Shown here one piece after another: positions 1-42,612 of a DNA stretch of 42,612 bases (the first letter of the stretch is position 1; every line of letters begins with the position of its first letter). The notes below the pieces were generated by a model. It was not told where the DNA came from and ran no database searches. It was given only the letters and a program-made list of their open reading frames with translations. This DNA comes from a virus. The stretch lies in the IMG/VR virus record IMGVR_UViG_3300020474_000034, positions 1-42,612 of that record, one strand, 5' to 3'. The translations under genes were made by a program, and so were the position numbers.

Positions 1-2
1 AA

Positions 3-923
3 ATAAGAAAATCATCTAAATTTGGTTCACTTAGATATCCAAATAAAGAAATACATAAAAACACAGATTATTTGCAAATAGATGTTTTACAATATAAACC
101 ATTAGGTCTTGACCTTACACAAAAAAATAATACGATAAGATCATTAAAAACATCTAAAGGAAATTATAATAAAAAAGAAGACATACTAGGATCAATACTT
201 TTACCAATACCACAAAATATTACGTCAACAAATTCTACGGGTTGGGGTGAAGATAGTATAAATCCATTTGCAGCATATGGTCTTGGACTTGTAAATGAGG
301 CGATTAATGCTAAGGAATTTTTCGGAGGAATAGTGGGAGCAATAGGAGGAGCCGTAGAAGGAGTGAAAGGACTAGTACAAAGTGGTGAAGCACAGCAAGT
401 ATCTAATGCATTTTTTGCTTCGAAGGCAGTAAATCTTTTAGGAGGAAATACTAGTTTTGAAGGAGTTTTAGCAAGATCAACAGGTCAAATCTTAAATCCA
501 AATAAAGAACTTTTATTTAATGGTGTAAAATTAAGAAGTTTTAATTTTTCCTTTAATCTTGCTCCGAGAAATGGTGATGAAGCAGAAATGGTGAAAAATA
601 TTATTAGAACTTTAAAAATAAGTATGTCACCATCAACAACAATCGAGAACGGAAATCAAACTGGTATATTTCTCCAGTCTCCAAATGTATTTCGATTAAA
701 GTACAAAACTGGAAGCAATAATCACCAATTCTTAAATAGTTTTGTTATTGCGGCACTTACAAATGTTCAGGTCAATTATACAGGTTCGGGAACTTATATG
801 ACATATGATGACGGATCCAAAACACCGGTTCATATGGTGATGCAATTATCATTCCAAGAACTAAGTCCAGTTTATGCAGAAGATTATGATACAGAAAGTG
901 GTAAAACAGGAGTAGGATACTAA
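3..923 (+). CDS. gp48: Baseplate tail-tube junction protein, gp48-like (5' partial)
   Basis: Structural protein at the top of the baseplate where the tail tube starts; gp48 and gp54 are related in T4-like phages and gp48 is the better fit here. The reading frame is open from the left edge, so the true start lies outside the window; a TTG at 72 is not a credible start because the upstream residues (RKSSKFGSLRYPNKEIHKNT) fit the family N-terminus. The C-terminal half (about residues 150-280 counting from position 72) carries the tube-fold pattern FNFSFNLAPRNGDEAEM, LQSPNVFRLKY and TGSGTYMTYDDG. gp53 follows after one base, the usual baseplate clustering. gp54 remains the alternative assignment. 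Confidence 0.75.
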   Translation: MRKSSKFGSLRYPNKEIHKNTDYLQIDVLQYKPLGLDLTQKNNTIRSLKTSKGNYNKKEDILGSILLPIPQNITSTNSTGWGEDSINPFAAYGLGLVNEAINAKEFFGGIVGAIGGAVEGVKGLVQSGEAQQVSNAFFASKAVNLLGGNTSFEGVLARSTGQILNPNKELLFNGVKLRSFNFSFNLAPRNGDEAEMVKNIIRTLKISMSPSTTIENGNQTGIFLQSPNVFRLKYKTGSNNHQFLNSFVIAALTNVQVNYTGSGTYMTYDDGSKTPVHMVMQLSFQELSPVYAEDYDTESGKTGVGY

Positions 924-924
924 A

Positions 925-1590
925 ATGGGTTATTTCAGAGAATTACCAGATGTAGAATATCAGTCATTTTTGTCTGATGCAATTTCATCACAAGATTACT
1001 TAAAAGTCAAAAACTTATTCAGAAGAAATAAGTTGCGTGATGATTTACAAAATGTTTTTACACTCTTCAATAAGTATGAAATCGTAGAAGGTGCCAGACC
1101 TGATACAGTTGCTGAAGAGTTTTATGGTAAGGCAGATTTAGATTGGGTAGTCTTAATGACTGCCGGTATTATTAATGTAAGAGATGAATGGCCTTTATCT
1201 AATTACCAATTATATAACTATGCAGAAAATAAGTATGGTGTAGAGAACTTAAATGATATCAATCATTATGTTACTAGAGAAATCAAAGATTCTAATGGTA
1301 GGTTAATTCTTCCGGAAGGTAAAGATGTCAATGAAGACTTTACTTTAAATTATAGTGATAATGGTACTAAAGTTTCTGTATCTGGTATTTCAGTGAGAAG
1401 AGGAGTATCAAACTGGGAATATGAAACAATTAAGAACAATAAAAAATCCTCGATTTATTTACTAAAGCAAGGATATTTACAACAATTTTTAAATGATATG
1501 AGAGAGATTATGATTTATGGTTTATCCTCAGAGTATGTGAACGAATCACTGATTAGAACTGAGAATACCAAAGTCACAATCTCTAACTAA
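925..1590 (+). CDS. gp53: Baseplate wedge subunit gp53
   Basis: Component of the baseplate wedge that joins wedges around the hub. The protein has 221 residues, slightly longer than T4 gp53 (about 196). The N-terminus MGYFRELPDVEYQSFL and the block YEIVEGARPDTVAEEFYGKA followed by LDWVVLMTAGI are characteristic of cyanophage gp53; the block is LysM-like. It starts one base after the gp48 stop, so the two are probably translationally linked. It ends one base before the stop of the convergent gp32 gene, leaving no room for a separate terminator between the strands. As a structural gene it should be expressed late. Confidence 0.9.
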   Translation: MGYFRELPDVEYQSFLSDAISSQDYLKVKNLFRRNKLRDDLQNVFTLFNKYEIVEGARPDTVAEEFYGKADLDWVVLMTAGIINVRDEWPLSNYQLYNYAENKYGVENLNDINHYVTREIKDSNGRLILPEGKDVNEDFTLNYSDNGTKVSVSGISVRRGVSNWEYETIKNNKKSSIYLLKQGYLQQFLNDMREIMIYGLSSEYVNESLIRTENTKVTISN

Positions 1591-1591
1591 C

Positions 1592-2518
1592 TCAGTCTTC
1601 TGTGAGTTTGGAAAACCTAGCGAGTATATCATCATCTTCATCATCATTAGAAGACAACTTTGCCATGAACGGTGATGAACTGGTTGTAGTGGAATCTACA
1701 GATGGTGATTCTGCACGATTCTGTTGACGGAACTCTTCTTCCTGTTCAACAGTCTCTTGATCTTGGAACTTAGTCGTTCCTTTGAGTCCGAGAACATAAT
1801 CAAGACGCTTCTTCAGATCATCATAGGACTTGAATTGATCTGGAGCAACAAACTCTTCGAGAGAATACTCTTTCTTCCAGATTGCTTCCATTGCTTCGTC
1901 ATCTTCCAGAAGTGCATCCTGACGGGCAAACTCTGAAGAATCATAATTACGATAACCAGCAACATTCTTTGCCTTCAGTTTGAAGTTAGCACCCTGCCAG
2001 AAGTCAAATGGATCAATTGCTTCCTCGTCCTCAAACTCAGGTTGCATTGCGGCAGTAATCTTATCAAAGATTTTCTTACCGAACTTATACAAGAATACTT
2101 GACCTTCATTCTCAGGATTAGCAGGATCCTTGACGACATAGATGTTTGCAACATAAGTCAGTTTACGTTTCTGCTTACGTGCTTGATCCTTACCAGAATC
2201 GGTGCCGTTATTCCACAGCATCGTATTGTATTCTGACATTGGGTCTTTCTGATTCAGAGTTGTCAGAGAGTTCTCAATATACCATCCACCAGGACCTTGG
2301 AATGCATGGGAATAGAGTTTGACGAATGGAAGGTCTTCACCTTCAGGAGCAGGAAGGAAACGAATAACGGCATAACCATTACCTCCTTTATCACATTCTA
2401 GTTTCCAGAGACGTTCATCTCCTGAACTACCTGCATTATTCATTTTTTCGACTTCTTTGACTAGTTTTTGTGTCAAAGAACCAAGTTTGGATTGCTTTTT
2501 AAGATCAGCAAAAGACAT
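1592..2518 (-). CDS. gp32: Single-stranded DNA-binding protein gp32
   Basis: Cooperative ssDNA-binding protein of phage replication, recombination and repair. The 308 residues show the family order: basic N-terminal cooperativity segment (FADLKKQSKLGSLTQKLVKE), central OB-fold core (WKLECDKGGNGYAVIRFLPAP, GPGGWYIENS, RKQKRKLTYVANIYVVKDPANPE), and an acidic Ser/Thr-rich tail ending SSNDDEDDDILARFSKLTED, which in T4 recruits partners such as gp59. Only one Cys is present in the core, so the T4 zinc site (one His, three Cys) is absent. A consensus sigma70 promoter at 2564-2592 lies directly upstream. It is last in the minus-strand operon holding gp59 and gp33. Confidence 0.95.
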   Translation of the reverse strand: MSFADLKKQSKLGSLTQKLVKEVEKMNNAGSSGDERLWKLECDKGGNGYAVIRFLPAPEGEDLPFVKLYSHAFQGPGGWYIENSLTTLNQKDPMSEYNTMLWNNGTDSGKDQARKQKRKLTYVANIYVVKDPANPENEGQVFLYKFGKKIFDKITAAMQPEFEDEEAIDPFDFWQGANFKLKAKNVAGYRNYDSSEFARQDALLEDDEAMEAIWKKEYSLEEFVAPDQFKSYDDLKKRLDYVLGLKGTTKFQDQETVEQEEEFRQQNRAESPSVDSTTTSSSPFMAKLSSNDDEDDDILARFSKLTED

Positions 2519-2563
2519 TTAGATTACCTTAGATTAATTTGGATTTTTTGGATTTACTTAGAT

Positions 2564-2592
2564 ATTATAACAAATAGAGACTTAATTGTCAA
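2564..2592 (-). promoter_or_regulatory. Consensus sigma70 promoter for gp32
   Basis: On the minus strand TTGACA (2587-2592) and TATAAT (2564-2569) are separated by exactly 17 bases, a perfect match to the host housekeeping promoter and hence an early-type phage promoter. The gp32 ATG (2518) lies about 45 bases downstream of the -10. The -35 contains the TGA stop codon of the upstream gene (2589-2921), so this promoter gives gp32 its own transcription inside the operon. Confidence 0.9.
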
Positions 2593-2921
2593 TCTTCGAT
2601 ATAATCTTTGAGATACTTTATCGTTGCATTCATATCACCGAATAAAGTCAACATATCAGTTTCTGGAGAAAACCCCATTGATGAAACTGATTTGCGTAAA
2701 TTATCTTTCATTTCGATGGCTTTTGGGTCATCAGAAAGAGATAATCTTGTATACATTACTTGCTGTTTTTCAAGCAAGGATGAAAGTATTTCAACGTGCT
2801 CAAGTTTTTGTTCACGGGACATATTTCCGAAAGAAATAAAACTCTCGTAGATTTTTTCTTGCATTTCATTAATTTCACTCAGTTCTTCCTGAATGATTTC
2901 AGAATCAAAAAAGTCACTCAT
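2589..2921 (-). CDS. DUF1825-like small protein
   Basis: 110-residue acidic helical protein of unknown function. Its N-terminus (FFDSEIIQEEL), the middle segment MSREQKLEHVEILSSLLEKQ followed by a [KR]x[FL]xLSDD-type motif (TRLSLSDDPKA) and the C-terminal FSPETDML resemble the cyanobacterial family DUF1825, from memory of that family. It is encoded between gp59 and gp32; its ATG overlaps the gp59 stop by 8 bases (ATGAGTGA), indicating coupling. Context suggests a role in replication or late transcription, and a host origin is plausible, but neither is shown. Its TGA stop lies within the -35 box of the gp32 promoter. Confidence 0.7.
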   Translation of the reverse strand: MSDFFDSEIIQEELSEINEMQEKIYESFISFGNMSREQKLEHVEILSSLLEKQQVMYTRLSLSDDPKAIEMKDNLRKSVSSMGFSPETDMLTLFGDMNATIKYLKDYIED

Positions 2922-3510
2922 TTACAATGTCCCGCAAAATCTTCTTAAACTTGAATACATCAATATTTAGAAAGGGAGAATATTTTTGTAGTTTTAAACT
3001 GACGGTTTCCCATACAGGATCTTTCAGTTCTTTATCAAACTTCTTTCTGAATGAGAATATTCTATCATAGATTACAAAAGTTTCAAGACTTATGTCCCCA
3101 CCAAGAAATCTTTTTAAGATTATTGGATGACCTTTCGAACAACTGAATAGATTTTCTAATTCGTTGTTCGAGAGTAATTCGTTGCTTTGTTCTTTGAACA
3201 AGTAAGTCAAACTCTGTTGCCTCTTTGTCCAATTCAAATAAGTCCTTTCTCCAGAACTGATAATTTCTCCAATCCATAAATTTTGTGGGTTGTCTGCGTA
3301 TGCGAAATTAGATACAAGAAATTTTACAACTTCTTCGTCATTATATTTACGGGAAGTTTTTTCAAACCAATACTTGTCTCTTCTTTTATTGAATGAAGAG
3401 ACACTTGCACGGGTCTTCGCACCATATCGGAAGAAGTCGTATTTTGGATTTGTAAAATGATTTTTGAGTGACAAATAATGTTGGTAGGTATCAAATGGGG
3501 TCACTTTCAT
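2914..3510 (-). CDS. gp59: Loader of DNA helicase gp59
   Basis: Loads the replicative helicase gp41 onto gp32-coated forked DNA. The 198 residues are close to T4 gp59 (217). Recognisable family features are the N-terminal fork-binding segment HFTNPKYDFFRYG, the block KRRDKYWFEKTSRKYND (T4 has RRDKYFFQK at the same place), LVSNF, IGEIISSGER and the C-terminal ISLETFVIYDRI and LKLQKYSPFLNID. The start codon overlaps the gp33 stop (ATGA), and the gene overlaps the following DUF1825-like gene. The gp33-gp59-gp32 grouping resembles the 32-59-33 neighbourhood of T4 itself. Confidence 0.9.
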   Translation of the reverse strand: MKVTPFDTYQHYLSLKNHFTNPKYDFFRYGAKTRASVSSFNKRRDKYWFEKTSRKYNDEEVVKFLVSNFAYADNPQNLWIGEIISSGERTYLNWTKRQQSLTYLFKEQSNELLSNNELENLFSCSKGHPIILKRFLGGDISLETFVIYDRIFSFRKKFDKELKDPVWETVSLKLQKYSPFLNIDVFKFKKILRDIVNE

Positions 3511-3767
3511 ATAGGCAATTTTGCTTTCGAAGTTGCTTTCATAAAATTAAGTCTCGTAGCATCCCACTTTAGTTTTTCTTTCAGTGGTTTCGATACAAGT
3601 TTTGTCACTGATTCTACTTCAAGTTCATTAAGTTCACAGTAGTGAACAATTGCATCAATATAATTAATTTTCTCTTCTGCAACAATCTTTTCAATCTCTA
3701 ATGCAAACCTAGATGGTGTTAGAAATTTACTTGCAATTGCTTTTTCTAATTCCTTATTCGGTTCCAT
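3507..3767 (-). CDS. gp33: Late promoter transcription accessory protein gp33
   Basis: Co-activator that links the sliding clamp to host RNA polymerase carrying the phage late sigma factor. The assignment comes from the core IEKIVAEEKINYIDAI followed by a CELNELEVESVTKLV segment, which lines up with T4 gp33 (IEKMVEE...YLEATTAFLEEN). The frame stays open upstream to 3872, but that extension would overlap the nuclease gene by more than 100 bases and has a low-complexity Ser/Thr/Asn composition. The ATG at 3767 (MEPNKELEKAI) overlaps the nuclease gene by only 14 bases and gives 86 residues, so I prefer it. Stop and gp59 start overlap as ATGA. Confidence 0.8.
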   Translation of the reverse strand: MEPNKELEKAIASKFLTPSRFALEIEKIVAEEKINYIDAIVHYCELNELEVESVTKLVSKPLKEKLKWDATRLNFMKATSKAKLPI

Positions 3768-4434
3768 AGAGTTCCAATTTATCTGTAACAAACTTTCTAA
3801 TGTATTCGACAAGAAGTTTGATGTACTTTGATTTGTCTCTTTCTTCGTAGACGACGCATTCTCCATTTTCACAAGCCATAATAATTACAAATTTTTTGAC
3901 TGGTATTCCAGTCATTTCATACAACATGCATCCATATCCTGCACATTGAACAAAATAGTTTTCGATCCAACTTCTTGGTTTCGGTTTTTTAGAAGTCTTA
4001 AAGTCAATTATTGCTAATTCACCCTCGTATTCTGCAATACAATCGACGGTTCCAGCAATACCTAACTGCTTACTATATAGGGAAGTTTCTAGAGCATGAA
4101 TATTATCAATATTCTTTAAAGTACCCTTAGAAATCTTAAATAAGAATTCTGAAATAGGACGAACTTTTGGAAGTTCTTCATTTTTTAGATGATACTCTAC
4201 AAGAGTATGCATATCTGTTCCACGACCAGTCGCAGCCTTTGTGACTCGATTTGCTTCTTCATCACCAACTCTTTTTCTCCATTTTACAAAAGTCTCCTTA
4301 TTAAAATGACTAGTCACCGAAGTGATAGAAACTAGTTTTAAGAGTTGTTTTTCCTCAGGAACAGAATAATATCTGACTCCATCAATAGTCTCCCTCTCAA
4401 GAGTAGGGAGACTCAAATCAACATGATTAAACAT
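3754..4434 (-). CDS. PD-(D/E)XK exonuclease (MGME1/RecB-like)
   Basis: Predicted metal-dependent DNA exonuclease of the PD-(D/E)XK superfamily, close to the MGME1-like or RecB-like nucleases common in cyanophages. Seen in 226 residues: early helix motif GTDMH (72-76), Glu in ALETSLYS (about 116), GTVDCIAEYEG with Asp131, AIIDFKTSKKPK with Asp144 and Lys146 (the DxK of the active site), and a downstream VQCAGYGCM helix that fits motif IV. It is the second gene of the operon: its ATG overlaps the phoH stop (TAATG), and its 3' end overlaps the gp33 start. Likely role in recombination or in degrading host DNA. Confidence 0.85.
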   Translation of the reverse strand: MFNHVDLSLPTLERETIDGVRYYSVPEEKQLLKLVSITSVTSHFNKETFVKWRKRVGDEEANRVTKAATGRGTDMHTLVEYHLKNEELPKVRPISEFLFKISKGTLKNIDNIHALETSLYSKQLGIAGTVDCIAEYEGELAIIDFKTSKKPKPRSWIENYFVQCAGYGCMLYEMTGIPVKKFVIIMACENGECVVYEERDKSKYIKLLVEYIRKFVTDKLELYGTE

Positions 4435-5195
4435 TAAAAACCTGATTCCATTTTTGCTGTAATGTATTCCTTAACAAGACCTGAACGAACAATGTCATCA
4501 ATACCAAACTCAATTATATCAAAAGAAGGCATTTTACGCAAGATGTTCATAAAGTCAACAATACCATTCCTTTCGTTTGCCTTATTTAAATCTGATTGAC
4601 GAGCATCTCCACAGAAACAAATTCTGGTATTCTCACCAACACGAGTGATAATACTATCAAGTTCATGAAAATTCAAGTTCTGAAATTCATCAACAATCAC
4701 AATCGAATTATCAAGTGTTGTTCCACGAAGAAATGATGTGCTCCAAAATTTAATTGATTCCTGTGATTTAAGATTACCATACAACATCTCAAAATCAGCA
4801 TCACTTGGCATCTGGAACATATACTTTACCATATTCTTATATGGTATTTGATAGATGTCTGCCTTATCTTCATGGGAACCAGGAAGAAACCCAATCTCTC
4901 TAGTTGCTACAAGAGACCTCACAAGGTATATTCTCTCATAAGGTGTATTCTCGTCTAATACATCTTTAAGTGCATTAAAGAGGGTTATGAAGGTCTTTCC
5001 TGTGCCTGCACAACCATATGCAACTAAATGCTTTCCTTCCTTATAAGAATCAAATAATCTTTTTTGATTATCATTAAGTGGGTCTATATCCACTAAGTAT
5101 GAAGAACTTAATGGTTTCTTTCTTTTCATCTGCTTTGTCGTAAGACCAACTCCAATGGGTTGATCATTTGCAGATGCTCTTTTTCTTCTTGCCAT
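4434..5195 (-). CDS. phoH: PhoH-like ATPase
   Basis: P-loop ATPase of the PhoH family, widespread in marine phages; its role during infection is unresolved, with links to phosphate stress or RNA metabolism suggested. The 253 residues contain Walker A GCAGTGKT (61-68), the Arg-containing segment IYLVRSLVATREIGFLPGS, Walker B IVIVDE (165-170) followed by FQN, and the sensor-like ICFCGDARQSDL. The N-terminus is basic (MARRKRASAN...KQMKRKK). Both ends are coupled to neighbours by TAATG overlaps (5195 with the FmdB-like gene, 4434 with the nuclease). No Pho box was recognised upstream. Confidence 0.93.
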   Translation of the reverse strand: MARRKRASANDQPIGVGLTTKQMKRKKPLSSSYLVDIDPLNDNQKRLFDSYKEGKHLVAYGCAGTGKTFITLFNALKDVLDENTPYERIYLVRSLVATREIGFLPGSHEDKADIYQIPYKNMVKYMFQMPSDADFEMLYGNLKSQESIKFWSTSFLRGTTLDNSIVIVDEFQNLNFHELDSIITRVGENTRICFCGDARQSDLNKANERNGIVDFMNILRKMPSFDIIEFGIDDIVRSGLVKEYITAKMESGF

Positions 5196-5443
5196 TAGAT
5201 TTTAGTTACTTTAGAACCTGGTGCTTTTGATGCCTTATTTAAAACCTCATTCCATCCAGGATTTCTTGCGACTAATTTATCCCTCCATTCACCAACTTCT
5301 GCTGGTTTAGGACAAGTAGATGGATCTGACCAATCACGAATCCAATCACTATTCTCTTCGCACCATTTTGGCCATTCATGAACACTCAGAACGACTTCCT
5401 TTTGTTCACCAGTTTCTTTATTAATAATCGGATATGTTGCCAT
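5195..5443 (-). CDS. FmdB-like small protein without zinc cysteines
   Basis: 82-residue protein whose opening MATYPIINKETGEQKEVV and closing NPGWNEVLNKASKAPGSKV follow the pattern of FmdB-type zinc-ribbon small proteins frequent in marine phages. The ribbon Cys pairs are missing: the only cysteines are in KWCEEN and STCPKP, so metal binding is doubtful. It is rich in Trp. It is the first gene of the phoH operon, and its stop overlaps the phoH start as TAATG. A CTAAATA element lies about 20 bases before its ATG. Function unknown; it may simply be coexpressed with PhoH. Confidence 0.7.
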   Translation of the reverse strand: MATYPIINKETGEQKEVVLSVHEWPKWCEENSDWIRDWSDPSTCPKPAEVGEWRDKLVARNPGWNEVLNKASKAPGSKVTKI

Positions 5444-5464
5444 GTTATCAATTCAATATAAAAA

Positions 5465-5471
5465 TATTTAG
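5465..5471 (-). promoter_or_regulatory. Late-type promoter element CTAAATA
   Basis: CTAAATA on the minus strand, about 20 bases upstream of the ATG at 5443. It resembles the TATAAATA late promoter of T4 and the ATAAATA-type late element of cyanophages. It overlaps the TAA stop of thyX. It would drive the phoH-to-gp32 operon late. Confidence 0.55.
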
Positions 5472-6103
5472 ATCCATTCCAGTGCTTCTGCTACTGTTGG
5501 AAATTGTTCTACAAAAACATTCTTACATGCTTCTGCAATGTCCATATGCTCTTTTTGAGTTCCATGAGCAGAACGCAAATCAATATAATGAATCCAAGAA
5601 CGACAAGAACCACTCATATAAAGTCTTGTAGGAGTTGCTAAAGGAAGGACAAATCTTGCACATTCTTTTGCAATACCCTCATCAAGCATTGTCTGATACA
5701 ATGCCATTGCATCTCTAAAGTGATCTTGCATCAACATTTCATACTTCTGTTGGACAAAGGGATCAATATCATCAATAGAATTCTGACGATTTTTTGTGTC
5801 TTGACGACGAAGTTCTGGTAGGGGAATCTTCTCACTAAGCAGAGAACTATCAGCATACCGTTGTGAAAATTCTTGAAATGTAAAACTCCGATGACGCAAA
5901 ATTTGAGCTGCGAGTCCTCTTGTGGTCTCAATTTCAAGAGTCATGAATGATTGCTCAAAGACACTCCAATGTTGATGTTTTACACAATACTTAAGAAGAC
6001 CAGCAACCTTTGGATTCTCTTGATTAGAAGGATTTGACACTCGTGCCACATATCCCATCATTTTTTCAGCATCAGGTGTAATACTGATTAATTTTACATT
6101 CAT
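5468..6103 (-). CDS. thyX: FAD-dependent thymidylate synthase ThyX
   Basis: Methylates dUMP to dTMP using FAD, NADPH and methylenetetrahydrofolate, supplying thymidine for phage DNA. The 211 residues carry the signature RHRxxSxxxxSxR as RHRSFTFQEFSQR (70-82), plus the N-terminal VARVSNP segment and the C-terminal YIDLRSAHGTQKEH region holding the conserved Arg that binds dUMP. This is the ThyX type, not the T4 Td (ThyA) type. The ATG overlaps the stop of the preceding small gene (ATGA). Its neighbour across the operon boundary is the phoH cluster. Confidence 0.96.
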   Translation of the reverse strand: MNVKLISITPDAEKMMGYVARVSNPSNQENPKVAGLLKYCVKHQHWSVFEQSFMTLEIETTRGLAAQILRHRSFTFQEFSQRYADSSLLSEKIPLPELRRQDTKNRQNSIDDIDPFVQQKYEMLMQDHFRDAMALYQTMLDEGIAKECARFVLPLATPTRLYMSGSCRSWIHYIDLRSAHGTQKEHMDIAEACKNVFVEQFPTVAEALEWI

Positions 6104-6270
6104 GCTCCAAATCCTTTTGAGTTATTTTTATCTATATCAGCAATTTGTTGTTTTACCGAACGCAATTGTGATTTCATTTCTCTGATGTTTTCTTCACTGT
6201 AGAGGTAATCTTTCTCTATCAGCCTTTCAAGCAATTTTACCAGTTCTTTTGCTTTTTTTGTTTCAGTCAT
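6100..6270 (-). CDS. Hypothetical coiled-coil protein
   Basis: 56-residue charged helical protein (MTETKKAKELVKLLERLIEK... ending DIDKNNSKGFGA) with heptad-like Leu/Ile spacing, probably a short coiled coil. The frame extends upstream to 6312, but the ATG at 6270 overlaps the TGA stop of the 53-codon gene before it (ATGACTGA), which argues for this start. Its own stop overlaps the thyX ATG. I do not recognise a family. It sits in a chain of translationally coupled small genes that ends in thyX. Confidence 0.6.
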   Translation of the reverse strand: MTETKKAKELVKLLERLIEKDYLYSEENIREMKSQLRSVKQQIADIDKNNSKGFGA

Positions 6271-6424
6271 TTTCTTCCTCAAAGACTTCATCGTAATCTT
6301 CAATATATCCACTATTTGGGATATAGTCTACCTTATCATCTCTATCAGAATTTACTTCTGCCTTTAGAGAATCTAAAAGAAGTTCTAAATTACGAATAAT
6401 CAAATTAACTCTTTCTTTTTCCAT
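6263..6424 (-). CDS. Hypothetical 53-residue acidic protein
   Basis: Short frame starting MEKERVNLIIRNLELLLDSL and ending DYDEVFEEEND. The N-terminal half is predicted helix with Leu/Ile faces; the C-terminal half is strongly acidic. The TGA stop overlaps the next start (ATGACTGA), and a sigma70 promoter (TTGATC, 16 bases, TATAAT) is placed immediately upstream at 6446-6473; both support it being real despite its length. No family recognised. Confidence 0.6.
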   Translation of the reverse strand: MEKERVNLIIRNLELLLDSLKAEVNSDRDDKVDYIPNSGYIEDYDEVFEEEND

Positions 6425-6445
6425 ATACCACATTACTTCGATGTC

Positions 6446-6473
6446 ATTATAGCATAAAAGAAGTATCGATCAA
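6446..6473 (-). promoter_or_regulatory. Sigma70 promoter for the thyX small-gene operon
   Basis: Minus strand TTGATC (6468-6473), 16-base spacer, TATAAT (6446-6451), preceded by ATGC. The first ATG downstream is 6424. The TGA stop codon of the 80-residue gene (6470-6712) is part of the -35 box. Confidence 0.75.
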
Positions 6474-6712
6474 CGACCCATGTCTTCTCCCCCTTCCCAA
6501 CTTTTATTATTGTCACTTTCATATTTCCGACCCATATCAAATAACATCTGATACACTCCCATATTCTCTATTACTAAAGACGAAGGGGTACGGAATATAG
6601 TATGCGGCCCAATAGATTTTCTAACTAAATCTATATTCAATGGATGAACTAAAGAAAATTTATAACGTTTAGCACAATAATAATACTCTTCACAATACTC
6701 CCTGTCCATCAT
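6470..6712 (-). CDS. Hypothetical protein
   Basis: 80-residue protein beginning MMDREYCEEYYYCAKRYKFS and ending SWEGGEDMGR; the second Met could be the true start. It is Tyr-rich near the N-terminus with two Cys about seven residues apart. No family recognised. A terminator hairpin with a TATAAT downstream of it (6732-6767) lies just before it, so it probably starts its own early transcript. Its stop codon lies inside the -35 box of the next promoter. Confidence 0.55.
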   Translation of the reverse strand: MMDREYCEEYYYCAKRYKFSLVHPLNIDLVRKSIGPHTIFRTPSSLVIENMGVYQMLFDMGRKYESDNNKSWEGGEDMGR

Positions 6713-6731
6713 TTTTTCTATCTCAAATTTT

Positions 6732-6737
6732 ATTATA
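6732..6737 (-). promoter_or_regulatory. -10 box after terminator hairpin
   Basis: TATAAT on the minus strand, 20 bases before the ATG at 6712, immediately after a hairpin and T-run. The best -35 candidate, TCGCAA in the hairpin loop at an 18-base spacing, matches only three of six bases. This is the weakest member of the terminator-promoter set in this window. Confidence 0.5.
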
Positions 6738-6741
6738 GCAT

Positions 6742-6767
6742 AAAAAAAGAGGGTCTTGCGACCCCCT
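6742..6767 (-). terminator. Rho-independent terminator
   Basis: Minus strand stem AGGGGGTC / GACCCTCT closing a GCAA tetraloop (stem 6760-6767 and 6748-6755), followed by a run of seven T. It lies 20 bases after the stop of the DUF4278-like gene. Confidence 0.85.
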
Positions 6768-6787
6768 GACAGTTTAACGTAAGTGAA

Positions 6788-6955
6788 TCACTTTTCGTAG
6801 ATACGACCACGATAACAGAATGTACCGTGTGTTTCTTTTGACTCTACACAACGAGTATCATACTCAACACCACGATATGAGGTGTGAGAAATTTGTGCGT
6901 TATGTAGTGCAGATGCTTTGTTGATCTGCCTTTTAATCATTTGAAGTGTGTTCAT
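6788..6955 (-). CDS. DUF4278-like small protein
   Basis: 55-residue protein beginning MNTLQMIKRQINKASALHNA. It holds two YRG units: YRGVEYDTRC and, at the end, CYRGRIYEK. That paired YRGxxY pattern is typical of DUF4278 proteins found in cyanobacteria and their phages; the function is unknown. A good ribosome-binding site (AGGAG, seven bases before ATG) fixes the start. It is followed by a strong terminator and preceded by another small gene under a consensus early promoter, so it is probably made early. Confidence 0.75.
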   Translation of the reverse strand: MNTLQMIKRQINKASALHNAQISHTSYRGVEYDTRCVESKETHGTFCYRGRIYEK

Positions 6956-6996
6956 TTGTTTACTCCTAAAGTAATTGGATTTTTAGGCCCGTTCCT

Positions 6997-7158
6997 TTAG
7001 TCGTTTGCGTCCCAGTAACAATTAGGATTTGACTCCTTCATTATCTCAACCAACTCAATCTTAAGAGAATTAGTAATGTTTTCATTTGCCTGCATTCGCA
7101 GTATGATAGCATCAGTTTCCTGACAAGTGAGGGTTGTGAACAATAATAGTTCTAACAT
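6997..7158 (-). CDS. Hypothetical 53-residue protein
   Basis: Short frame beginning MLELLLFTTLTCQETDAIIL and ending PNCYWDAND. Hydrophobic N-terminus, then a helical region, then a C-terminal CYWDAND motif that I associate with small conserved cyanophage proteins. It is the first gene after the perfect sigma70 promoter at 7222-7250, with about 40 bases between it and the DUF4278-like gene. Function unknown. Confidence 0.6.
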   Translation of the reverse strand: MLELLLFTTLTCQETDAIILRMQANENITNSLKIELVEIMKESNPNCYWDAND

Positions 7159-7221
7159 GGGATGAACGCTCCGTTCCGCGACTTACTTGCGTCAGAGTCT
7201 CCTCTGATGAACGATAGGTCT

Positions 7222-7250
7222 ATTATAGACCCTATACTGTATTTAGTCAA
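7222..7250 (-). promoter_or_regulatory. Consensus sigma70 promoter
   Basis: Minus strand TTGACT (7245-7250), 17-base spacer, TATAAT (7222-7227). The -35 contains the GAC and TAA-proximal bases ending the 194-residue gene (its stop is 7243-7245). The spacer and -10 include a short inverted repeat, GGTCTATAATAGACC (7218-7232), that could be an operator or hairpin. Confidence 0.85.
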
Positions 7251-7827
7251 CCCTATCAAAAATAACAGATCCTGTGATTTTATTCAATCCATCATCACCA
7301 TAATTATCAAGCATATATTCACACATTCTAGAAAAAATTCTAGGAGATTTACTAGTGAACATATTAGCGATATTAGATTTAATAGAACTCATAAAAAAAT
7401 TAAGTTCTTCTCTATTCGTATATTTTTCGGAAAGTAGATCATACCTTTTAAAAAGACGAAAGTATTTTTCTCTATCAATCTCTTTGATAAATCTTTTTGC
7501 AATAACCATTTTTCTTACAATTTTTTCAAGTTGTTCATAATCATCATGATACTCAGGTAAATCTAAAGATTCAAAATAAGATTTTTTAACTTTAAGTGTT
7601 GAATACAATAACCAAATTTCATCATCCACAAGAGAAATTTCATCATCTGATAATGCAGAAATACTTTCGGGATTTAAAAATAAAACATCATTAATACAAT
7701 ACAAAAAAAGTTTTAATTTACAATCTACTAAAGACGAAATTCTTTTTGGTCTCTGAAGATCAGATGGAGTTAGAGGAATCATTTCAAGTGTCATGTCATT
7801 GTGATTGACTACTCCCGTATTATACAT
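7243..7827 (-). CDS. Hypothetical protein, 194 residues
   Basis: Charged, mostly helical protein with no recognised domain; notable segments are LTPSDLQRPKRISSLVDCKL near the N-terminus and FSRMCEYMLDNYGDDG near the C-terminus. The start is uncertain. The ATG at 7827 lies right after the T-run of a terminator hairpin and its next six bases are a TATAAT, so a transcript from that promoter could not include it; the ATG at 7794 (MTLEMIPLTPSDL) would then be used. From read-through RNA the first ATG has an AGGGG nine bases upstream, but that sits in the hairpin. Confidence 0.6.
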   Translation of the reverse strand: MYNTGVVNHNDMTLEMIPLTPSDLQRPKRISSLVDCKLKLFLYCINDVLFLNPESISALSDDEISLVDDEIWLLYSTLKVKKSYFESLDLPEYHDDYEQLEKIVRKMVIAKRFIKEIDREKYFRLFKRYDLLSEKYTNREELNFFMSSIKSNIANMFTSKSPRIFSRMCEYMLDNYGDDGLNKITGSVIFDRVD

Positions 7828-7846
7828 GAAAAACCACCCCTGTGAA
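7819..7846 (-). promoter_or_regulatory. Promoter with -35 in a terminator loop (PeSL-like)
   Basis: Minus strand TTCACA (7841-7846, the hairpin loop), 16-base spacer made of the 3' stem arm and T-run, then TATAAT (7819-7824). This matches the promoter-early stem-loop (PeSL) cassettes described for T4-type phages. Confidence 0.75.
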
Positions 7847-7854
7847 GAGGTGGT
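7829..7854 (-). terminator. Rho-independent terminator
   Basis: Minus strand stem ACCACCTC / GGGGTGGT (one T-G pair), loop TTCACA, then a T-run that ends at the next gene's candidate start codon. It is downstream of the 119-residue gene ending at 7923. Confidence 0.8.
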
Positions 7855-7922
7855 GTGACATTTTTATAATCGACCCTACAGACCAAAAATTTGCCGGAGA
7901 TTTTTTCTCGACTTTTTTGGAA

Positions 7923-8282
7923 TTATTTCCGCTTTTTGGTTGGGGGTGGTGGTTCATTACCCCATAGTTTTGGATTGGTTCTTCCCATACCAAAACCAAT
8001 ACCCTTTAAATTCTCACGAAACTTATCCCAGTACATGTTAAAGATACGAACTTCTTTCTGGCTACGAGTCAAATCATATCTCGTTTTTCCATCAACCACA
8101 TAGGTGATTATCATGGCATCATAAGGACAATCTTTGGTGGAGACTTGTTCCCAAGTTCCATTCTCTACCAAAATCTCACAACCATATATGGATTTAGAGT
8201 TTTCTTTTTCCGATGATGTCCATGAAGTCATAGACTGTTCCTCTTCTGTTTTAACAGGAGCATCTCCTAATTGATTTGCCAT
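7923..8282 (-). CDS. Conserved cyanophage hypothetical protein
   Basis: 119-residue protein. The N-terminal 30 residues are polar and probably disordered. The middle (YGCEILVENGTWEQVSTKDC) looks like a small beta domain. The C-terminal half reads VVDGKTRYDLTRSQKEVRIF followed by YWDKFRENLKGIGFGMGRT, then a Pro-rich and Lys-rich tail (NEPPPPTKKRK). It has the look of a conserved cyanophage protein but I assign no function. The ATG overlaps the stop of the upstream gene at 8282, so the two are coupled. Confidence 0.65.
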   Translation of the reverse strand: MANQLGDAPVKTEEEQSMTSWTSSEKENSKSIYGCEILVENGTWEQVSTKDCPYDAMIITYVVDGKTRYDLTRSQKEVRIFNMYWDKFRENLKGIGFGMGRTNPKLWGNEPPPPTKKRK

Positions 8283-8872
8283 TATGAACGATTACCCCAA
8301 GTAATATCTGGATATGCTTCACTTACAATTTCTTTTGTGATCTTATATCTATCAGAAAGTTTCTTATCCTTACAAAGACAAACAATCTCCGCTTCCAACG
8401 GGTGAAGTCCCTCAAGAATATTGATGAACATCGTTTCACGACGAACACCACTCATAGAATCATTACCACCCTTAAGAAAGTGATAGAAGTTCTTAAACTC
8501 TCTACGAATTGTGGTATGTCCATTCTTATCACTCGAACCCATTGAGAATGAATCCATTTCATGCATTCTACGAACTTCTTCTGTGATTTTAGTAGTCAGA
8601 GTTCCATTTGATGATGCCTGATCCTCAAATCCAGAATAAGGAACTTCTCCCTCAGGAAGCATAGAAATTAAACTCTCATCAAAGTTCCAAATTAATGTTG
8701 CCTTCAAAGAAACATGTTCATACTTCTTCAAGACTTCAATTTTCTTTGCCTTACTTCTTTGTCTAGAAACAAGATCTAAAACTTCAAAAACAAATGGATT
8801 TCTTGGTAGTTCCAATGATACTGCCTTAGTCGTTGTCTTTTTCTTCTTCGTTGTTGTCGTCATAGTTTTCAA
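8282..8872 (-). CDS. Conserved cyanophage hypothetical protein (possibly DUF6433)
   Basis: 196-residue protein. A Thr/Lys-rich leader (MTTTTKKKKTTTK) precedes the conserved NPFVFEVLDLVSRQRSKAKK. Further motifs are IEVLKKYEH, SLKATLIWNFDESL, LLEGLHPLEAEIV-like ILEGLHPLEAEIVCLCKDK and the ending AYPDITWGNRS. I associate this arrangement with a cyanomyovirus family, possibly DUF6433, without being able to confirm it. An alternative start is the ATG at 8863. The gene overlaps the small membrane protein upstream by about 45 bases and the next gene by one base. Confidence 0.65.
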   Translation of the reverse strand: MKTMTTTTKKKKTTTKAVSLELPRNPFVFEVLDLVSRQRSKAKKIEVLKKYEHVSLKATLIWNFDESLISMLPEGEVPYSGFEDQASSNGTLTTKITEEVRRMHEMDSFSMGSSDKNGHTTIRREFKNFYHFLKGGNDSMSGVRRETMFINILEGLHPLEAEIVCLCKDKKLSDRYKITKEIVSEAYPDITWGNRS

Positions 8873-9053
8873 AATTAAATGCGATTACTTCATCTGGAAT
8901 TAGATTTCCTTGCTCATCAAACATCTCAGGATGATATCTAGGTGCTTCTCTATAGTTCATCATATATTCTCTGGCAGTCCAACCAATTAGTAGACCCACC
9001 ATGAGAAATAAAATAGTCAAAAATGAACCAAATACTAAACTAGTTGCTAACAT
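8826..9053 (-). CDS. Small single-pass membrane protein
   Basis: 75-residue protein with one clear membrane helix (about residues 4-25, LVFGSFLTILFLMVGLLIGW), then TAREYMMNYREAPRYHPEMF and a very acidic tail (YDDNNEEEKDND). The frame is open to an ATG at 9089, but the ATG at 9053 has GGAG eight bases upstream, so I choose it. Function unknown; likely sits in the host cytoplasmic or thylakoid membrane with its acidic tail on one face. It overlaps the start of the downstream gene. Confidence 0.65.
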   Translation of the reverse strand: MLATSLVFGSFLTILFLMVGLLIGWTAREYMMNYREAPRYHPEMFDEQGNLIPDEVIAFNFENYDDNNEEEKDND

Positions 9054-9217
9054 TTTTCTTACTCCGGGATGTTTTGATGGAAAACTCAAAATGAATATTT
9101 ACTTTCCATCTCAGAAAGCAAACCATCTTTTCAAACATAATGTGAAATGGTTCTGTTTGCTTTCTCTTACCTCCATTAAGCAAAAATTCAATACCACGAT
9201 TTCTGTGGTCTTCATTT

Positions 9218-9469
9218 TTATTTATGTTGAGACTTGATGACTTGTTGTTCTCTGAGGAATTTGATTGTGTCAATACATCCTCCTAATTTTTTATCGTTAC
9301 ATACTACCTGCGGAAAAGTAGAACCCCTACCAAACTTAGCATAGAATTCTTCTCGTGTAAAGTCCTCACCAAGATTATAGGATACGAACTGTGTTCCTGT
9401 CAACTCCAATACTTGTTTAATCTTGTAGCAATGAGGACAATTTTCTTTTGTGTATACTTTAAGATTCAT
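9218..9469 (-). CDS. Glutaredoxin
   Basis: Thiol-disulfide oxidoreductase that can reduce ribonucleotide reductase and so support dNTP synthesis. The 83 residues start with beta strand KVYTKEN and active site CPHC (11-14), followed by the cis-Pro motif STFPQVV and the C-terminal KKLGGCIDTIKFL, which gives the glutathione-binding GG-C-D pattern. AAGGA precedes the ATG. An extended -10 promoter (9491-9499) lies directly upstream. T4 NrdC is a functional analogue. Confidence 0.93.
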   Translation of the reverse strand: MNLKVYTKENCPHCYKIKQVLELTGTQFVSYNLGEDFTREEFYAKFGRGSTFPQVVCNDKKLGGCIDTIKFLREQQVIKSQHK

Positions 9470-9490
9470 ATTAATTTTTTTCCTTTATAT

Positions 9491-9499
9491 ATTATACCA
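9491..9499 (-). promoter_or_regulatory. Extended -10 promoter for glutaredoxin
   Basis: TGGTATAAT on the minus strand (TATAAT 9491-9496 with the extended TGn). No good -35 at 16-18 bases. About 20 bases before the ATG. Confidence 0.6.
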
Positions 9500-9509
9500 C
9501 AGAAATAAG

Positions 9510-9517
9510 AATAAATA
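9510..9517 (+). promoter_or_regulatory. Late-type element AATAAATA
   Basis: Plus-strand AATAAATA, 19 bases upstream of the only plus-strand gene in the middle of the window (9537). Confidence 0.5.
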
Positions 9518-9536
9518 ATTCAAAATAGATTTTGTA

Positions 9537-10115
9537 ATGAGCAATTTTTCTGATAGAGGGTGGTATTACCTTCCTGAAATTATTACTAAAGAAGAAGCAA
9601 TAAGAATTAAGTATCAAAATCTTTGTGGTGCTATGAGTGATTTGGGATCACTTGAAGGGCACTGGGATGAAGAAAGAGGAAGAGTATTAACTTGTTATGC
9701 ACCACCATCATCCACATTTGTAGTTCATAGAGTCAAACCAATTCTTGAAGAACTATTAGGAGAAGAACTTATTCCATCTTACTGGTTCTCTACAACTTAT
9801 CATAATAAAGGATGGATGAATTGTCATACTGATAGACCCTCATGTGAAGTATCAGTCACCATGAATATTTTTGGTGATGCAAAATGGCCTATAAAACTTA
9901 AAGATCTTACAGGAAAACGTCAGGAAGTTGTAACTCCCGTAGGTGATGGTGTTGCATACTTAGGAACAATTGTTCCTCATTGGAGAAGTCCATTAAGAAC
10001 TCATAAGAATGATAGTTTTATGCAACTCTTTTTACATTATGTAAGAAAGAATGGACCTTATGCAGACTATGCCTATGATAGAAATCAAAAATGTTATGAC
10101 TTACTCACGAACTAA
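9537..10115 (+). CDS. Putative 2OG-Fe(II) oxygenase-like protein
   Basis: 192-residue protein with a plausible double-stranded beta-helix iron site: HTD (His97, Asp99) in GWMNCHTDRPSCEVSVTMN and, about 50 residues later, PHWRSPLR with His148 and Arg150/Arg154. The spacing HxD-(n)-H-R fits 2-oxoglutarate/iron dioxygenases. It carries APPSST and a charged N-terminal YYLPEIITKEEA typical of these small phage hydroxylases. Substrate unknown; the neighbouring chaperone-like, P4H and fibre genes suggest modification of virion proteins. It is the only plus-strand gene between 1.6 kb and the right end, and its 3' end overlaps the convergent gene by 11 bases. Confidence 0.65.
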   Translation: MSNFSDRGWYYLPEIITKEEAIRIKYQNLCGAMSDLGSLEGHWDEERGRVLTCYAPPSSTFVVHRVKPILEELLGEELIPSYWFSTTYHNKGWMNCHTDRPSCEVSVTMNIFGDAKWPIKLKDLTGKRQEVVTPVGDGVAYLGTIVPHWRSPLRTHKNDSFMQLFLHYVRKNGPYADYAYDRNQKCYDLLTN

Positions 10116-10836
10116 AACGACCTTCTGGTTCTGGTAATGCAGGAAGAGTATCATTAATCAATACAATAGATCTTAATTTTTGTGAGTAATCTTTAGTTAT
10201 ATTTGTATCAACTTGTATTGAATTTGGAGTTGCTGGAAAAGTATCTGTTGTAATTCCAACGGATGGTAAATCTCTTAAAGATTGTCTCCAATTCTTAAAC
10301 TCATCTGATAATGCACCTCCATTCTCTGTTGTTCTTGTAACAATCCAATCAGTATCTTTCAAAACTTCATCTCTAACTATTCTTATTTCACCATATCTTT
10401 TTTCAGTTTGTCTTGCATCATAATTAGAAATCTCAGTATTCCATTGTTCTTGAGTTAATATTTTAAGACCATCATTTTCTACAATGGTATTTGTTTCTCT
10501 GTAAGTTACATCATGCAAAGTTACTGTGGTTGTTTCACCTGTTTCTTCTCCAGTTTCTTCGTTTATAACAGGTTCTTCAACCTGTTTTTCAGTAGAACTT
10601 ACTACTGTAATATTTGAGTCATTTTGATATTCAGTTAAGACACTTGGAGTTACAGTTTTTGAATACTCAAAATAATCTGGAACTTTTGATAGGCAAATAT
10701 GATCTCCATTCTCATCAGTTAAACGATAAACAATTTCCAATCCCTTCAATTTTGGAAATACATATCCTCTTATATCACCTTTTATCCATTCTCCAGTATC
10801 TCTATCCACTAAAAAGTGTTTAATTAATTGAGACAT
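10105..10836 (-). CDS. Tail fibre assembly chaperone-like protein
   Basis: 243-residue protein. The C-terminal part has the pattern of phage tail-fibre-assembly chaperones: EIRIVRDEVLKDTDWIVTRT, then WRQSLRDLPSVG, i.e. RDxxLxxTDW followed by W+xxLRDxP. The N-terminal half (VDRDTGEWIKGDIRGYVFPK) and a repetitive acidic middle (NEETGEETGETTTV) look like a beta-rich phage-specific part. It is encoded next to fibre-type genes, which fits assisting their folding or being part of them. The P4H-like gene ends five bases before its ATG, so the two are cotranscribed. Confidence 0.65.
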   Translation of the reverse strand: MSQLIKHFLVDRDTGEWIKGDIRGYVFPKLKGLEIVYRLTDENGDHICLSKVPDYFEYSKTVTPSVLTEYQNDSNITVVSSTEKQVEEPVINEETGEETGETTTVTLHDVTYRETNTIVENDGLKILTQEQWNTEISNYDARQTEKRYGEIRIVRDEVLKDTDWIVTRTTENGGALSDEFKNWRQSLRDLPSVGITTDTFPATPNSIQVDTNITKDYSQKLRSIVLINDTLPALPEPEGRFSS

Positions 10837-10841
10837 TTTTA

Positions 10842-11504
10842 TCAGTACACATTTATATTGTATTTATCTTCTATCTCTTTATCAATCTCTGCTTTCGTAG
10901 GCATACCTTGAACAGTCATCCAGTTTACCATTGCATAACGAGTTCCTGAGATGACTGGTTCTACTTTATGAAGATAAAATTGCGAAGATGGAAAAGCAAC
11001 TAACAATCCTGGTTCTGGTTTAATACGGACTCTAAGATCTGGAAATACAAATTCCCCACCTTCAAAATCATCATTTAAAAAAAGAATTGTTGATAAGTCT
11101 CTGTCTACAGACTTCTTCCATATGATAGAACCATCAGGGTTCTTCCACCTTGATACTGCATCATAATGTCCTTTATAGTGTCCTCCTGGTTCATATACAA
11201 GTAACTGAGGAAGTTCACTATCCCTTATCTTAAACTCATAAAAAGGATTGATTACATGATGAACAATATTATCATAAAGTTCTTTAACTTCTTCAATAAT
11301 TTTTGAGATATCAGAGCAATCTACATTTCTTACACTCAAATCAACTCTTGATGGATGACCTTCTTTATTTTCATTTGCTTTTTCTCCATCAAACACACCC
11401 ATCTTATCTTTAGGTGCAATCTTTGCATGATTCACTAAGAAATCAATTCCTTCTTTTGATACAACTTTTGGTTGTATCAATACATTTCTAAGTATATCAT
11501 TCAT
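10842..11504 (-). CDS. Prolyl 4-hydroxylase-type 2OG-Fe(II) oxygenase
   Basis: Iron and 2-oxoglutarate dependent hydroxylase of the P4Hc type. In 220 residues the key positions are visible: HYDAV with His113 and Asp115, LSTILFLNDDFEGGEFVFPD (the conserved GGE strand), the distal LHKVEPV with His179, and GTRYAMVNW with Arg189 for 2-oxoglutarate. Substrate unknown. The next gene downstream is the chaperone-like gene, and the nearest upstream gene is a Kelch-like repeat protein whose loops are rich in APP motifs, so prolyl hydroxylation of a phage protein is a reasonable but unproven idea. A CTAAATA late element lies 22 bases upstream. Confidence 0.85.
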   Translation of the reverse strand: MNDILRNVLIQPKVVSKEGIDFLVNHAKIAPKDKMGVFDGEKANENKEGHPSRVDLSVRNVDCSDISKIIEEVKELYDNIVHHVINPFYEFKIRDSELPQLLVYEPGGHYKGHYDAVSRWKNPDGSIIWKKSVDRDLSTILFLNDDFEGGEFVFPDLRVRIKPEPGLLVAFPSSQFYLHKVEPVISGTRYAMVNWMTVQGMPTKAEIDKEIEDKYNINVY

Positions 11505-11525
11505 ATCATAATGATGTAGGTATTT

Positions 11526-11532
11526 TATTTAG
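11526..11532 (-). promoter_or_regulatory. Late-type element CTAAATA
   Basis: Minus strand CTAAATA, 22 bases before the ATG of the P4H-like gene (11504). It lies just past the end of the first Kelch-like gene. Confidence 0.5.
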
Positions 11533-11534
11533 TT

Positions 11535-13300
11535 TTAGTTTGATACTGCTGCTAATTTTCTTCGAAGGTAACTGCTCCGTCTTAAAACAGTCTCATTTGA
11601 GAAATCAAGTCTATCTAAATCAGCATCAGTTGTTCCCTCACCACCAGCAAAGTAACCATAAGAACTACTTGAGACTGCTGCTAAACTACCTCTTGCTTCA
11701 GGTAAATTATTTCCTGGCAATAACATAGTGTCATTTGAGAAATCAATACGGTCTACTGTAGTAACATCAGGTGGTGCCTGACCACCACCAAAGTAACCAT
11801 AAGAATTATTTGATACTGCTGCTAAACTTCTCCTTGCTTGAGGTAGGTTATTACCTGGTGCTGATACAGTATCATTAGAGAAATCAATACGGTCTATTGT
11901 GTCAAGATAAGATGGACTCCCATCATCCCCACCACCGAAGTAACCATAAGAATTACTTGAGGTTGCTGCTAAAGACTCTCTTCCATTTCTACTCTGTGGT
12001 AAATTATTTCCTGGTAATGATAAAGTCTCATTAGAGAAATCTAAACGATCTATTGTTTTTTTCTCAAAGGGTCCATCGGTTCCACCACCAAAGTAACCAT
12101 AAGAACTACTTGAACATGCTGCTAAACGTTCTCTTTCTTCAGATAAATTATTACCTGGTGCTGATAAAGTCTCATTAGAGAAATCAATACGGTCTATTAT
12201 GACAAGTTCTTCTGGATCTGCATCTGGATTGTCACCCCCACCATAATAACCATAAGAATTACTTGAGGTTGCTGCTAAAGACTGTCTTACTTGGGATAAG
12301 TTATTACCTGGTGTCGATATAGTTTCAGATGAGAAATCAATACGGTCTATTGTAGCAAGTATAGGTCCTGATATTGGAACCTGCTCACCACCACCAAAGT
12401 AACCATAAGTTCTTGAACCTTTTATTCTGTCTGATGCTCCTCCGGATACTGCTGCTAAATAAGATCTTGCTTGAGGTAAATTATTACCTGGTGCCGATGT
12501 AGTCTCACTAGAGAAATCAATACGGTCTACTGTATTATAATAAGTCTGTGGTGGAGAAAAATAACCACCACCAAAGTAACCATAAGAACTACTTGAACAT
12601 GCTGCTAAACCATATCTTCCTTGAGTTAAATTATTACCTGGTGCTGATAAAGTCTCATTAGCAAAATCAATACGGTCTATTGTGGCAGCATACGTTGTTG
12701 GTGGAGAGAAATAACCACCAGCAAAGTAACCATAAGAACTACTTGAACATGCTGCTAAACTAGATCTTGCTTGAGATAAATTATTACCTGGTGCCGATGT
12801 AGTCTCACTAGAGAAATCAATACGGTCTACTGTATTACGATAAGGTGGAGAAAAACCACCACCAAAGTAACCATAAGAACTACTTGAGACTGCTGCTAAA
12901 TAAGCTCTTGCTTGAGATAAATTATTACCTGGTGCCGATGTAGTCTCACTAGAGAAATCAATACGGTCTACTGTGGTAAGATAAGGTGGAGCATAACCAC
13001 CACCAAAGTAACCATAAGAACTACTTGAACATGCTGCTAAACCATATCTTGCTAGAGGTAAATTATTACCTGGTGCTGATGTAGTCTCATTCGAGAAATC
13101 AATACGGTCTATTGTATCAACACGAGGTGGAGCAAAACCACCACCAAAGTAACCATAAGAACTACTTGAGACTGCTGCTAAAATCTCTCTTTGTTGAGTT
13201 AAATTATTACCTGGTGCCGATGTAGTCTCACTAGAGAAATCAATACGGTCTATTGTATCAACACGAGATGGAGCAGTACCACCACCAAAGTAACCATAAG
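11535..13300 (-). repeat. In-frame tandem repeat array, 12 units (copy 1)
   Basis: Units of roughly 135-160 bases, conserved at DNA level in the parts coding YGYFGGG and DRIDFSNE, with indels in multiples of three in the variable loop. Three arrays of the same unit occur in the window. Confidence 0.9.
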
Positions 13301-13400
13301 TAGCACTCTCTGGCCAACTCTCAAAGTTGTTATTGTCTATATTTTCTACCTGTTTCTCGTAAATAGAAGTTAATCCAAATACGTCTCCTATGATAGGCAT
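11535..13400 (-). CDS. Twelve-repeat Kelch-like propeller protein (copy 1)
   Basis: 621 residues: a 34-residue N-terminal segment ending NNFESWPESA, then twelve repeats of about 45-55 residues. Each reads (T/S)YGYFGGG, a variable loop, T(I/V)DRIDFS(N/S)ETxSAPGNNL, xQAR, xxLAA(V/C)SSS. The diglycine, aromatic and Arg spacing resembles Kelch repeats, so each repeat is probably one propeller blade. Repeats 6 and 7 are joined by SGGASDRIKGSRTYGYF, the only irregular junction, giving two sets of six. The last repeat is degenerate (ETVLRRSSYLRRKLAAVSN). No enzymatic residues seen. It starts six bases after the upstream 278-residue gene. Likely a virion fibre or adhesin; the fold and role are inference. 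Confidence 0.8.
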   Translation of the reverse strand: MPIIGDVFGLTSIYEKQVENIDNNNFESWPESATYGYFGGGTAPSRVDTIDRIDFSSETTSAPGNNLTQQREILAAVSSSSYGYFGGGFAPPRVDTIDRIDFSNETTSAPGNNLPLARYGLAACSSSSYGYFGGGYAPPYLTTVDRIDFSSETTSAPGNNLSQARAYLAAVSSSSYGYFGGGFSPPYRNTVDRIDFSSETTSAPGNNLSQARSSLAACSSSSYGYFAGGYFSPPTTYAATIDRIDFANETLSAPGNNLTQGRYGLAACSSSSYGYFGGGYFSPPQTYYNTVDRIDFSSETTSAPGNNLPQARSYLAAVSGGASDRIKGSRTYGYFGGGEQVPISGPILATIDRIDFSSETISTPGNNLSQVRQSLAATSSNSYGYYGGGDNPDADPEELVIIDRIDFSNETLSAPGNNLSEERERLAACSSSSYGYFGGGTDGPFEKKTIDRLDFSNETLSLPGNNLPQSRNGRESLAATSSNSYGYFGGGDDGSPSYLDTIDRIDFSNDTVSAPGNNLPQARRSLAAVSNNSYGYFGGGQAPPDVTTVDRIDFSNDTMLLPGNNLPEARGSLAAVSSSSYGYFAGGEGTTDADLDRLDFSNETVLRRSSYLRRKLAAVSN

Positions 13401-13406
13401 AAGAAT

Positions 13407-14243
13407 TTATTGCTTAAGGTCTTGATTAAATAATGATCCATTAAGTTGCTTCTTTTCTTCATCCTCAATAGATGAAAGAATTTTTTGATCCATACCAGTA
13501 ATTTCAGAAATACCAGCAGTAACATTTTCCTGTAATTTACTTAAGAAATCAAGAGGATTAGTTGGATCACCAAATGATCCTTTAGTTCTATTCACATCAT
13601 TCCCTAATACAGTAGGAGCACTTGCTCTTCTCATAGAACGAATATTACCAGCATTCACACCAGTTTTTGCAGCAAACAAATCATCAATAGATTGATTTGA
13701 AAGTCTTCTCTCCCAATAGTCTGGTTGATCTGCATCAAACTGCTCTTTATTAACTAATTTACCACCATTTAATTCAATCAGACGACTGATTAACTTATCA
13801 AAACATTCAAGTTCTTGAACTGATGCCTTGAAACCATGATTAAGTCCTTCAAGCATACGATGAAAATGAAACTCATCAATATCATACCAACATAATTCTT
13901 CACCACCATCACGGGTTTTCCACCAGATTGGTTGAGTCTTATCCTTTCCTTCCCACTTATAATGAAACTCTCTTGCTTCTTTCTTTGCACTAATGATTTT
14001 AGAAAGAAGACCTTCTGCTACACTCTTACGATTGATTAAAGCAGCCTTAAATGCAGATGGAATTGTAAAAGTATCGTGAATAATAAACTTTTCAATTTGA
14101 AAATCTGAACGACCTTGTGCGAGTTCTACTTCACTTTCAGTCCAACGATTTGCTTCATTCAGAACCTTAAACATAAATTCATTCTTATCATCCAAAACTT
14201 CCGTAGAAGATGCAAGTGCAATCGATTCATAATTGTTAGTCAT
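13407..14243 (-). CDS. Conserved cyanophage hypothetical protein
   Basis: 278-residue soluble, mostly helical protein, no recognised domain. Visible features are FIIHDTFTIPSAFKAALINR, a Trp-rich stretch QPIWWKTRDGGEELCWYDID, the DEFHFHRMLEGLNHGFK segment with several His and acidic residues, and a C-terminal part with NAGNIRSMRRASAPT. The style is that of a conserved cyanomyovirus protein. A T4-type late promoter TATAAATA is about 30 bases upstream. It is cotranscribed with Kelch-like copy 1, six bases downstream, so it may be a structural protein or assembly factor. Confidence 0.6.
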   Translation of the reverse strand: MTNNYESIALASSTEVLDDKNEFMFKVLNEANRWTESEVELAQGRSDFQIEKFIIHDTFTIPSAFKAALINRKSVAEGLLSKIISAKKEAREFHYKWEGKDKTQPIWWKTRDGGEELCWYDIDEFHFHRMLEGLNHGFKASVQELECFDKLISRLIELNGGKLVNKEQFDADQPDYWERRLSNQSIDDLFAAKTGVNAGNIRSMRRASAPTVLGNDVNRTKGSFGDPTNPLDFLSKLQENVTAGISEITGMDQKILSSIEDEEKKQLNGSLFNQDLKQ

Positions 14244-14274
14244 AAAAATTACAAAATACCAATCTAATTTTAGT

Positions 14275-14282
14275 TATTTATA
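14275..14282 (-). promoter_or_regulatory. T4-type late promoter TATAAATA
   Basis: Exact T4 late consensus TATAAATA on the minus strand, 31 bases before the ATG at 14243. It would drive the 278-residue gene and Kelch-like copy 1. Confidence 0.7.
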
Positions 14283-14299
14283 TTCTTATAATGATATGT

Positions 14300-16040
14300 T
14301 TAGTTTGAGAGTGCTGCTAAATTATATCTTGCTTGAGTTAAATTATTACCTGGTGCTGATGTAGTCTCATTAGAGAAATCAAGACGGTCTACTGTAGTAA
14401 CCTGAGGTGGAGCATTACCACCACCAAAGTAACCATAAGAACTACTTGAGACTGCTGCTAAACTAGATCTTGCTTGAGGTAGGTTATTACCTGGTGCCGA
14501 TGTTGTCTCATTCGAAAAATCAATACGGTCTATTGTGTCAACCTGAGGTGGAGCAAAACCACCACCAAAGTAACCATAAGAACTACTTGAGGTTGCTGCT
14601 AAACTAGATCTTTCTTGAGGTAGGTTATTACCTGGTGATGATATAGTTTCAGCAGAGAAATCAATACGCTCTATTGTGTCAAGTCTAGATGGACTTTCTG
14701 CTGGATTTTGACCACCACCAAAGTAACCATAAGAATTACTTGAGGTTGCTGCTAAATTACGTCTTGATTGAGTTAAATTATTACCTGGTGCTGATGTAGT
14801 CTCATTAGAGAAATCAATACGGTCTACTGTGGTAACCTGCCCAGTTGGAGCAAAACCACCACCAAAGTAACCATAAGAACTACTTGAGACTCCAGAAACA
14901 TAAGATCTTGCTTGAGGTAGGTTATTACCTGGTGCTGATGTAGTTTCATTAGAGAAATCAATACGATCTATTGTATTATAAAGATTACTAGGTGGAGCCT
15001 CACCACCACCAAAGTAACCATAAGAACTACTTGAGACTGCTGCTAATCTATCTCTTGCTTGAGATAAATTATTTCCTGGTGCTGATGTAGTCTCATTAGA
15101 GAAATCAATACGGTCTATTGTTGATTGTACACTAGGAGTAACTCCACCACCAAAGTAACCATAAGTTCTCGAACCTTTTATTCTTTGTGATGCTCCTCCA
15201 GATACTGCTCCTAATTCATCTCTTACTTGAGACAGATTATTACCTGGTGCTGATGTAGTCTCATTCGAGAAATCAATACGGTCTACTGTGTTAACAACTG
15301 ATGGATTTCTACCACCACCAAAGTAACCATAAGAATTACTTGAACATCCTGCTAATTCAGTTCTTGCTAGAGGTAAATTATTACCTGGTGCCGATGTAGT
15401 TTCATTAGAGAAATCAATACGGTCTATTGTATCAGCAGGAGGTGGAGAAGAACCACCACCAAAGTAACCATAAGAACTACTTGAACATGCTGCTAAACCA
15501 TATCTTGCTTGAGTTAAATTATTACCTGGTGCCGATGTAGTCTCATTAGAGAAATCAATACGGTCTACTGTGTCAACTCTAGGTGGTGAGTTACCACCAC
15601 AAAAGTAACCATAAGAACTACTTGATACTGCTGCAAATTGGTTTCTTGCTTGAGATATATTATTACCTGGTGCCGATGTAGTCTCATTAGAGAAATCAAT
15701 ACGATCAACTAATGTTACGTTACTAAAGGCAGCAGGAGTTCCACCACCAAAGTAACCATAAGAACTACTTGAACATGCTGCTAAACCACCTCTTCCTTGA
15801 GGTAAATTATTACCTGGTGCTGATATAGTTTCATTAGAGAAATCAATACGGTCTATTGTTGATTTTACACCAGGATTATAACCACCAGCAAAGTAACCAT
15901 AAGAACTACTTGAGACTGCTGCTAAATCAGATCTTGCTTGAGATATATTATTACCTGGTGCCGATGTAGTCTCATTAGCAAAATCAATACGGTCTACTGT
16001 AGTAACCTGAGGTGGTGCCTCACCACCACCAAAGTAACCA
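14300..16040 (-). repeat. In-frame tandem repeat array, 12 units (copy 2)
   Basis: Same unit as the array at 11535-13300. Long stretches are near identical between units, for example the DNA coding NETTSAPGNNL, giving many substrates for homologous recombination within and between the three genes. Confidence 0.9.
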
Positions 16041-16132
16041 TAAGTAGCACTCTCTGGCCAACTTTCGAAGTTGTCGTTTGCAATATTCTTTATCTGTTCT
16101 GTTCTAACTTCGTTGAGAGAAAATATTGCCAT
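14300..16132 (-). CDS. Twelve-repeat Kelch-like propeller protein (copy 2)
   Basis: 610 residues, same plan as the other two copies: short N-terminal segment with NDNFESWPESA, six repeats, the SGGASQRIKGSRTYGYF junction, six repeats. It is the most regular copy: most repeats carry SNETTSAPGNNL unchanged, and loops such as EAPPQVTT, NSPPRVDT, FAPPQVDT vary around a PP core. One repeat has GYFCGG. The ATG directly abuts the sulfotransferase stop (TAAATG), so the two are probably translationally coupled. No SD-like element is visible beyond that. A beta-propeller adhesin is inferred; the only direct evidence is the repeat pattern and fibre-gene context. Confidence 0.8.
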   Translation of the reverse strand: MAIFSLNEVRTEQIKNIANDNFESWPESATYGYFGGGEAPPQVTTVDRIDFANETTSAPGNNISQARSDLAAVSSSSYGYFAGGYNPGVKSTIDRIDFSNETISAPGNNLPQGRGGLAACSSSSYGYFGGGTPAAFSNVTLVDRIDFSNETTSAPGNNISQARNQFAAVSSSSYGYFCGGNSPPRVDTVDRIDFSNETTSAPGNNLTQARYGLAACSSSSYGYFGGGSSPPPADTIDRIDFSNETTSAPGNNLPLARTELAGCSSNSYGYFGGGRNPSVVNTVDRIDFSNETTSAPGNNLSQVRDELGAVSGGASQRIKGSRTYGYFGGGVTPSVQSTIDRIDFSNETTSAPGNNLSQARDRLAAVSSSSYGYFGGGEAPPSNLYNTIDRIDFSNETTSAPGNNLPQARSYVSGVSSSSYGYFGGGFAPTGQVTTVDRIDFSNETTSAPGNNLTQSRRNLAATSSNSYGYFGGGQNPAESPSRLDTIERIDFSAETISSPGNNLPQERSSLAATSSSSYGYFGGGFAPPQVDTIDRIDFSNETTSAPGNNLPQARSSLAAVSSSSYGYFGGGNAPPQVTTVDRLDFSNETTSAPGNNLTQARYNLAALSN

Positions 16133-16963
16133 TTATAATCCGAAGACAGAATAACTTTGAGTTCTCTGTTTTTTCCAGAACTCCATATGATTATATTTAT
16201 TCATAATATTCTCCGAAAGATACTTTGTATTATCACGATGTATTTTTTCTACTGTATCTCGGACACTATGCATATTTTCTAACTTATAAACATTATCATT
16301 CTCATCTTGTTTGGTAGAAACATTCTCAAAACTATGAAAATAAGATGATAACCCTATGAATTCATAGATACGATTGAGTTCTTGTTGAGGATTTCTTACC
16401 AAATCATCATAATCAATAAGTAATAAGTATTGATTGTTTCCTTTTCTAAAACATTCTAATAGAGCATTATATGATTGCCCTATAATTCCTTGTGAGGACA
16501 TCAAATAATCACAACGATTATCATTTGAGATTTCTATATTATTCCAAATTAAGTTTTCATCAATAAATGATGTGGTCTTTGAGTTACAAATAAGATTTAA
16601 AAATGAAGATAAAATGTCCTGAATGTTTCTTACTGGACAGATAATTTTCGGTTCAGTTGTAATGTAGTCCTGAATATGTTTTATCTGATTGACCCAACCT
16701 CTGGACTTATCAATAATAATATCTTGAGGGGTATTGAAATAATAATTATAAGGTATGGAAGATAATACCTTATGAGCACCTTCGGGGTTTGGTGTTGCTT
16801 TATATTGTTCTGAATTATATAAAAGATACTCTTCTGTATAATGAATTGTATCCAACAAAGGTGAGTTTGTAGATGCGTGTATCTCTGGATTCTGATTGAG
16901 TAATGCAGTTAATAAAGTCGAACCTGATCTTGGAAGACCAGACATAAAATAAAATTGTTTCAT
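16133..16963 (-). CDS. Sulfotransferase family protein
   Basis: Predicted PAPS-dependent sulfotransferase. The N-terminus MSGLPRSGSTLLTALL is the 5'-phosphosulfate-binding loop (residues 7-22), and PVRNIQDILSSFLNL fits the 3'-phosphate motif (R...S). YEFIGL and the His/Asp-rich middle fit the family; 276 residues is normal for a single-domain enzyme. It sits between two Kelch-like genes with 0 and 3 bases of spacing, so all three are one transcription unit. Possible substrates are a virion protein, a host polysaccharide or a lipid; no choice can be made from sequence. Sulfotransferases of this type occur as accessory genes in other cyanophages. Confidence 0.85.
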   Translation of the reverse strand: MKQFYFMSGLPRSGSTLLTALLNQNPEIHASTNSPLLDTIHYTEEYLLYNSEQYKATPNPEGAHKVLSSIPYNYYFNTPQDIIIDKSRGWVNQIKHIQDYITTEPKIICPVRNIQDILSSFLNLICNSKTTSFIDENLIWNNIEISNDNRCDYLMSSQGIIGQSYNALLECFRKGNNQYLLLIDYDDLVRNPQQELNRIYEFIGLSSYFHSFENVSTKQDENDNVYKLENMHSVRDTVEKIHRDNTKYLSENIMNKYNHMEFWKKQRTQSYSVFGL

Positions 16964-16966
16964 AAA

Positions 16967-18735
16967 TTAATTTGATACTGCTGCAAATTGTCTTCTTGAT
17001 TGAGATAGATTATTACCTGGTGCCGATGTAGTCTCATTAGTGAAATCAATACGATCAACTAATGCTGTTGTACTAGGTGCATCACCACCAGCAAAGTAAC
17101 CATAAAAACTACCTGAGACTGCTGCTGCGTCACTTCTTGCTTGAGTTAATCCAGTTCCTGGTACTGATGTGGTATCATTAGAGAAATCAATACGGTCTAT
17201 TGTTGATTGTATACTAGGAGTACCTCCACCACCAAAGTAACCATAAGAACTACTTGAGACTCCTGCTAATTCATCTCTTGCTTGAGATAAATCACCTACG
17301 TCTGATACAGTCTCATTAGAAAAATCAATACGGTCTATTGTGCTACGCTTAGGTGACTCACCACCAGCAAAGTAACCATAAGAACTACTTGAGAGTGCTC
17401 CTAATTCACGTCTTGATTGAGTTAAATTATTACCTGGTGCCGATGTAGTCTCATTAGAGAAATCAATACGGTCTACTGTAGTAACCTGAGGTGGTGCCTC
17501 ACCACCACCAAAGTAACCATAAGAACTACTTGAACATCCTGCCAAATGTTCTCTTGCTTGAGGTAGAATATTTCCTCTAAATGACATAGTTTCATTCGAG
17601 AAATCAATACGATCCACTCTTGATACTGGACTAGGAGTACCGCCACCACCAAAGTAACCATAAGAACTACTTGAGACTGCTGCTAATTCGTCTCTTGTTA
17701 CCGGTAGATCATTTCCTGGTAATGACATAGTTTCATTAGAGAAATCAATACGGTCTACTGTGTCTCTTCTAGGTGGTGACTCACCACCAGCAAAGTAACC
17801 ATAAGTTCTTGAACCTTTTATTCTCTCTGATGCTCCTCCGGATACTGCTGATGAACCCAATCTTGATTGAGGTAAATCAAAACCTGGTGCTGATGTAGTC
17901 TCATTAGAGAAATCTAAACGGTCTACTGTGTTATAAGTAGTAATAGATGGTCCTGGTGAAAGAATGTAACCAGCAGCAAAGTAACCATAAAAACTAGATG
18001 AGACTGCTGATAAACCAGCTCTTACTTGAGATAAATTATTACCTGGTGCTGATGTAGTCTCATTAGTGAAATCAATACGGTCTACTGTGGTAACAAAATT
18101 TGGTGATAATCCTGCATTTACACCACCACCAAAATAACCATAAGAATTACTTGAGGTTCCTGCTAATAAATTTCTTCCCTGAGTTAAATTATTACCTGGT
18201 GCCGATGTGGTCTCATTAGAGAAATCAATACGGTCTATTGTATCATTAAAAGTAAGTGGAGAAGTGTAACCACCACCAAAGTAACCATAAGAACTACTTG
18301 AGACTGCTGCTAAACCACTTCTTGCTTGAGGTAGATTATTACCTGGTGCTGATAAAGTCTCATTAGAGAAATCAATACGGTGTATTGTTGCAAACTCAGT
18401 AGTAGGTGGATTATAACCACCACCAAAGTAACCATAAGAACTACTTGAGACTGCTGCTAAACTACTTTTTGCTTGGGGTAAATTATTACCTGGTGCTGAT
18501 GTAGTCTCATTAGAGAAATCAATACGGTCTATTGTGGCAACAATAGTTGGTGGTGGAGCAAAATAACCACCACCAAAGTAACCATAAGAATTATTTGATA
18601 CTGCTGCTGAACCATTCCTTGTTTGAGATAGATTATTTCCTGGTACTGATGTGGCCTCCGTAAAAAGATCAATTCTATCTACTGTGTTCACTTGACCACC
18701 AGGAGAAATAAAACCACCAGCAAAGTAACCATAAG
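16967..18735 (-). repeat. In-frame tandem repeat array, 12 units (copy 3)
   Basis: Third array of the YGYFGGG...DRIDF unit, with longer and more varied loops than the other two arrays. Confidence 0.9.
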
Positions 18736-18829
18736 TAGAACTCTCTGGCCAACTTTCAAAGTTGTTATCTTTTACATTTTGAACTTGCTTTTTATATACC
18801 TTATCAAGACCAAAAATTCCTCTTACCAT
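16967..18829 (-). CDS. Twelve-repeat Kelch-like propeller protein (copy 3)
   Basis: 620 residues, same 6+6 plan with the junction SGGASERIKGSRTYGYF. The N-terminus IFGLDKVYKKQVQNVKDNNF followed by ESWPES resembles copy 1 (VFGLTSIYEKQVENIDNNNF). It is the most diverged copy: several repeats have GYFAGG, one GYFAAG, two start FYGYF, and the NETTSAPGNNL block decays (NETMSFRGNIL, NETVSDVGDL). Loops are longest here, up to AGYILSPGPSITTYNT. It is first in the operon copy 3 - sulfotransferase - copy 2, ending three bases before the sulfotransferase ATG. A weak late element is about 26 bases upstream. Confidence 0.8.
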   Translation of the reverse strand: MVRGIFGLDKVYKKQVQNVKDNNFESWPESSTYGYFAGGFISPGGQVNTVDRIDLFTEATSVPGNNLSQTRNGSAAVSNNSYGYFGGGYFAPPPTIVATIDRIDFSNETTSAPGNNLPQAKSSLAAVSSSSYGYFGGGYNPPTTEFATIHRIDFSNETLSAPGNNLPQARSGLAAVSSSSYGYFGGGYTSPLTFNDTIDRIDFSNETTSAPGNNLTQGRNLLAGTSSNSYGYFGGGVNAGLSPNFVTTVDRIDFTNETTSAPGNNLSQVRAGLSAVSSSFYGYFAAGYILSPGPSITTYNTVDRLDFSNETTSAPGFDLPQSRLGSSAVSGGASERIKGSRTYGYFAGGESPPRRDTVDRIDFSNETMSLPGNDLPVTRDELAAVSSSSYGYFGGGGTPSPVSRVDRIDFSNETMSFRGNILPQAREHLAGCSSSSYGYFGGGEAPPQVTTVDRIDFSNETTSAPGNNLTQSRRELGALSSSSYGYFAGGESPKRSTIDRIDFSNETVSDVGDLSQARDELAGVSSSSYGYFGGGGTPSIQSTIDRIDFSNDTTSVPGTGLTQARSDAAAVSGSFYGYFAGGDAPSTTALVDRIDFTNETTSAPGNNLSQSRRQFAAVSN

Positions 18830-18854
18830 TTATCTACTTTTAATCTTATAATAC

Positions 18855-18861
18855 TATTTAA
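18855..18861 (-). promoter_or_regulatory. Weak late-type element TTAAATA
   Basis: Minus strand TTAAATA, about 26 bases upstream of Kelch-like copy 3. It departs from the CTAAATA/ATAAATA form by one base. Confidence 0.35.
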
Positions 18862-18874
18862 CAAAGTAACATCA

Positions 18875-19456
18875 CTACACTACTATCTCAACATTAAATG
18901 AAATCGAAATCCGATTTTGATCTGATGTATTTGGAGAAACAAAATGAGGTAACCAGGAAGGAAATAATAATAACTCACCTACTTTTGGGTAATGAGAAAA
19001 ATATTCATCCTTGATTAAAGAACTTCTCTGAAAGTCCATCATTCTTGCTGATCTTGGATCTTGAAAAACAATTTCATTATTATTTTCTGGAAGTTGTACA
19101 TAATAAACTCCACTCAACCATCCAGAAGGATGAACATGAGTAAAATTAAATCCTCCTTTTGGATTAATATTTCCCCACATTGCCCTCACAACCATTTGAG
19201 GAAGTTCTTTATTTGATAAATTCTTAGCAATTATTTGTGAAGCATTAAGTGTTTCATCTAAAAGAGGTTTGAAAATATTTTCTTTCCATAAAAAAGTATC
19301 ACTCTGCCAACCATTACGATTACTTCTCCTCTCACCTTCTGTTCTATTAGAAAGTTCCATTAAAAAATTTTTATACTTTTGATTCTGATGTTCATTGAAC
19401 AAATCAGCAATATAAAAATTAGTTGGAAAAATAATACCTTCCTTCAATTGTGCCAT
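18875..19456 (-). CDS. 2OG-Fe(II) oxygenase superfamily protein (TIGR02466-like)
   Basis: 193-residue putative hydroxylase. Motifs in order: NFTHVHPSGWLSGVYYVQLP with His107/His109, the IVFQDPR strand, ELLLFPSWLPHFVSPN with the distal His171, and NRISISFNVE with Arg182 for 2-oxoglutarate. This HxHP...LSGVYY...FPSWLPH layout is that of the uncharacterised family TIGR02466. Its substrate is unknown. It lies just upstream of Kelch-like copy 3 and just downstream of a large fibre gene, so a virion-protein substrate is possible. Confidence 0.8.
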   Translation of the reverse strand: MAQLKEGIIFPTNFYIADLFNEHQNQKYKNFLMELSNRTEGERRSNRNGWQSDTFLWKENIFKPLLDETLNASQIIAKNLSNKELPQMVVRAMWGNINPKGGFNFTHVHPSGWLSGVYYVQLPENNNEIVFQDPRSARMMDFQRSSLIKDEYFSHYPKVGELLLFPSWLPHFVSPNTSDQNRISISFNVEIVV

Positions 19457-19472
19457 AATAAATTCAATTATT

Positions 19473-22400
19473 CTATGTTATATATTTACCTGATAAAGTA
19501 GCAGAAAGACTATCTGTAAGAGTAGTTCCTGCAATACCTACGACAATAGTATCATTTGCAGCAAGATACTTTGGTCTTTCCAAAATTTCAATAACACTAT
19601 TCTTAGGTATTGTCATATTATATACCAAGTATCCCTGTCTAATACCTGTAGTCAGAATACCTCCAACACTTCCTCCACGATAGATGGATACTGATGCATC
19701 AACATCAATATTTAAATCATAATTACACAATCGAAGTGATTGAATAACTGATGGATTTGTATTTGATGTGAACATTTCTGTTCCGGCTGGTGTAGTAACT
19801 GTTACTCCAGTTCCAATATAATCAGTATCAGTTTTTTCGGAGTAAATTATGAATGAATCCAATCCATTATTAACTCCTGTTGCCGTTGTTCCTACTCCAT
19901 TAAGTGCTTGGAAACTTAAAATATCTGATGGTTTTGCAATAATTGGTTCTTCTAAAAGTTCTAAAGAACCTTGATAAGGAACTACGACTCTTTGTGTAGT
20001 CGGAACATTTTGTCCACCATTAAAATCATGTCTTGATGTGAAATAAAGATTTGTATTATAAATGTTCGTTACATGAATAGATTCAATTACATAACTCTTA
20101 CCTGCCGTTGCTGGGAATGAATATGCAATTCCAGGACCAATAAAGATATCATTATTTGCTGCAACTGTAGTAAGTCCTGCCTGTGCAGTTCCAATACCAC
20201 CAGTAACTGAAGCATAAATTGATGTTGTAATTCCGGTATCAAAAGTTCCTGAACCTCCACCACCACCAGCTCCAGAAATAGCAACATTACTGATACCAGT
20301 AATTCTGCCATTAGCATCTACTACAACCTGAGCAACATTTGTTGCATTACCATAAGTAGCAGCAGAAGCACCAGTTAAATTAGTTAAGTTAGCACCAGAA
20401 CCATAATAGTTATTTGCAGTAACAACACCTACATTCAGTATTTTAGTGTTGCCAGTATCAACAGCATTGGTTGGAGTAATAGTTCCAATACCTATGTTTC
20501 CAGAACTATCAATAATAACTCTCTTAGTTCCTCCTGAATCAAAACTCATCGAGTTATCAGTATGATTATAACTCAGCAGTCCTGCATTTCTACTAGCATC
20601 AGAAAATCCTATCTCAGACACACTTGGTGATACTAATTGTAGTGCTGCACCTTGACCTCCATTTTGATTTTCAATTACAAGTTTATCAAAGTTAGTAACT
20701 GGAGAGAAACTTGAAGTTCCGGATAAGATATGTAAATCTACTACTGGGGATGTAGCACCAATACCCATTCTTCCAGTAGAAGGATTAAATGTAAGACCTC
20801 CTGTTGTTACACCAAGTCCAGTTGTACCTCCTATTGATGTTGCATATGTTAGATATTGTGACTGATTTTCTACATTACTAGAGATAGATATAGAACTTAT
20901 ACCACTAGGTAAGTTAGTTAGATTGGCACCACTAACTGCAGGTAATGTGGCAGGGAATCTGGCATCAGGAATAGTACCAGAACTAAGATTAGATGCATTA
21001 AGATTAGTTAGATTACTACCATTACCATAAAATTGTGCGGCAGTTACAGATGATGCTACTGAAATACTTGTAAAAGATACAATTCCACTATTTGAATTAT
21101 TATTAGATGCATTAAGCATCACCATATTTCCAGAATGACTTGTACTTATACTTCCGTAAAATAGTTTAGAAGGAGTAGTATCATGCGTGACGATTTGTGT
21201 ATATGCACCTTCAGTACCAGCAGTTCCAACAGTAGTAACTCCACTCACTTCAGAAGTTTGTGCTAAATCTGTATAAAACTTTAGTGTATGATTTACATTC
21301 GACGGATCGTCTTGATTAAATCTATATGTTCTTCCTGCGGTAAGGTGTAGGTAAGGTGTTTTGTTGCCTTCTATAAGGAACTTTTCTGTGGATCCTGTAC
21401 CAAGATATACATCACCAGTGGTCTTAACACCAACAGTTACATTTAGAGATGTAATATTATTAGTGCTAATACCAACTGTTTCAATGATACTATCTGCTGC
21501 TAATGAACCAGATACTGCAATAGAATTACTAGATTCTGAATGTATTCCGATATTATTACCACGAGAGAAGAATACTTTTTCTGCTCCATTTACACTAGCA
21601 TCAAGAATAATAGAAAAATCACCGATCCTTAAACGATCACCTCTGATATATGCACTACCATCAACAAATAATGTAGGGAAGATAGAGTCTGATACTCCTT
21701 CCGGAGGTACTATATGAAGTGGATATAATGGTTTATCTGTTCCTATACCAACAAAGTTGTATTCTCCATCAAGAGTAACAGATAAATCCGTATATACTAA
21801 TTGAAATTCTGCCTGAGTACCCCCGTCATTAACCACTGCAGGATCTTGAGTCGTTATAATACCTGCGACAGAATCAAATGCAATTATTCTATTACTACGT
21901 CCACCAAAAAGTGCTTGTGCGTCATTACCACCCGGATTAAAAAAACCACCACCGGCAGTTGGAACTAAAAAGTATCTACCAGAATCAATTGATGGACCAG
22001 TATAACCAGGATCATTTAAAATATTACCAAGAGCATCTCTATCTACAGCAATAATATTAAATGCAGTTTGACCAATTGCTACACTTCCAGTAAAGTCAAT
22101 ATCAACACCTGGAAGTTGATCATTGGGAAAATTATTAGCATTATCTACTGGTGGTATTAAAATAAATTGTTCAGTGGTTGAAAGGATTCCAGATTTTGCA
22201 CTAATATATGAAGTGGTGCCGGTTGATGTAGAGACAACAAATGTTCTTCCAGTTCCAACTAATAAATCACCTTGATTTATTCTTATATTTCCACGAACTT
22301 CTAGATTTTCTGTTGGATTTGTAGTTCCAATCCCAACCTTAGATGTTACTGTATGAATTCCTACAGAAGTTCTAATCCAATCATTATCTTCTCCTGTATC

Positions 22401-22589
22401 AGGGAGGTTAATAAGATTACTACCATCACCATAAAGAAAGTTAGCAGTAACAATACCGGCATGAACTATACTAGTATTACTTGGAAGAACTACACTATTT
22501 GGATTTGTTGTCCCTACTCCGACATTACCAGTATTAATTAATACTCTACTATCATCAATAATAGTAGAACCTGAAATCTTAATTGCCAT
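19473..22589 (-). CDS. Large tail-fibre-type structural protein (1038 residues)
   Basis: Repetitive beta-rich protein beginning MAIKISGSTIIDDSRVLINT, with repeated VGVGTTNP / VGIGTTNPTENLEV / IGIGTITPTNAV elements and FYGNGSNLTNL-type units, the style of phage fibre shafts with pseudo-repeats. A Gly-rich hinge (SGAGGGGGSGTF, near residue 775) separates this shaft from a C-terminal domain of about 260 residues (TGITTSIYASVTGGIGTAQA onward) that ends with SATLSGKYIT; the domain carries a duplicated YxVxxxxIxNxxx theme and may be a small beta-sandwich tip. There is no S74 chaperone. Expected role: side or distal fibre, or a virion-surface protein. A CTAAATA element is at 22628. Confidence 0.75.
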   Translation of the reverse strand: MAIKISGSTIIDDSRVLINTGNVGVGTTNPNSVVLPSNTSIVHAGIVTANFLYGDGSNLINLPDTGEDNDWIRTSVGIHTVTSKVGIGTTNPTENLEVRGNIRINQGDLLVGTGRTFVVSTSTGTTSYISAKSGILSTTEQFILIPPVDNANNFPNDQLPGVDIDFTGSVAIGQTAFNIIAVDRDALGNILNDPGYTGPSIDSGRYFLVPTAGGGFFNPGGNDAQALFGGRSNRIIAFDSVAGIITTQDPAVVNDGGTQAEFQLVYTDLSVTLDGEYNFVGIGTDKPLYPLHIVPPEGVSDSIFPTLFVDGSAYIRGDRLRIGDFSIILDASVNGAEKVFFSRGNNIGIHSESSNSIAVSGSLAADSIIETVGISTNNITSLNVTVGVKTTGDVYLGTGSTEKFLIEGNKTPYLHLTAGRTYRFNQDDPSNVNHTLKFYTDLAQTSEVSGVTTVGTAGTEGAYTQIVTHDTTPSKLFYGSISTSHSGNMVMLNASNNNSNSGIVSFTSISVASSVTAAQFYGNGSNLTNLNASNLSSGTIPDARFPATLPAVSGANLTNLPSGISSISISSNVENQSQYLTYATSIGGTTGLGVTTGGLTFNPSTGRMGIGATSPVVDLHILSGTSSFSPVTNFDKLVIENQNGGQGAALQLVSPSVSEIGFSDASRNAGLLSYNHTDNSMSFDSGGTKRVIIDSSGNIGIGTITPTNAVDTGNTKILNVGVVTANNYYGSGANLTNLTGASAATYGNATNVAQVVVDANGRITGISNVAISGAGGGGGSGTFDTGITTSIYASVTGGIGTAQAGLTTVAANNDIFIGPGIAYSFPATAGKSYVIESIHVTNIYNTNLYFTSRHDFNGGQNVPTTQRVVVPYQGSLELLEEPIIAKPSDILSFQALNGVGTTATGVNNGLDSFIIYSEKTDTDYIGTGVTVTTPAGTEMFTSNTNPSVIQSLRLCNYDLNIDVDASVSIYRGGSVGGILTTGIRQGYLVYNMTIPKNSVIEILERPKYLAANDTIVVGIAGTTLTDSLSATLSGKYIT
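20272..20400 (-). repeat. Fibre module shared with the right-edge gene
   Basis: This 129-base stretch, coding SGANLTNLTGASAATYG and the following VDANGRITGISNVAISG, matches 42326-42454 without gaps at about 118 of 129 positions by eye. Confidence 0.8.
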
Positions 22590-22627
22590 CTACCGTCCTC
22601 GTGTACACTGGGTAGTATTATTACAAA

Positions 22628-22634
22628 TATTTAG
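22628..22634 (-). promoter_or_regulatory. Late-type element CTAAATA
   Basis: Minus strand CTAAATA about 40 bases before the ATG at 22589; the ATG is preceded by GAGGACGGTAG, giving a usable ribosome-binding site (GAGG). Confidence 0.55.
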
Positions 22635-22638
22635 GCAA

Positions 22639-25600
22639 TCATTCAAGTTTGGATAATCTATCGTTGAGAGAATTAATTTGTGTTTGCTGTTCCTTCACAA
22701 CCTCAATCAGAAGTCCAATCAGACCATTATAATTAACGGTTTTCTTATCACCAGAAGCAACAAGTTCAGGAAGAACTTGCTCAACTTCTTGTGCGATGAC
22801 ACCTACAGATGGTTTTTGTGTTTCCTTCCAATCAAAATTAACACCACGAATATGAACAACTTTTGCTAATGGATCCTCAATCGTATGAATATTAGTTTTG
22901 AGATTTTCATCAGAAGTTGTATTGAAATCAGTAGCAGTTAGAGTTCCATCAGAAGAATTAAATGTAAGATTACTTCCACTCTTAGGTGCTAGGTTTCCTG
23001 TTGCTGCTGTCACAAACAGTGGGAAACAAGTTGCATCAGAGTTCTCATCAGCAACAGTTACGTTAGTAGAATTAGTAGCAGTGACGGCAGTTGCAACATT
23101 AAACTCACTTTCTACTTTACCATCTAATGTAAATGCAGTAGTCGCAAAAGATGCCGTTGATGCTGATCCAACAATATCTATTGTATAAGGACCACCAAGT
23201 CTGGCATCACTAATGGTTCCAGTAGTTATGTTTGCTGCATTTGCCAGGTTAGTAGCAGTAACAGCAGTTGCGACATTAAATTCACTTTCTACTCTATCGT
23301 TCAAAGTGAATGCTGTAGTAGCAAATGATGCTGTTGCCGCAATTCCGGTAATATTAATACCATAATCACCAGATAATCTAGCAGCATTAATAGTTCCAGT
23401 AGTTATGTTTGCTGCATTTGCTAAGTTAGTGGCAGTAACAGCAGTTGCAACATTAAATTCACTTTCTACTCTATCGTTCAAAGTGAATGCTGTAGTAGCA
23501 AATGATGCCGTTGATGCTGATCCAACGATATCTATCGTGTAAGGACCACCAAGTCTGGCGTCACTAATAGTTCCAGTGGTAATATTAGCAGCATCTGCTA
23601 AGTTAGTGGCAGTAACAGCAGTTGCAACATTAAATTCACCTTCTACTCTATCGTTCAAAGTGAATGCTGTAGTAGCAAATGATGCCGTTGATGCAGTTCC
23701 AGTAAGATTACCACTAAATCCACCTGTTGCTGTAACTACACCAGAAGCATTAATATTTCTTACTGCTGATAAATCATTCTCAGTAATCTGAACATTACCA
23801 GCAGCAAAATATGTTCCTGTTGGGAATTGTGTCGTACCAACACCAAGTGCGTAATTAGTCAACCAGGCATCAGTTCCCAATCCAGCAAAAGCAGCAGACT
23901 GATACCAATATAATCTCTTGTAAGTAGAAGGATGTGTATCAATACCGGCAATAGTTAGATCAACTAAAGGATCTCCTACTGTAGAAGCAATTGCAATTCC
24001 TCCTGCATTTGCCGTAGTGTCACTAGAAGCATCATTACCATTAGAATCAGTCGTAAATCCTGCAATAATGTTTTTATCAGAAATTTTAAACTCATCAACA
24101 ATAAGAGTAGCACCCGCACCAACAATTAATAGATCACCATTAACAGTGAGATCATTTTGTACTGTTACATTACCTGGTAATGTTGGGTTGGTTGCTATTT
24201 GTATTTGTGCCGCAGTACCCTCTCCTGTACCATCAATTACAGTAATTTGCTGAGAATTTCCTGATGCTACGGATTGTACATAATTTCCAAAAGTATCGGC
24301 ACCAAGTTCAACAGAATTAGGTTGAATAGTTGAGGCAAGTGAAACATTACCAGTACCATCAAAACTAATAGCAGATGCAACTACATCACCGGTAATTTCA
24401 AATGTTCTTGGATTCTGAAGTTTTGTAGTTTCAGTTGATAATCCTGCGGTTTGTGCAAAGGCAACATTAAGGTCTGATTCTACTGCACCATTAAGACTAA
24501 ATGCTGTTGTAGCAAATGATGCTGTTGATGCTGTTCCGGTCAAAGGACCATTAAATTCTCCAAAGTAAGTTACAATTCCAGAAGTGGCAGTTACAATACC
24601 AGAAGAAATTTGTATTGTTCCTAAAGTGCTTACACCAGAAACACTTAACTGAGTAACAGAAGCAATACCACCAATTACATTTGTAGCAGTATTAGCAATA
24701 CCACCAGAACCATTAACACTTTGATTAATTGTAATCGTAGAAATAGTTCCAGATGCTGTGGCAACTACACCATCACCTACAAAGTTTAATGCAGAAATAC
24801 TACCACCACTTCCTACAGTAGAACCTTCATCTTGAACGGTAATACCATCAATCGCACCGGTTGATGCTCCATCTGCCCATTGCGGAGCATTAGTTCCACC
24901 ATTTGATACTAAAACTTGACCTACAGTTCCATTTGTTAAGAATGCTGTTGTATTAGTGGCAGATTGATAAACAACTTGTCCACCTGCCCCACCAGCAAGA
25001 TTAGTTGCGATACCAGCAGTTTGTGCGAAACCAGCAAACTCAGAAGAATTAATTGAAATATTAATAGTATTACCAACACCAACAAAGGTGTTTCCTACAC
25101 CAATAAAGTTAAGTGTGGTAAATCCCGTTCCAATAATTGTACCAGAAGATTGAATACCAACACCACTAATAATGTTCTCAAGGTATTGACCATCACCATA
25201 ATAAGTTACAATACCTGTTGTTGCGGTAACAACACCAGCACTAATCTTAACACCATCTAAGGTACTGATACCAGAAACATTAAGTGCATCTAATTCAGTT
25301 TGACCATCAACATCTAAGTCACCATTAATATCTACACTATTTGCAAAAGTGGAAACTGAAACTGCACTGAGAGTAATACCAGATCCAATTACAATGGACT
25401 CTGTTCCATTAGTTCCGTCTAATGTAATGGAAGATTCTCCAATTGTCACAATACCGGTGATGACAGTTCCACCTCCAGATATATCAATAATAGTACCACC
25501 TTCTCCTTCAAGTCTTAAAGCAGTTATAATACCAGCAGACATACTAATATCATTACCAACCCTTAAAGTATCATTTTCTCCACCAAGTCTTGCATCACCT

Positions 25601-27039
25601 ATGATGCTTAATTTATCACCATCAATTACGTTTGTAGTTCCTATTCCTACTGTTCCAAAGGTAGCAATTCCAACGAAAGTAGATACACCACTTACTTTCA
25701 AATCTTTAATTTCAATACCATTATCGATAATGGCATTTCCAGTAACCTTCAGATCTTTTGTCGTTATCTGATCTTCAGTAAAATTAATATTATTACCAAC
25801 AGCAAAAAGTTGTCCGTTTTGAATTTGAGTTCTACCAATACTTATTGGTTGATTAGTTATAAATGCATCAGTGCTTTGACCAACAAATGCTCCACTCTTA
25901 AACCACTTAAATTGCTTATATGTATTAGGTGTTGTATTAATTCCAGAGATTTGTAAATCTGCAAGAAAATATCCTTCAGTCGAGGCAACCGCAATACCAC
26001 CTGCATTTGCCGTAGTATCATTTGGAGTAATTGTTGTAGTAAAACCAATTAATAATTCTTTTCCCTCAATACGAATAGTTTCAGTATCTAATGTAACTCC
26101 TGTTCCACCGACAGAAATATTACCAGAAACAAATAAGTCATCAAATATATTAACTGCACTGTTAAATCTTGCAGTATTTCCAAATGTAGAAAATCCAATT
26201 ACATTAAGATTATCTAATTCAAGGTTTATAAAATCTCCTGTGTTAGCAATTACAGCACCATTACCAATAGTAACTGCGCTGCCAACAGTTAGTAAATTAT
26301 TAACATCAAGACTTGCTCCAATACTTACATTCTTATCAATTCCTACACCACCATTAATTTGTACAATACCTGTATTAGTATCTCCTATTACATTATCAGT
26401 AGTACCATTAAATGAGGCAATACCTGATACATTAAGATCTTGTGTATTAACATTAAACTCACCAGTAAAAGATGTCGCACTTACAACACCAGTGAATATT
26501 GCATCTCCAAGAACATCTAATTTTACATCAGTAAGAACTCCAACAACTCCAAGTCTAGGTTGTGTGAGACCAATACCAACTGTTCCTGTAGTGTAAATTC
26601 CTCCTCCACCACCAGGCGTTCTATCTCTAAACCATCTAGGATCAATTCTTATATCAGCAAAACCAGGATTATCAGGATTAGTTGTTATTCCCAACAACTG
26701 ATCGGATATAATATTAAGTCCAGTATAAGTTTGTAATCCTATATTATTTAAAATATCCCCATCTTCAGCAAGAAAGATAGAATTATTACCAAGTGGAGGA
26801 ACATTTGTCCAAGTTACTCCTTCTACATCCTTAGTAAGGAAGTACCCCATTGACCCGATGACTCCTCTGGAGTCAACAATATTATCCCTAATTCTAATTT
26901 GATTTGTATCAATATCGGTAGTTGCCGAAGTTCCAATACCTACAGCAATTCTTCCATCTACATTGACTACCGTGTCATTTGTAGTAATACCAGGAACACC
27001 GAAATCCTGATTAATTCTTCTTCCTGATACGTATTGCAT
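22639..27039 (-). CDS. Tail fibre with C-terminal S74 intramolecular chaperone (1466 residues)
   Basis: Very long repetitive fibre. The final 100 residues are a peptidase S74 (endosialidase-type) chaperone: SDENLKTNI with the catalytic Ser1376 and Lys1381, then VNFDWKETQKPSVGVIAQEV, VNYNGLIGLLIEVVKEQQTQ and a terminal coiled coil. Such domains trimerise the fibre and then cut themselves off. Upstream, the shaft has repeated VGIGTT and SGISTLDGV units, a duplicated domain of about 100 residues (DTTANAGGIAVAST...; DTTANAGGIAIAST...), and four tandem ASTASFATTAFTLNDRVESE units. The N-terminus (MQYVSGRRINQDFGVPGITT) may attach to the virion. Receptor-binding or whisker-type fibre is inferred. Confidence 0.88.
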   Translation of the reverse strand: MQYVSGRRINQDFGVPGITTNDTVVNVDGRIAVGIGTSATTDIDTNQIRIRDNIVDSRGVIGSMGYFLTKDVEGVTWTNVPPLGNNSIFLAEDGDILNNIGLQTYTGLNIISDQLLGITTNPDNPGFADIRIDPRWFRDRTPGGGGGIYTTGTVGIGLTQPRLGVVGVLTDVKLDVLGDAIFTGVVSATSFTGEFNVNTQDLNVSGIASFNGTTDNVIGDTNTGIVQINGGVGIDKNVSIGASLDVNNLLTVGSAVTIGNGAVIANTGDFINLELDNLNVIGFSTFGNTARFNSAVNIFDDLFVSGNISVGGTGVTLDTETIRIEGKELLIGFTTTITPNDTTANAGGIAVASTEGYFLADLQISGINTTPNTYKQFKWFKSGAFVGQSTDAFITNQPISIGRTQIQNGQLFAVGNNINFTEDQITTKDLKVTGNAIIDNGIEIKDLKVSGVSTFVGIATFGTVGIGTTNVIDGDKLSIIGDARLGGENDTLRVGNDISMSAGIITALRLEGEGGTIIDISGGGTVITGIVTIGESSITLDGTNGTESIVIGSGITLSAVSVSTFANSVDINGDLDVDGQTELDALNVSGISTLDGVKISAGVVTATTGIVTYYGDGQYLENIISGVGIQSSGTIIGTGFTTLNFIGVGNTFVGVGNTINISINSSEFAGFAQTAGIATNLAGGAGGQVVYQSATNTTAFLTNGTVGQVLVSNGGTNAPQWADGASTGAIDGITVQDEGSTVGSGGSISALNFVGDGVVATASGTISTITINQSVNGSGGIANTATNVIGGIASVTQLSVSGVSTLGTIQISSGIVTATSGIVTYFGEFNGPLTGTASTASFATTAFSLNGAVESDLNVAFAQTAGLSTETTKLQNPRTFEITGDVVASAISFDGTGNVSLASTIQPNSVELGADTFGNYVQSVASGNSQQITVIDGTGEGTAAQIQIATNPTLPGNVTVQNDLTVNGDLLIVGAGATLIVDEFKISDKNIIAGFTTDSNGNDASSDTTANAGGIAIASTVGDPLVDLTIAGIDTHPSTYKRLYWYQSAAFAGLGTDAWLTNYALGVGTTQFPTGTYFAAGNVQITENDLSAVRNINASGVVTATGGFSGNLTGTASTASFATTAFTLNDRVEGEFNVATAVTATNLADAANITTGTISDARLGGPYTIDIVGSASTASFATTAFTLNDRVESEFNVATAVTATNLANAANITTGTINAARLSGDYGINITGIAATASFATTAFTLNDRVESEFNVATAVTATNLANAANITTGTISDARLGGPYTIDIVGSASTASFATTAFTLDGKVESEFNVATAVTATNSTNVTVADENSDATCFPLFVTAATGNLAPKSGSNLTFNSSDGTLTATDFNTTSDENLKTNIHTIEDPLAKVVHIRGVNFDWKETQKPSVGVIAQEVEQVLPELVASGDKKTVNYNGLIGLLIEVVKEQQTQINSLNDRLSKLE
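23085..23720 (-). repeat. Four tandem repeats of about 178-180 bases in the fibre gene
   Basis: Units code ASTASFATTAFTLNDRVESE, FNVATAVTATNLANAANITT and GTISDARLGGPYTIDIVGSA with few changes; a fifth diverged copy lies near 24480-24560. In frame with the fibre, so a shaft length-variation site rather than a non-coding repeat. Confidence 0.85.
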
Positions 27040-27047
27040 TTTTTAAA

Positions 27048-27392
27048 TCAACCCTTTGCTGTTTCTAATACACTCATAGTAATTTGGAGAACACCGTTCT
27101 CATTTGAACTCACTCGAATTTCATCATCAGTTTCTAAAACTAAACGACCCGTAAGAGGACTCAATGCATCCTTTACAGGAATGCCCCCATCTTTTATCAG
27201 GTCAAATTGTCCACCTTCAGTTCTAAAATGAGAAAATGTTGCGAGGTAAGTGGTGTTTCCGGTAGATATGTTTGCTATCTGTGCCGAAACAATAATACTA
27301 GCAACTCCAATTGGAGCAGTGTAAATTCCAACAGTAGAGTTAGTAAGATTGTGTCGTATGGTCTTAAAAGTATTAAGTGCTACTGCTGCCAT
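27048..27392 (-). CDS. Small virion-type protein (114 residues)
   Basis: Beta-rich protein beginning MAAVALNTFKTIRHNLTNST, with VGIYTAPIGVASIIVSAQIA, FSHFRTEGGQFDLIKDGGIP and a C-terminal LVLETDDEIRVSSNENGVLQ. Small proteins of this form sit between fibre genes in many cyanomyoviruses; the function is not known. It ends nine bases before the S74 fibre start and begins five bases after the beta-helix fibre ends, so all three are likely cotranscribed. A CATAAATA late element also lies 37 bases upstream. Confidence 0.65.
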   Translation of the reverse strand: MAAVALNTFKTIRHNLTNSTVGIYTAPIGVASIIVSAQIANISTGNTTYLATFSHFRTEGGQFDLIKDGGIPVKDALSPLTGRLVLETDDEIRVSSNENGVLQITMSVLETAKG

Positions 27393-27396
27393 TTTT

Positions 27397-30300
27397 TTAT
27401 CCTAGTGCGATAATTAGGGGATTTACTTTATTTATGATACTCTGATCAAAAGATCTACCAGAGATAGTTCCTGTTAGTTGATTTGCAACCAATCCATCAC
27501 CAATTCTGAAGTTTCCTGCTTGGTCAGTGCTTGTATAAACAACCTGACCACCTCCAATTTCTATTACTTCATTTTCAGGAATAACCACACCACCAAGAGC
27601 AGGTTTTGAAGGGTTGATTGTATTACCAGATCCGACCCATTCAAATGAATGTGAAGATGTGATCTGTAAACTAACACGACTAAAGAATATCGTAGTGCCT
27701 GCACCTATAGTATTATTTAATCTTTGATTTAAAATGATTGTAGAAATACCGGCAGATGGTTTTGTTGCACTCTCAATAGAATAATAAATTGGGAACAATT
27801 CTACTTCTGCTGTTGCAGTTGTTCCTGCTCCAGTAGGACCATCAATTACAACTTGAGTATTATCAGTAAGACGATACTGACTTCCATCAGCAATAATATC
27901 AATCGAGGTAACCTGTCCCGAAGTATTAATATTCGAAGAACCTTCGGCAGTAGTTCCTTGTGGACCACTTGGACTATCAATCGTTAACCTTGGTGGTTTT
28001 GTATACCCAGAACCAGGATTAGTAACTTTAAGTCCTTTTACAAAGTAGAAGAGTTCCCCAAAATAAAGTGCCTGACCATCATAAGGTCTCTGTTGACCAA
28101 TACCTGATACTACAAGAACATCATTTTCAATTAAGGATTCTGTATTTGCAATTCCAGTATAACGATAAATTGATTTGGAAGTTTCATCACCAACACCTTC
28201 AGAATATAATCCAAAAGTTCCGAATGATGCATTAGAGTTCGTCAAATCACACTGTCCACCAGAATTAGTATAGATTGCTATCTCATCACAAATTGTGAAG
28301 ATAGAAACTAACTGAGCATAAGCACCATTCGTAATTGAAACTCCAATTCCACCCTGATTAAATTGAGTGAAAGAGTCAACGCTCATTGAACCAGTAACAC
28401 CAATATCTTCTTGATCTGCTGGTTCAGCATCAAATCCATTAATCCTCATTCCAATACTCTTTGGAATAAAGTTAGTACAGTTTCTTACATAAGGACCTTG
28501 TGTAATCGGTCCAACACCAGGAGAGTATGGAGGTCTTACAATACCACCAGAATTATAAGTATGTGGAATAGTTGATGTTCCAACATTTACTGAGAAAGTA
28601 TTTCCAACACCAGTCAGAACTTTAAAGTCATATCCATTTGTTCCATCAGGGAACAATGTGGTTGTAACTCCAATATATCCACCTCCTCCAATTGTTTTAA
28701 CTGAATTGGATGCAGCAGAAACAAACGTATGAGAATATTGAGCACCTGCTGATGAAACACCTACATTAACATTAAAAGTATTAATTCCAACACCCGAAAC
28801 TGTTAGATATTGACCTGCTGCAGGATCAGTCTCACGAGGATAGCAATTTGTTGAAACATTACTATCTTTTGTACAAGAAAAACAAATAGAACCTGTATCA
28901 ATAGTAACAGCATCACCATTAGTTAATCCATGACTGTTTATAGTTACTACTAAATCACCCGTTGCAGGATCATAAGTTGCAGTTGATGGAGTACCAACGT
29001 TTGCTTTTGGACATCTAAAATCTAAATCTCTTAACGTAATAAAGTCATTTACTTTTAAATTAGCTCCAGGTGAAGTGAATGTAATAATGCCACTCACATT
29101 ATCATAGGATGCTGTCGTTATTGCAACAGAACGGTCAACAATAAATCCACCAGAAACATAAGTGTGTGGAAGAGTTGACGTTCCGACATTTACAACGAAT
29201 GATTTATTAGCATTTACTCTATCAACATAAAACTCATTTCCATATTTACCAGACGGGAAGAATTGAGTTGTGGTTCCAACTCCTGCTCCAGAATCACAAG
29301 AGAATATTAAATCACGAATCTCAAATCTATCTCCTTTAACTACAGAAATTCCTGGTGCCTCAAGATAAAGATTACCTGTTCTCTCATTATATAATGCACT
29401 TGTAACTCCAATGGTTCCCGTAAATCCAGATCCCATGTTTCCTGGATAGTTGGTTGTCAACCCTGTCGTTGATGGATTTCCATCAATACCATTCTTGATA
29501 ATGCTAGTTACAATTCCTACACAAGTATAAACTGCAGAGATTACATTAGAACATGAAGGAATTGCATTGTTAAATCCAGTAAAAGGATCTGGTTGAATTG
29601 ATAAATCTCTTAATTGTAAAAATTCTGATTGATGATTTTGATGCTTCTCTACCGTTCCCCCAGTATCGTAAATATGTTCAATAGTTGATATTCCTACAAC
29701 AACCTCAAAAGTATTAACACCAACAACATCTTTTACAGGGAAAATAGATCCATACTTTCCGTCTGGGAATATGTGAGTAGTTACACCAGAAAATTGAGAA
29801 TCGCAGGTAAATGCCAATCCAACCAATTTAACTGGATTGTCTTTTAAAAGTCCATGAGAGGCAGATGTTACTGTTAAAATTCCAGTAGTCTCATCATACT
29901 GAGCACCAGTTACATTTGTAGTAGATCCAGCACCAGTTGCACCCCAAGTTGCATTAGTAACTACTGCTCTTGCTATTTGTCTAGAATAATCGAATGCATC
30001 AATTGTAGTAGAACCAAATCCAACAATATGATCTAAGTTTCCATTAATATCAAAATACTTTTTACCTGCATCAATACACTTAGAATTTCCACCTCTTGTT
30101 ATGTCATGACAAATTGCACGATAAACATCTTTAATATCATCAGCACAATTAGTTGAGTCAATACTAATTGCAGGGTTTTTATAATCTGTACTTGTAATAT
30201 ATCCTACTGTCTCATTCGCAATATAATCTAAATTATAACGAATCATTCTTGCAGCATCAAAAAATCTATCTGATGTTACACCAACTAATGGTTCAAAAGA

Positions 30301-30804
30301 AAGCACTGCTGCTCCATCGGTCATATCACGACCATCATCTAATCTAAAACTCATGTCAGTGACATGAACACTATTGTTTACATAAAATAAATCTCTATCA
30401 ATATTCTTTGGTGTTATAATACAGTTACGAAGTTCTGTTCCTTCTAATGAAACACTTCTGTCAAGAATGATTGGATTATCTTCGACGTAGATACCAGGAT
30501 AAACTTTAATTGTATCACCAGGAAGTGAGATTGCAGCAGCACCTTTAATAGTTGCCTTGGAATCAATCTCATTCAATCCACTATTTTCATCATTACCAGT
30601 AGCAGTAACAAAAATAGTCTTCCCTAAAACAGAACCAGCACCTACTTCAATAACACGAGTGCTAATTCCTAACTTACCTTGATCTTGCTTTAAGAATACT
30701 CTTCCATCAAAAGTATTAAGACCCAATTCAGCAAAAAGTAAATCACTATTTGTCGGGACTTTTGCGGGAACTGGAGACCTTCTGATTCTAATGGGTGTTG
30801 CCAT
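27397..30804 (-). CDS. Large structural protein with beta-helix segment (1135 residues)
   Basis: N-terminus MATPIRIRRSPVPAKVPTNS with LLFAELGLNTFDGRVFLKQD is the common cyanophage fibre or virion entry module. It is followed by GDTIKVYPGIYVEDNPIILD, a right-handed beta-helix (pectin-lyase-like) start. The middle holds repeated units of the form FPDGKYGxxFxV ... VNVGTSTIPHTYxSGG, three or four times with variants. The C-terminal part (GLYSEGVGDETSKSIYRYTG, IEIGGGQVVYTSTDQAGNFR) ends with INKVNPLIIALG. Probably a tail-fibre-like surface protein with polysaccharide contact, but no catalytic residues were identified. TATAAATA lies about 40 bases upstream. Confidence 0.8.
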   Translation of the reverse strand: MATPIRIRRSPVPAKVPTNSDLLFAELGLNTFDGRVFLKQDQGKLGISTRVIEVGAGSVLGKTIFVTATGNDENSGLNEIDSKATIKGAAAISLPGDTIKVYPGIYVEDNPIILDRSVSLEGTELRNCIITPKNIDRDLFYVNNSVHVTDMSFRLDDGRDMTDGAAVLSFEPLVGVTSDRFFDAARMIRYNLDYIANETVGYITSTDYKNPAISIDSTNCADDIKDVYRAICHDITRGGNSKCIDAGKKYFDINGNLDHIVGFGSTTIDAFDYSRQIARAVVTNATWGATGAGSTTNVTGAQYDETTGILTVTSASHGLLKDNPVKLVGLAFTCDSQFSGVTTHIFPDGKYGSIFPVKDVVGVNTFEVVVGISTIEHIYDTGGTVEKHQNHQSEFLQLRDLSIQPDPFTGFNNAIPSCSNVISAVYTCVGIVTSIIKNGIDGNPSTTGLTTNYPGNMGSGFTGTIGVTSALYNERTGNLYLEAPGISVVKGDRFEIRDLIFSCDSGAGVGTTTQFFPSGKYGNEFYVDRVNANKSFVVNVGTSTLPHTYVSGGFIVDRSVAITTASYDNVSGIITFTSPGANLKVNDFITLRDLDFRCPKANVGTPSTATYDPATGDLVVTINSHGLTNGDAVTIDTGSICFSCTKDSNVSTNCYPRETDPAAGQYLTVSGVGINTFNVNVGVSSAGAQYSHTFVSAASNSVKTIGGGGYIGVTTTLFPDGTNGYDFKVLTGVGNTFSVNVGTSTIPHTYNSGGIVRPPYSPGVGPITQGPYVRNCTNFIPKSIGMRINGFDAEPADQEDIGVTGSMSVDSFTQFNQGGIGVSITNGAYAQLVSIFTICDEIAIYTNSGGQCDLTNSNASFGTFGLYSEGVGDETSKSIYRYTGIANTESLIENDVLVVSGIGQQRPYDGQALYFGELFYFVKGLKVTNPGSGYTKPPRLTIDSPSGPQGTTAEGSSNINTSGQVTSIDIIADGSQYRLTDNTQVVIDGPTGAGTTATAEVELFPIYYSIESATKPSAGISTIILNQRLNNTIGAGTTIFFSRVSLQITSSHSFEWVGSGNTINPSKPALGGVVIPENEVIEIGGGQVVYTSTDQAGNFRIGDGLVANQLTGTISGRSFDQSIINKVNPLIIALG
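27429..27436 (-). promoter_or_regulatory. Late-type element CATAAATA
   Basis: Minus strand CATAAATA, inside the 3' end of the beta-helix gene, 37 bases before the ATG at 27392. Confidence 0.45.
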
Positions 30805-30842
30805 TTATTCTATTCCAGATTCTTTACATTTTCTCTTCAAAT

Positions 30843-30850
30843 TATTTATA
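30843..30850 (-). promoter_or_regulatory. T4-type late promoter TATAAATA
   Basis: Exact TATAAATA on the minus strand, about 39 bases upstream of the beta-helix fibre ATG (30804). Confidence 0.7.
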
Positions 30851-30856
30851 ATAAAT

Positions 30857-31228
30857 TCAAGAGACCTTATTTGTCCTTGAACCATATCGGTAAAGATTTA
30901 CTGCTTCTTCTGGTTCCATCCACTTTTTAATTTTTTCATAACGATCAATATCAAAAAACTCCTGTGAAAAATACCAATCTTCCATAGGAGAATATGCTTT
31001 ATCTTGATTACATTTGTGACAGGCACATAGACAATTTTTTGTGAAATCTGTACCACCCTTTGCTCTTGGAACAATATGATCTATTGTAAGATGATGTGTA
31101 GACCCACAATAAGCACACTCCCAACCCCATTCTTCCTTTATTTGTGTCCTCCATAACCTTTTTGCTTCCGATGAATTTGCCGTATGGAGATTAAAAACAT
31201 AGGCTTGAAAGGTATTGTAGAGAGGCAT
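30857..31228 (-). CDS. HNH endonuclease
   Basis: 123-residue HNH nuclease with the classical core: CAYCG (Cys38, Cys41), LTIDHIVPRAKGG (Asp50-His51), the FTKNCLCAC stretch with Asn65, and HKCNQDK (Cys70/Cys73, Asn74, Lys77). The N-terminus (MPLYNTFQAYVFNLHTANSS) is short and no DNA-binding repeats of GIY-YIG or NUMOD type are visible. It is free-standing between fibre genes; in T4-like phages such genes are often selfish elements that spread by cutting related phage DNA. A CTAAATA element lies 21 bases upstream. Confidence 0.9.
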   Translation of the reverse strand: MPLYNTFQAYVFNLHTANSSEAKRLWRTQIKEEWGWECAYCGSTHHLTIDHIVPRAKGGTDFTKNCLCACHKCNQDKAYSPMEDWYFSQEFFDIDRYEKIKKWMEPEEAVNLYRYGSRTNKVS

Positions 31229-31248
31229 AAAAGATTGCGTCTTAATAC

Positions 31249-31255
31249 TATTTAG
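31249..31255 (-). promoter_or_regulatory. Late-type element CTAAATA
   Basis: Minus strand CTAAATA, 21 bases upstream of the HNH gene ATG (31228), overlapping the 3' end of the Gly-rich gene. Confidence 0.5.
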
Positions 31256-32853
31256 AGATCATATCTACCTTTGTTTGCGTCAAAATTCTGAGTTATTTCA
31301 GATAAAGATAATGCCTTTCCTGCATAAACTCTGACGATAGAAATAAATCCAAGATACTCCCCACGATAATCACCACCACTTTTATCTGCTATACCTATAC
31401 CAAGTGTGCCGTTTGATTGACCAAGGGTTCTCATATTACTCAGAGTAGCAACAGAATTTTTATCAACATAAACTGTTCCTGACCCAGAGTTCACAACTAA
31501 TACATGCTGATGCCATACTTGAGTTGTTGGATTTGTACTGTAATCTACCTCTGTTTCTGAACCAGAGGTATTTTTATAAACTATACTATTATATCCAAAT
31601 AAAAGTCCATTTTCATTACCTGCACCACCATTCCAATCATCTTCAGCAGAGTTTGTCCAAAGATTTCCACCTTGCCATGGAGCTTGAGTAGGTGAAGATG
31701 CGTCATCATAATAATTCCATACCTCAATAGTATAAGTAGATCCTAAAGTAACTGCGGTATTAGGAAGAGATACATATCCTCCTGTAGCATCAAATCCTGG
31801 TCCATTTGTCCAATCAAACCAACCATCATCGTTATAAACTACTTCCGAACTATTGGTTATAGTACCTTTATTGCTCCTGACCAAGTTATTCCAATCAGTA
31901 CTACCACCTGATTGATCATCACCAGTATTTGTTGATGGATAAGATCTCCCCGTACCCCAAATAATTCTAGCGGCACCAGCACCACCAGCAGCACCATTTC
32001 CATTAGATGTAGTGCTGCCTCCTCCACCACCTCCACCAGCACCATAATTTCCTCCACTTCCAGCATCATCACTGGAACCATTAGATCCATTACTTCCACC
32101 AGATCCTGCACCACCTGCATTACCAGGAGATCCTGAGGTTCCAGCACTACCATTAGATCCTTCTCCCAAAAGACCTACACCACCTCCACCGGCACCACCA
32201 TCGTCATTAGTACTACCGGCACCACCACCGGCACCACCACCACCGGCACCAGCAGCACCATTACCTCCATCACCACCTCCAGCACCTCCATTACCAGAAT
32301 ATCCACCGGCACCACCACCGGCACCACCACCATCTGGAGCATTAGAGAAAATTCCCATAGAACCCTCTCCACCGGCACCACCGGAACCACCACCATCTCT
32401 TTCAGTTCCGGAAGATCCACCACCAGATCCATTAGAAGTATTGGTGCCACCACTACCTCCACCAGAACCTTGTAGTAAAGTTGTAGAACTACGAACTATA
32501 CTACTATTCCCACCAGATGCACCTACTCCACCCGCAGAACCAACATTAACAGTCAAAGTTTCTCCTGGAGTAACTGAGAATGTTCCATATGAAAGACCAC
32601 CTGCACCTCCACCAGCACCTGAGTTTTGTGCAATAAAAGATCCTGAATTATTTCCACCACCTCCTCCACCACCAATTACTACAGCAGAAACTTGAGTTAC
32701 ACCAGAAGGAACTGTGAATGTACCATTACTCGTAAACACTTGCTGTCCAAGAGGTGATGACACACCAGAAGAATAACTCTTAATATTCTTAGCATCAAGA
32801 GACAATACAAGTCCATCAGTATGTGTTTTGGGTATATTATAACTAACTGCCAT
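31252..32853 (-). CDS. Adhesin-like protein: LamG domain split by a glycine-rich insert
   Basis: 533 residues. Residues 1-30 (HTDGLVLSLDAKNIKSY) match the first strand of the LamG protein encoded next to it. Residues about 31-302 are an insert: a beta leader VFTSNGTFTVPSGVTQVSAV, then GGGGGGG and long GGAGG / GGGAGG runs ending GAARIIWG, a pattern of phage Gly-rich adhesin domains. From about 303 the lectin-like domain resumes (SYPSTNTGDDQSGGSTDWNN, YTIEVWNYYDD, WHQHVLVVNSG, YRGEYLGFISIVRVY) and ends LSEITQNFDANKGRYDL. Likely a distal fibre adhesin. Its ATG overlaps the stop of the upstream LamG gene (TAATG). Confidence 0.82.
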   Translation of the reverse strand: MAVSYNIPKTHTDGLVLSLDAKNIKSYSSGVSSPLGQQVFTSNGTFTVPSGVTQVSAVVIGGGGGGGNNSGSFIAQNSGAGGGAGGLSYGTFSVTPGETLTVNVGSAGGVGASGGNSSIVRSSTTLLQGSGGGSGGTNTSNGSGGGSSGTERDGGGSGGAGGEGSMGIFSNAPDGGGAGGGAGGYSGNGGAGGGDGGNGAAGAGGGGAGGGAGSTNDDGGAGGGGVGLLGEGSNGSAGTSGSPGNAGGAGSGGSNGSNGSSDDAGSGGNYGAGGGGGGGSTTSNGNGAAGGAGAARIIWGTGRSYPSTNTGDDQSGGSTDWNNLVRSNKGTITNSSEVVYNDDGWFDWTNGPGFDATGGYVSLPNTAVTLGSTYTIEVWNYYDDASSPTQAPWQGGNLWTNSAEDDWNGGAGNENGLLFGYNSIVYKNTSGSETEVDYSTNPTTQVWHQHVLVVNSGSGTVYVDKNSVATLSNMRTLGQSNGTLGIGIADKSGGDYRGEYLGFISIVRVYAGKALSLSEITQNFDANKGRYDL

Positions 32854-33533
32854 TACTGATACCTTCCTTTGAGTGCATTATAATTTTGTAATACTTCTGA
32901 TGCTGTGAGTGCTTTATTATTGTATATACTTGCGTTGGATATACGACCCCCAAAGTATTCACTTACTCCCGATGATTGACCTAATCTAAAAGTTTCTGAT
33001 CCTGAACTAGCAGTTCCAAATGAACTGGTTTTAGTAGCATCTAATGATCCATTTATGTAAATCTTTCTACTAGTATTTGCTGCCTGGACAAGCACAACAT
33101 GATACCAAGTATTAGTACTAAATGATGATCCAACAAGATTAGCACCACTTCCACTAAAACCAAATATAAATTCATTACTAGATGACAAAAATAACCCAAC
33201 TTGAGTACTTGTGCTTCTGTTTTTAGTTAATACTCCCTGCCAATTACCAGTCTTTGTTGGATACATCCAAACAGATAAAGTAAAATTAATACTTATAGGA
33301 GCATTAAGAGACTCTGTGCCACTGACATCTATATAATCATTTGTTCCATCAAAAACAATAGACCCACCATTATCAGAACTATAAGTTGGTCCATTAGTTA
33401 AAGTTCCATTATTACCTTGACCACTTATATCAGACCAAGATGTTCCACTACCAGGATAAGACTTAGTATTGCCAGCATCAACTGCTAATACAAGTCCGTC
33501 AGTAACTATTCTTGGTGAGTGTGTGCGTGCCAT
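32853..33533 (-). CDS. LamG/concanavalin-like lectin domain protein
   Basis: 226 residues forming one laminin-G-like jelly roll: VTDGLVLAVDAGNTKSYPGS, GTLTNGPTY, SIVFDGTNDYIDV, FTLSVWMYPT, NTWYHVVLVQ, RKIYINGSLDAT, GRISNASIYNNKALT and the closing EVLQNYNALKGRYQ. Domains of this kind bind carbohydrates and are common at fibre tips; the glycan is unknown. It is the undisrupted counterpart of the next gene, to which it is coupled by TAATG. CTAAATA lies about 23 bases upstream of the ATG. Confidence 0.88.
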   Translation of the reverse strand: MARTHSPRIVTDGLVLAVDAGNTKSYPGSGTSWSDISGQGNNGTLTNGPTYSSDNGGSIVFDGTNDYIDVSGTESLNAPISINFTLSVWMYPTKTGNWQGVLTKNRSTSTQVGLFLSSSNEFIFGFSGSGANLVGSSFSTNTWYHVVLVQAANTSRKIYINGSLDATKTSSFGTASSGSETFRLGQSSGVSEYFGGRISNASIYNNKALTASEVLQNYNALKGRYQ

Positions 33534-33555
33534 AATATATTACTTTTCTTACATA

Positions 33556-33562
33556 TATTTAG
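33556..33562 (-). promoter_or_regulatory. Late-type element CTAAATA
   Basis: Minus strand CTAAATA, 23 bases upstream of the LamG gene ATG at 33533, overlapping the last codons of the upstream gene (33559). Confidence 0.55.
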
Positions 33563-34047
33563 ATGAACTCACCCATATCATAGATATACATTCTTCCCAT
33601 CATAATCCAATAAGAAGTGAATACATCCTCAAAGTGCTCTGTAAAAAATGCAAATTTCTCATCAATAATTTGACGACCTAATACCTGAAAGTGTGCCTTT
33701 GATAATGCAAAGAATTCATCTAGTGCTTCTTCATCCCCTTGCTTAAATCCACGAACATATAAATCCCGTGCCTCATTCATAATACCATGGCAACCTTCAG
33801 GTAAAACAACTTCTGTTCCATCAGGTAATGGTAATACTTTATTCTTTATGGTTCCCATAGAAAGTTTCATACAATCTCGACTTTGTTCTACAGATAGTGC
33901 TCTCTCATCACCATCTCTAAATGCATGTTGCACACATCCATTCGTACATTCCACAACACGAATAAGTGCAGTAGCATCTAATACTTCTTGAGATTGAGAA
34001 CACCAAATGTCCTTCCAATACTTATAATACTGCTGATTAACTTCCAT
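33559..34047 (-). CDS. Hypothetical protein downstream of purM
   Basis: 162 residues from the ATG at 34047 (MEVNQQYYKYWKDIWCSQSQ); a GTG at 34056 is possible but has no ribosome-binding site, while the ATG has GAGTG six bases before it. Soluble and acidic, with CTNGCVQHAFRDGDERALS, LPDGTEVVLPEGCHGIMNEA and a His/Phe-rich C-terminus (FFTEHFEDVFTSYWIMMGRM). Not recognised. It is the last gene of the purC-purM operon, starting about ten bases after the purM stop. Confidence 0.6.
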   Translation of the reverse strand: MEVNQQYYKYWKDIWCSQSQEVLDATALIRVVECTNGCVQHAFRDGDERALSVEQSRDCMKLSMGTIKNKVLPLPDGTEVVLPEGCHGIMNEARDLYVRGFKQGDEEALDEFFALSKAHFQVLGRQIIDEKFAFFTEHFEDVFTSYWIMMGRMYIYDMGEFI

Positions 34048-34056
34048 AATATTCAC

Positions 34057-34992
34057 TCATTTATTTTTAATAGTTCCAATAACCCATGATCTCATACCAA
34101 ATGGTGTATCAGCAATCAAAGATTGAGCCATTTTAACTGTACTTGGTGCCACCACTAAACAGAATCCAATACCACAGTTGAATACATTACGCATCTCTTC
34201 CTCAGCAATGTCTCCTGCCTTTTGGATCTTGTTAAACAATTCTGGTCGTTCCCAAGAAGACCAATCAACATCAACTGTAAGACCTTCTGGAAGGCATCGT
34301 GGAAGGTTCTCAGGGATACCACCACCTGTGATATGTGCCATACCTAGAATAGGAAGTCCCTCCAACAAATGCATGATTAGACGGGCATAGATGGTGGTAG
34401 GTCTCAGCAACTCTGGCATATCCTTGTAGGTAATCTTTTGTCTCCACAACATATCATTGATGAGAGTATATCCATTACTATGAAGACCACTACTTTCAAT
34501 ACCAATGACTACATCACCTGCTCGGATTGAACTACCATCGACACCCCCATACTTATCTACAACACCAGTACAGAAACCAGCAAGATCATAATCATGTTGT
34601 CGGTAATGCTCTGCAGTTTCTCCACCTAACAATTCCATTCCAGCCATAGCACAACCAGTGGCAATTCCATTCACAATGTCAGTAACATTATCATCAATTT
34701 TTTTAGTAGAGATATAATCTAAAAAATATAATGGTTCAGCACCAGAACATATAACGTCATTGACGCACATAGCAACGAGATCCTGACCAATAGTGGTGTA
34801 ATCACGGGCAATCCTACAGATATTAATTTTAGTTCCGACACCATCAGCACCAGATACTAATACAGGGTTCTTATATTTTGATGGGATCTCCATCCTTCCA
34901 CTAAACCCACCAATATTAGGCGTTAATGCTTTCAGGTAATCAACAAAAGATCTACCTCTGATAATGTCAACGCCAGAAGTTTTGTAATCCAT
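34057..34992 (-). CDS. purM: Phosphoribosylaminoimidazole synthetase PurM (AIR synthetase)
   Basis: Closes the imidazole ring: FGAM plus ATP gives AIR, step five of purine synthesis. The 311 residues are a little shorter than bacterial PurM (about 345). Diagnostic segments: SGADGVGTKI (47-56), GQDLVAMCVNDVICSGAEPL, LLGGETAEH, GLHSNGYTLI, HITGGGIPENLPR. Together with purC it would divert host metabolites into purine nucleotides during infection. Its ATG overlaps the stop of a small gene (TAATG), so it is expressed from the purC transcript. Confidence 0.96.
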   Translation of the reverse strand: MDYKTSGVDIIRGRSFVDYLKALTPNIGGFSGRMEIPSKYKNPVLVSGADGVGTKINICRIARDYTTIGQDLVAMCVNDVICSGAEPLYFLDYISTKKIDDNVTDIVNGIATGCAMAGMELLGGETAEHYRQHDYDLAGFCTGVVDKYGGVDGSSIRAGDVVIGIESSGLHSNGYTLINDMLWRQKITYKDMPELLRPTTIYARLIMHLLEGLPILGMAHITGGGIPENLPRCLPEGLTVDVDWSSWERPELFNKIQKAGDIAEEEMRNVFNCGIGFCLVVAPSTVKMAQSLIADTPFGMRSWVIGTIKNK

Positions 34993-35138
34993 TAGTCTCT
35001 ACCTAAACGAATGTATAAAGTAATCAATGATTGTGATATCAAATCACAAGAATATGTAAATCCTTTCTTATCCTCTTCGTCCCAGTGTTCTCTTTGACTT
35101 TTGAGAAGTGTGGAGAACTCTTTGATCTTGGTTCTCAT
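34992..35138 (-). CDS. Small hypothetical protein between purC and purM
   Basis: 48 residues from the ATG at 35138: MRTKIKEFSTLLKSQREHWD followed by EEDKKGFTYSCDLISQSLIT. Helical and charged. The frame is open back to 35210, but that would overlap the upstream gene by more than 50 bases; a TTG overlapping the upstream stop is another option. The stop overlaps the purM start as TAATG. Function unknown; the tight coupling suggests a link to purine synthesis or simply compact packing. Confidence 0.55.
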   Translation of the reverse strand: MRTKIKEFSTLLKSQREHWDEEDKKGFTYSCDLISQSLITLYIRLGRD

Positions 35139-35154
35139 CTCTTCTTTAGATAAT

Positions 35155-35478
35155 TTATTCAATGATTTCACCTTTAGTGATTTGTTCGTGATATCGAGAC
35201 GTGACATCACGCAAGTATTTTTCTGCTTTTCTTTTACTAAAACCTGCTAGTTTCCATACGATGTAGTCCATCGTTGGAATACAAATAGGATTCCAACCTA
35301 CAAATCCATGTGTCTCTCCAGAATTCATAACCCAACAGGGAGCATCATCATTTTCAAGGTCTAGTGATTTACGATACTCTTCCTCACCATACATAACAAC
35401 TGCTCTCTCTGCTTCATTCAAACTCTTGAAGCAATCAAAGCAATTCTTTCTAATGATATCAGGGACGTGGTGTTTCAT
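35155..35478 (-). CDS. Hypothetical protein coupled to purC
   Basis: 107 residues, beginning MKHHVPDIIRKNCFDCFKSL. Middle DDAPCWVMNSGETHGFVGWN and C-terminal KLAGFSKRKAEKYLRDVTSR. Two Cys near the N-terminus (CFDC) could bind a metal but there is no second pair. The ATG overlaps the purC stop (ATGA). No family recognised; position implies coexpression with purC and purM. Confidence 0.6.
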   Translation of the reverse strand: MKHHVPDIIRKNCFDCFKSLNEAERAVVMYGEEEYRKSLDLENDDAPCWVMNSGETHGFVGWNPICIPTMDYIVWKLAGFSKRKAEKYLRDVTSRYHEQITKGEIIE

Positions 35479-36173
35479 TGAATAGCAAGTGGTTGCAGTC
35501 GGTCAAGGATCTCACGATAAGCAGGAACGATATCACCTTCGTCTTTTCTGAATAGATCCTTATCAAATCTTTCATCACTACCAATCTTCCAGAGTCTCAT
35601 ACTATCAGGACTGATCTCATCGGCAAGATACAAATCACCATGAGCATCATAACCAAACTCAATCTTAAAATCTACTAAATCAATACCCATGATATAGAAC
35701 ATCTGCCGAAGGTAATCATTGATACGTAGTGTCATCTCAACAAATGGATCGGGATTATATCCCATCAGACGCACACGATCTTTTGTGAGCAGAGGATCAT
35801 TCTTATTATCATCTTTCAAAAAGAACTCAACAATAGGATGAGGTAATGAGTAACCTTCCTGCAGAGTTGTCTCACGAACAATAGATCCAGCAGCACGATT
35901 TCTACAAATAACTTCTAGTGGAACAATGTCTACTTTCTTACAGATCATTTTATTAGCACCAACCATATTAATATAATGAGTTGGTATATTTTCTTTGGCA
36001 AGTTTCTCAAAGATAAGAGATGAGATACTACAACAGAGTGATCCCTTTCCCAAAGGATAGTCTTTTTTCTCTCCATTACCAGCAGTCACTTTATCATGAT
36101 ACTCAATGATGACACGATCAGCATCATCACCCTGATAAACAGTTTTGACCTTGCCTTCTATAATTACTTCCAT
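35475..36173 (-). CDS. purC: SAICAR synthase PurC
   Basis: Joins aspartate to CAIR (step eight of purine synthesis). Family features in 232 residues: EGKVKTVYQGDD near the N-terminus, GKGSLCCSISSLIFEKL, PLEVICRNRAAGSIVRE, DPLLTKDRVRLMGY, and DFKIEFGYDAHGDLYLADEI followed by SPDSMRLW. Length is normal for a bacterial enzyme. First gene of a coupled chain purC - unknown - unknown - purM - unknown. A terminator-like hairpin lies directly before its ATG, with a late-type element further upstream, so expression may depend on passing that hairpin. Confidence 0.96.
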   Translation of the reverse strand: MEVIIEGKVKTVYQGDDADRVIIEYHDKVTAGNGEKKDYPLGKGSLCCSISSLIFEKLAKENIPTHYINMVGANKMICKKVDIVPLEVICRNRAAGSIVRETTLQEGYSLPHPIVEFFLKDDNKNDPLLTKDRVRLMGYNPDPFVEMTLRINDYLRQMFYIMGIDLVDFKIEFGYDAHGDLYLADEISPDSMRLWKIGSDERFDKDLFRKDEGDIVPAYREILDRLQPLAIQ

Positions 36174-36196
36174 AAAAAAGAGGGTTTCTAACCCTC
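36174..36196 (-). terminator. Terminator hairpin abutting the purC start
   Basis: Minus strand stem GAGGGTT / AACCCTC with a three-base loop AGA, then six T and immediately ATG of purC. It lies nine bases after the stop of the cREC gene. No -35 in the loop here and no -10 downstream, unlike the PeSL-type elements. Confidence 0.8.
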
Positions 36197-36204
36197 ATAG
36201 TATA

Positions 36205-36522
36205 TCACTCTTCGTCCTGCTTGTAAAGGATACTATGAATTTTATTTAGAGACCTCTGCATGTTTGCGCGTCCTACTGGATTGTCTGTGTGAAATGTGAT
36301 GATTGGAAAGTCGTCTTTGGTATATTCACCAACGAAAACTGCCTCTTCTAACCAATTCATAAAATCATATCCAGTATGATCTGGGTCTGTATCTCCAAGG
36401 TCATGATCCAAAGAGATGTGAGTAGGATTCTCAGTTGCTGTTAAGAACATCATATCCTTTACATTTGATACGAGAGTCCAACTTTCTGGTGGAGTTCTTA
36501 CATCATCAAGATACAATTTCAT
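36205..36522 (-). CDS. Cyclic-phosphate processing receiver (cREC) domain protein
   Basis: 105 residues with a receiver-like fold: MKLYLDDVRTPPESWTLVSN, then THISLDHDLGDTDPDHTGYD, FMNWLEEAVF, FPIITFHTDNPVGRANMQRS. The LDDVRTPP and ISLDHDLG pairs identify the cREC family, a receiver relative proposed to act on cyclic phosphate ends or signals; no response-regulator output domain is present. It sits between a small membrane protein and purC. Role in the phage unknown, possibly RNA processing or host signalling. Confidence 0.75.
   Translation of the reverse strand: MKLYLDDVRTPPESWTLVSNVKDMMFLTATENPTHISLDHDLGDTDPDHTGYDFMNWLEEAVFVGEYTKDDFPIITFHTDNPVGRANMQRSLNKIHSILYKQDEE
36243..36249 (-). promoter_or_regulatory. 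Late-type element CTAAATA upstream of purC
   Basis: Minus strand CTAAATA within the 3' end of the cREC gene, about 70 bases before the purC ATG, with the hairpin 36174-36196 in between. Confidence 0.35.
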
Positions 36523-36527
36523 AATAA

Positions 36528-36752
36528 TTAATTTTTGTTTTTACATGATAATCCATAATAATAAATCTTATTGTGATTGTTCTGCCCCATTCGATAAGGA
36601 AACATTTCTTCTGCTCTTTCCTTTATCTGAAGTTCAGTTAAGTTTGGTGCCTCATAACAAATCGTAGACATGTAATAAGACATTCCTGCTGCTAATAAGA
36701 AAGACATAAAACTTATGACTAATTTTTTATCAGTTAGTTTACTTGTTGCCAT
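36528..36752 (-). CDS. Small membrane protein
   Basis: 74 residues: MATSKLTDKKLVISFMSFLL then one membrane helix (about residues 10-30, ending GMSYYMSTICY), followed by a soluble tail APNLTELQIKERAEEMFPYR and a C-terminal SCKNKN. No family recognised. Its ATG lies within the last codons of the 25-residue frame 36739-36816, and it ends six bases before the cREC gene. Confidence 0.55.
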   Translation of the reverse strand: MATSKLTDKKLVISFMSFLLAAGMSYYMSTICYEAPNLTELQIKERAEEMFPYRMGQNNHNKIYYYGLSCKNKN

Positions 36753-36816
36753 TTAGAGCATTCCAAAACAAGTATGAACCTGTTAGGAATACTATGCCTA
36801 CAATAATAATTTCCAT
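36739..36816 (-). CDS. Candidate 25-residue membrane peptide
   Basis: Frame MEIIIVGIVFLTGSYLFWNA ending LNGNK: almost entirely one membrane helix, like the tiny subunits of photosynthetic complexes or phage small membrane peptides. Not assigned to a known subunit. It lies after a terminator-promoter element and an AATAAATA motif, and its 3' end overlaps the next gene start. No Shine-Dalgarno sequence is visible, so it could be only leader sequence. Confidence 0.4.
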   Translation of the reverse strand: MEIIIVGIVFLTGSYLFWNALNGNK

Positions 36817-36821
36817 ATGTT

Positions 36822-36829
36822 TATTTATT
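36822..36829 (-). promoter_or_regulatory. Late-type element AATAAATA
   Basis: Minus strand AATAAATA ending six bases before the ATG of the 25-residue frame and 70 bases before the 74-residue gene. Confidence 0.4.
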
Positions 36830-36833
36830 TGCA

Positions 36834-36862
36834 AGCATACAATAAAAAAGCACCCCTGTCAA
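36834..36862 (-). promoter_or_regulatory. PeSL-like promoter in the psbD terminator
   Basis: Consensus -35 TTGACA (36857-36862) forms the hairpin loop; 17-base spacer of stem arm and T-run; -10 TATGCT (36834-36839), a four of six match. It would start transcription of the membrane-protein and cREC genes right where psbD transcription ends. Confidence 0.6.
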
Positions 36863-36870
36863 GGAGTGCT
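36844..36870 (-). terminator. Rho-independent terminator after psbD
   Basis: Minus strand stem AGCACTCC / GGGGTGCT (one T-G pair), loop TTGACA, followed by six T. It begins about 30 bases after the psbD stop. Confidence 0.9.
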
Positions 36871-36901
36871 GTGTCAGTTTGGGAAGTGGTCTCATTAAAG
36901 G

Positions 36902-37957
36902 TTAGAGAGCATTGCCTCTAGGCAAAACTTCCTCTGGAAAAATGAATTGTTCATGAGGTTGATCAACTGGTGCCAACCAAGCACGGATTCCCTCGTTTAA
37001 AAGTATGTTCTTTGTATAGAACGTCTCGAATTCAGGATCTTCAGCAGCACGAATCTCTTGACTCACGAAATCGTATGCACGAAGATTGAGAGCAAGACCA
37101 ATAATGCCAATAGAGGATACCCATAAACCCATAACAGGCACAAACAACATGAAGAAATGAAGCCAGCGCTTGTTAGAAAACGCAATACCGAAGATCTGCG
37201 ACCAGAAGCGGTTTGCAGTGACCATAGAATAAGTCTCTTCTTCCTGTGTCGAATCAAACGCCTTAAAGGTGTTTGCTTGCTCTCCATCTTCATACAATGT
37301 ATTCTCTACAGTAACTCCATGAATGGCACTGAGTAGTGCTCCTCCTAGTATACCAGCAACTCCCATCATATGGAAGGGGTTGAGCGTCCAGTTATGAAAG
37401 CCCTGGAGGAAGAGAAGGAACCTGAAAATCGCCGCAACACCGAAACTCGGCGCAAAGAACCAAGATGACTGTCCCAAAGGATAGATGAGGAATACAGACA
37501 CGAATACAGCAATAGGACCAGAAAAAGCAATCGCATTGTAGGGACGGATACCGATTAGACGTGCCAGTTCAAACTGACGAAGCATAAAACCTATAAGGGC
37601 AAAGGCACCGTGGAGTGCCACAAAATTCCAGAGTCCCCCAAGTTGGATCCAACGTTGGAAATCCCCTTGAGACTCAGGACCCCAAAGTAGAAGAAGAGAA
37701 TGACCCATAGCATCAGCAGGAGTCGAGACAGCTGCTGTAAGAAAGTTAGCACCTTCAAGATAGGAACTAGCAAGACCATGGGTGTACCAACTCGTAGCAA
37801 AAGTTGTGCCAGTAAGCCAGCCACCAATGGCAAGATAAGCAGTGGGAAAAAGTAGTATTCCAGACCAACCCACAAAAACAAAACGATCTCGTTTAAGCCA
37901 GTCATCCAAGATGTCAAACCATCCCCTCCCTTGTTGAGTGAGTGTTGAAGTAGTCAT
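36902..37957 (-). CDS. psbD: Photosystem II D2 protein
   Basis: D2 reaction-centre subunit of photosystem II, 351 residues as in cyanobacteria. N-terminus [20 protein letters not shown]; further segments [56 protein letters not shown] (His ligands for chlorophyll and iron) and the C-terminal [14 protein letters not shown]. Five membrane helices are expected. GGAG lies four bases before ATG. A sigma70/late composite promoter very similar to that of psbA is 27 bases upstream (37979-38012), and a terminator follows. The DNA looks richer in G and C than the surrounding phage genes, in line with host origin. Confidence 0.98.
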
Positions 37958-37978
37958 AACTCCGTAATAAACTTATGC

Positions 37979-38012
37979 TATTTAGTTTACACTTCTTTAC
38001 AATTGGTGTCAA
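37979..38012 (-). promoter_or_regulatory. Composite sigma70/late promoter of psbD
   Basis: Minus strand TTGACA (38007-38012), 17-base spacer with TGTAAA starting five bases after the -35, -10 TAAACT (37984-37989) overlapping late motif CTAAATA (37979-37985). 23 of 34 positions are identical to the psbA promoter. The -35 includes the TGA stop of the 32-residue frame upstream. Confidence 0.75.
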
Positions 38013-38107
38013 TAAGAAGATATACCTACTCTTTGTTTCCGGTAGAGTTGGGGCCAGGTGTCCCGAATAATCTCTGCCAATTTATCGGGTGTGGATGAAC
38101 TAATCAC
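38009..38107 (-). CDS. Candidate 32-residue peptide between talC and psbD
   Basis: GTG-started frame coding (M/V)ISSSTPDKLAEIIRDTWP and QLYRKQRVGISSY. Its GTGA start overlaps the talC stop, with AAGGG five bases before GTG, and its TGA stop is inside the psbD -35 box. Composition (one amphipathic helix, basic C-terminus) is protein-like. No family recognised. The overlaps and ribosome-binding site argue for a real short gene in the petE-talC chain. Confidence 0.5.
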   Translation of the reverse strand: MISSSTPDKLAEIIRDTWPQLYRKQRVGISSY

Positions 38108-38754
38108 AGACCCTTGACAGAGTTCCAGTCTTTCTGGAACTGCTCAAGACCTTGATCTGTTAAAACATGATTATACATTCCCCAGAATACTTTTGGAGGA
38201 ATTGTACAAATGTTTGCACCAGCATCAAAACATCTTCCTACCTGATGAACATCACGAACTGATGCGGCAAGAATTTGAGTCGTACTAAAATGTTGACCAT
38301 AAACACCGGCAATTGCCTGAACAAGTGCAACTCCAGAGACAGAGTTATCATTCAGTCTTCCTACAAAAGGAGAAACATATGCGGCACCTGCACGACGAGC
38401 AAGAATTGCCTGTGCTACAGAGAAGATAAGAGTTACATTAACTTTCCTTCCAACAGAAGCAAGTGCTGTACATGCTTTCAGTCCTTCTACAGTGCAAGGT
38501 ACTTTGATTGTGACATTCCAAAGTCCTTCAAATTCCATTGCCTGGTCAATCATTTCTTCGGCAGTATCGGCAACAACTTCTGCTGATACGGATTCAAATT
38601 GATTGCTCATAGAAGAAATCTCTTTGATAACTTCCACGGGATCACGACCACTTCTCTTAATCAAAGTAGGATTGGTGGTGATACCCTCAATCATTCCTGT
38701 TGTATTTGCCTTACTGATTTCATCAATATCAGCAGTGTCTAAAAATAGTTTCAT
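38104..38754 (-). CDS. talC: Transaldolase TalC
   Basis: Transaldolase of the short TalC/FSA type, moving a three-carbon unit between sugar phosphates in the pentose phosphate pathway. The 216 residues show MKLFLDTADIDEISKANTTG, GITTNPTLIKRSGR, the Schiff-base Lys84 in NVTIKVPCT, VNVTLIFSVAQA, AAYVSPFVGRLND and SVRDVHQV. In cyanophages it is thought to support NADPH and ribose supply. Start overlaps the petE stop (TAATG), indicating coexpression with plastocyanin. Confidence 0.97.
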   Translation of the reverse strand: MKLFLDTADIDEISKANTTGMIEGITTNPTLIKRSGRDPVEVIKEISSMSNQFESVSAEVVADTAEEMIDQAMEFEGLWNVTIKVPCTVEGLKACTALASVGRKVNVTLIFSVAQAILARRAGAAYVSPFVGRLNDNSVSGVALVQAIAGVYGQHFSTTQILAASVRDVHQVGRCFDAGANICTIPPKVFWGMYNHVLTDQGLEQFQKDWNSVKGL

Positions 38755-39077
38755 TAGTTAACGTGAATAGTTCCTGTCATTCCTGCTCCCTGATGAGGAC
38801 CACAGAAGAATTCATAATCACCAGCATCAGCAAAAAGAATATCTTGCGATTCACCGGGACTAAACATCAGTGATTCTCTTGAAAGATCAGCACGTCCCTC
38901 AACAATAATGTTATGGGGTGGTAGCATACCATTCACAAAGTGAATCGTATCTCCAGCATTTATTGTAACATCGGATGGATCAAAAATCAAGTTTCCACCA
39001 GAACCCATTGTGACATCAATAGCCCATGCGGGTGCTGCAAGAAAAAGTGTAGCAAGAAGTGCAAAAAGAAATCTCAT
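38754..39077 (-). CDS. petE: Plastocyanin
   Basis: Small blue copper protein that carries electrons from cytochrome b6f to photosystem I in the thylakoid lumen. 107 residues: signal peptide 1-19 (MRFLFALLATLFLAAPAWA), mature protein IDVTMGSGG onward, copper ligands His55 (PPHN), Cys92, His95 and Met100 (CGPHQGAGM). The four-ligand arrangement is intact, so it should be functional. It is translated together with talC (TAATG). A 79-residue membrane protein gene lies 25 bases upstream in the same direction. Confidence 0.97.
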   Translation of the reverse strand: MRFLFALLATLFLAAPAWAIDVTMGSGGNLIFDPSDVTINAGDTIHFVNGMLPPHNIIVEGRADLSRESLMFSPGESQDILFADAGDYEFFCGPHQGAGMTGTIHVN

Positions 39078-39102
39078 TAGGTATTTGCAAGTACTCTATC
39101 TA

Positions 39103-39342
39103 TCACATTCTTATATCTGGATACTTTGGATGTGTTATGAATCCCTGATTAGAAAATTCATTATCATTCCAATGTCTTACTGCATTCGAAACAATTGCGA
39201 CATTAGTAATTAAATATGTAAGAAAAACAAATGTTCTGATGATGGCAACAATATCAGATTCTCTATCACTATCTGATGCTTTCTGTCCAAGTGCTTTACA
39301 CCATAATCTCCAGAAGGATTTACTCTTTTTCTTTTTACTCAT
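39103..39342 (-). CDS. Small basic membrane protein near petE
   Basis: 79 residues: basic start MSKKKKSKSFWRLWCKALGQ, one membrane helix (about residues 31-53, AIIRTFVFLTYLITNVAIV) and a soluble end HWNDNEFSNQGFITHPKYPD. I recognise the WRLWCKALG style from small cyanophage proteins but know no function. A terminator-type hairpin and T-run sit 12-36 bases upstream of the ATG, and a CTAAATA element lies beyond that. It may share a transcript with petE. Confidence 0.6.
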   Translation of the reverse strand: MSKKKKSKSFWRLWCKALGQKASDSDRESDIVAIIRTFVFLTYLITNVAIVSNAVRHWNDNEFSNQGFITHPKYPDIRM

Positions 39343-39353
39343 ATTCGACCATT

Positions 39354-39378
39354 AAAAAAGGACTCATCCAGAGTCCTT
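39354..39378 (-). terminator. Rho-independent terminator
   Basis: Minus strand stem AAGGACTC / GAGTCCTT, loop TGGAT, then six T. It follows the 65-codon gene and precedes the 79-residue gene by 12 bases. Confidence 0.8.
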
Positions 39379-39388
39379 ATTACATTAA

Positions 39389-39395
39389 TATTTAG
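39389..39395 (-). promoter_or_regulatory. Late-type element CTAAATA
   Basis: Minus strand CTAAATA located before the hairpin 39354-39378, so the hairpin would be in the leader of any transcript begun here. Confidence 0.45.
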
Positions 39396-39410
39396 ATAAG
39401 GTCATATAAT

Positions 39411-39608
39411 TTATTCCCTAAGAACCTCCCGACATATGCGTTTGCATGATGACTGATTATCATCACACTCAATTAAACAATTATAATAATCATTAATTAG
39501 ATCTGAATCCTCCATACTCACGTCTAGGGTTTTACCGAAACTTTTAAAACTTTCTTTCCATCCTGCTAATTGATTATAGGATATAAGATTATGCAAAATA
39601 ACCTCCAC
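39411..39608 (-). CDS. Small Cys-containing protein
   Basis: Up to 65 residues from a GTG; the C-terminal half DLINDYYNCLIECDDNQSSC then KRICREVLRE carries four Cys in a CxxxCx(6)CxxxC-like order, suggesting a helical hairpin held by disulfides or a metal. The start is uncertain: a TTG at 39596 has GGAGG five bases upstream, and an ATG at 39518 (MEDSDLIN) would leave only the Cys-containing part, which looks like the most conserved portion. No family function known. Confidence 0.5.
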   Translation of the reverse strand: MEVILHNLISYNQLAGWKESFKSFGKTLDVSMEDSDLINDYYNCLIECDDNQSSCKRICREVLRE

Positions 39609-39673
39609 GAATAAATTTGCTCATAATAAAAATCGACTTAATTACACTTTTCTCAACTCCTCAATTCTACCAT

Positions 39674-39680
39674 TATTTAG
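39674..39680 (-). promoter_or_regulatory. Late-type element CTAAATA
   Basis: Minus strand CTAAATA, 66 bases upstream of the GTG at 39608, in an otherwise gene-free stretch of 160 bases. Confidence 0.45.
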
Positions 39681-39749
39681 AGCATTTGTGTGTAAATCAA
39701 TACAATTAGAAAACAAAAATTTATGCCTACGAGTTTATACTTACATACA

Positions 39750-39769
39750 AAAAAACTCTAAGGTTTTTT
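39750..39769 (-). terminator. Probable terminator
   Basis: Minus strand AAAAAAC - CTTAGA - GTTTTTT directly after the 201-residue gene; seven base pairs of mostly A-T with a trailing T. Confidence 0.55.
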
Positions 39770-39770
39770 A

Positions 39771-40376
39771 TTATCTTTCACATACATAAAGACAAAGTTT
39801 ATAATTGTCTTTTGTATATCCTGAAGGTTTAGGAAATTCAGATTCATCAAATCTATCCATTTCAATAGTTCTAAAGAAAATATGATGTGTTTTTCTTTTA
39901 CGTCTTAAAAAATCTAAAATTTCACTTTTACTGTTAAAAAATTCACCACAAGAAGTATCAATAGTTTTTTTATTGAAAATGGGGCAATATACACCATCCT
40001 TAACGATTCCCTCACAACTAATCATAATCTCATTTAAAAAATTATGCGTTGATAGATCTTTAATTGCCTCAAACAACTCAGGACATTTTCTATCATCAAG
40101 TCTAGGATAAATCCATCTTCTAGTTCCATCTACACGGGACACCAGTTTAGGATCAAATCTCATTAGAGAACGTTTTGCAGTTTCAATAAGTCTATCATGT
40201 ATAACATCTACAGACTTAATTTTTTCCCAACCATAATTGTCTTCAATATAATAATCATCCTCATATTCAAATTTTTTGTCCTCATAAAATGATATTGTTT
40301 TATTATATCTTTCAACAACTTTTTCCAAATCATTATTTTCTGTATCCATTATTGGATTAAAGTAAGGAGTATCCAT
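39771..40376 (-). CDS. Hypothetical protein, 201 residues
   Basis: Soluble protein with no recognised domain. Beginning MDTPYFNPIMDTENNDLEKV, a very acidic/Tyr-rich stretch FEYEDDYYIEDNYGWEKIKS, a possible RNA/DNA-facing basic part RRWIYPRLDDRKC, and C-terminal LRRKRKTHHIFFRTIEMDRF. Five to six Cys are scattered and there is no obvious metal motif. It is transcribed from a PeSL-like promoter in the psbA terminator (40400-40436), so it is probably expressed early, and ends in its own terminator. Confidence 0.6.
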   Translation of the reverse strand: MDTPYFNPIMDTENNDLEKVVERYNKTISFYEDKKFEYEDDYYIEDNYGWEKIKSVDVIHDRLIETAKRSLMRFDPKLVSRVDGTRRWIYPRLDDRKCPELFEAIKDLSTHNFLNEIMISCEGIVKDGVYCPIFNKKTIDTSCGEFFNSKSEILDFLRRKRKTHHIFFRTIEMDRFDESEFPKPSGYTKDNYKLCLYVCER

Positions 40377-40399
40377 GCTTTGTCAGTATTCATGTAGAT

Positions 40400-40428
40400 A
40401 TTATAGCATAAAAAAAGAGACCCATGAA
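40400..40428 (-). promoter_or_regulatory. PeSL-like promoter in the psbA terminator
   Basis: TTCATG in the hairpin loop (40423-40428), 17-base spacer, TATAAT (40400-40405) preceded by ATGC. The -35 is a three of six match but the spacing and -10 are exact. It drives the 201-residue gene (ATG 40376). Confidence 0.65.
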
Positions 40429-40436
40429 GGTCTCTT
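40411..40436 (-). terminator. Rho-independent terminator after psbA
   Basis: Minus strand stem AAGAGACC / GGTCTCTT, loop TTCATG, followed by a T-run. It begins 27 bases after the psbA stop. Confidence 0.9.
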
Positions 40437-40463
40437 TCTTGTTATTCAGTTTTTCTAACTAAC

Positions 40464-41540
40464 TCAACCAACGGTTGGTGCGGTAAGTGCAACAGGAGTA
40501 GACTCAGCAGCAGCAAGATCCAGAGGGAAGTTGTGTGCGTTCCTCTCGTGCATCACCTCCATACCAAGACCGGCACGGTTCAATACGTCTGCCCAGGTGT
40601 TGAGCACACGACCCTGACCGTCAATGACGGACTGGTTGAAATTGAAACCGTTCAGGTTGAATGCCATCGTGGAAACACCAAGTGCGGTGAACCAGATACC
40701 AACAACGGGCCATGCAGCAAGGAAGAAGTGCAAGGAACGTGAGTTGTTGAATGAAGCATATTGGAAGATCAAACGACCGAAGTAGCCATGGGCTGCGACG
40801 ATGTTGTAGGTCTCTTCTTCTTGACCGAACTTGTAACCATAGTTCTGTGACTCAGTTTCAGTCGTCTCACGGACGAGTGAAGATGTAACCAGACTTCCAT
40901 GCATAGCAGAGAAAAGAGATCCACCGAATACCCCAGCAACACCGAGCATGTGGAACGGATGCATAAGGATATTGTGTTCTGCCTGGAATACAAGCATATA
41001 GTTAAAAGTACCAGAGATACCAAGAGGCATAGCATCGGAGAAAGAACCTTGACCGAAAGGATAGACGAGGAATACTGCACTCGCAGCAGCGACTGGAGCA
41101 GAATATGCTACACAGATCCATGGACGCATACCTAAACGATATGAGAGTTCCCACTCACGTCCCATATAAGCATAGATGCCGATAAGGAAGTGGAAGATTA
41201 CCAACTGGAAAGGACCACCGTTATACAACCACTCATCGAGTGATGCTGCTTCCCAGATTGGGTAGAAGTGGAGACCGATTGCATTTGAACTTGGGACAAC
41301 TGCACCAGAGATGATGTTGTTGCCATACATGAGTGAACCTGCGACGGGTTCACGAATACCGTCAATATCGACGGGTGGTGCTGCGATGAATGCAACGATG
41401 AAGCAAGTAGTTGCTGCCAACAGGGTTGGAATCATCAGTACACCGAACCAACCGACATAAAGACGATTGTTTGTTGAAGTTACCCATTCACAGAAATTCT
41501 GCCATGGAGTTGATTGTTGCCTTGAAAGTGTTGTTGCCAT
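40464..41540 (-). CDS. psbA: Photosystem II D1 protein
   Basis: D1 reaction-centre subunit of photosystem II, the subunit with fastest light-driven turnover. 358 residues from [20 protein letters not shown]; an in-frame ATG at 41600 lies in the leader and is not the start. Present: [18 protein letters not shown] with the redox Tyr (YZ) and Asp170, [20 protein letters not shown] with His190 and His198, and the C-terminal processing site before [30 protein letters not shown] has Glu at the position equivalent to 130, the high-light type. No intron interrupts it, unlike some cyanophage psbA genes. Its long leader and composite promoter are annotated separately. Confidence 0.99.
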
Positions 41541-41704
41541 TGTTTTGTACGAAAAAGTAAGACCATCAGGGAATGGTGGAGTTACTATGCTCCCCAGCAC
41601 CCTCAGCCGGGGATATGAAAGACGTGTTTAGACACCCTAGAGGTCTTGGTTTGCGGGGTGTTACAAACAGTTAAGAAATGTGTTGGTTCCTTAACTTGCT
41701 GATG
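41541..41704 (-). ncRNA. Structured psbA leader (candidate PhotoRC-type element)
   Basis: About 165 bases between promoter and psbA ATG hold no gene. Two hairpins are seen on the minus strand: GCCCC-type stem CCCCGGC / GCTGGGG with loop TGAGGGT (41592-41612), and an outer ACACCC ... GGGTGT stem around 41625-41665. Conserved PhotoRC-I/II RNA motifs are known in psbA leaders of marine cyanobacteria and their phages; position and structure fit, but I cannot confirm a covariance match. No clear Shine-Dalgarno precedes the ATG. Confidence 0.45.
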
Positions 41705-41738
41705 TATTTAGTGTATCACGATTTACAGTCCCTGTCAA
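41705..41738 (-). promoter_or_regulatory. Composite sigma70/late promoter of psbA
   Basis: Minus strand TTGACA (41733-41738), 17-base spacer with TGTAAA starting five bases after the -35, -10 TACACT (41710-41715) overlapping CTAAATA (41705-41711). A small hairpin (ACCCC/GGGGT) lies just before the -35. Near twin of the psbD promoter. Confidence 0.75.
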
Positions 41739-41782
41739 CCCCGTGTTGGGGTGTTTTGGAGTGGTGTCCCGAATACCTCAGT

Positions 41783-41811
41783 ATTATAAGGTATAAAAAA
41801 AGACCCATCAA
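41783..41811 (-). promoter_or_regulatory. PeSL-like promoter upstream of psbA
   Basis: TTGATG overlapping the hairpin loop (41806-41811), 17-base spacer, TATAAT (41783-41788). It lies about 240 bases before the psbA ATG and ahead of the composite promoter, so psbA can be read from two or three starts. Confidence 0.7.
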
Positions 41812-41817
41812 GGGTCT
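41795..41817 (-). terminator. Rho-independent terminator
   Basis: Minus strand stem AGACCC / GGGTCT, loop TTGAT, followed by a run of seven T. It ends the transcript of the right-edge fibre gene about 34 bases after its stop. Confidence 0.85.
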
Positions 41818-41850
41818 GTGCCAGTTATGTGATTGGATTGTTTGTTCAGA

Positions 41851-42612
41851 TTAGTCGTCAGAAAGTTTCTTAATCATAACTCGTGAGCAATTTTGTTTTA
41901 ACTTAGCATTTCCATTAGTTGAAGTAGATATTCTTTTTATGATAAATCTAATGTTGTCATTGGCAGCAAGTTCTTCAATTGTAGTCAATCCTAATTGAGT
42001 TTCATCTGCACCAGTGGCTCTACGAATATATCCATCTTGAGCAAGGGCTAGAACTGTGCTAGTTCCATTTTTTGTACAAGCATATTCAGCAGTGTATCTA
42101 TAATTGGATCCAGTATCAACATATACCCCTAGTTCAAATCTAATTTCATAAACACCAGCTTCACTTACAGTATAAACACCACCACTTTCTGAGAAAATTG
42201 CATCATTAAAACTACTAGCAGCATCAATATTTGTGATTGTTACATTAGAAGTTGATGAAACATCTTCATCACCAGTAGTGTCTTTATAAATCGCACATTT
42301 TATTGCTGTTGCACCACCACCTCCTCCAGAGATAGAAACATTAGAAATACCAGTAATTCTACCATTAGCATCTACTACAATCTGAGCAACATTTGATCCA
42401 TCACCATAAGTAGCAGCAGAAGCACCGGTTAAATTAGTTAAGTTAGCACCAGAACCAGAGAATGATGTGGCAGTTACAACTCCAGTGACATTAATACCAC
42501 CAGTACCTGTTATGAATTTACTATTAAAATCTAAGTTTCCTCCAAGTTGTGGTGTAGTATCCTCAACAACATTCTTAAGGAATGTGCTTGCTAACTTACC
42601 ATCAGCAATAGA
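41851..42612 (-). CDS. Fibre protein with C-terminal C1q-like domain (5' partial)
   Basis: Frame open from the right edge (253 residues visible, no start in the window) ending RVMIKKLSDD. First part is fibre shaft: VVEDTTPQLGGNLDFNS, FSGSGANLTNLTGASAATYG, VVDANGRITGISNV, then a Gly hinge SISGGGGGATA. The last 140 residues (IKCAIYKDTTGDEDVSSTSN, SESGGVYTVSEAGVYEIRFE, YRYTAEYACTKNGTSTVLAL, TIEELAANDNIRFIIKRIS) have the strand order of a C1q/TNF-like jelly roll, a trimeric tip common on phage fibres. The shaft module is shared with the 1038-residue fibre at 19473-22589. Confidence 0.85.
   Translation of the reverse strand, partial: SIADGKLASTFLKNVVEDTTPQLGGNLDFNSKFITGTGGINVTGVVTATSFSGSGANLTNLTGASAATYGDGSNVAQIVVDANGRITGISNVSISGGGGGATAIKCAIYKDTTGDEDVSSTSNVTITNIDAASSFNDAIFSESGGVYTVSEAGVYEIRFELGVYVDTGSNYRYTAEYACTKNGTSTVLALAQDGYIRRATGADETQLGLTTIEELAANDNIRFIIKRISTSTNGNAKLKQNCSRVMIKKLSDD
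42326..42454 (-). repeat. Fibre module shared with 20272-20400
   Basis: 129 bases colinear with 20272-20400, about 118 identical, no gaps. Both copies immediately precede a Gly-rich hinge and a different C-terminal domain. Confidence 0.8.

Follow-up and report, generated by a model that had tools for sequence, protein, structure and literature searches.

The question raised by this locus is what three related genes encoding long series of Kelch-like repeats do among the tail fibre genes of a virus. We analysed the window, i.e., the whole 42,612-nucleotide stretch of IMG/VR record IMGVR_UViG_3300020474_000034, in which all features given below lie on the minus strand. The three ORFs, each with an ATG start codon, encode proteins of 621 aa (copy 1, tag type beta, 11535..13400), 610 aa (copy 2, tag type alpha, 14300..16132), and 620 aa (copy 3, tag type gamma, 16967..18829). 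Cutting the proteins at YGYF yielded exactly 12 units in each of the three, mostly 45-51 residues long, bearing out the twelve repeats that the original prediction had counted. Unit 6 is longer (59, 56, and 62 residues in copies 1, 2, and 3) because it contains SGGAS(D/Q/E)RIKGSRT, the irregular junction that had been placed between repeats 6 and 7 and is indeed found there in 3/3 proteins.

A profile HMM check agreed with the earlier description of the repeats as Kelch-like. Pfam PF24681 matched copies 1, 2, and 3 (E = 7e-22, 3.2e-18, and 4.9e-11), with bit scores of 78.3 (P0001) and 66.3 (P0002) above the cut-off of 50 and 42.8 (P0003) below it, and copies 1 and 2 also exceeded the curated cut-off of Pfam Kelch_3. 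All three proteins were assigned to phrog_19111, a PHROGs family without annotated function. The proteins show the Kelch signature, in which repeats of 44-56 residues have two glycines following strand 2 and a conserved Arg preceding strand 1, as YGYFGGG and QAR occur in nearly all 36 repeats. The canonical strand-4 Trp was found in none of the repeats of the three window proteins, which carry ETTS-type segments instead; since this Trp also varies among accepted Kelch families, its absence represents variation and not exclusion. A sequence search of solved structures gave no Kelch match.

We used AlphaFold2 on the alpha protein, the only Kelch protein modelled, with a 53-row alignment (mean pLDDT 88.9). 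The pTM of 0.59 is in keeping with two domains of uncertain relative placement. The model has four strands per repeat (YGYFG, DRIDF, TTS, and LAAV in a typical repeat), and pLDDT fell below 50 at residues 1-3, 20-26, and 316-321, the last stretch lying within the junction. Foldseek against the PDB retrieved six-bladed Kelch domains over ~290 residues, namely SAKe6 designs, KLHL12, KLHL3, and Keap1 (TM by target 0.87-0.93, rmsd ~1.9 Å), which resemble the alpha protein in fold and blade number but share 14-20% identity with it, are single propellers, and belong to different biology. Each match covers a single propeller of the alpha protein, and the query-normalised TM of ~0.43 corresponds to one half superposed on one propeller; that the other half is a propeller too is inferred from its equal strand pattern and confidence. 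By their 68% and 71% identity to alpha, the beta and gamma proteins would share this fold.

The predicted structure thus shows closed propellers of four-stranded blades, in agreement with repeat counts in multiples of six, which support six blades independently. In standard Kelch strand order, strand 2 (YGYF) comes first in each half and strand 1 (LAAVS) last; the closing strand of the first blade would then come from the last repeat. Together, the model, the Foldseek matches, and the six-fold counts support the proposed pair of fused six-bladed propellers, and a fold of two closed Kelch propellers with a low-confidence linker between them is, like the repeat-number rule, very likely. A solenoid was rejected, since the model matches Kelch folds and repeat numbers come in multiples of six. 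In the alpha protein, propeller 1 (repeats 1-6) is predicted at 15200..16042 and propeller 2 (repeats 7-12) at 14303..15163, both from repeat units, AlphaFold2, and Foldseek, with the junction GGASQRIKGSRT at 15164..15199. The corresponding features of the beta protein are 12444..13298 (from repeat units, the fold by similarity to alpha), 11538..12407, and the junction GGASDRIKGSRT at 12408..12443, and those of the gamma protein 17840..18733, 16970..17803, and the junction GGASERIKGSRT at 17804..17839, assigned from the YGYF repeat split.

Relatives drawn from IMG/VR with a Kelch protein and ORF278 (the gene between alpha and beta) as queries show how far the layout extends. In a first set, 57/71 dereplicated complete ORFs had 12 repeats, so the twelve of the window are not due to chance. 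An iterated repeat HMM applied to 135 dereplicated complete ORFs, with wide gaps filled, gave multiples of six in 121, i.e., 6 (n = 4), 12 (n = 109), 18 (n = 7), or 24 (n = 1) repeats, suggesting that the true unit is the six-repeat propeller. Exactly twelve repeats, as originally stressed, therefore holds for the window proteins but not as a general rule. Among the remaining 14 ORFs, seven are pieces left by frameshifts or record ends in Synechococcus phage S-SKS1 and locus L026, two are distant L057 proteins with poorly detected repeats, and one, from L038, is very probably short only of its undetected first repeat; the residual ORFs, from L014 (10), L094 (11), L046 (7), and L091 (4), are real or assembly exceptions. 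On inspection, the 24-repeat protein (L121) has junctions after repeats 6, 12, and 18, and an 18-repeat protein (L116) after 6 and 12. The longest HMM-start spacing followed repeat 6 in 22/57 relatives, but variable loops and HMM ends make this spacing imprecise, and the basis for the six-fold layout is the repeat counts together with the inspected junctions. A Laminin_G_3 domain separates two propeller blocks in L057, and a MAM domain lies C-terminal to the propellers in another relative. The family alignment recovered no relative when used to scan the genomes of bacteria and archaea.

The N-termini of the family fall into three types of ~30 residues, alpha (IFSLNEVRTEQIKNI), beta (GDVFGLTSIYEKQVENI), and gamma (GIFGLDKVYKKQVQNV). 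In the window, N-terminus comparison and seed HMMs place the beta tag at residues 1-34 (MPIIGDVFGLTSIYEKQVENIDNNNFESWPESAT, 13299..13400) and the gamma tag at residues 1-32 (MVRGIFGLDKVYKKQVQNVKDNNFESWPESST, 18734..18829), while the alpha tag occupies residues 1-30 (MAIFSLNEVRTEQIKNIANDNFESWPESAT, 16043..16132), with a helix at residues 6-19 modelled at low confidence. By seed HMM scoring, every one of the 56 loci that retain three intact copies has alpha, beta, and gamma once each, although these loci include many near-duplicates and the score margins are small in the distant L029, L045, L047, and L053 and their copies; L057 also has one of each type, weakly scored. If types were drawn at random and loci were independent, the first 15 loci would all show one of each with P ~1.6e-10. 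Gene order among the 56 loci was gamma-alpha-beta (30), gamma-beta-alpha (20), or alpha-beta-gamma (6). The three proteins had been described as paralogs, and they are indeed related (66-71% pairwise identity), but their three tag types mean that they are not plain paralogs.

Between genomes of the close clade, tag identity was 87% within the same type vs 57% with other types, indicating that the tags are orthologous in this clade. Body identity was 62.6% for the same tag vs 62.7% for other tags, and 66.7% within one genome. We find here a conserved N-terminal anchor with an exchangeable distal part, as expected of receptor-binding proteins, and tag/body modularity, read from these sequence comparisons, is very likely. 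Bodies did not group by tag in a maximum-likelihood tree of 39 bodies (22 tag changes vs a shuffled mean of 19.0), and several well-supported pairs or trios united different tags of one genome, including alpha and beta of the window (support 96/97) and of L025 (100/99). Given some long branches, and because recombination breaks the assumption of a single tree, we take from it no more than the lack of clades by tag, which rejects three old full-length paralog lineages. Within the window, stretches of up to 69 nt are identical in DNA between different repeats, and a residual positional signal (32/192 vs 16 by chance) indicates that repeat shuffling is incomplete.

The Kelch proteins of the nearest loci share 51-74% identity with those of the window, their bodies diverging far more quickly than neighbouring genes. 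The corresponding values are 92-99.6% for ORF278, 94-96% for 2OG oxygenase B, 89-97% for the cassette sulfotransferase in those nearest loci that have it, and 77-95% for 2OG oxygenase A and the assembly protein where these are kept. Within the repeats, mean entropy reached 2.51 in the 2-3 loop and 3.35 at the pair of 4-1 loop positions that follow the conserved Arg, vs 0.55-0.86 in strands 2 and 3. As the 2-3 and 4-1 loops share one side of an antiparallel four-stranded blade, these values strongly support a concentration of variation on one propeller face. In Keap1, Nrf2 is bound on the side carrying these loops. A search for reverse transcriptase (PF00078) across the window, the complete S-SKS1 record, and three 172-219-kb contigs gave no match, so the locus does not qualify as an adhesin diversified by a diversity-generating retroelement (DGR).

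The genes had been noted to lie beside fibre genes, and Pfam and PHROG matches set them within a fibre operon. Its transcription order is a tail fibre gene, a baseplate/fibre protein with a C-terminal Peptidase_S74 chaperone (22639..27039; PF13884, E = 1.4e-14; phrog_1469, E = 8.7e-108), a second tail fibre (19473..22589; phrog_30742, E = 2.4e-21), 2OG-Fe(II) oxygenase A (18875..19456; Pfam 2OG-FeII_Oxy_5, E = 1.4e-27), gamma, a sulfotransferase (16133..16963; Pfam Sulfotransfer_1, E = 2.8e-17), alpha, ORF278 (13407..14243; weak match to phrog_1409, function not annotated), beta, 2OG-Fe(II) oxygenase B (10842..11504; Pfam 2OG-FeII_Oxy_3, E = 2.9e-16), and a tail fibre assembly protein (10105..10836; phrog_4912, E = 1.4e-80). 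Relatives keep this cassette, with glycosyltransferase, FkbM methyltransferase, or DUF6445 genes inserted. A Kelch-repeat ORF flanks every ORF278 locus newly fetched from IMG/VR with the ORF278 query, and among phage records ORF278 relatives occur only in S-SKS1 and AG-345-L05, both of which carry Kelch genes. ORF278 was modelled as helical (mean pLDDT 75.4), its sole confident structural match being the S-SKS1 ortholog. The motif xTAAATA lies 15-45 nt upstream of 14/37 minus-strand starts vs 0.88 expected from rotations, including those of gamma (TTAAATA, 18855..18861, 26 nt upstream) and ORF278 with the beta gene behind it (TATAAATA, 14275..14282, 32 nt upstream of ORF278). It resembles the cyanophage late promoter consensus NATAAATA (PMC2984593).

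Kelch proteins in phages and propeller receptor-binding proteins are already known. The closest kin of the window proteins are those of S-SKS1 (Llyrvirus; SWZG_00287, 00289, 00291, and 00001; PHROG 19111), which are annotated as hypothetical only, are ~72% identical over aligned pieces, and occur in the same gene order with the sulfotransferase, ORF278 (99%), 2OG oxygenase, and assembly protein. In the record of this cultured phage, two Kelch genes appear to carry frameshifts, and the record ends cut the third in two. Marine virus AG-345-L05 (Kyanoviridae, single-cell genome) likewise has three Kelch-repeat genes in a fibre-sulfotransferase-glycosyltransferase/ORF278-2OG oxygenase cassette, but it differs in its ~27% identity, up to ~18 repeats, a Laminin_G_3 domain between propeller blocks, and the fusion of ORF278 to the glycosyltransferase.

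More distant is phage vB_PcaM_CBB, with three Kelch propeller proteins (CBB_550, 552, and 554), one of which was detected in the virion by mass spectrometry (PMC5259590); they are smaller than those of the window (one has 285 aa), and no tag/body system has been described for this phage. Pseudomonas phage PhiPA3 gp360 (F8SJJ2) and PS119XW A0A5C1K9B9 (~620-630 aa) align structurally over their whole length and thus probably also consist of two propellers, but with 14% identity and a poor whole-length superposition (rmsd 17-18 Å). Proven or proposed propeller receptor-binding proteins include phi11 Gp45 (five-bladed), PRD1 P2, and PhiKZ gp131C (seven-bladed), and the endosialidase spikes of K1F and phi92 likewise have beta-propeller heads with a proven or proposed part in host attachment (PMC4901313); these are not Kelch proteins, have other blade numbers or folds, and lack a trio of tags. 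Cyanophage P-HM2 has a Kelch-repeat protein (PMC3037559), and the 'Sericin 1-like' protein of cyanophage S-RIM12 is of Kelch type by structure match; neither was recovered by tblastn with P0002. A literature search that covered a minority of subscription-journal papers found no paper on the Kelch cassette.

On balance, we favour the reading that these three genes of a T4-like cyanophage encode adhesins that are expressed late and probably carried on the virion, mounted on three fixed docking addresses and diversified by recombination. The virion adhesin role itself is likely, judging from the operon, the promoter-like motifs, and the variable face. The reading draws on a fibre operon that ends in an assembly protein and carries late-promoter-like motifs, on the lectin-like domains of relatives (Laminin_G_3 and MAM), and on the one CBB Kelch protein that is a virion component. 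Each tag might be a docking address for one of three tail or baseplate sites, or for one of three places in a single assembly, with ORF278 perhaps acting as adaptor or chaperone for docking. The variable face may bind host-surface glycans or proteins, and recombination among repeats, with the six-blade unit kept, could renew this surface. It is strongly supported that each tag type descends as an ortholog and that propeller bodies are exchanged or homogenised between types. Heads or fibres may be modified by the sulfotransferase and 2OG oxygenases and, in relatives, by glycosyltransferases and methyltransferases. We count against this model that the apparent S-SKS1 frameshifts suggest that not all three proteins may be essential, that the best homologs carry no functional annotation, and that confidence in the modelled alpha tag is low. 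More tentatively, and with greater doubt, the three tag types could assemble into a single hetero-oligomeric complex for receptor binding, in which ORF278 would serve as dedicated adaptor and recombination would continually reshuffle Kelch heads of one to four propellers.

Three other explanations deserve consideration. The proteins could be decorations on tail or capsid, resembling whiskers and providing general weak attachment instead of specific receptor binding. CBB, a whiskered phage whose whisker genes its authors could not assign, has three Kelch genes with one product in the virion (PMC5259590), and each genome in our dataset also has ordinary fibre genes; yet one-face variation and body swapping behind conserved tags exceed the needs of a purely structural coat, and the Kelch genes lie among fibre genes and not capsid genes, making this explanation unlikely. 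Somewhat less probable still are intracellular Kelch adaptors like those of poxviruses, which would bind host proteins in the course of infection. Kelch domains elsewhere (Keap1, KLHL12, and KLHL3) do bind peptides, and a secretion signal is required by neither this explanation nor the adhesin model. The fibre-operon position and late-promoter-like motifs speak against it, no effector or ubiquitin-ligase domain (e.g., BTB) was seen, and the extra domains of relatives are lectin-like.

The remaining alternative concerns history, namely that bodies were never swapped and that three old paralogs lost their body orthology through point mutation and selection. Close-clade body identities all lie near 60-70%, which could perhaps stem from a shared repeat consensus alone. 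We nonetheless regard this as improbable, to about the same degree as intracellular adaptors, because the greater likeness of same-genome bodies, the supported branches uniting different tags in the window and L025, and the exact DNA runs shared by different window repeats call for recombination or gene conversion.

For the adhesin model that we favour, sequence alone is enough to tell the constant parts (address tag and partner protein) from the variable one (a single propeller face), and the presence of this compact, conserved cassette in a cultured phage, S-SKS1, leaves the idea open to experiment. The multiples of six offer a clean natural case in which the propeller, and not the single repeat, is the evolutionary unit. 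How cyanophages vary their host recognition is a long-standing question, and hetero-oligomeric docking at three addresses, if true, would let phages vary it without a DGR.

Several relatives carry Kelch proteins with additional domains or inserts. In marine virus AG-345-L05 (locus L057, 21838-24585), a Laminin_G_3 lectin-like domain lies between two blocks of Kelch repeats. The gamma Kelch protein at viral locus L029 (8603-11194) bears a glycine-rich linker and a MAM-like domain at its C-terminus, as do those at L028 and L053. At L045 (17003-19207), the beta tag is followed by a fibre-like, beta-rich insert of ~100 residues and then by the propellers. Both L045 (15246-16988) and L057 (19461-21356) also encode a glycosyltransferase fused to ORF278, the helical Kelch partner, with ORF278 behind. 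At L124 (6668-7963), a single six-repeat Kelch protein, which has ISLSD-type motifs and an N-terminus rich in proline, adjoins ORF278.

Two of the three Kelch genes of Synechococcus phage S-SKS1 (locus L006, NC_020851.1 195233-208007, reversed) appear broken, at L006 1657-3416 and 4343-6192, their repeats being divided 9+3 and 3+9 between different frames; the frame changes lie close to short T and A runs. The third is interrupted where the linear record starts and stops. Errors in sequencing, a loss in the laboratory or phase variation could each account for the frame breaks. One Kelch gene likewise occupies two frames at L026 (2923-4456), and another, at L014 (10320-11888), has 6+4 repeats, adjacent ones almost identical, which may represent a real deletion or an assembly collapse.

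In the window itself, an HNH endonuclease gene (30857-31228) lies amid the fibre genes. Two genes match phrog_182 (photosystem II D1; 36902-37957 and 40464-41600), one of which may be the D2 gene; together with a purM-like gene (34057-34992), they mark the virus as a cyanophage.
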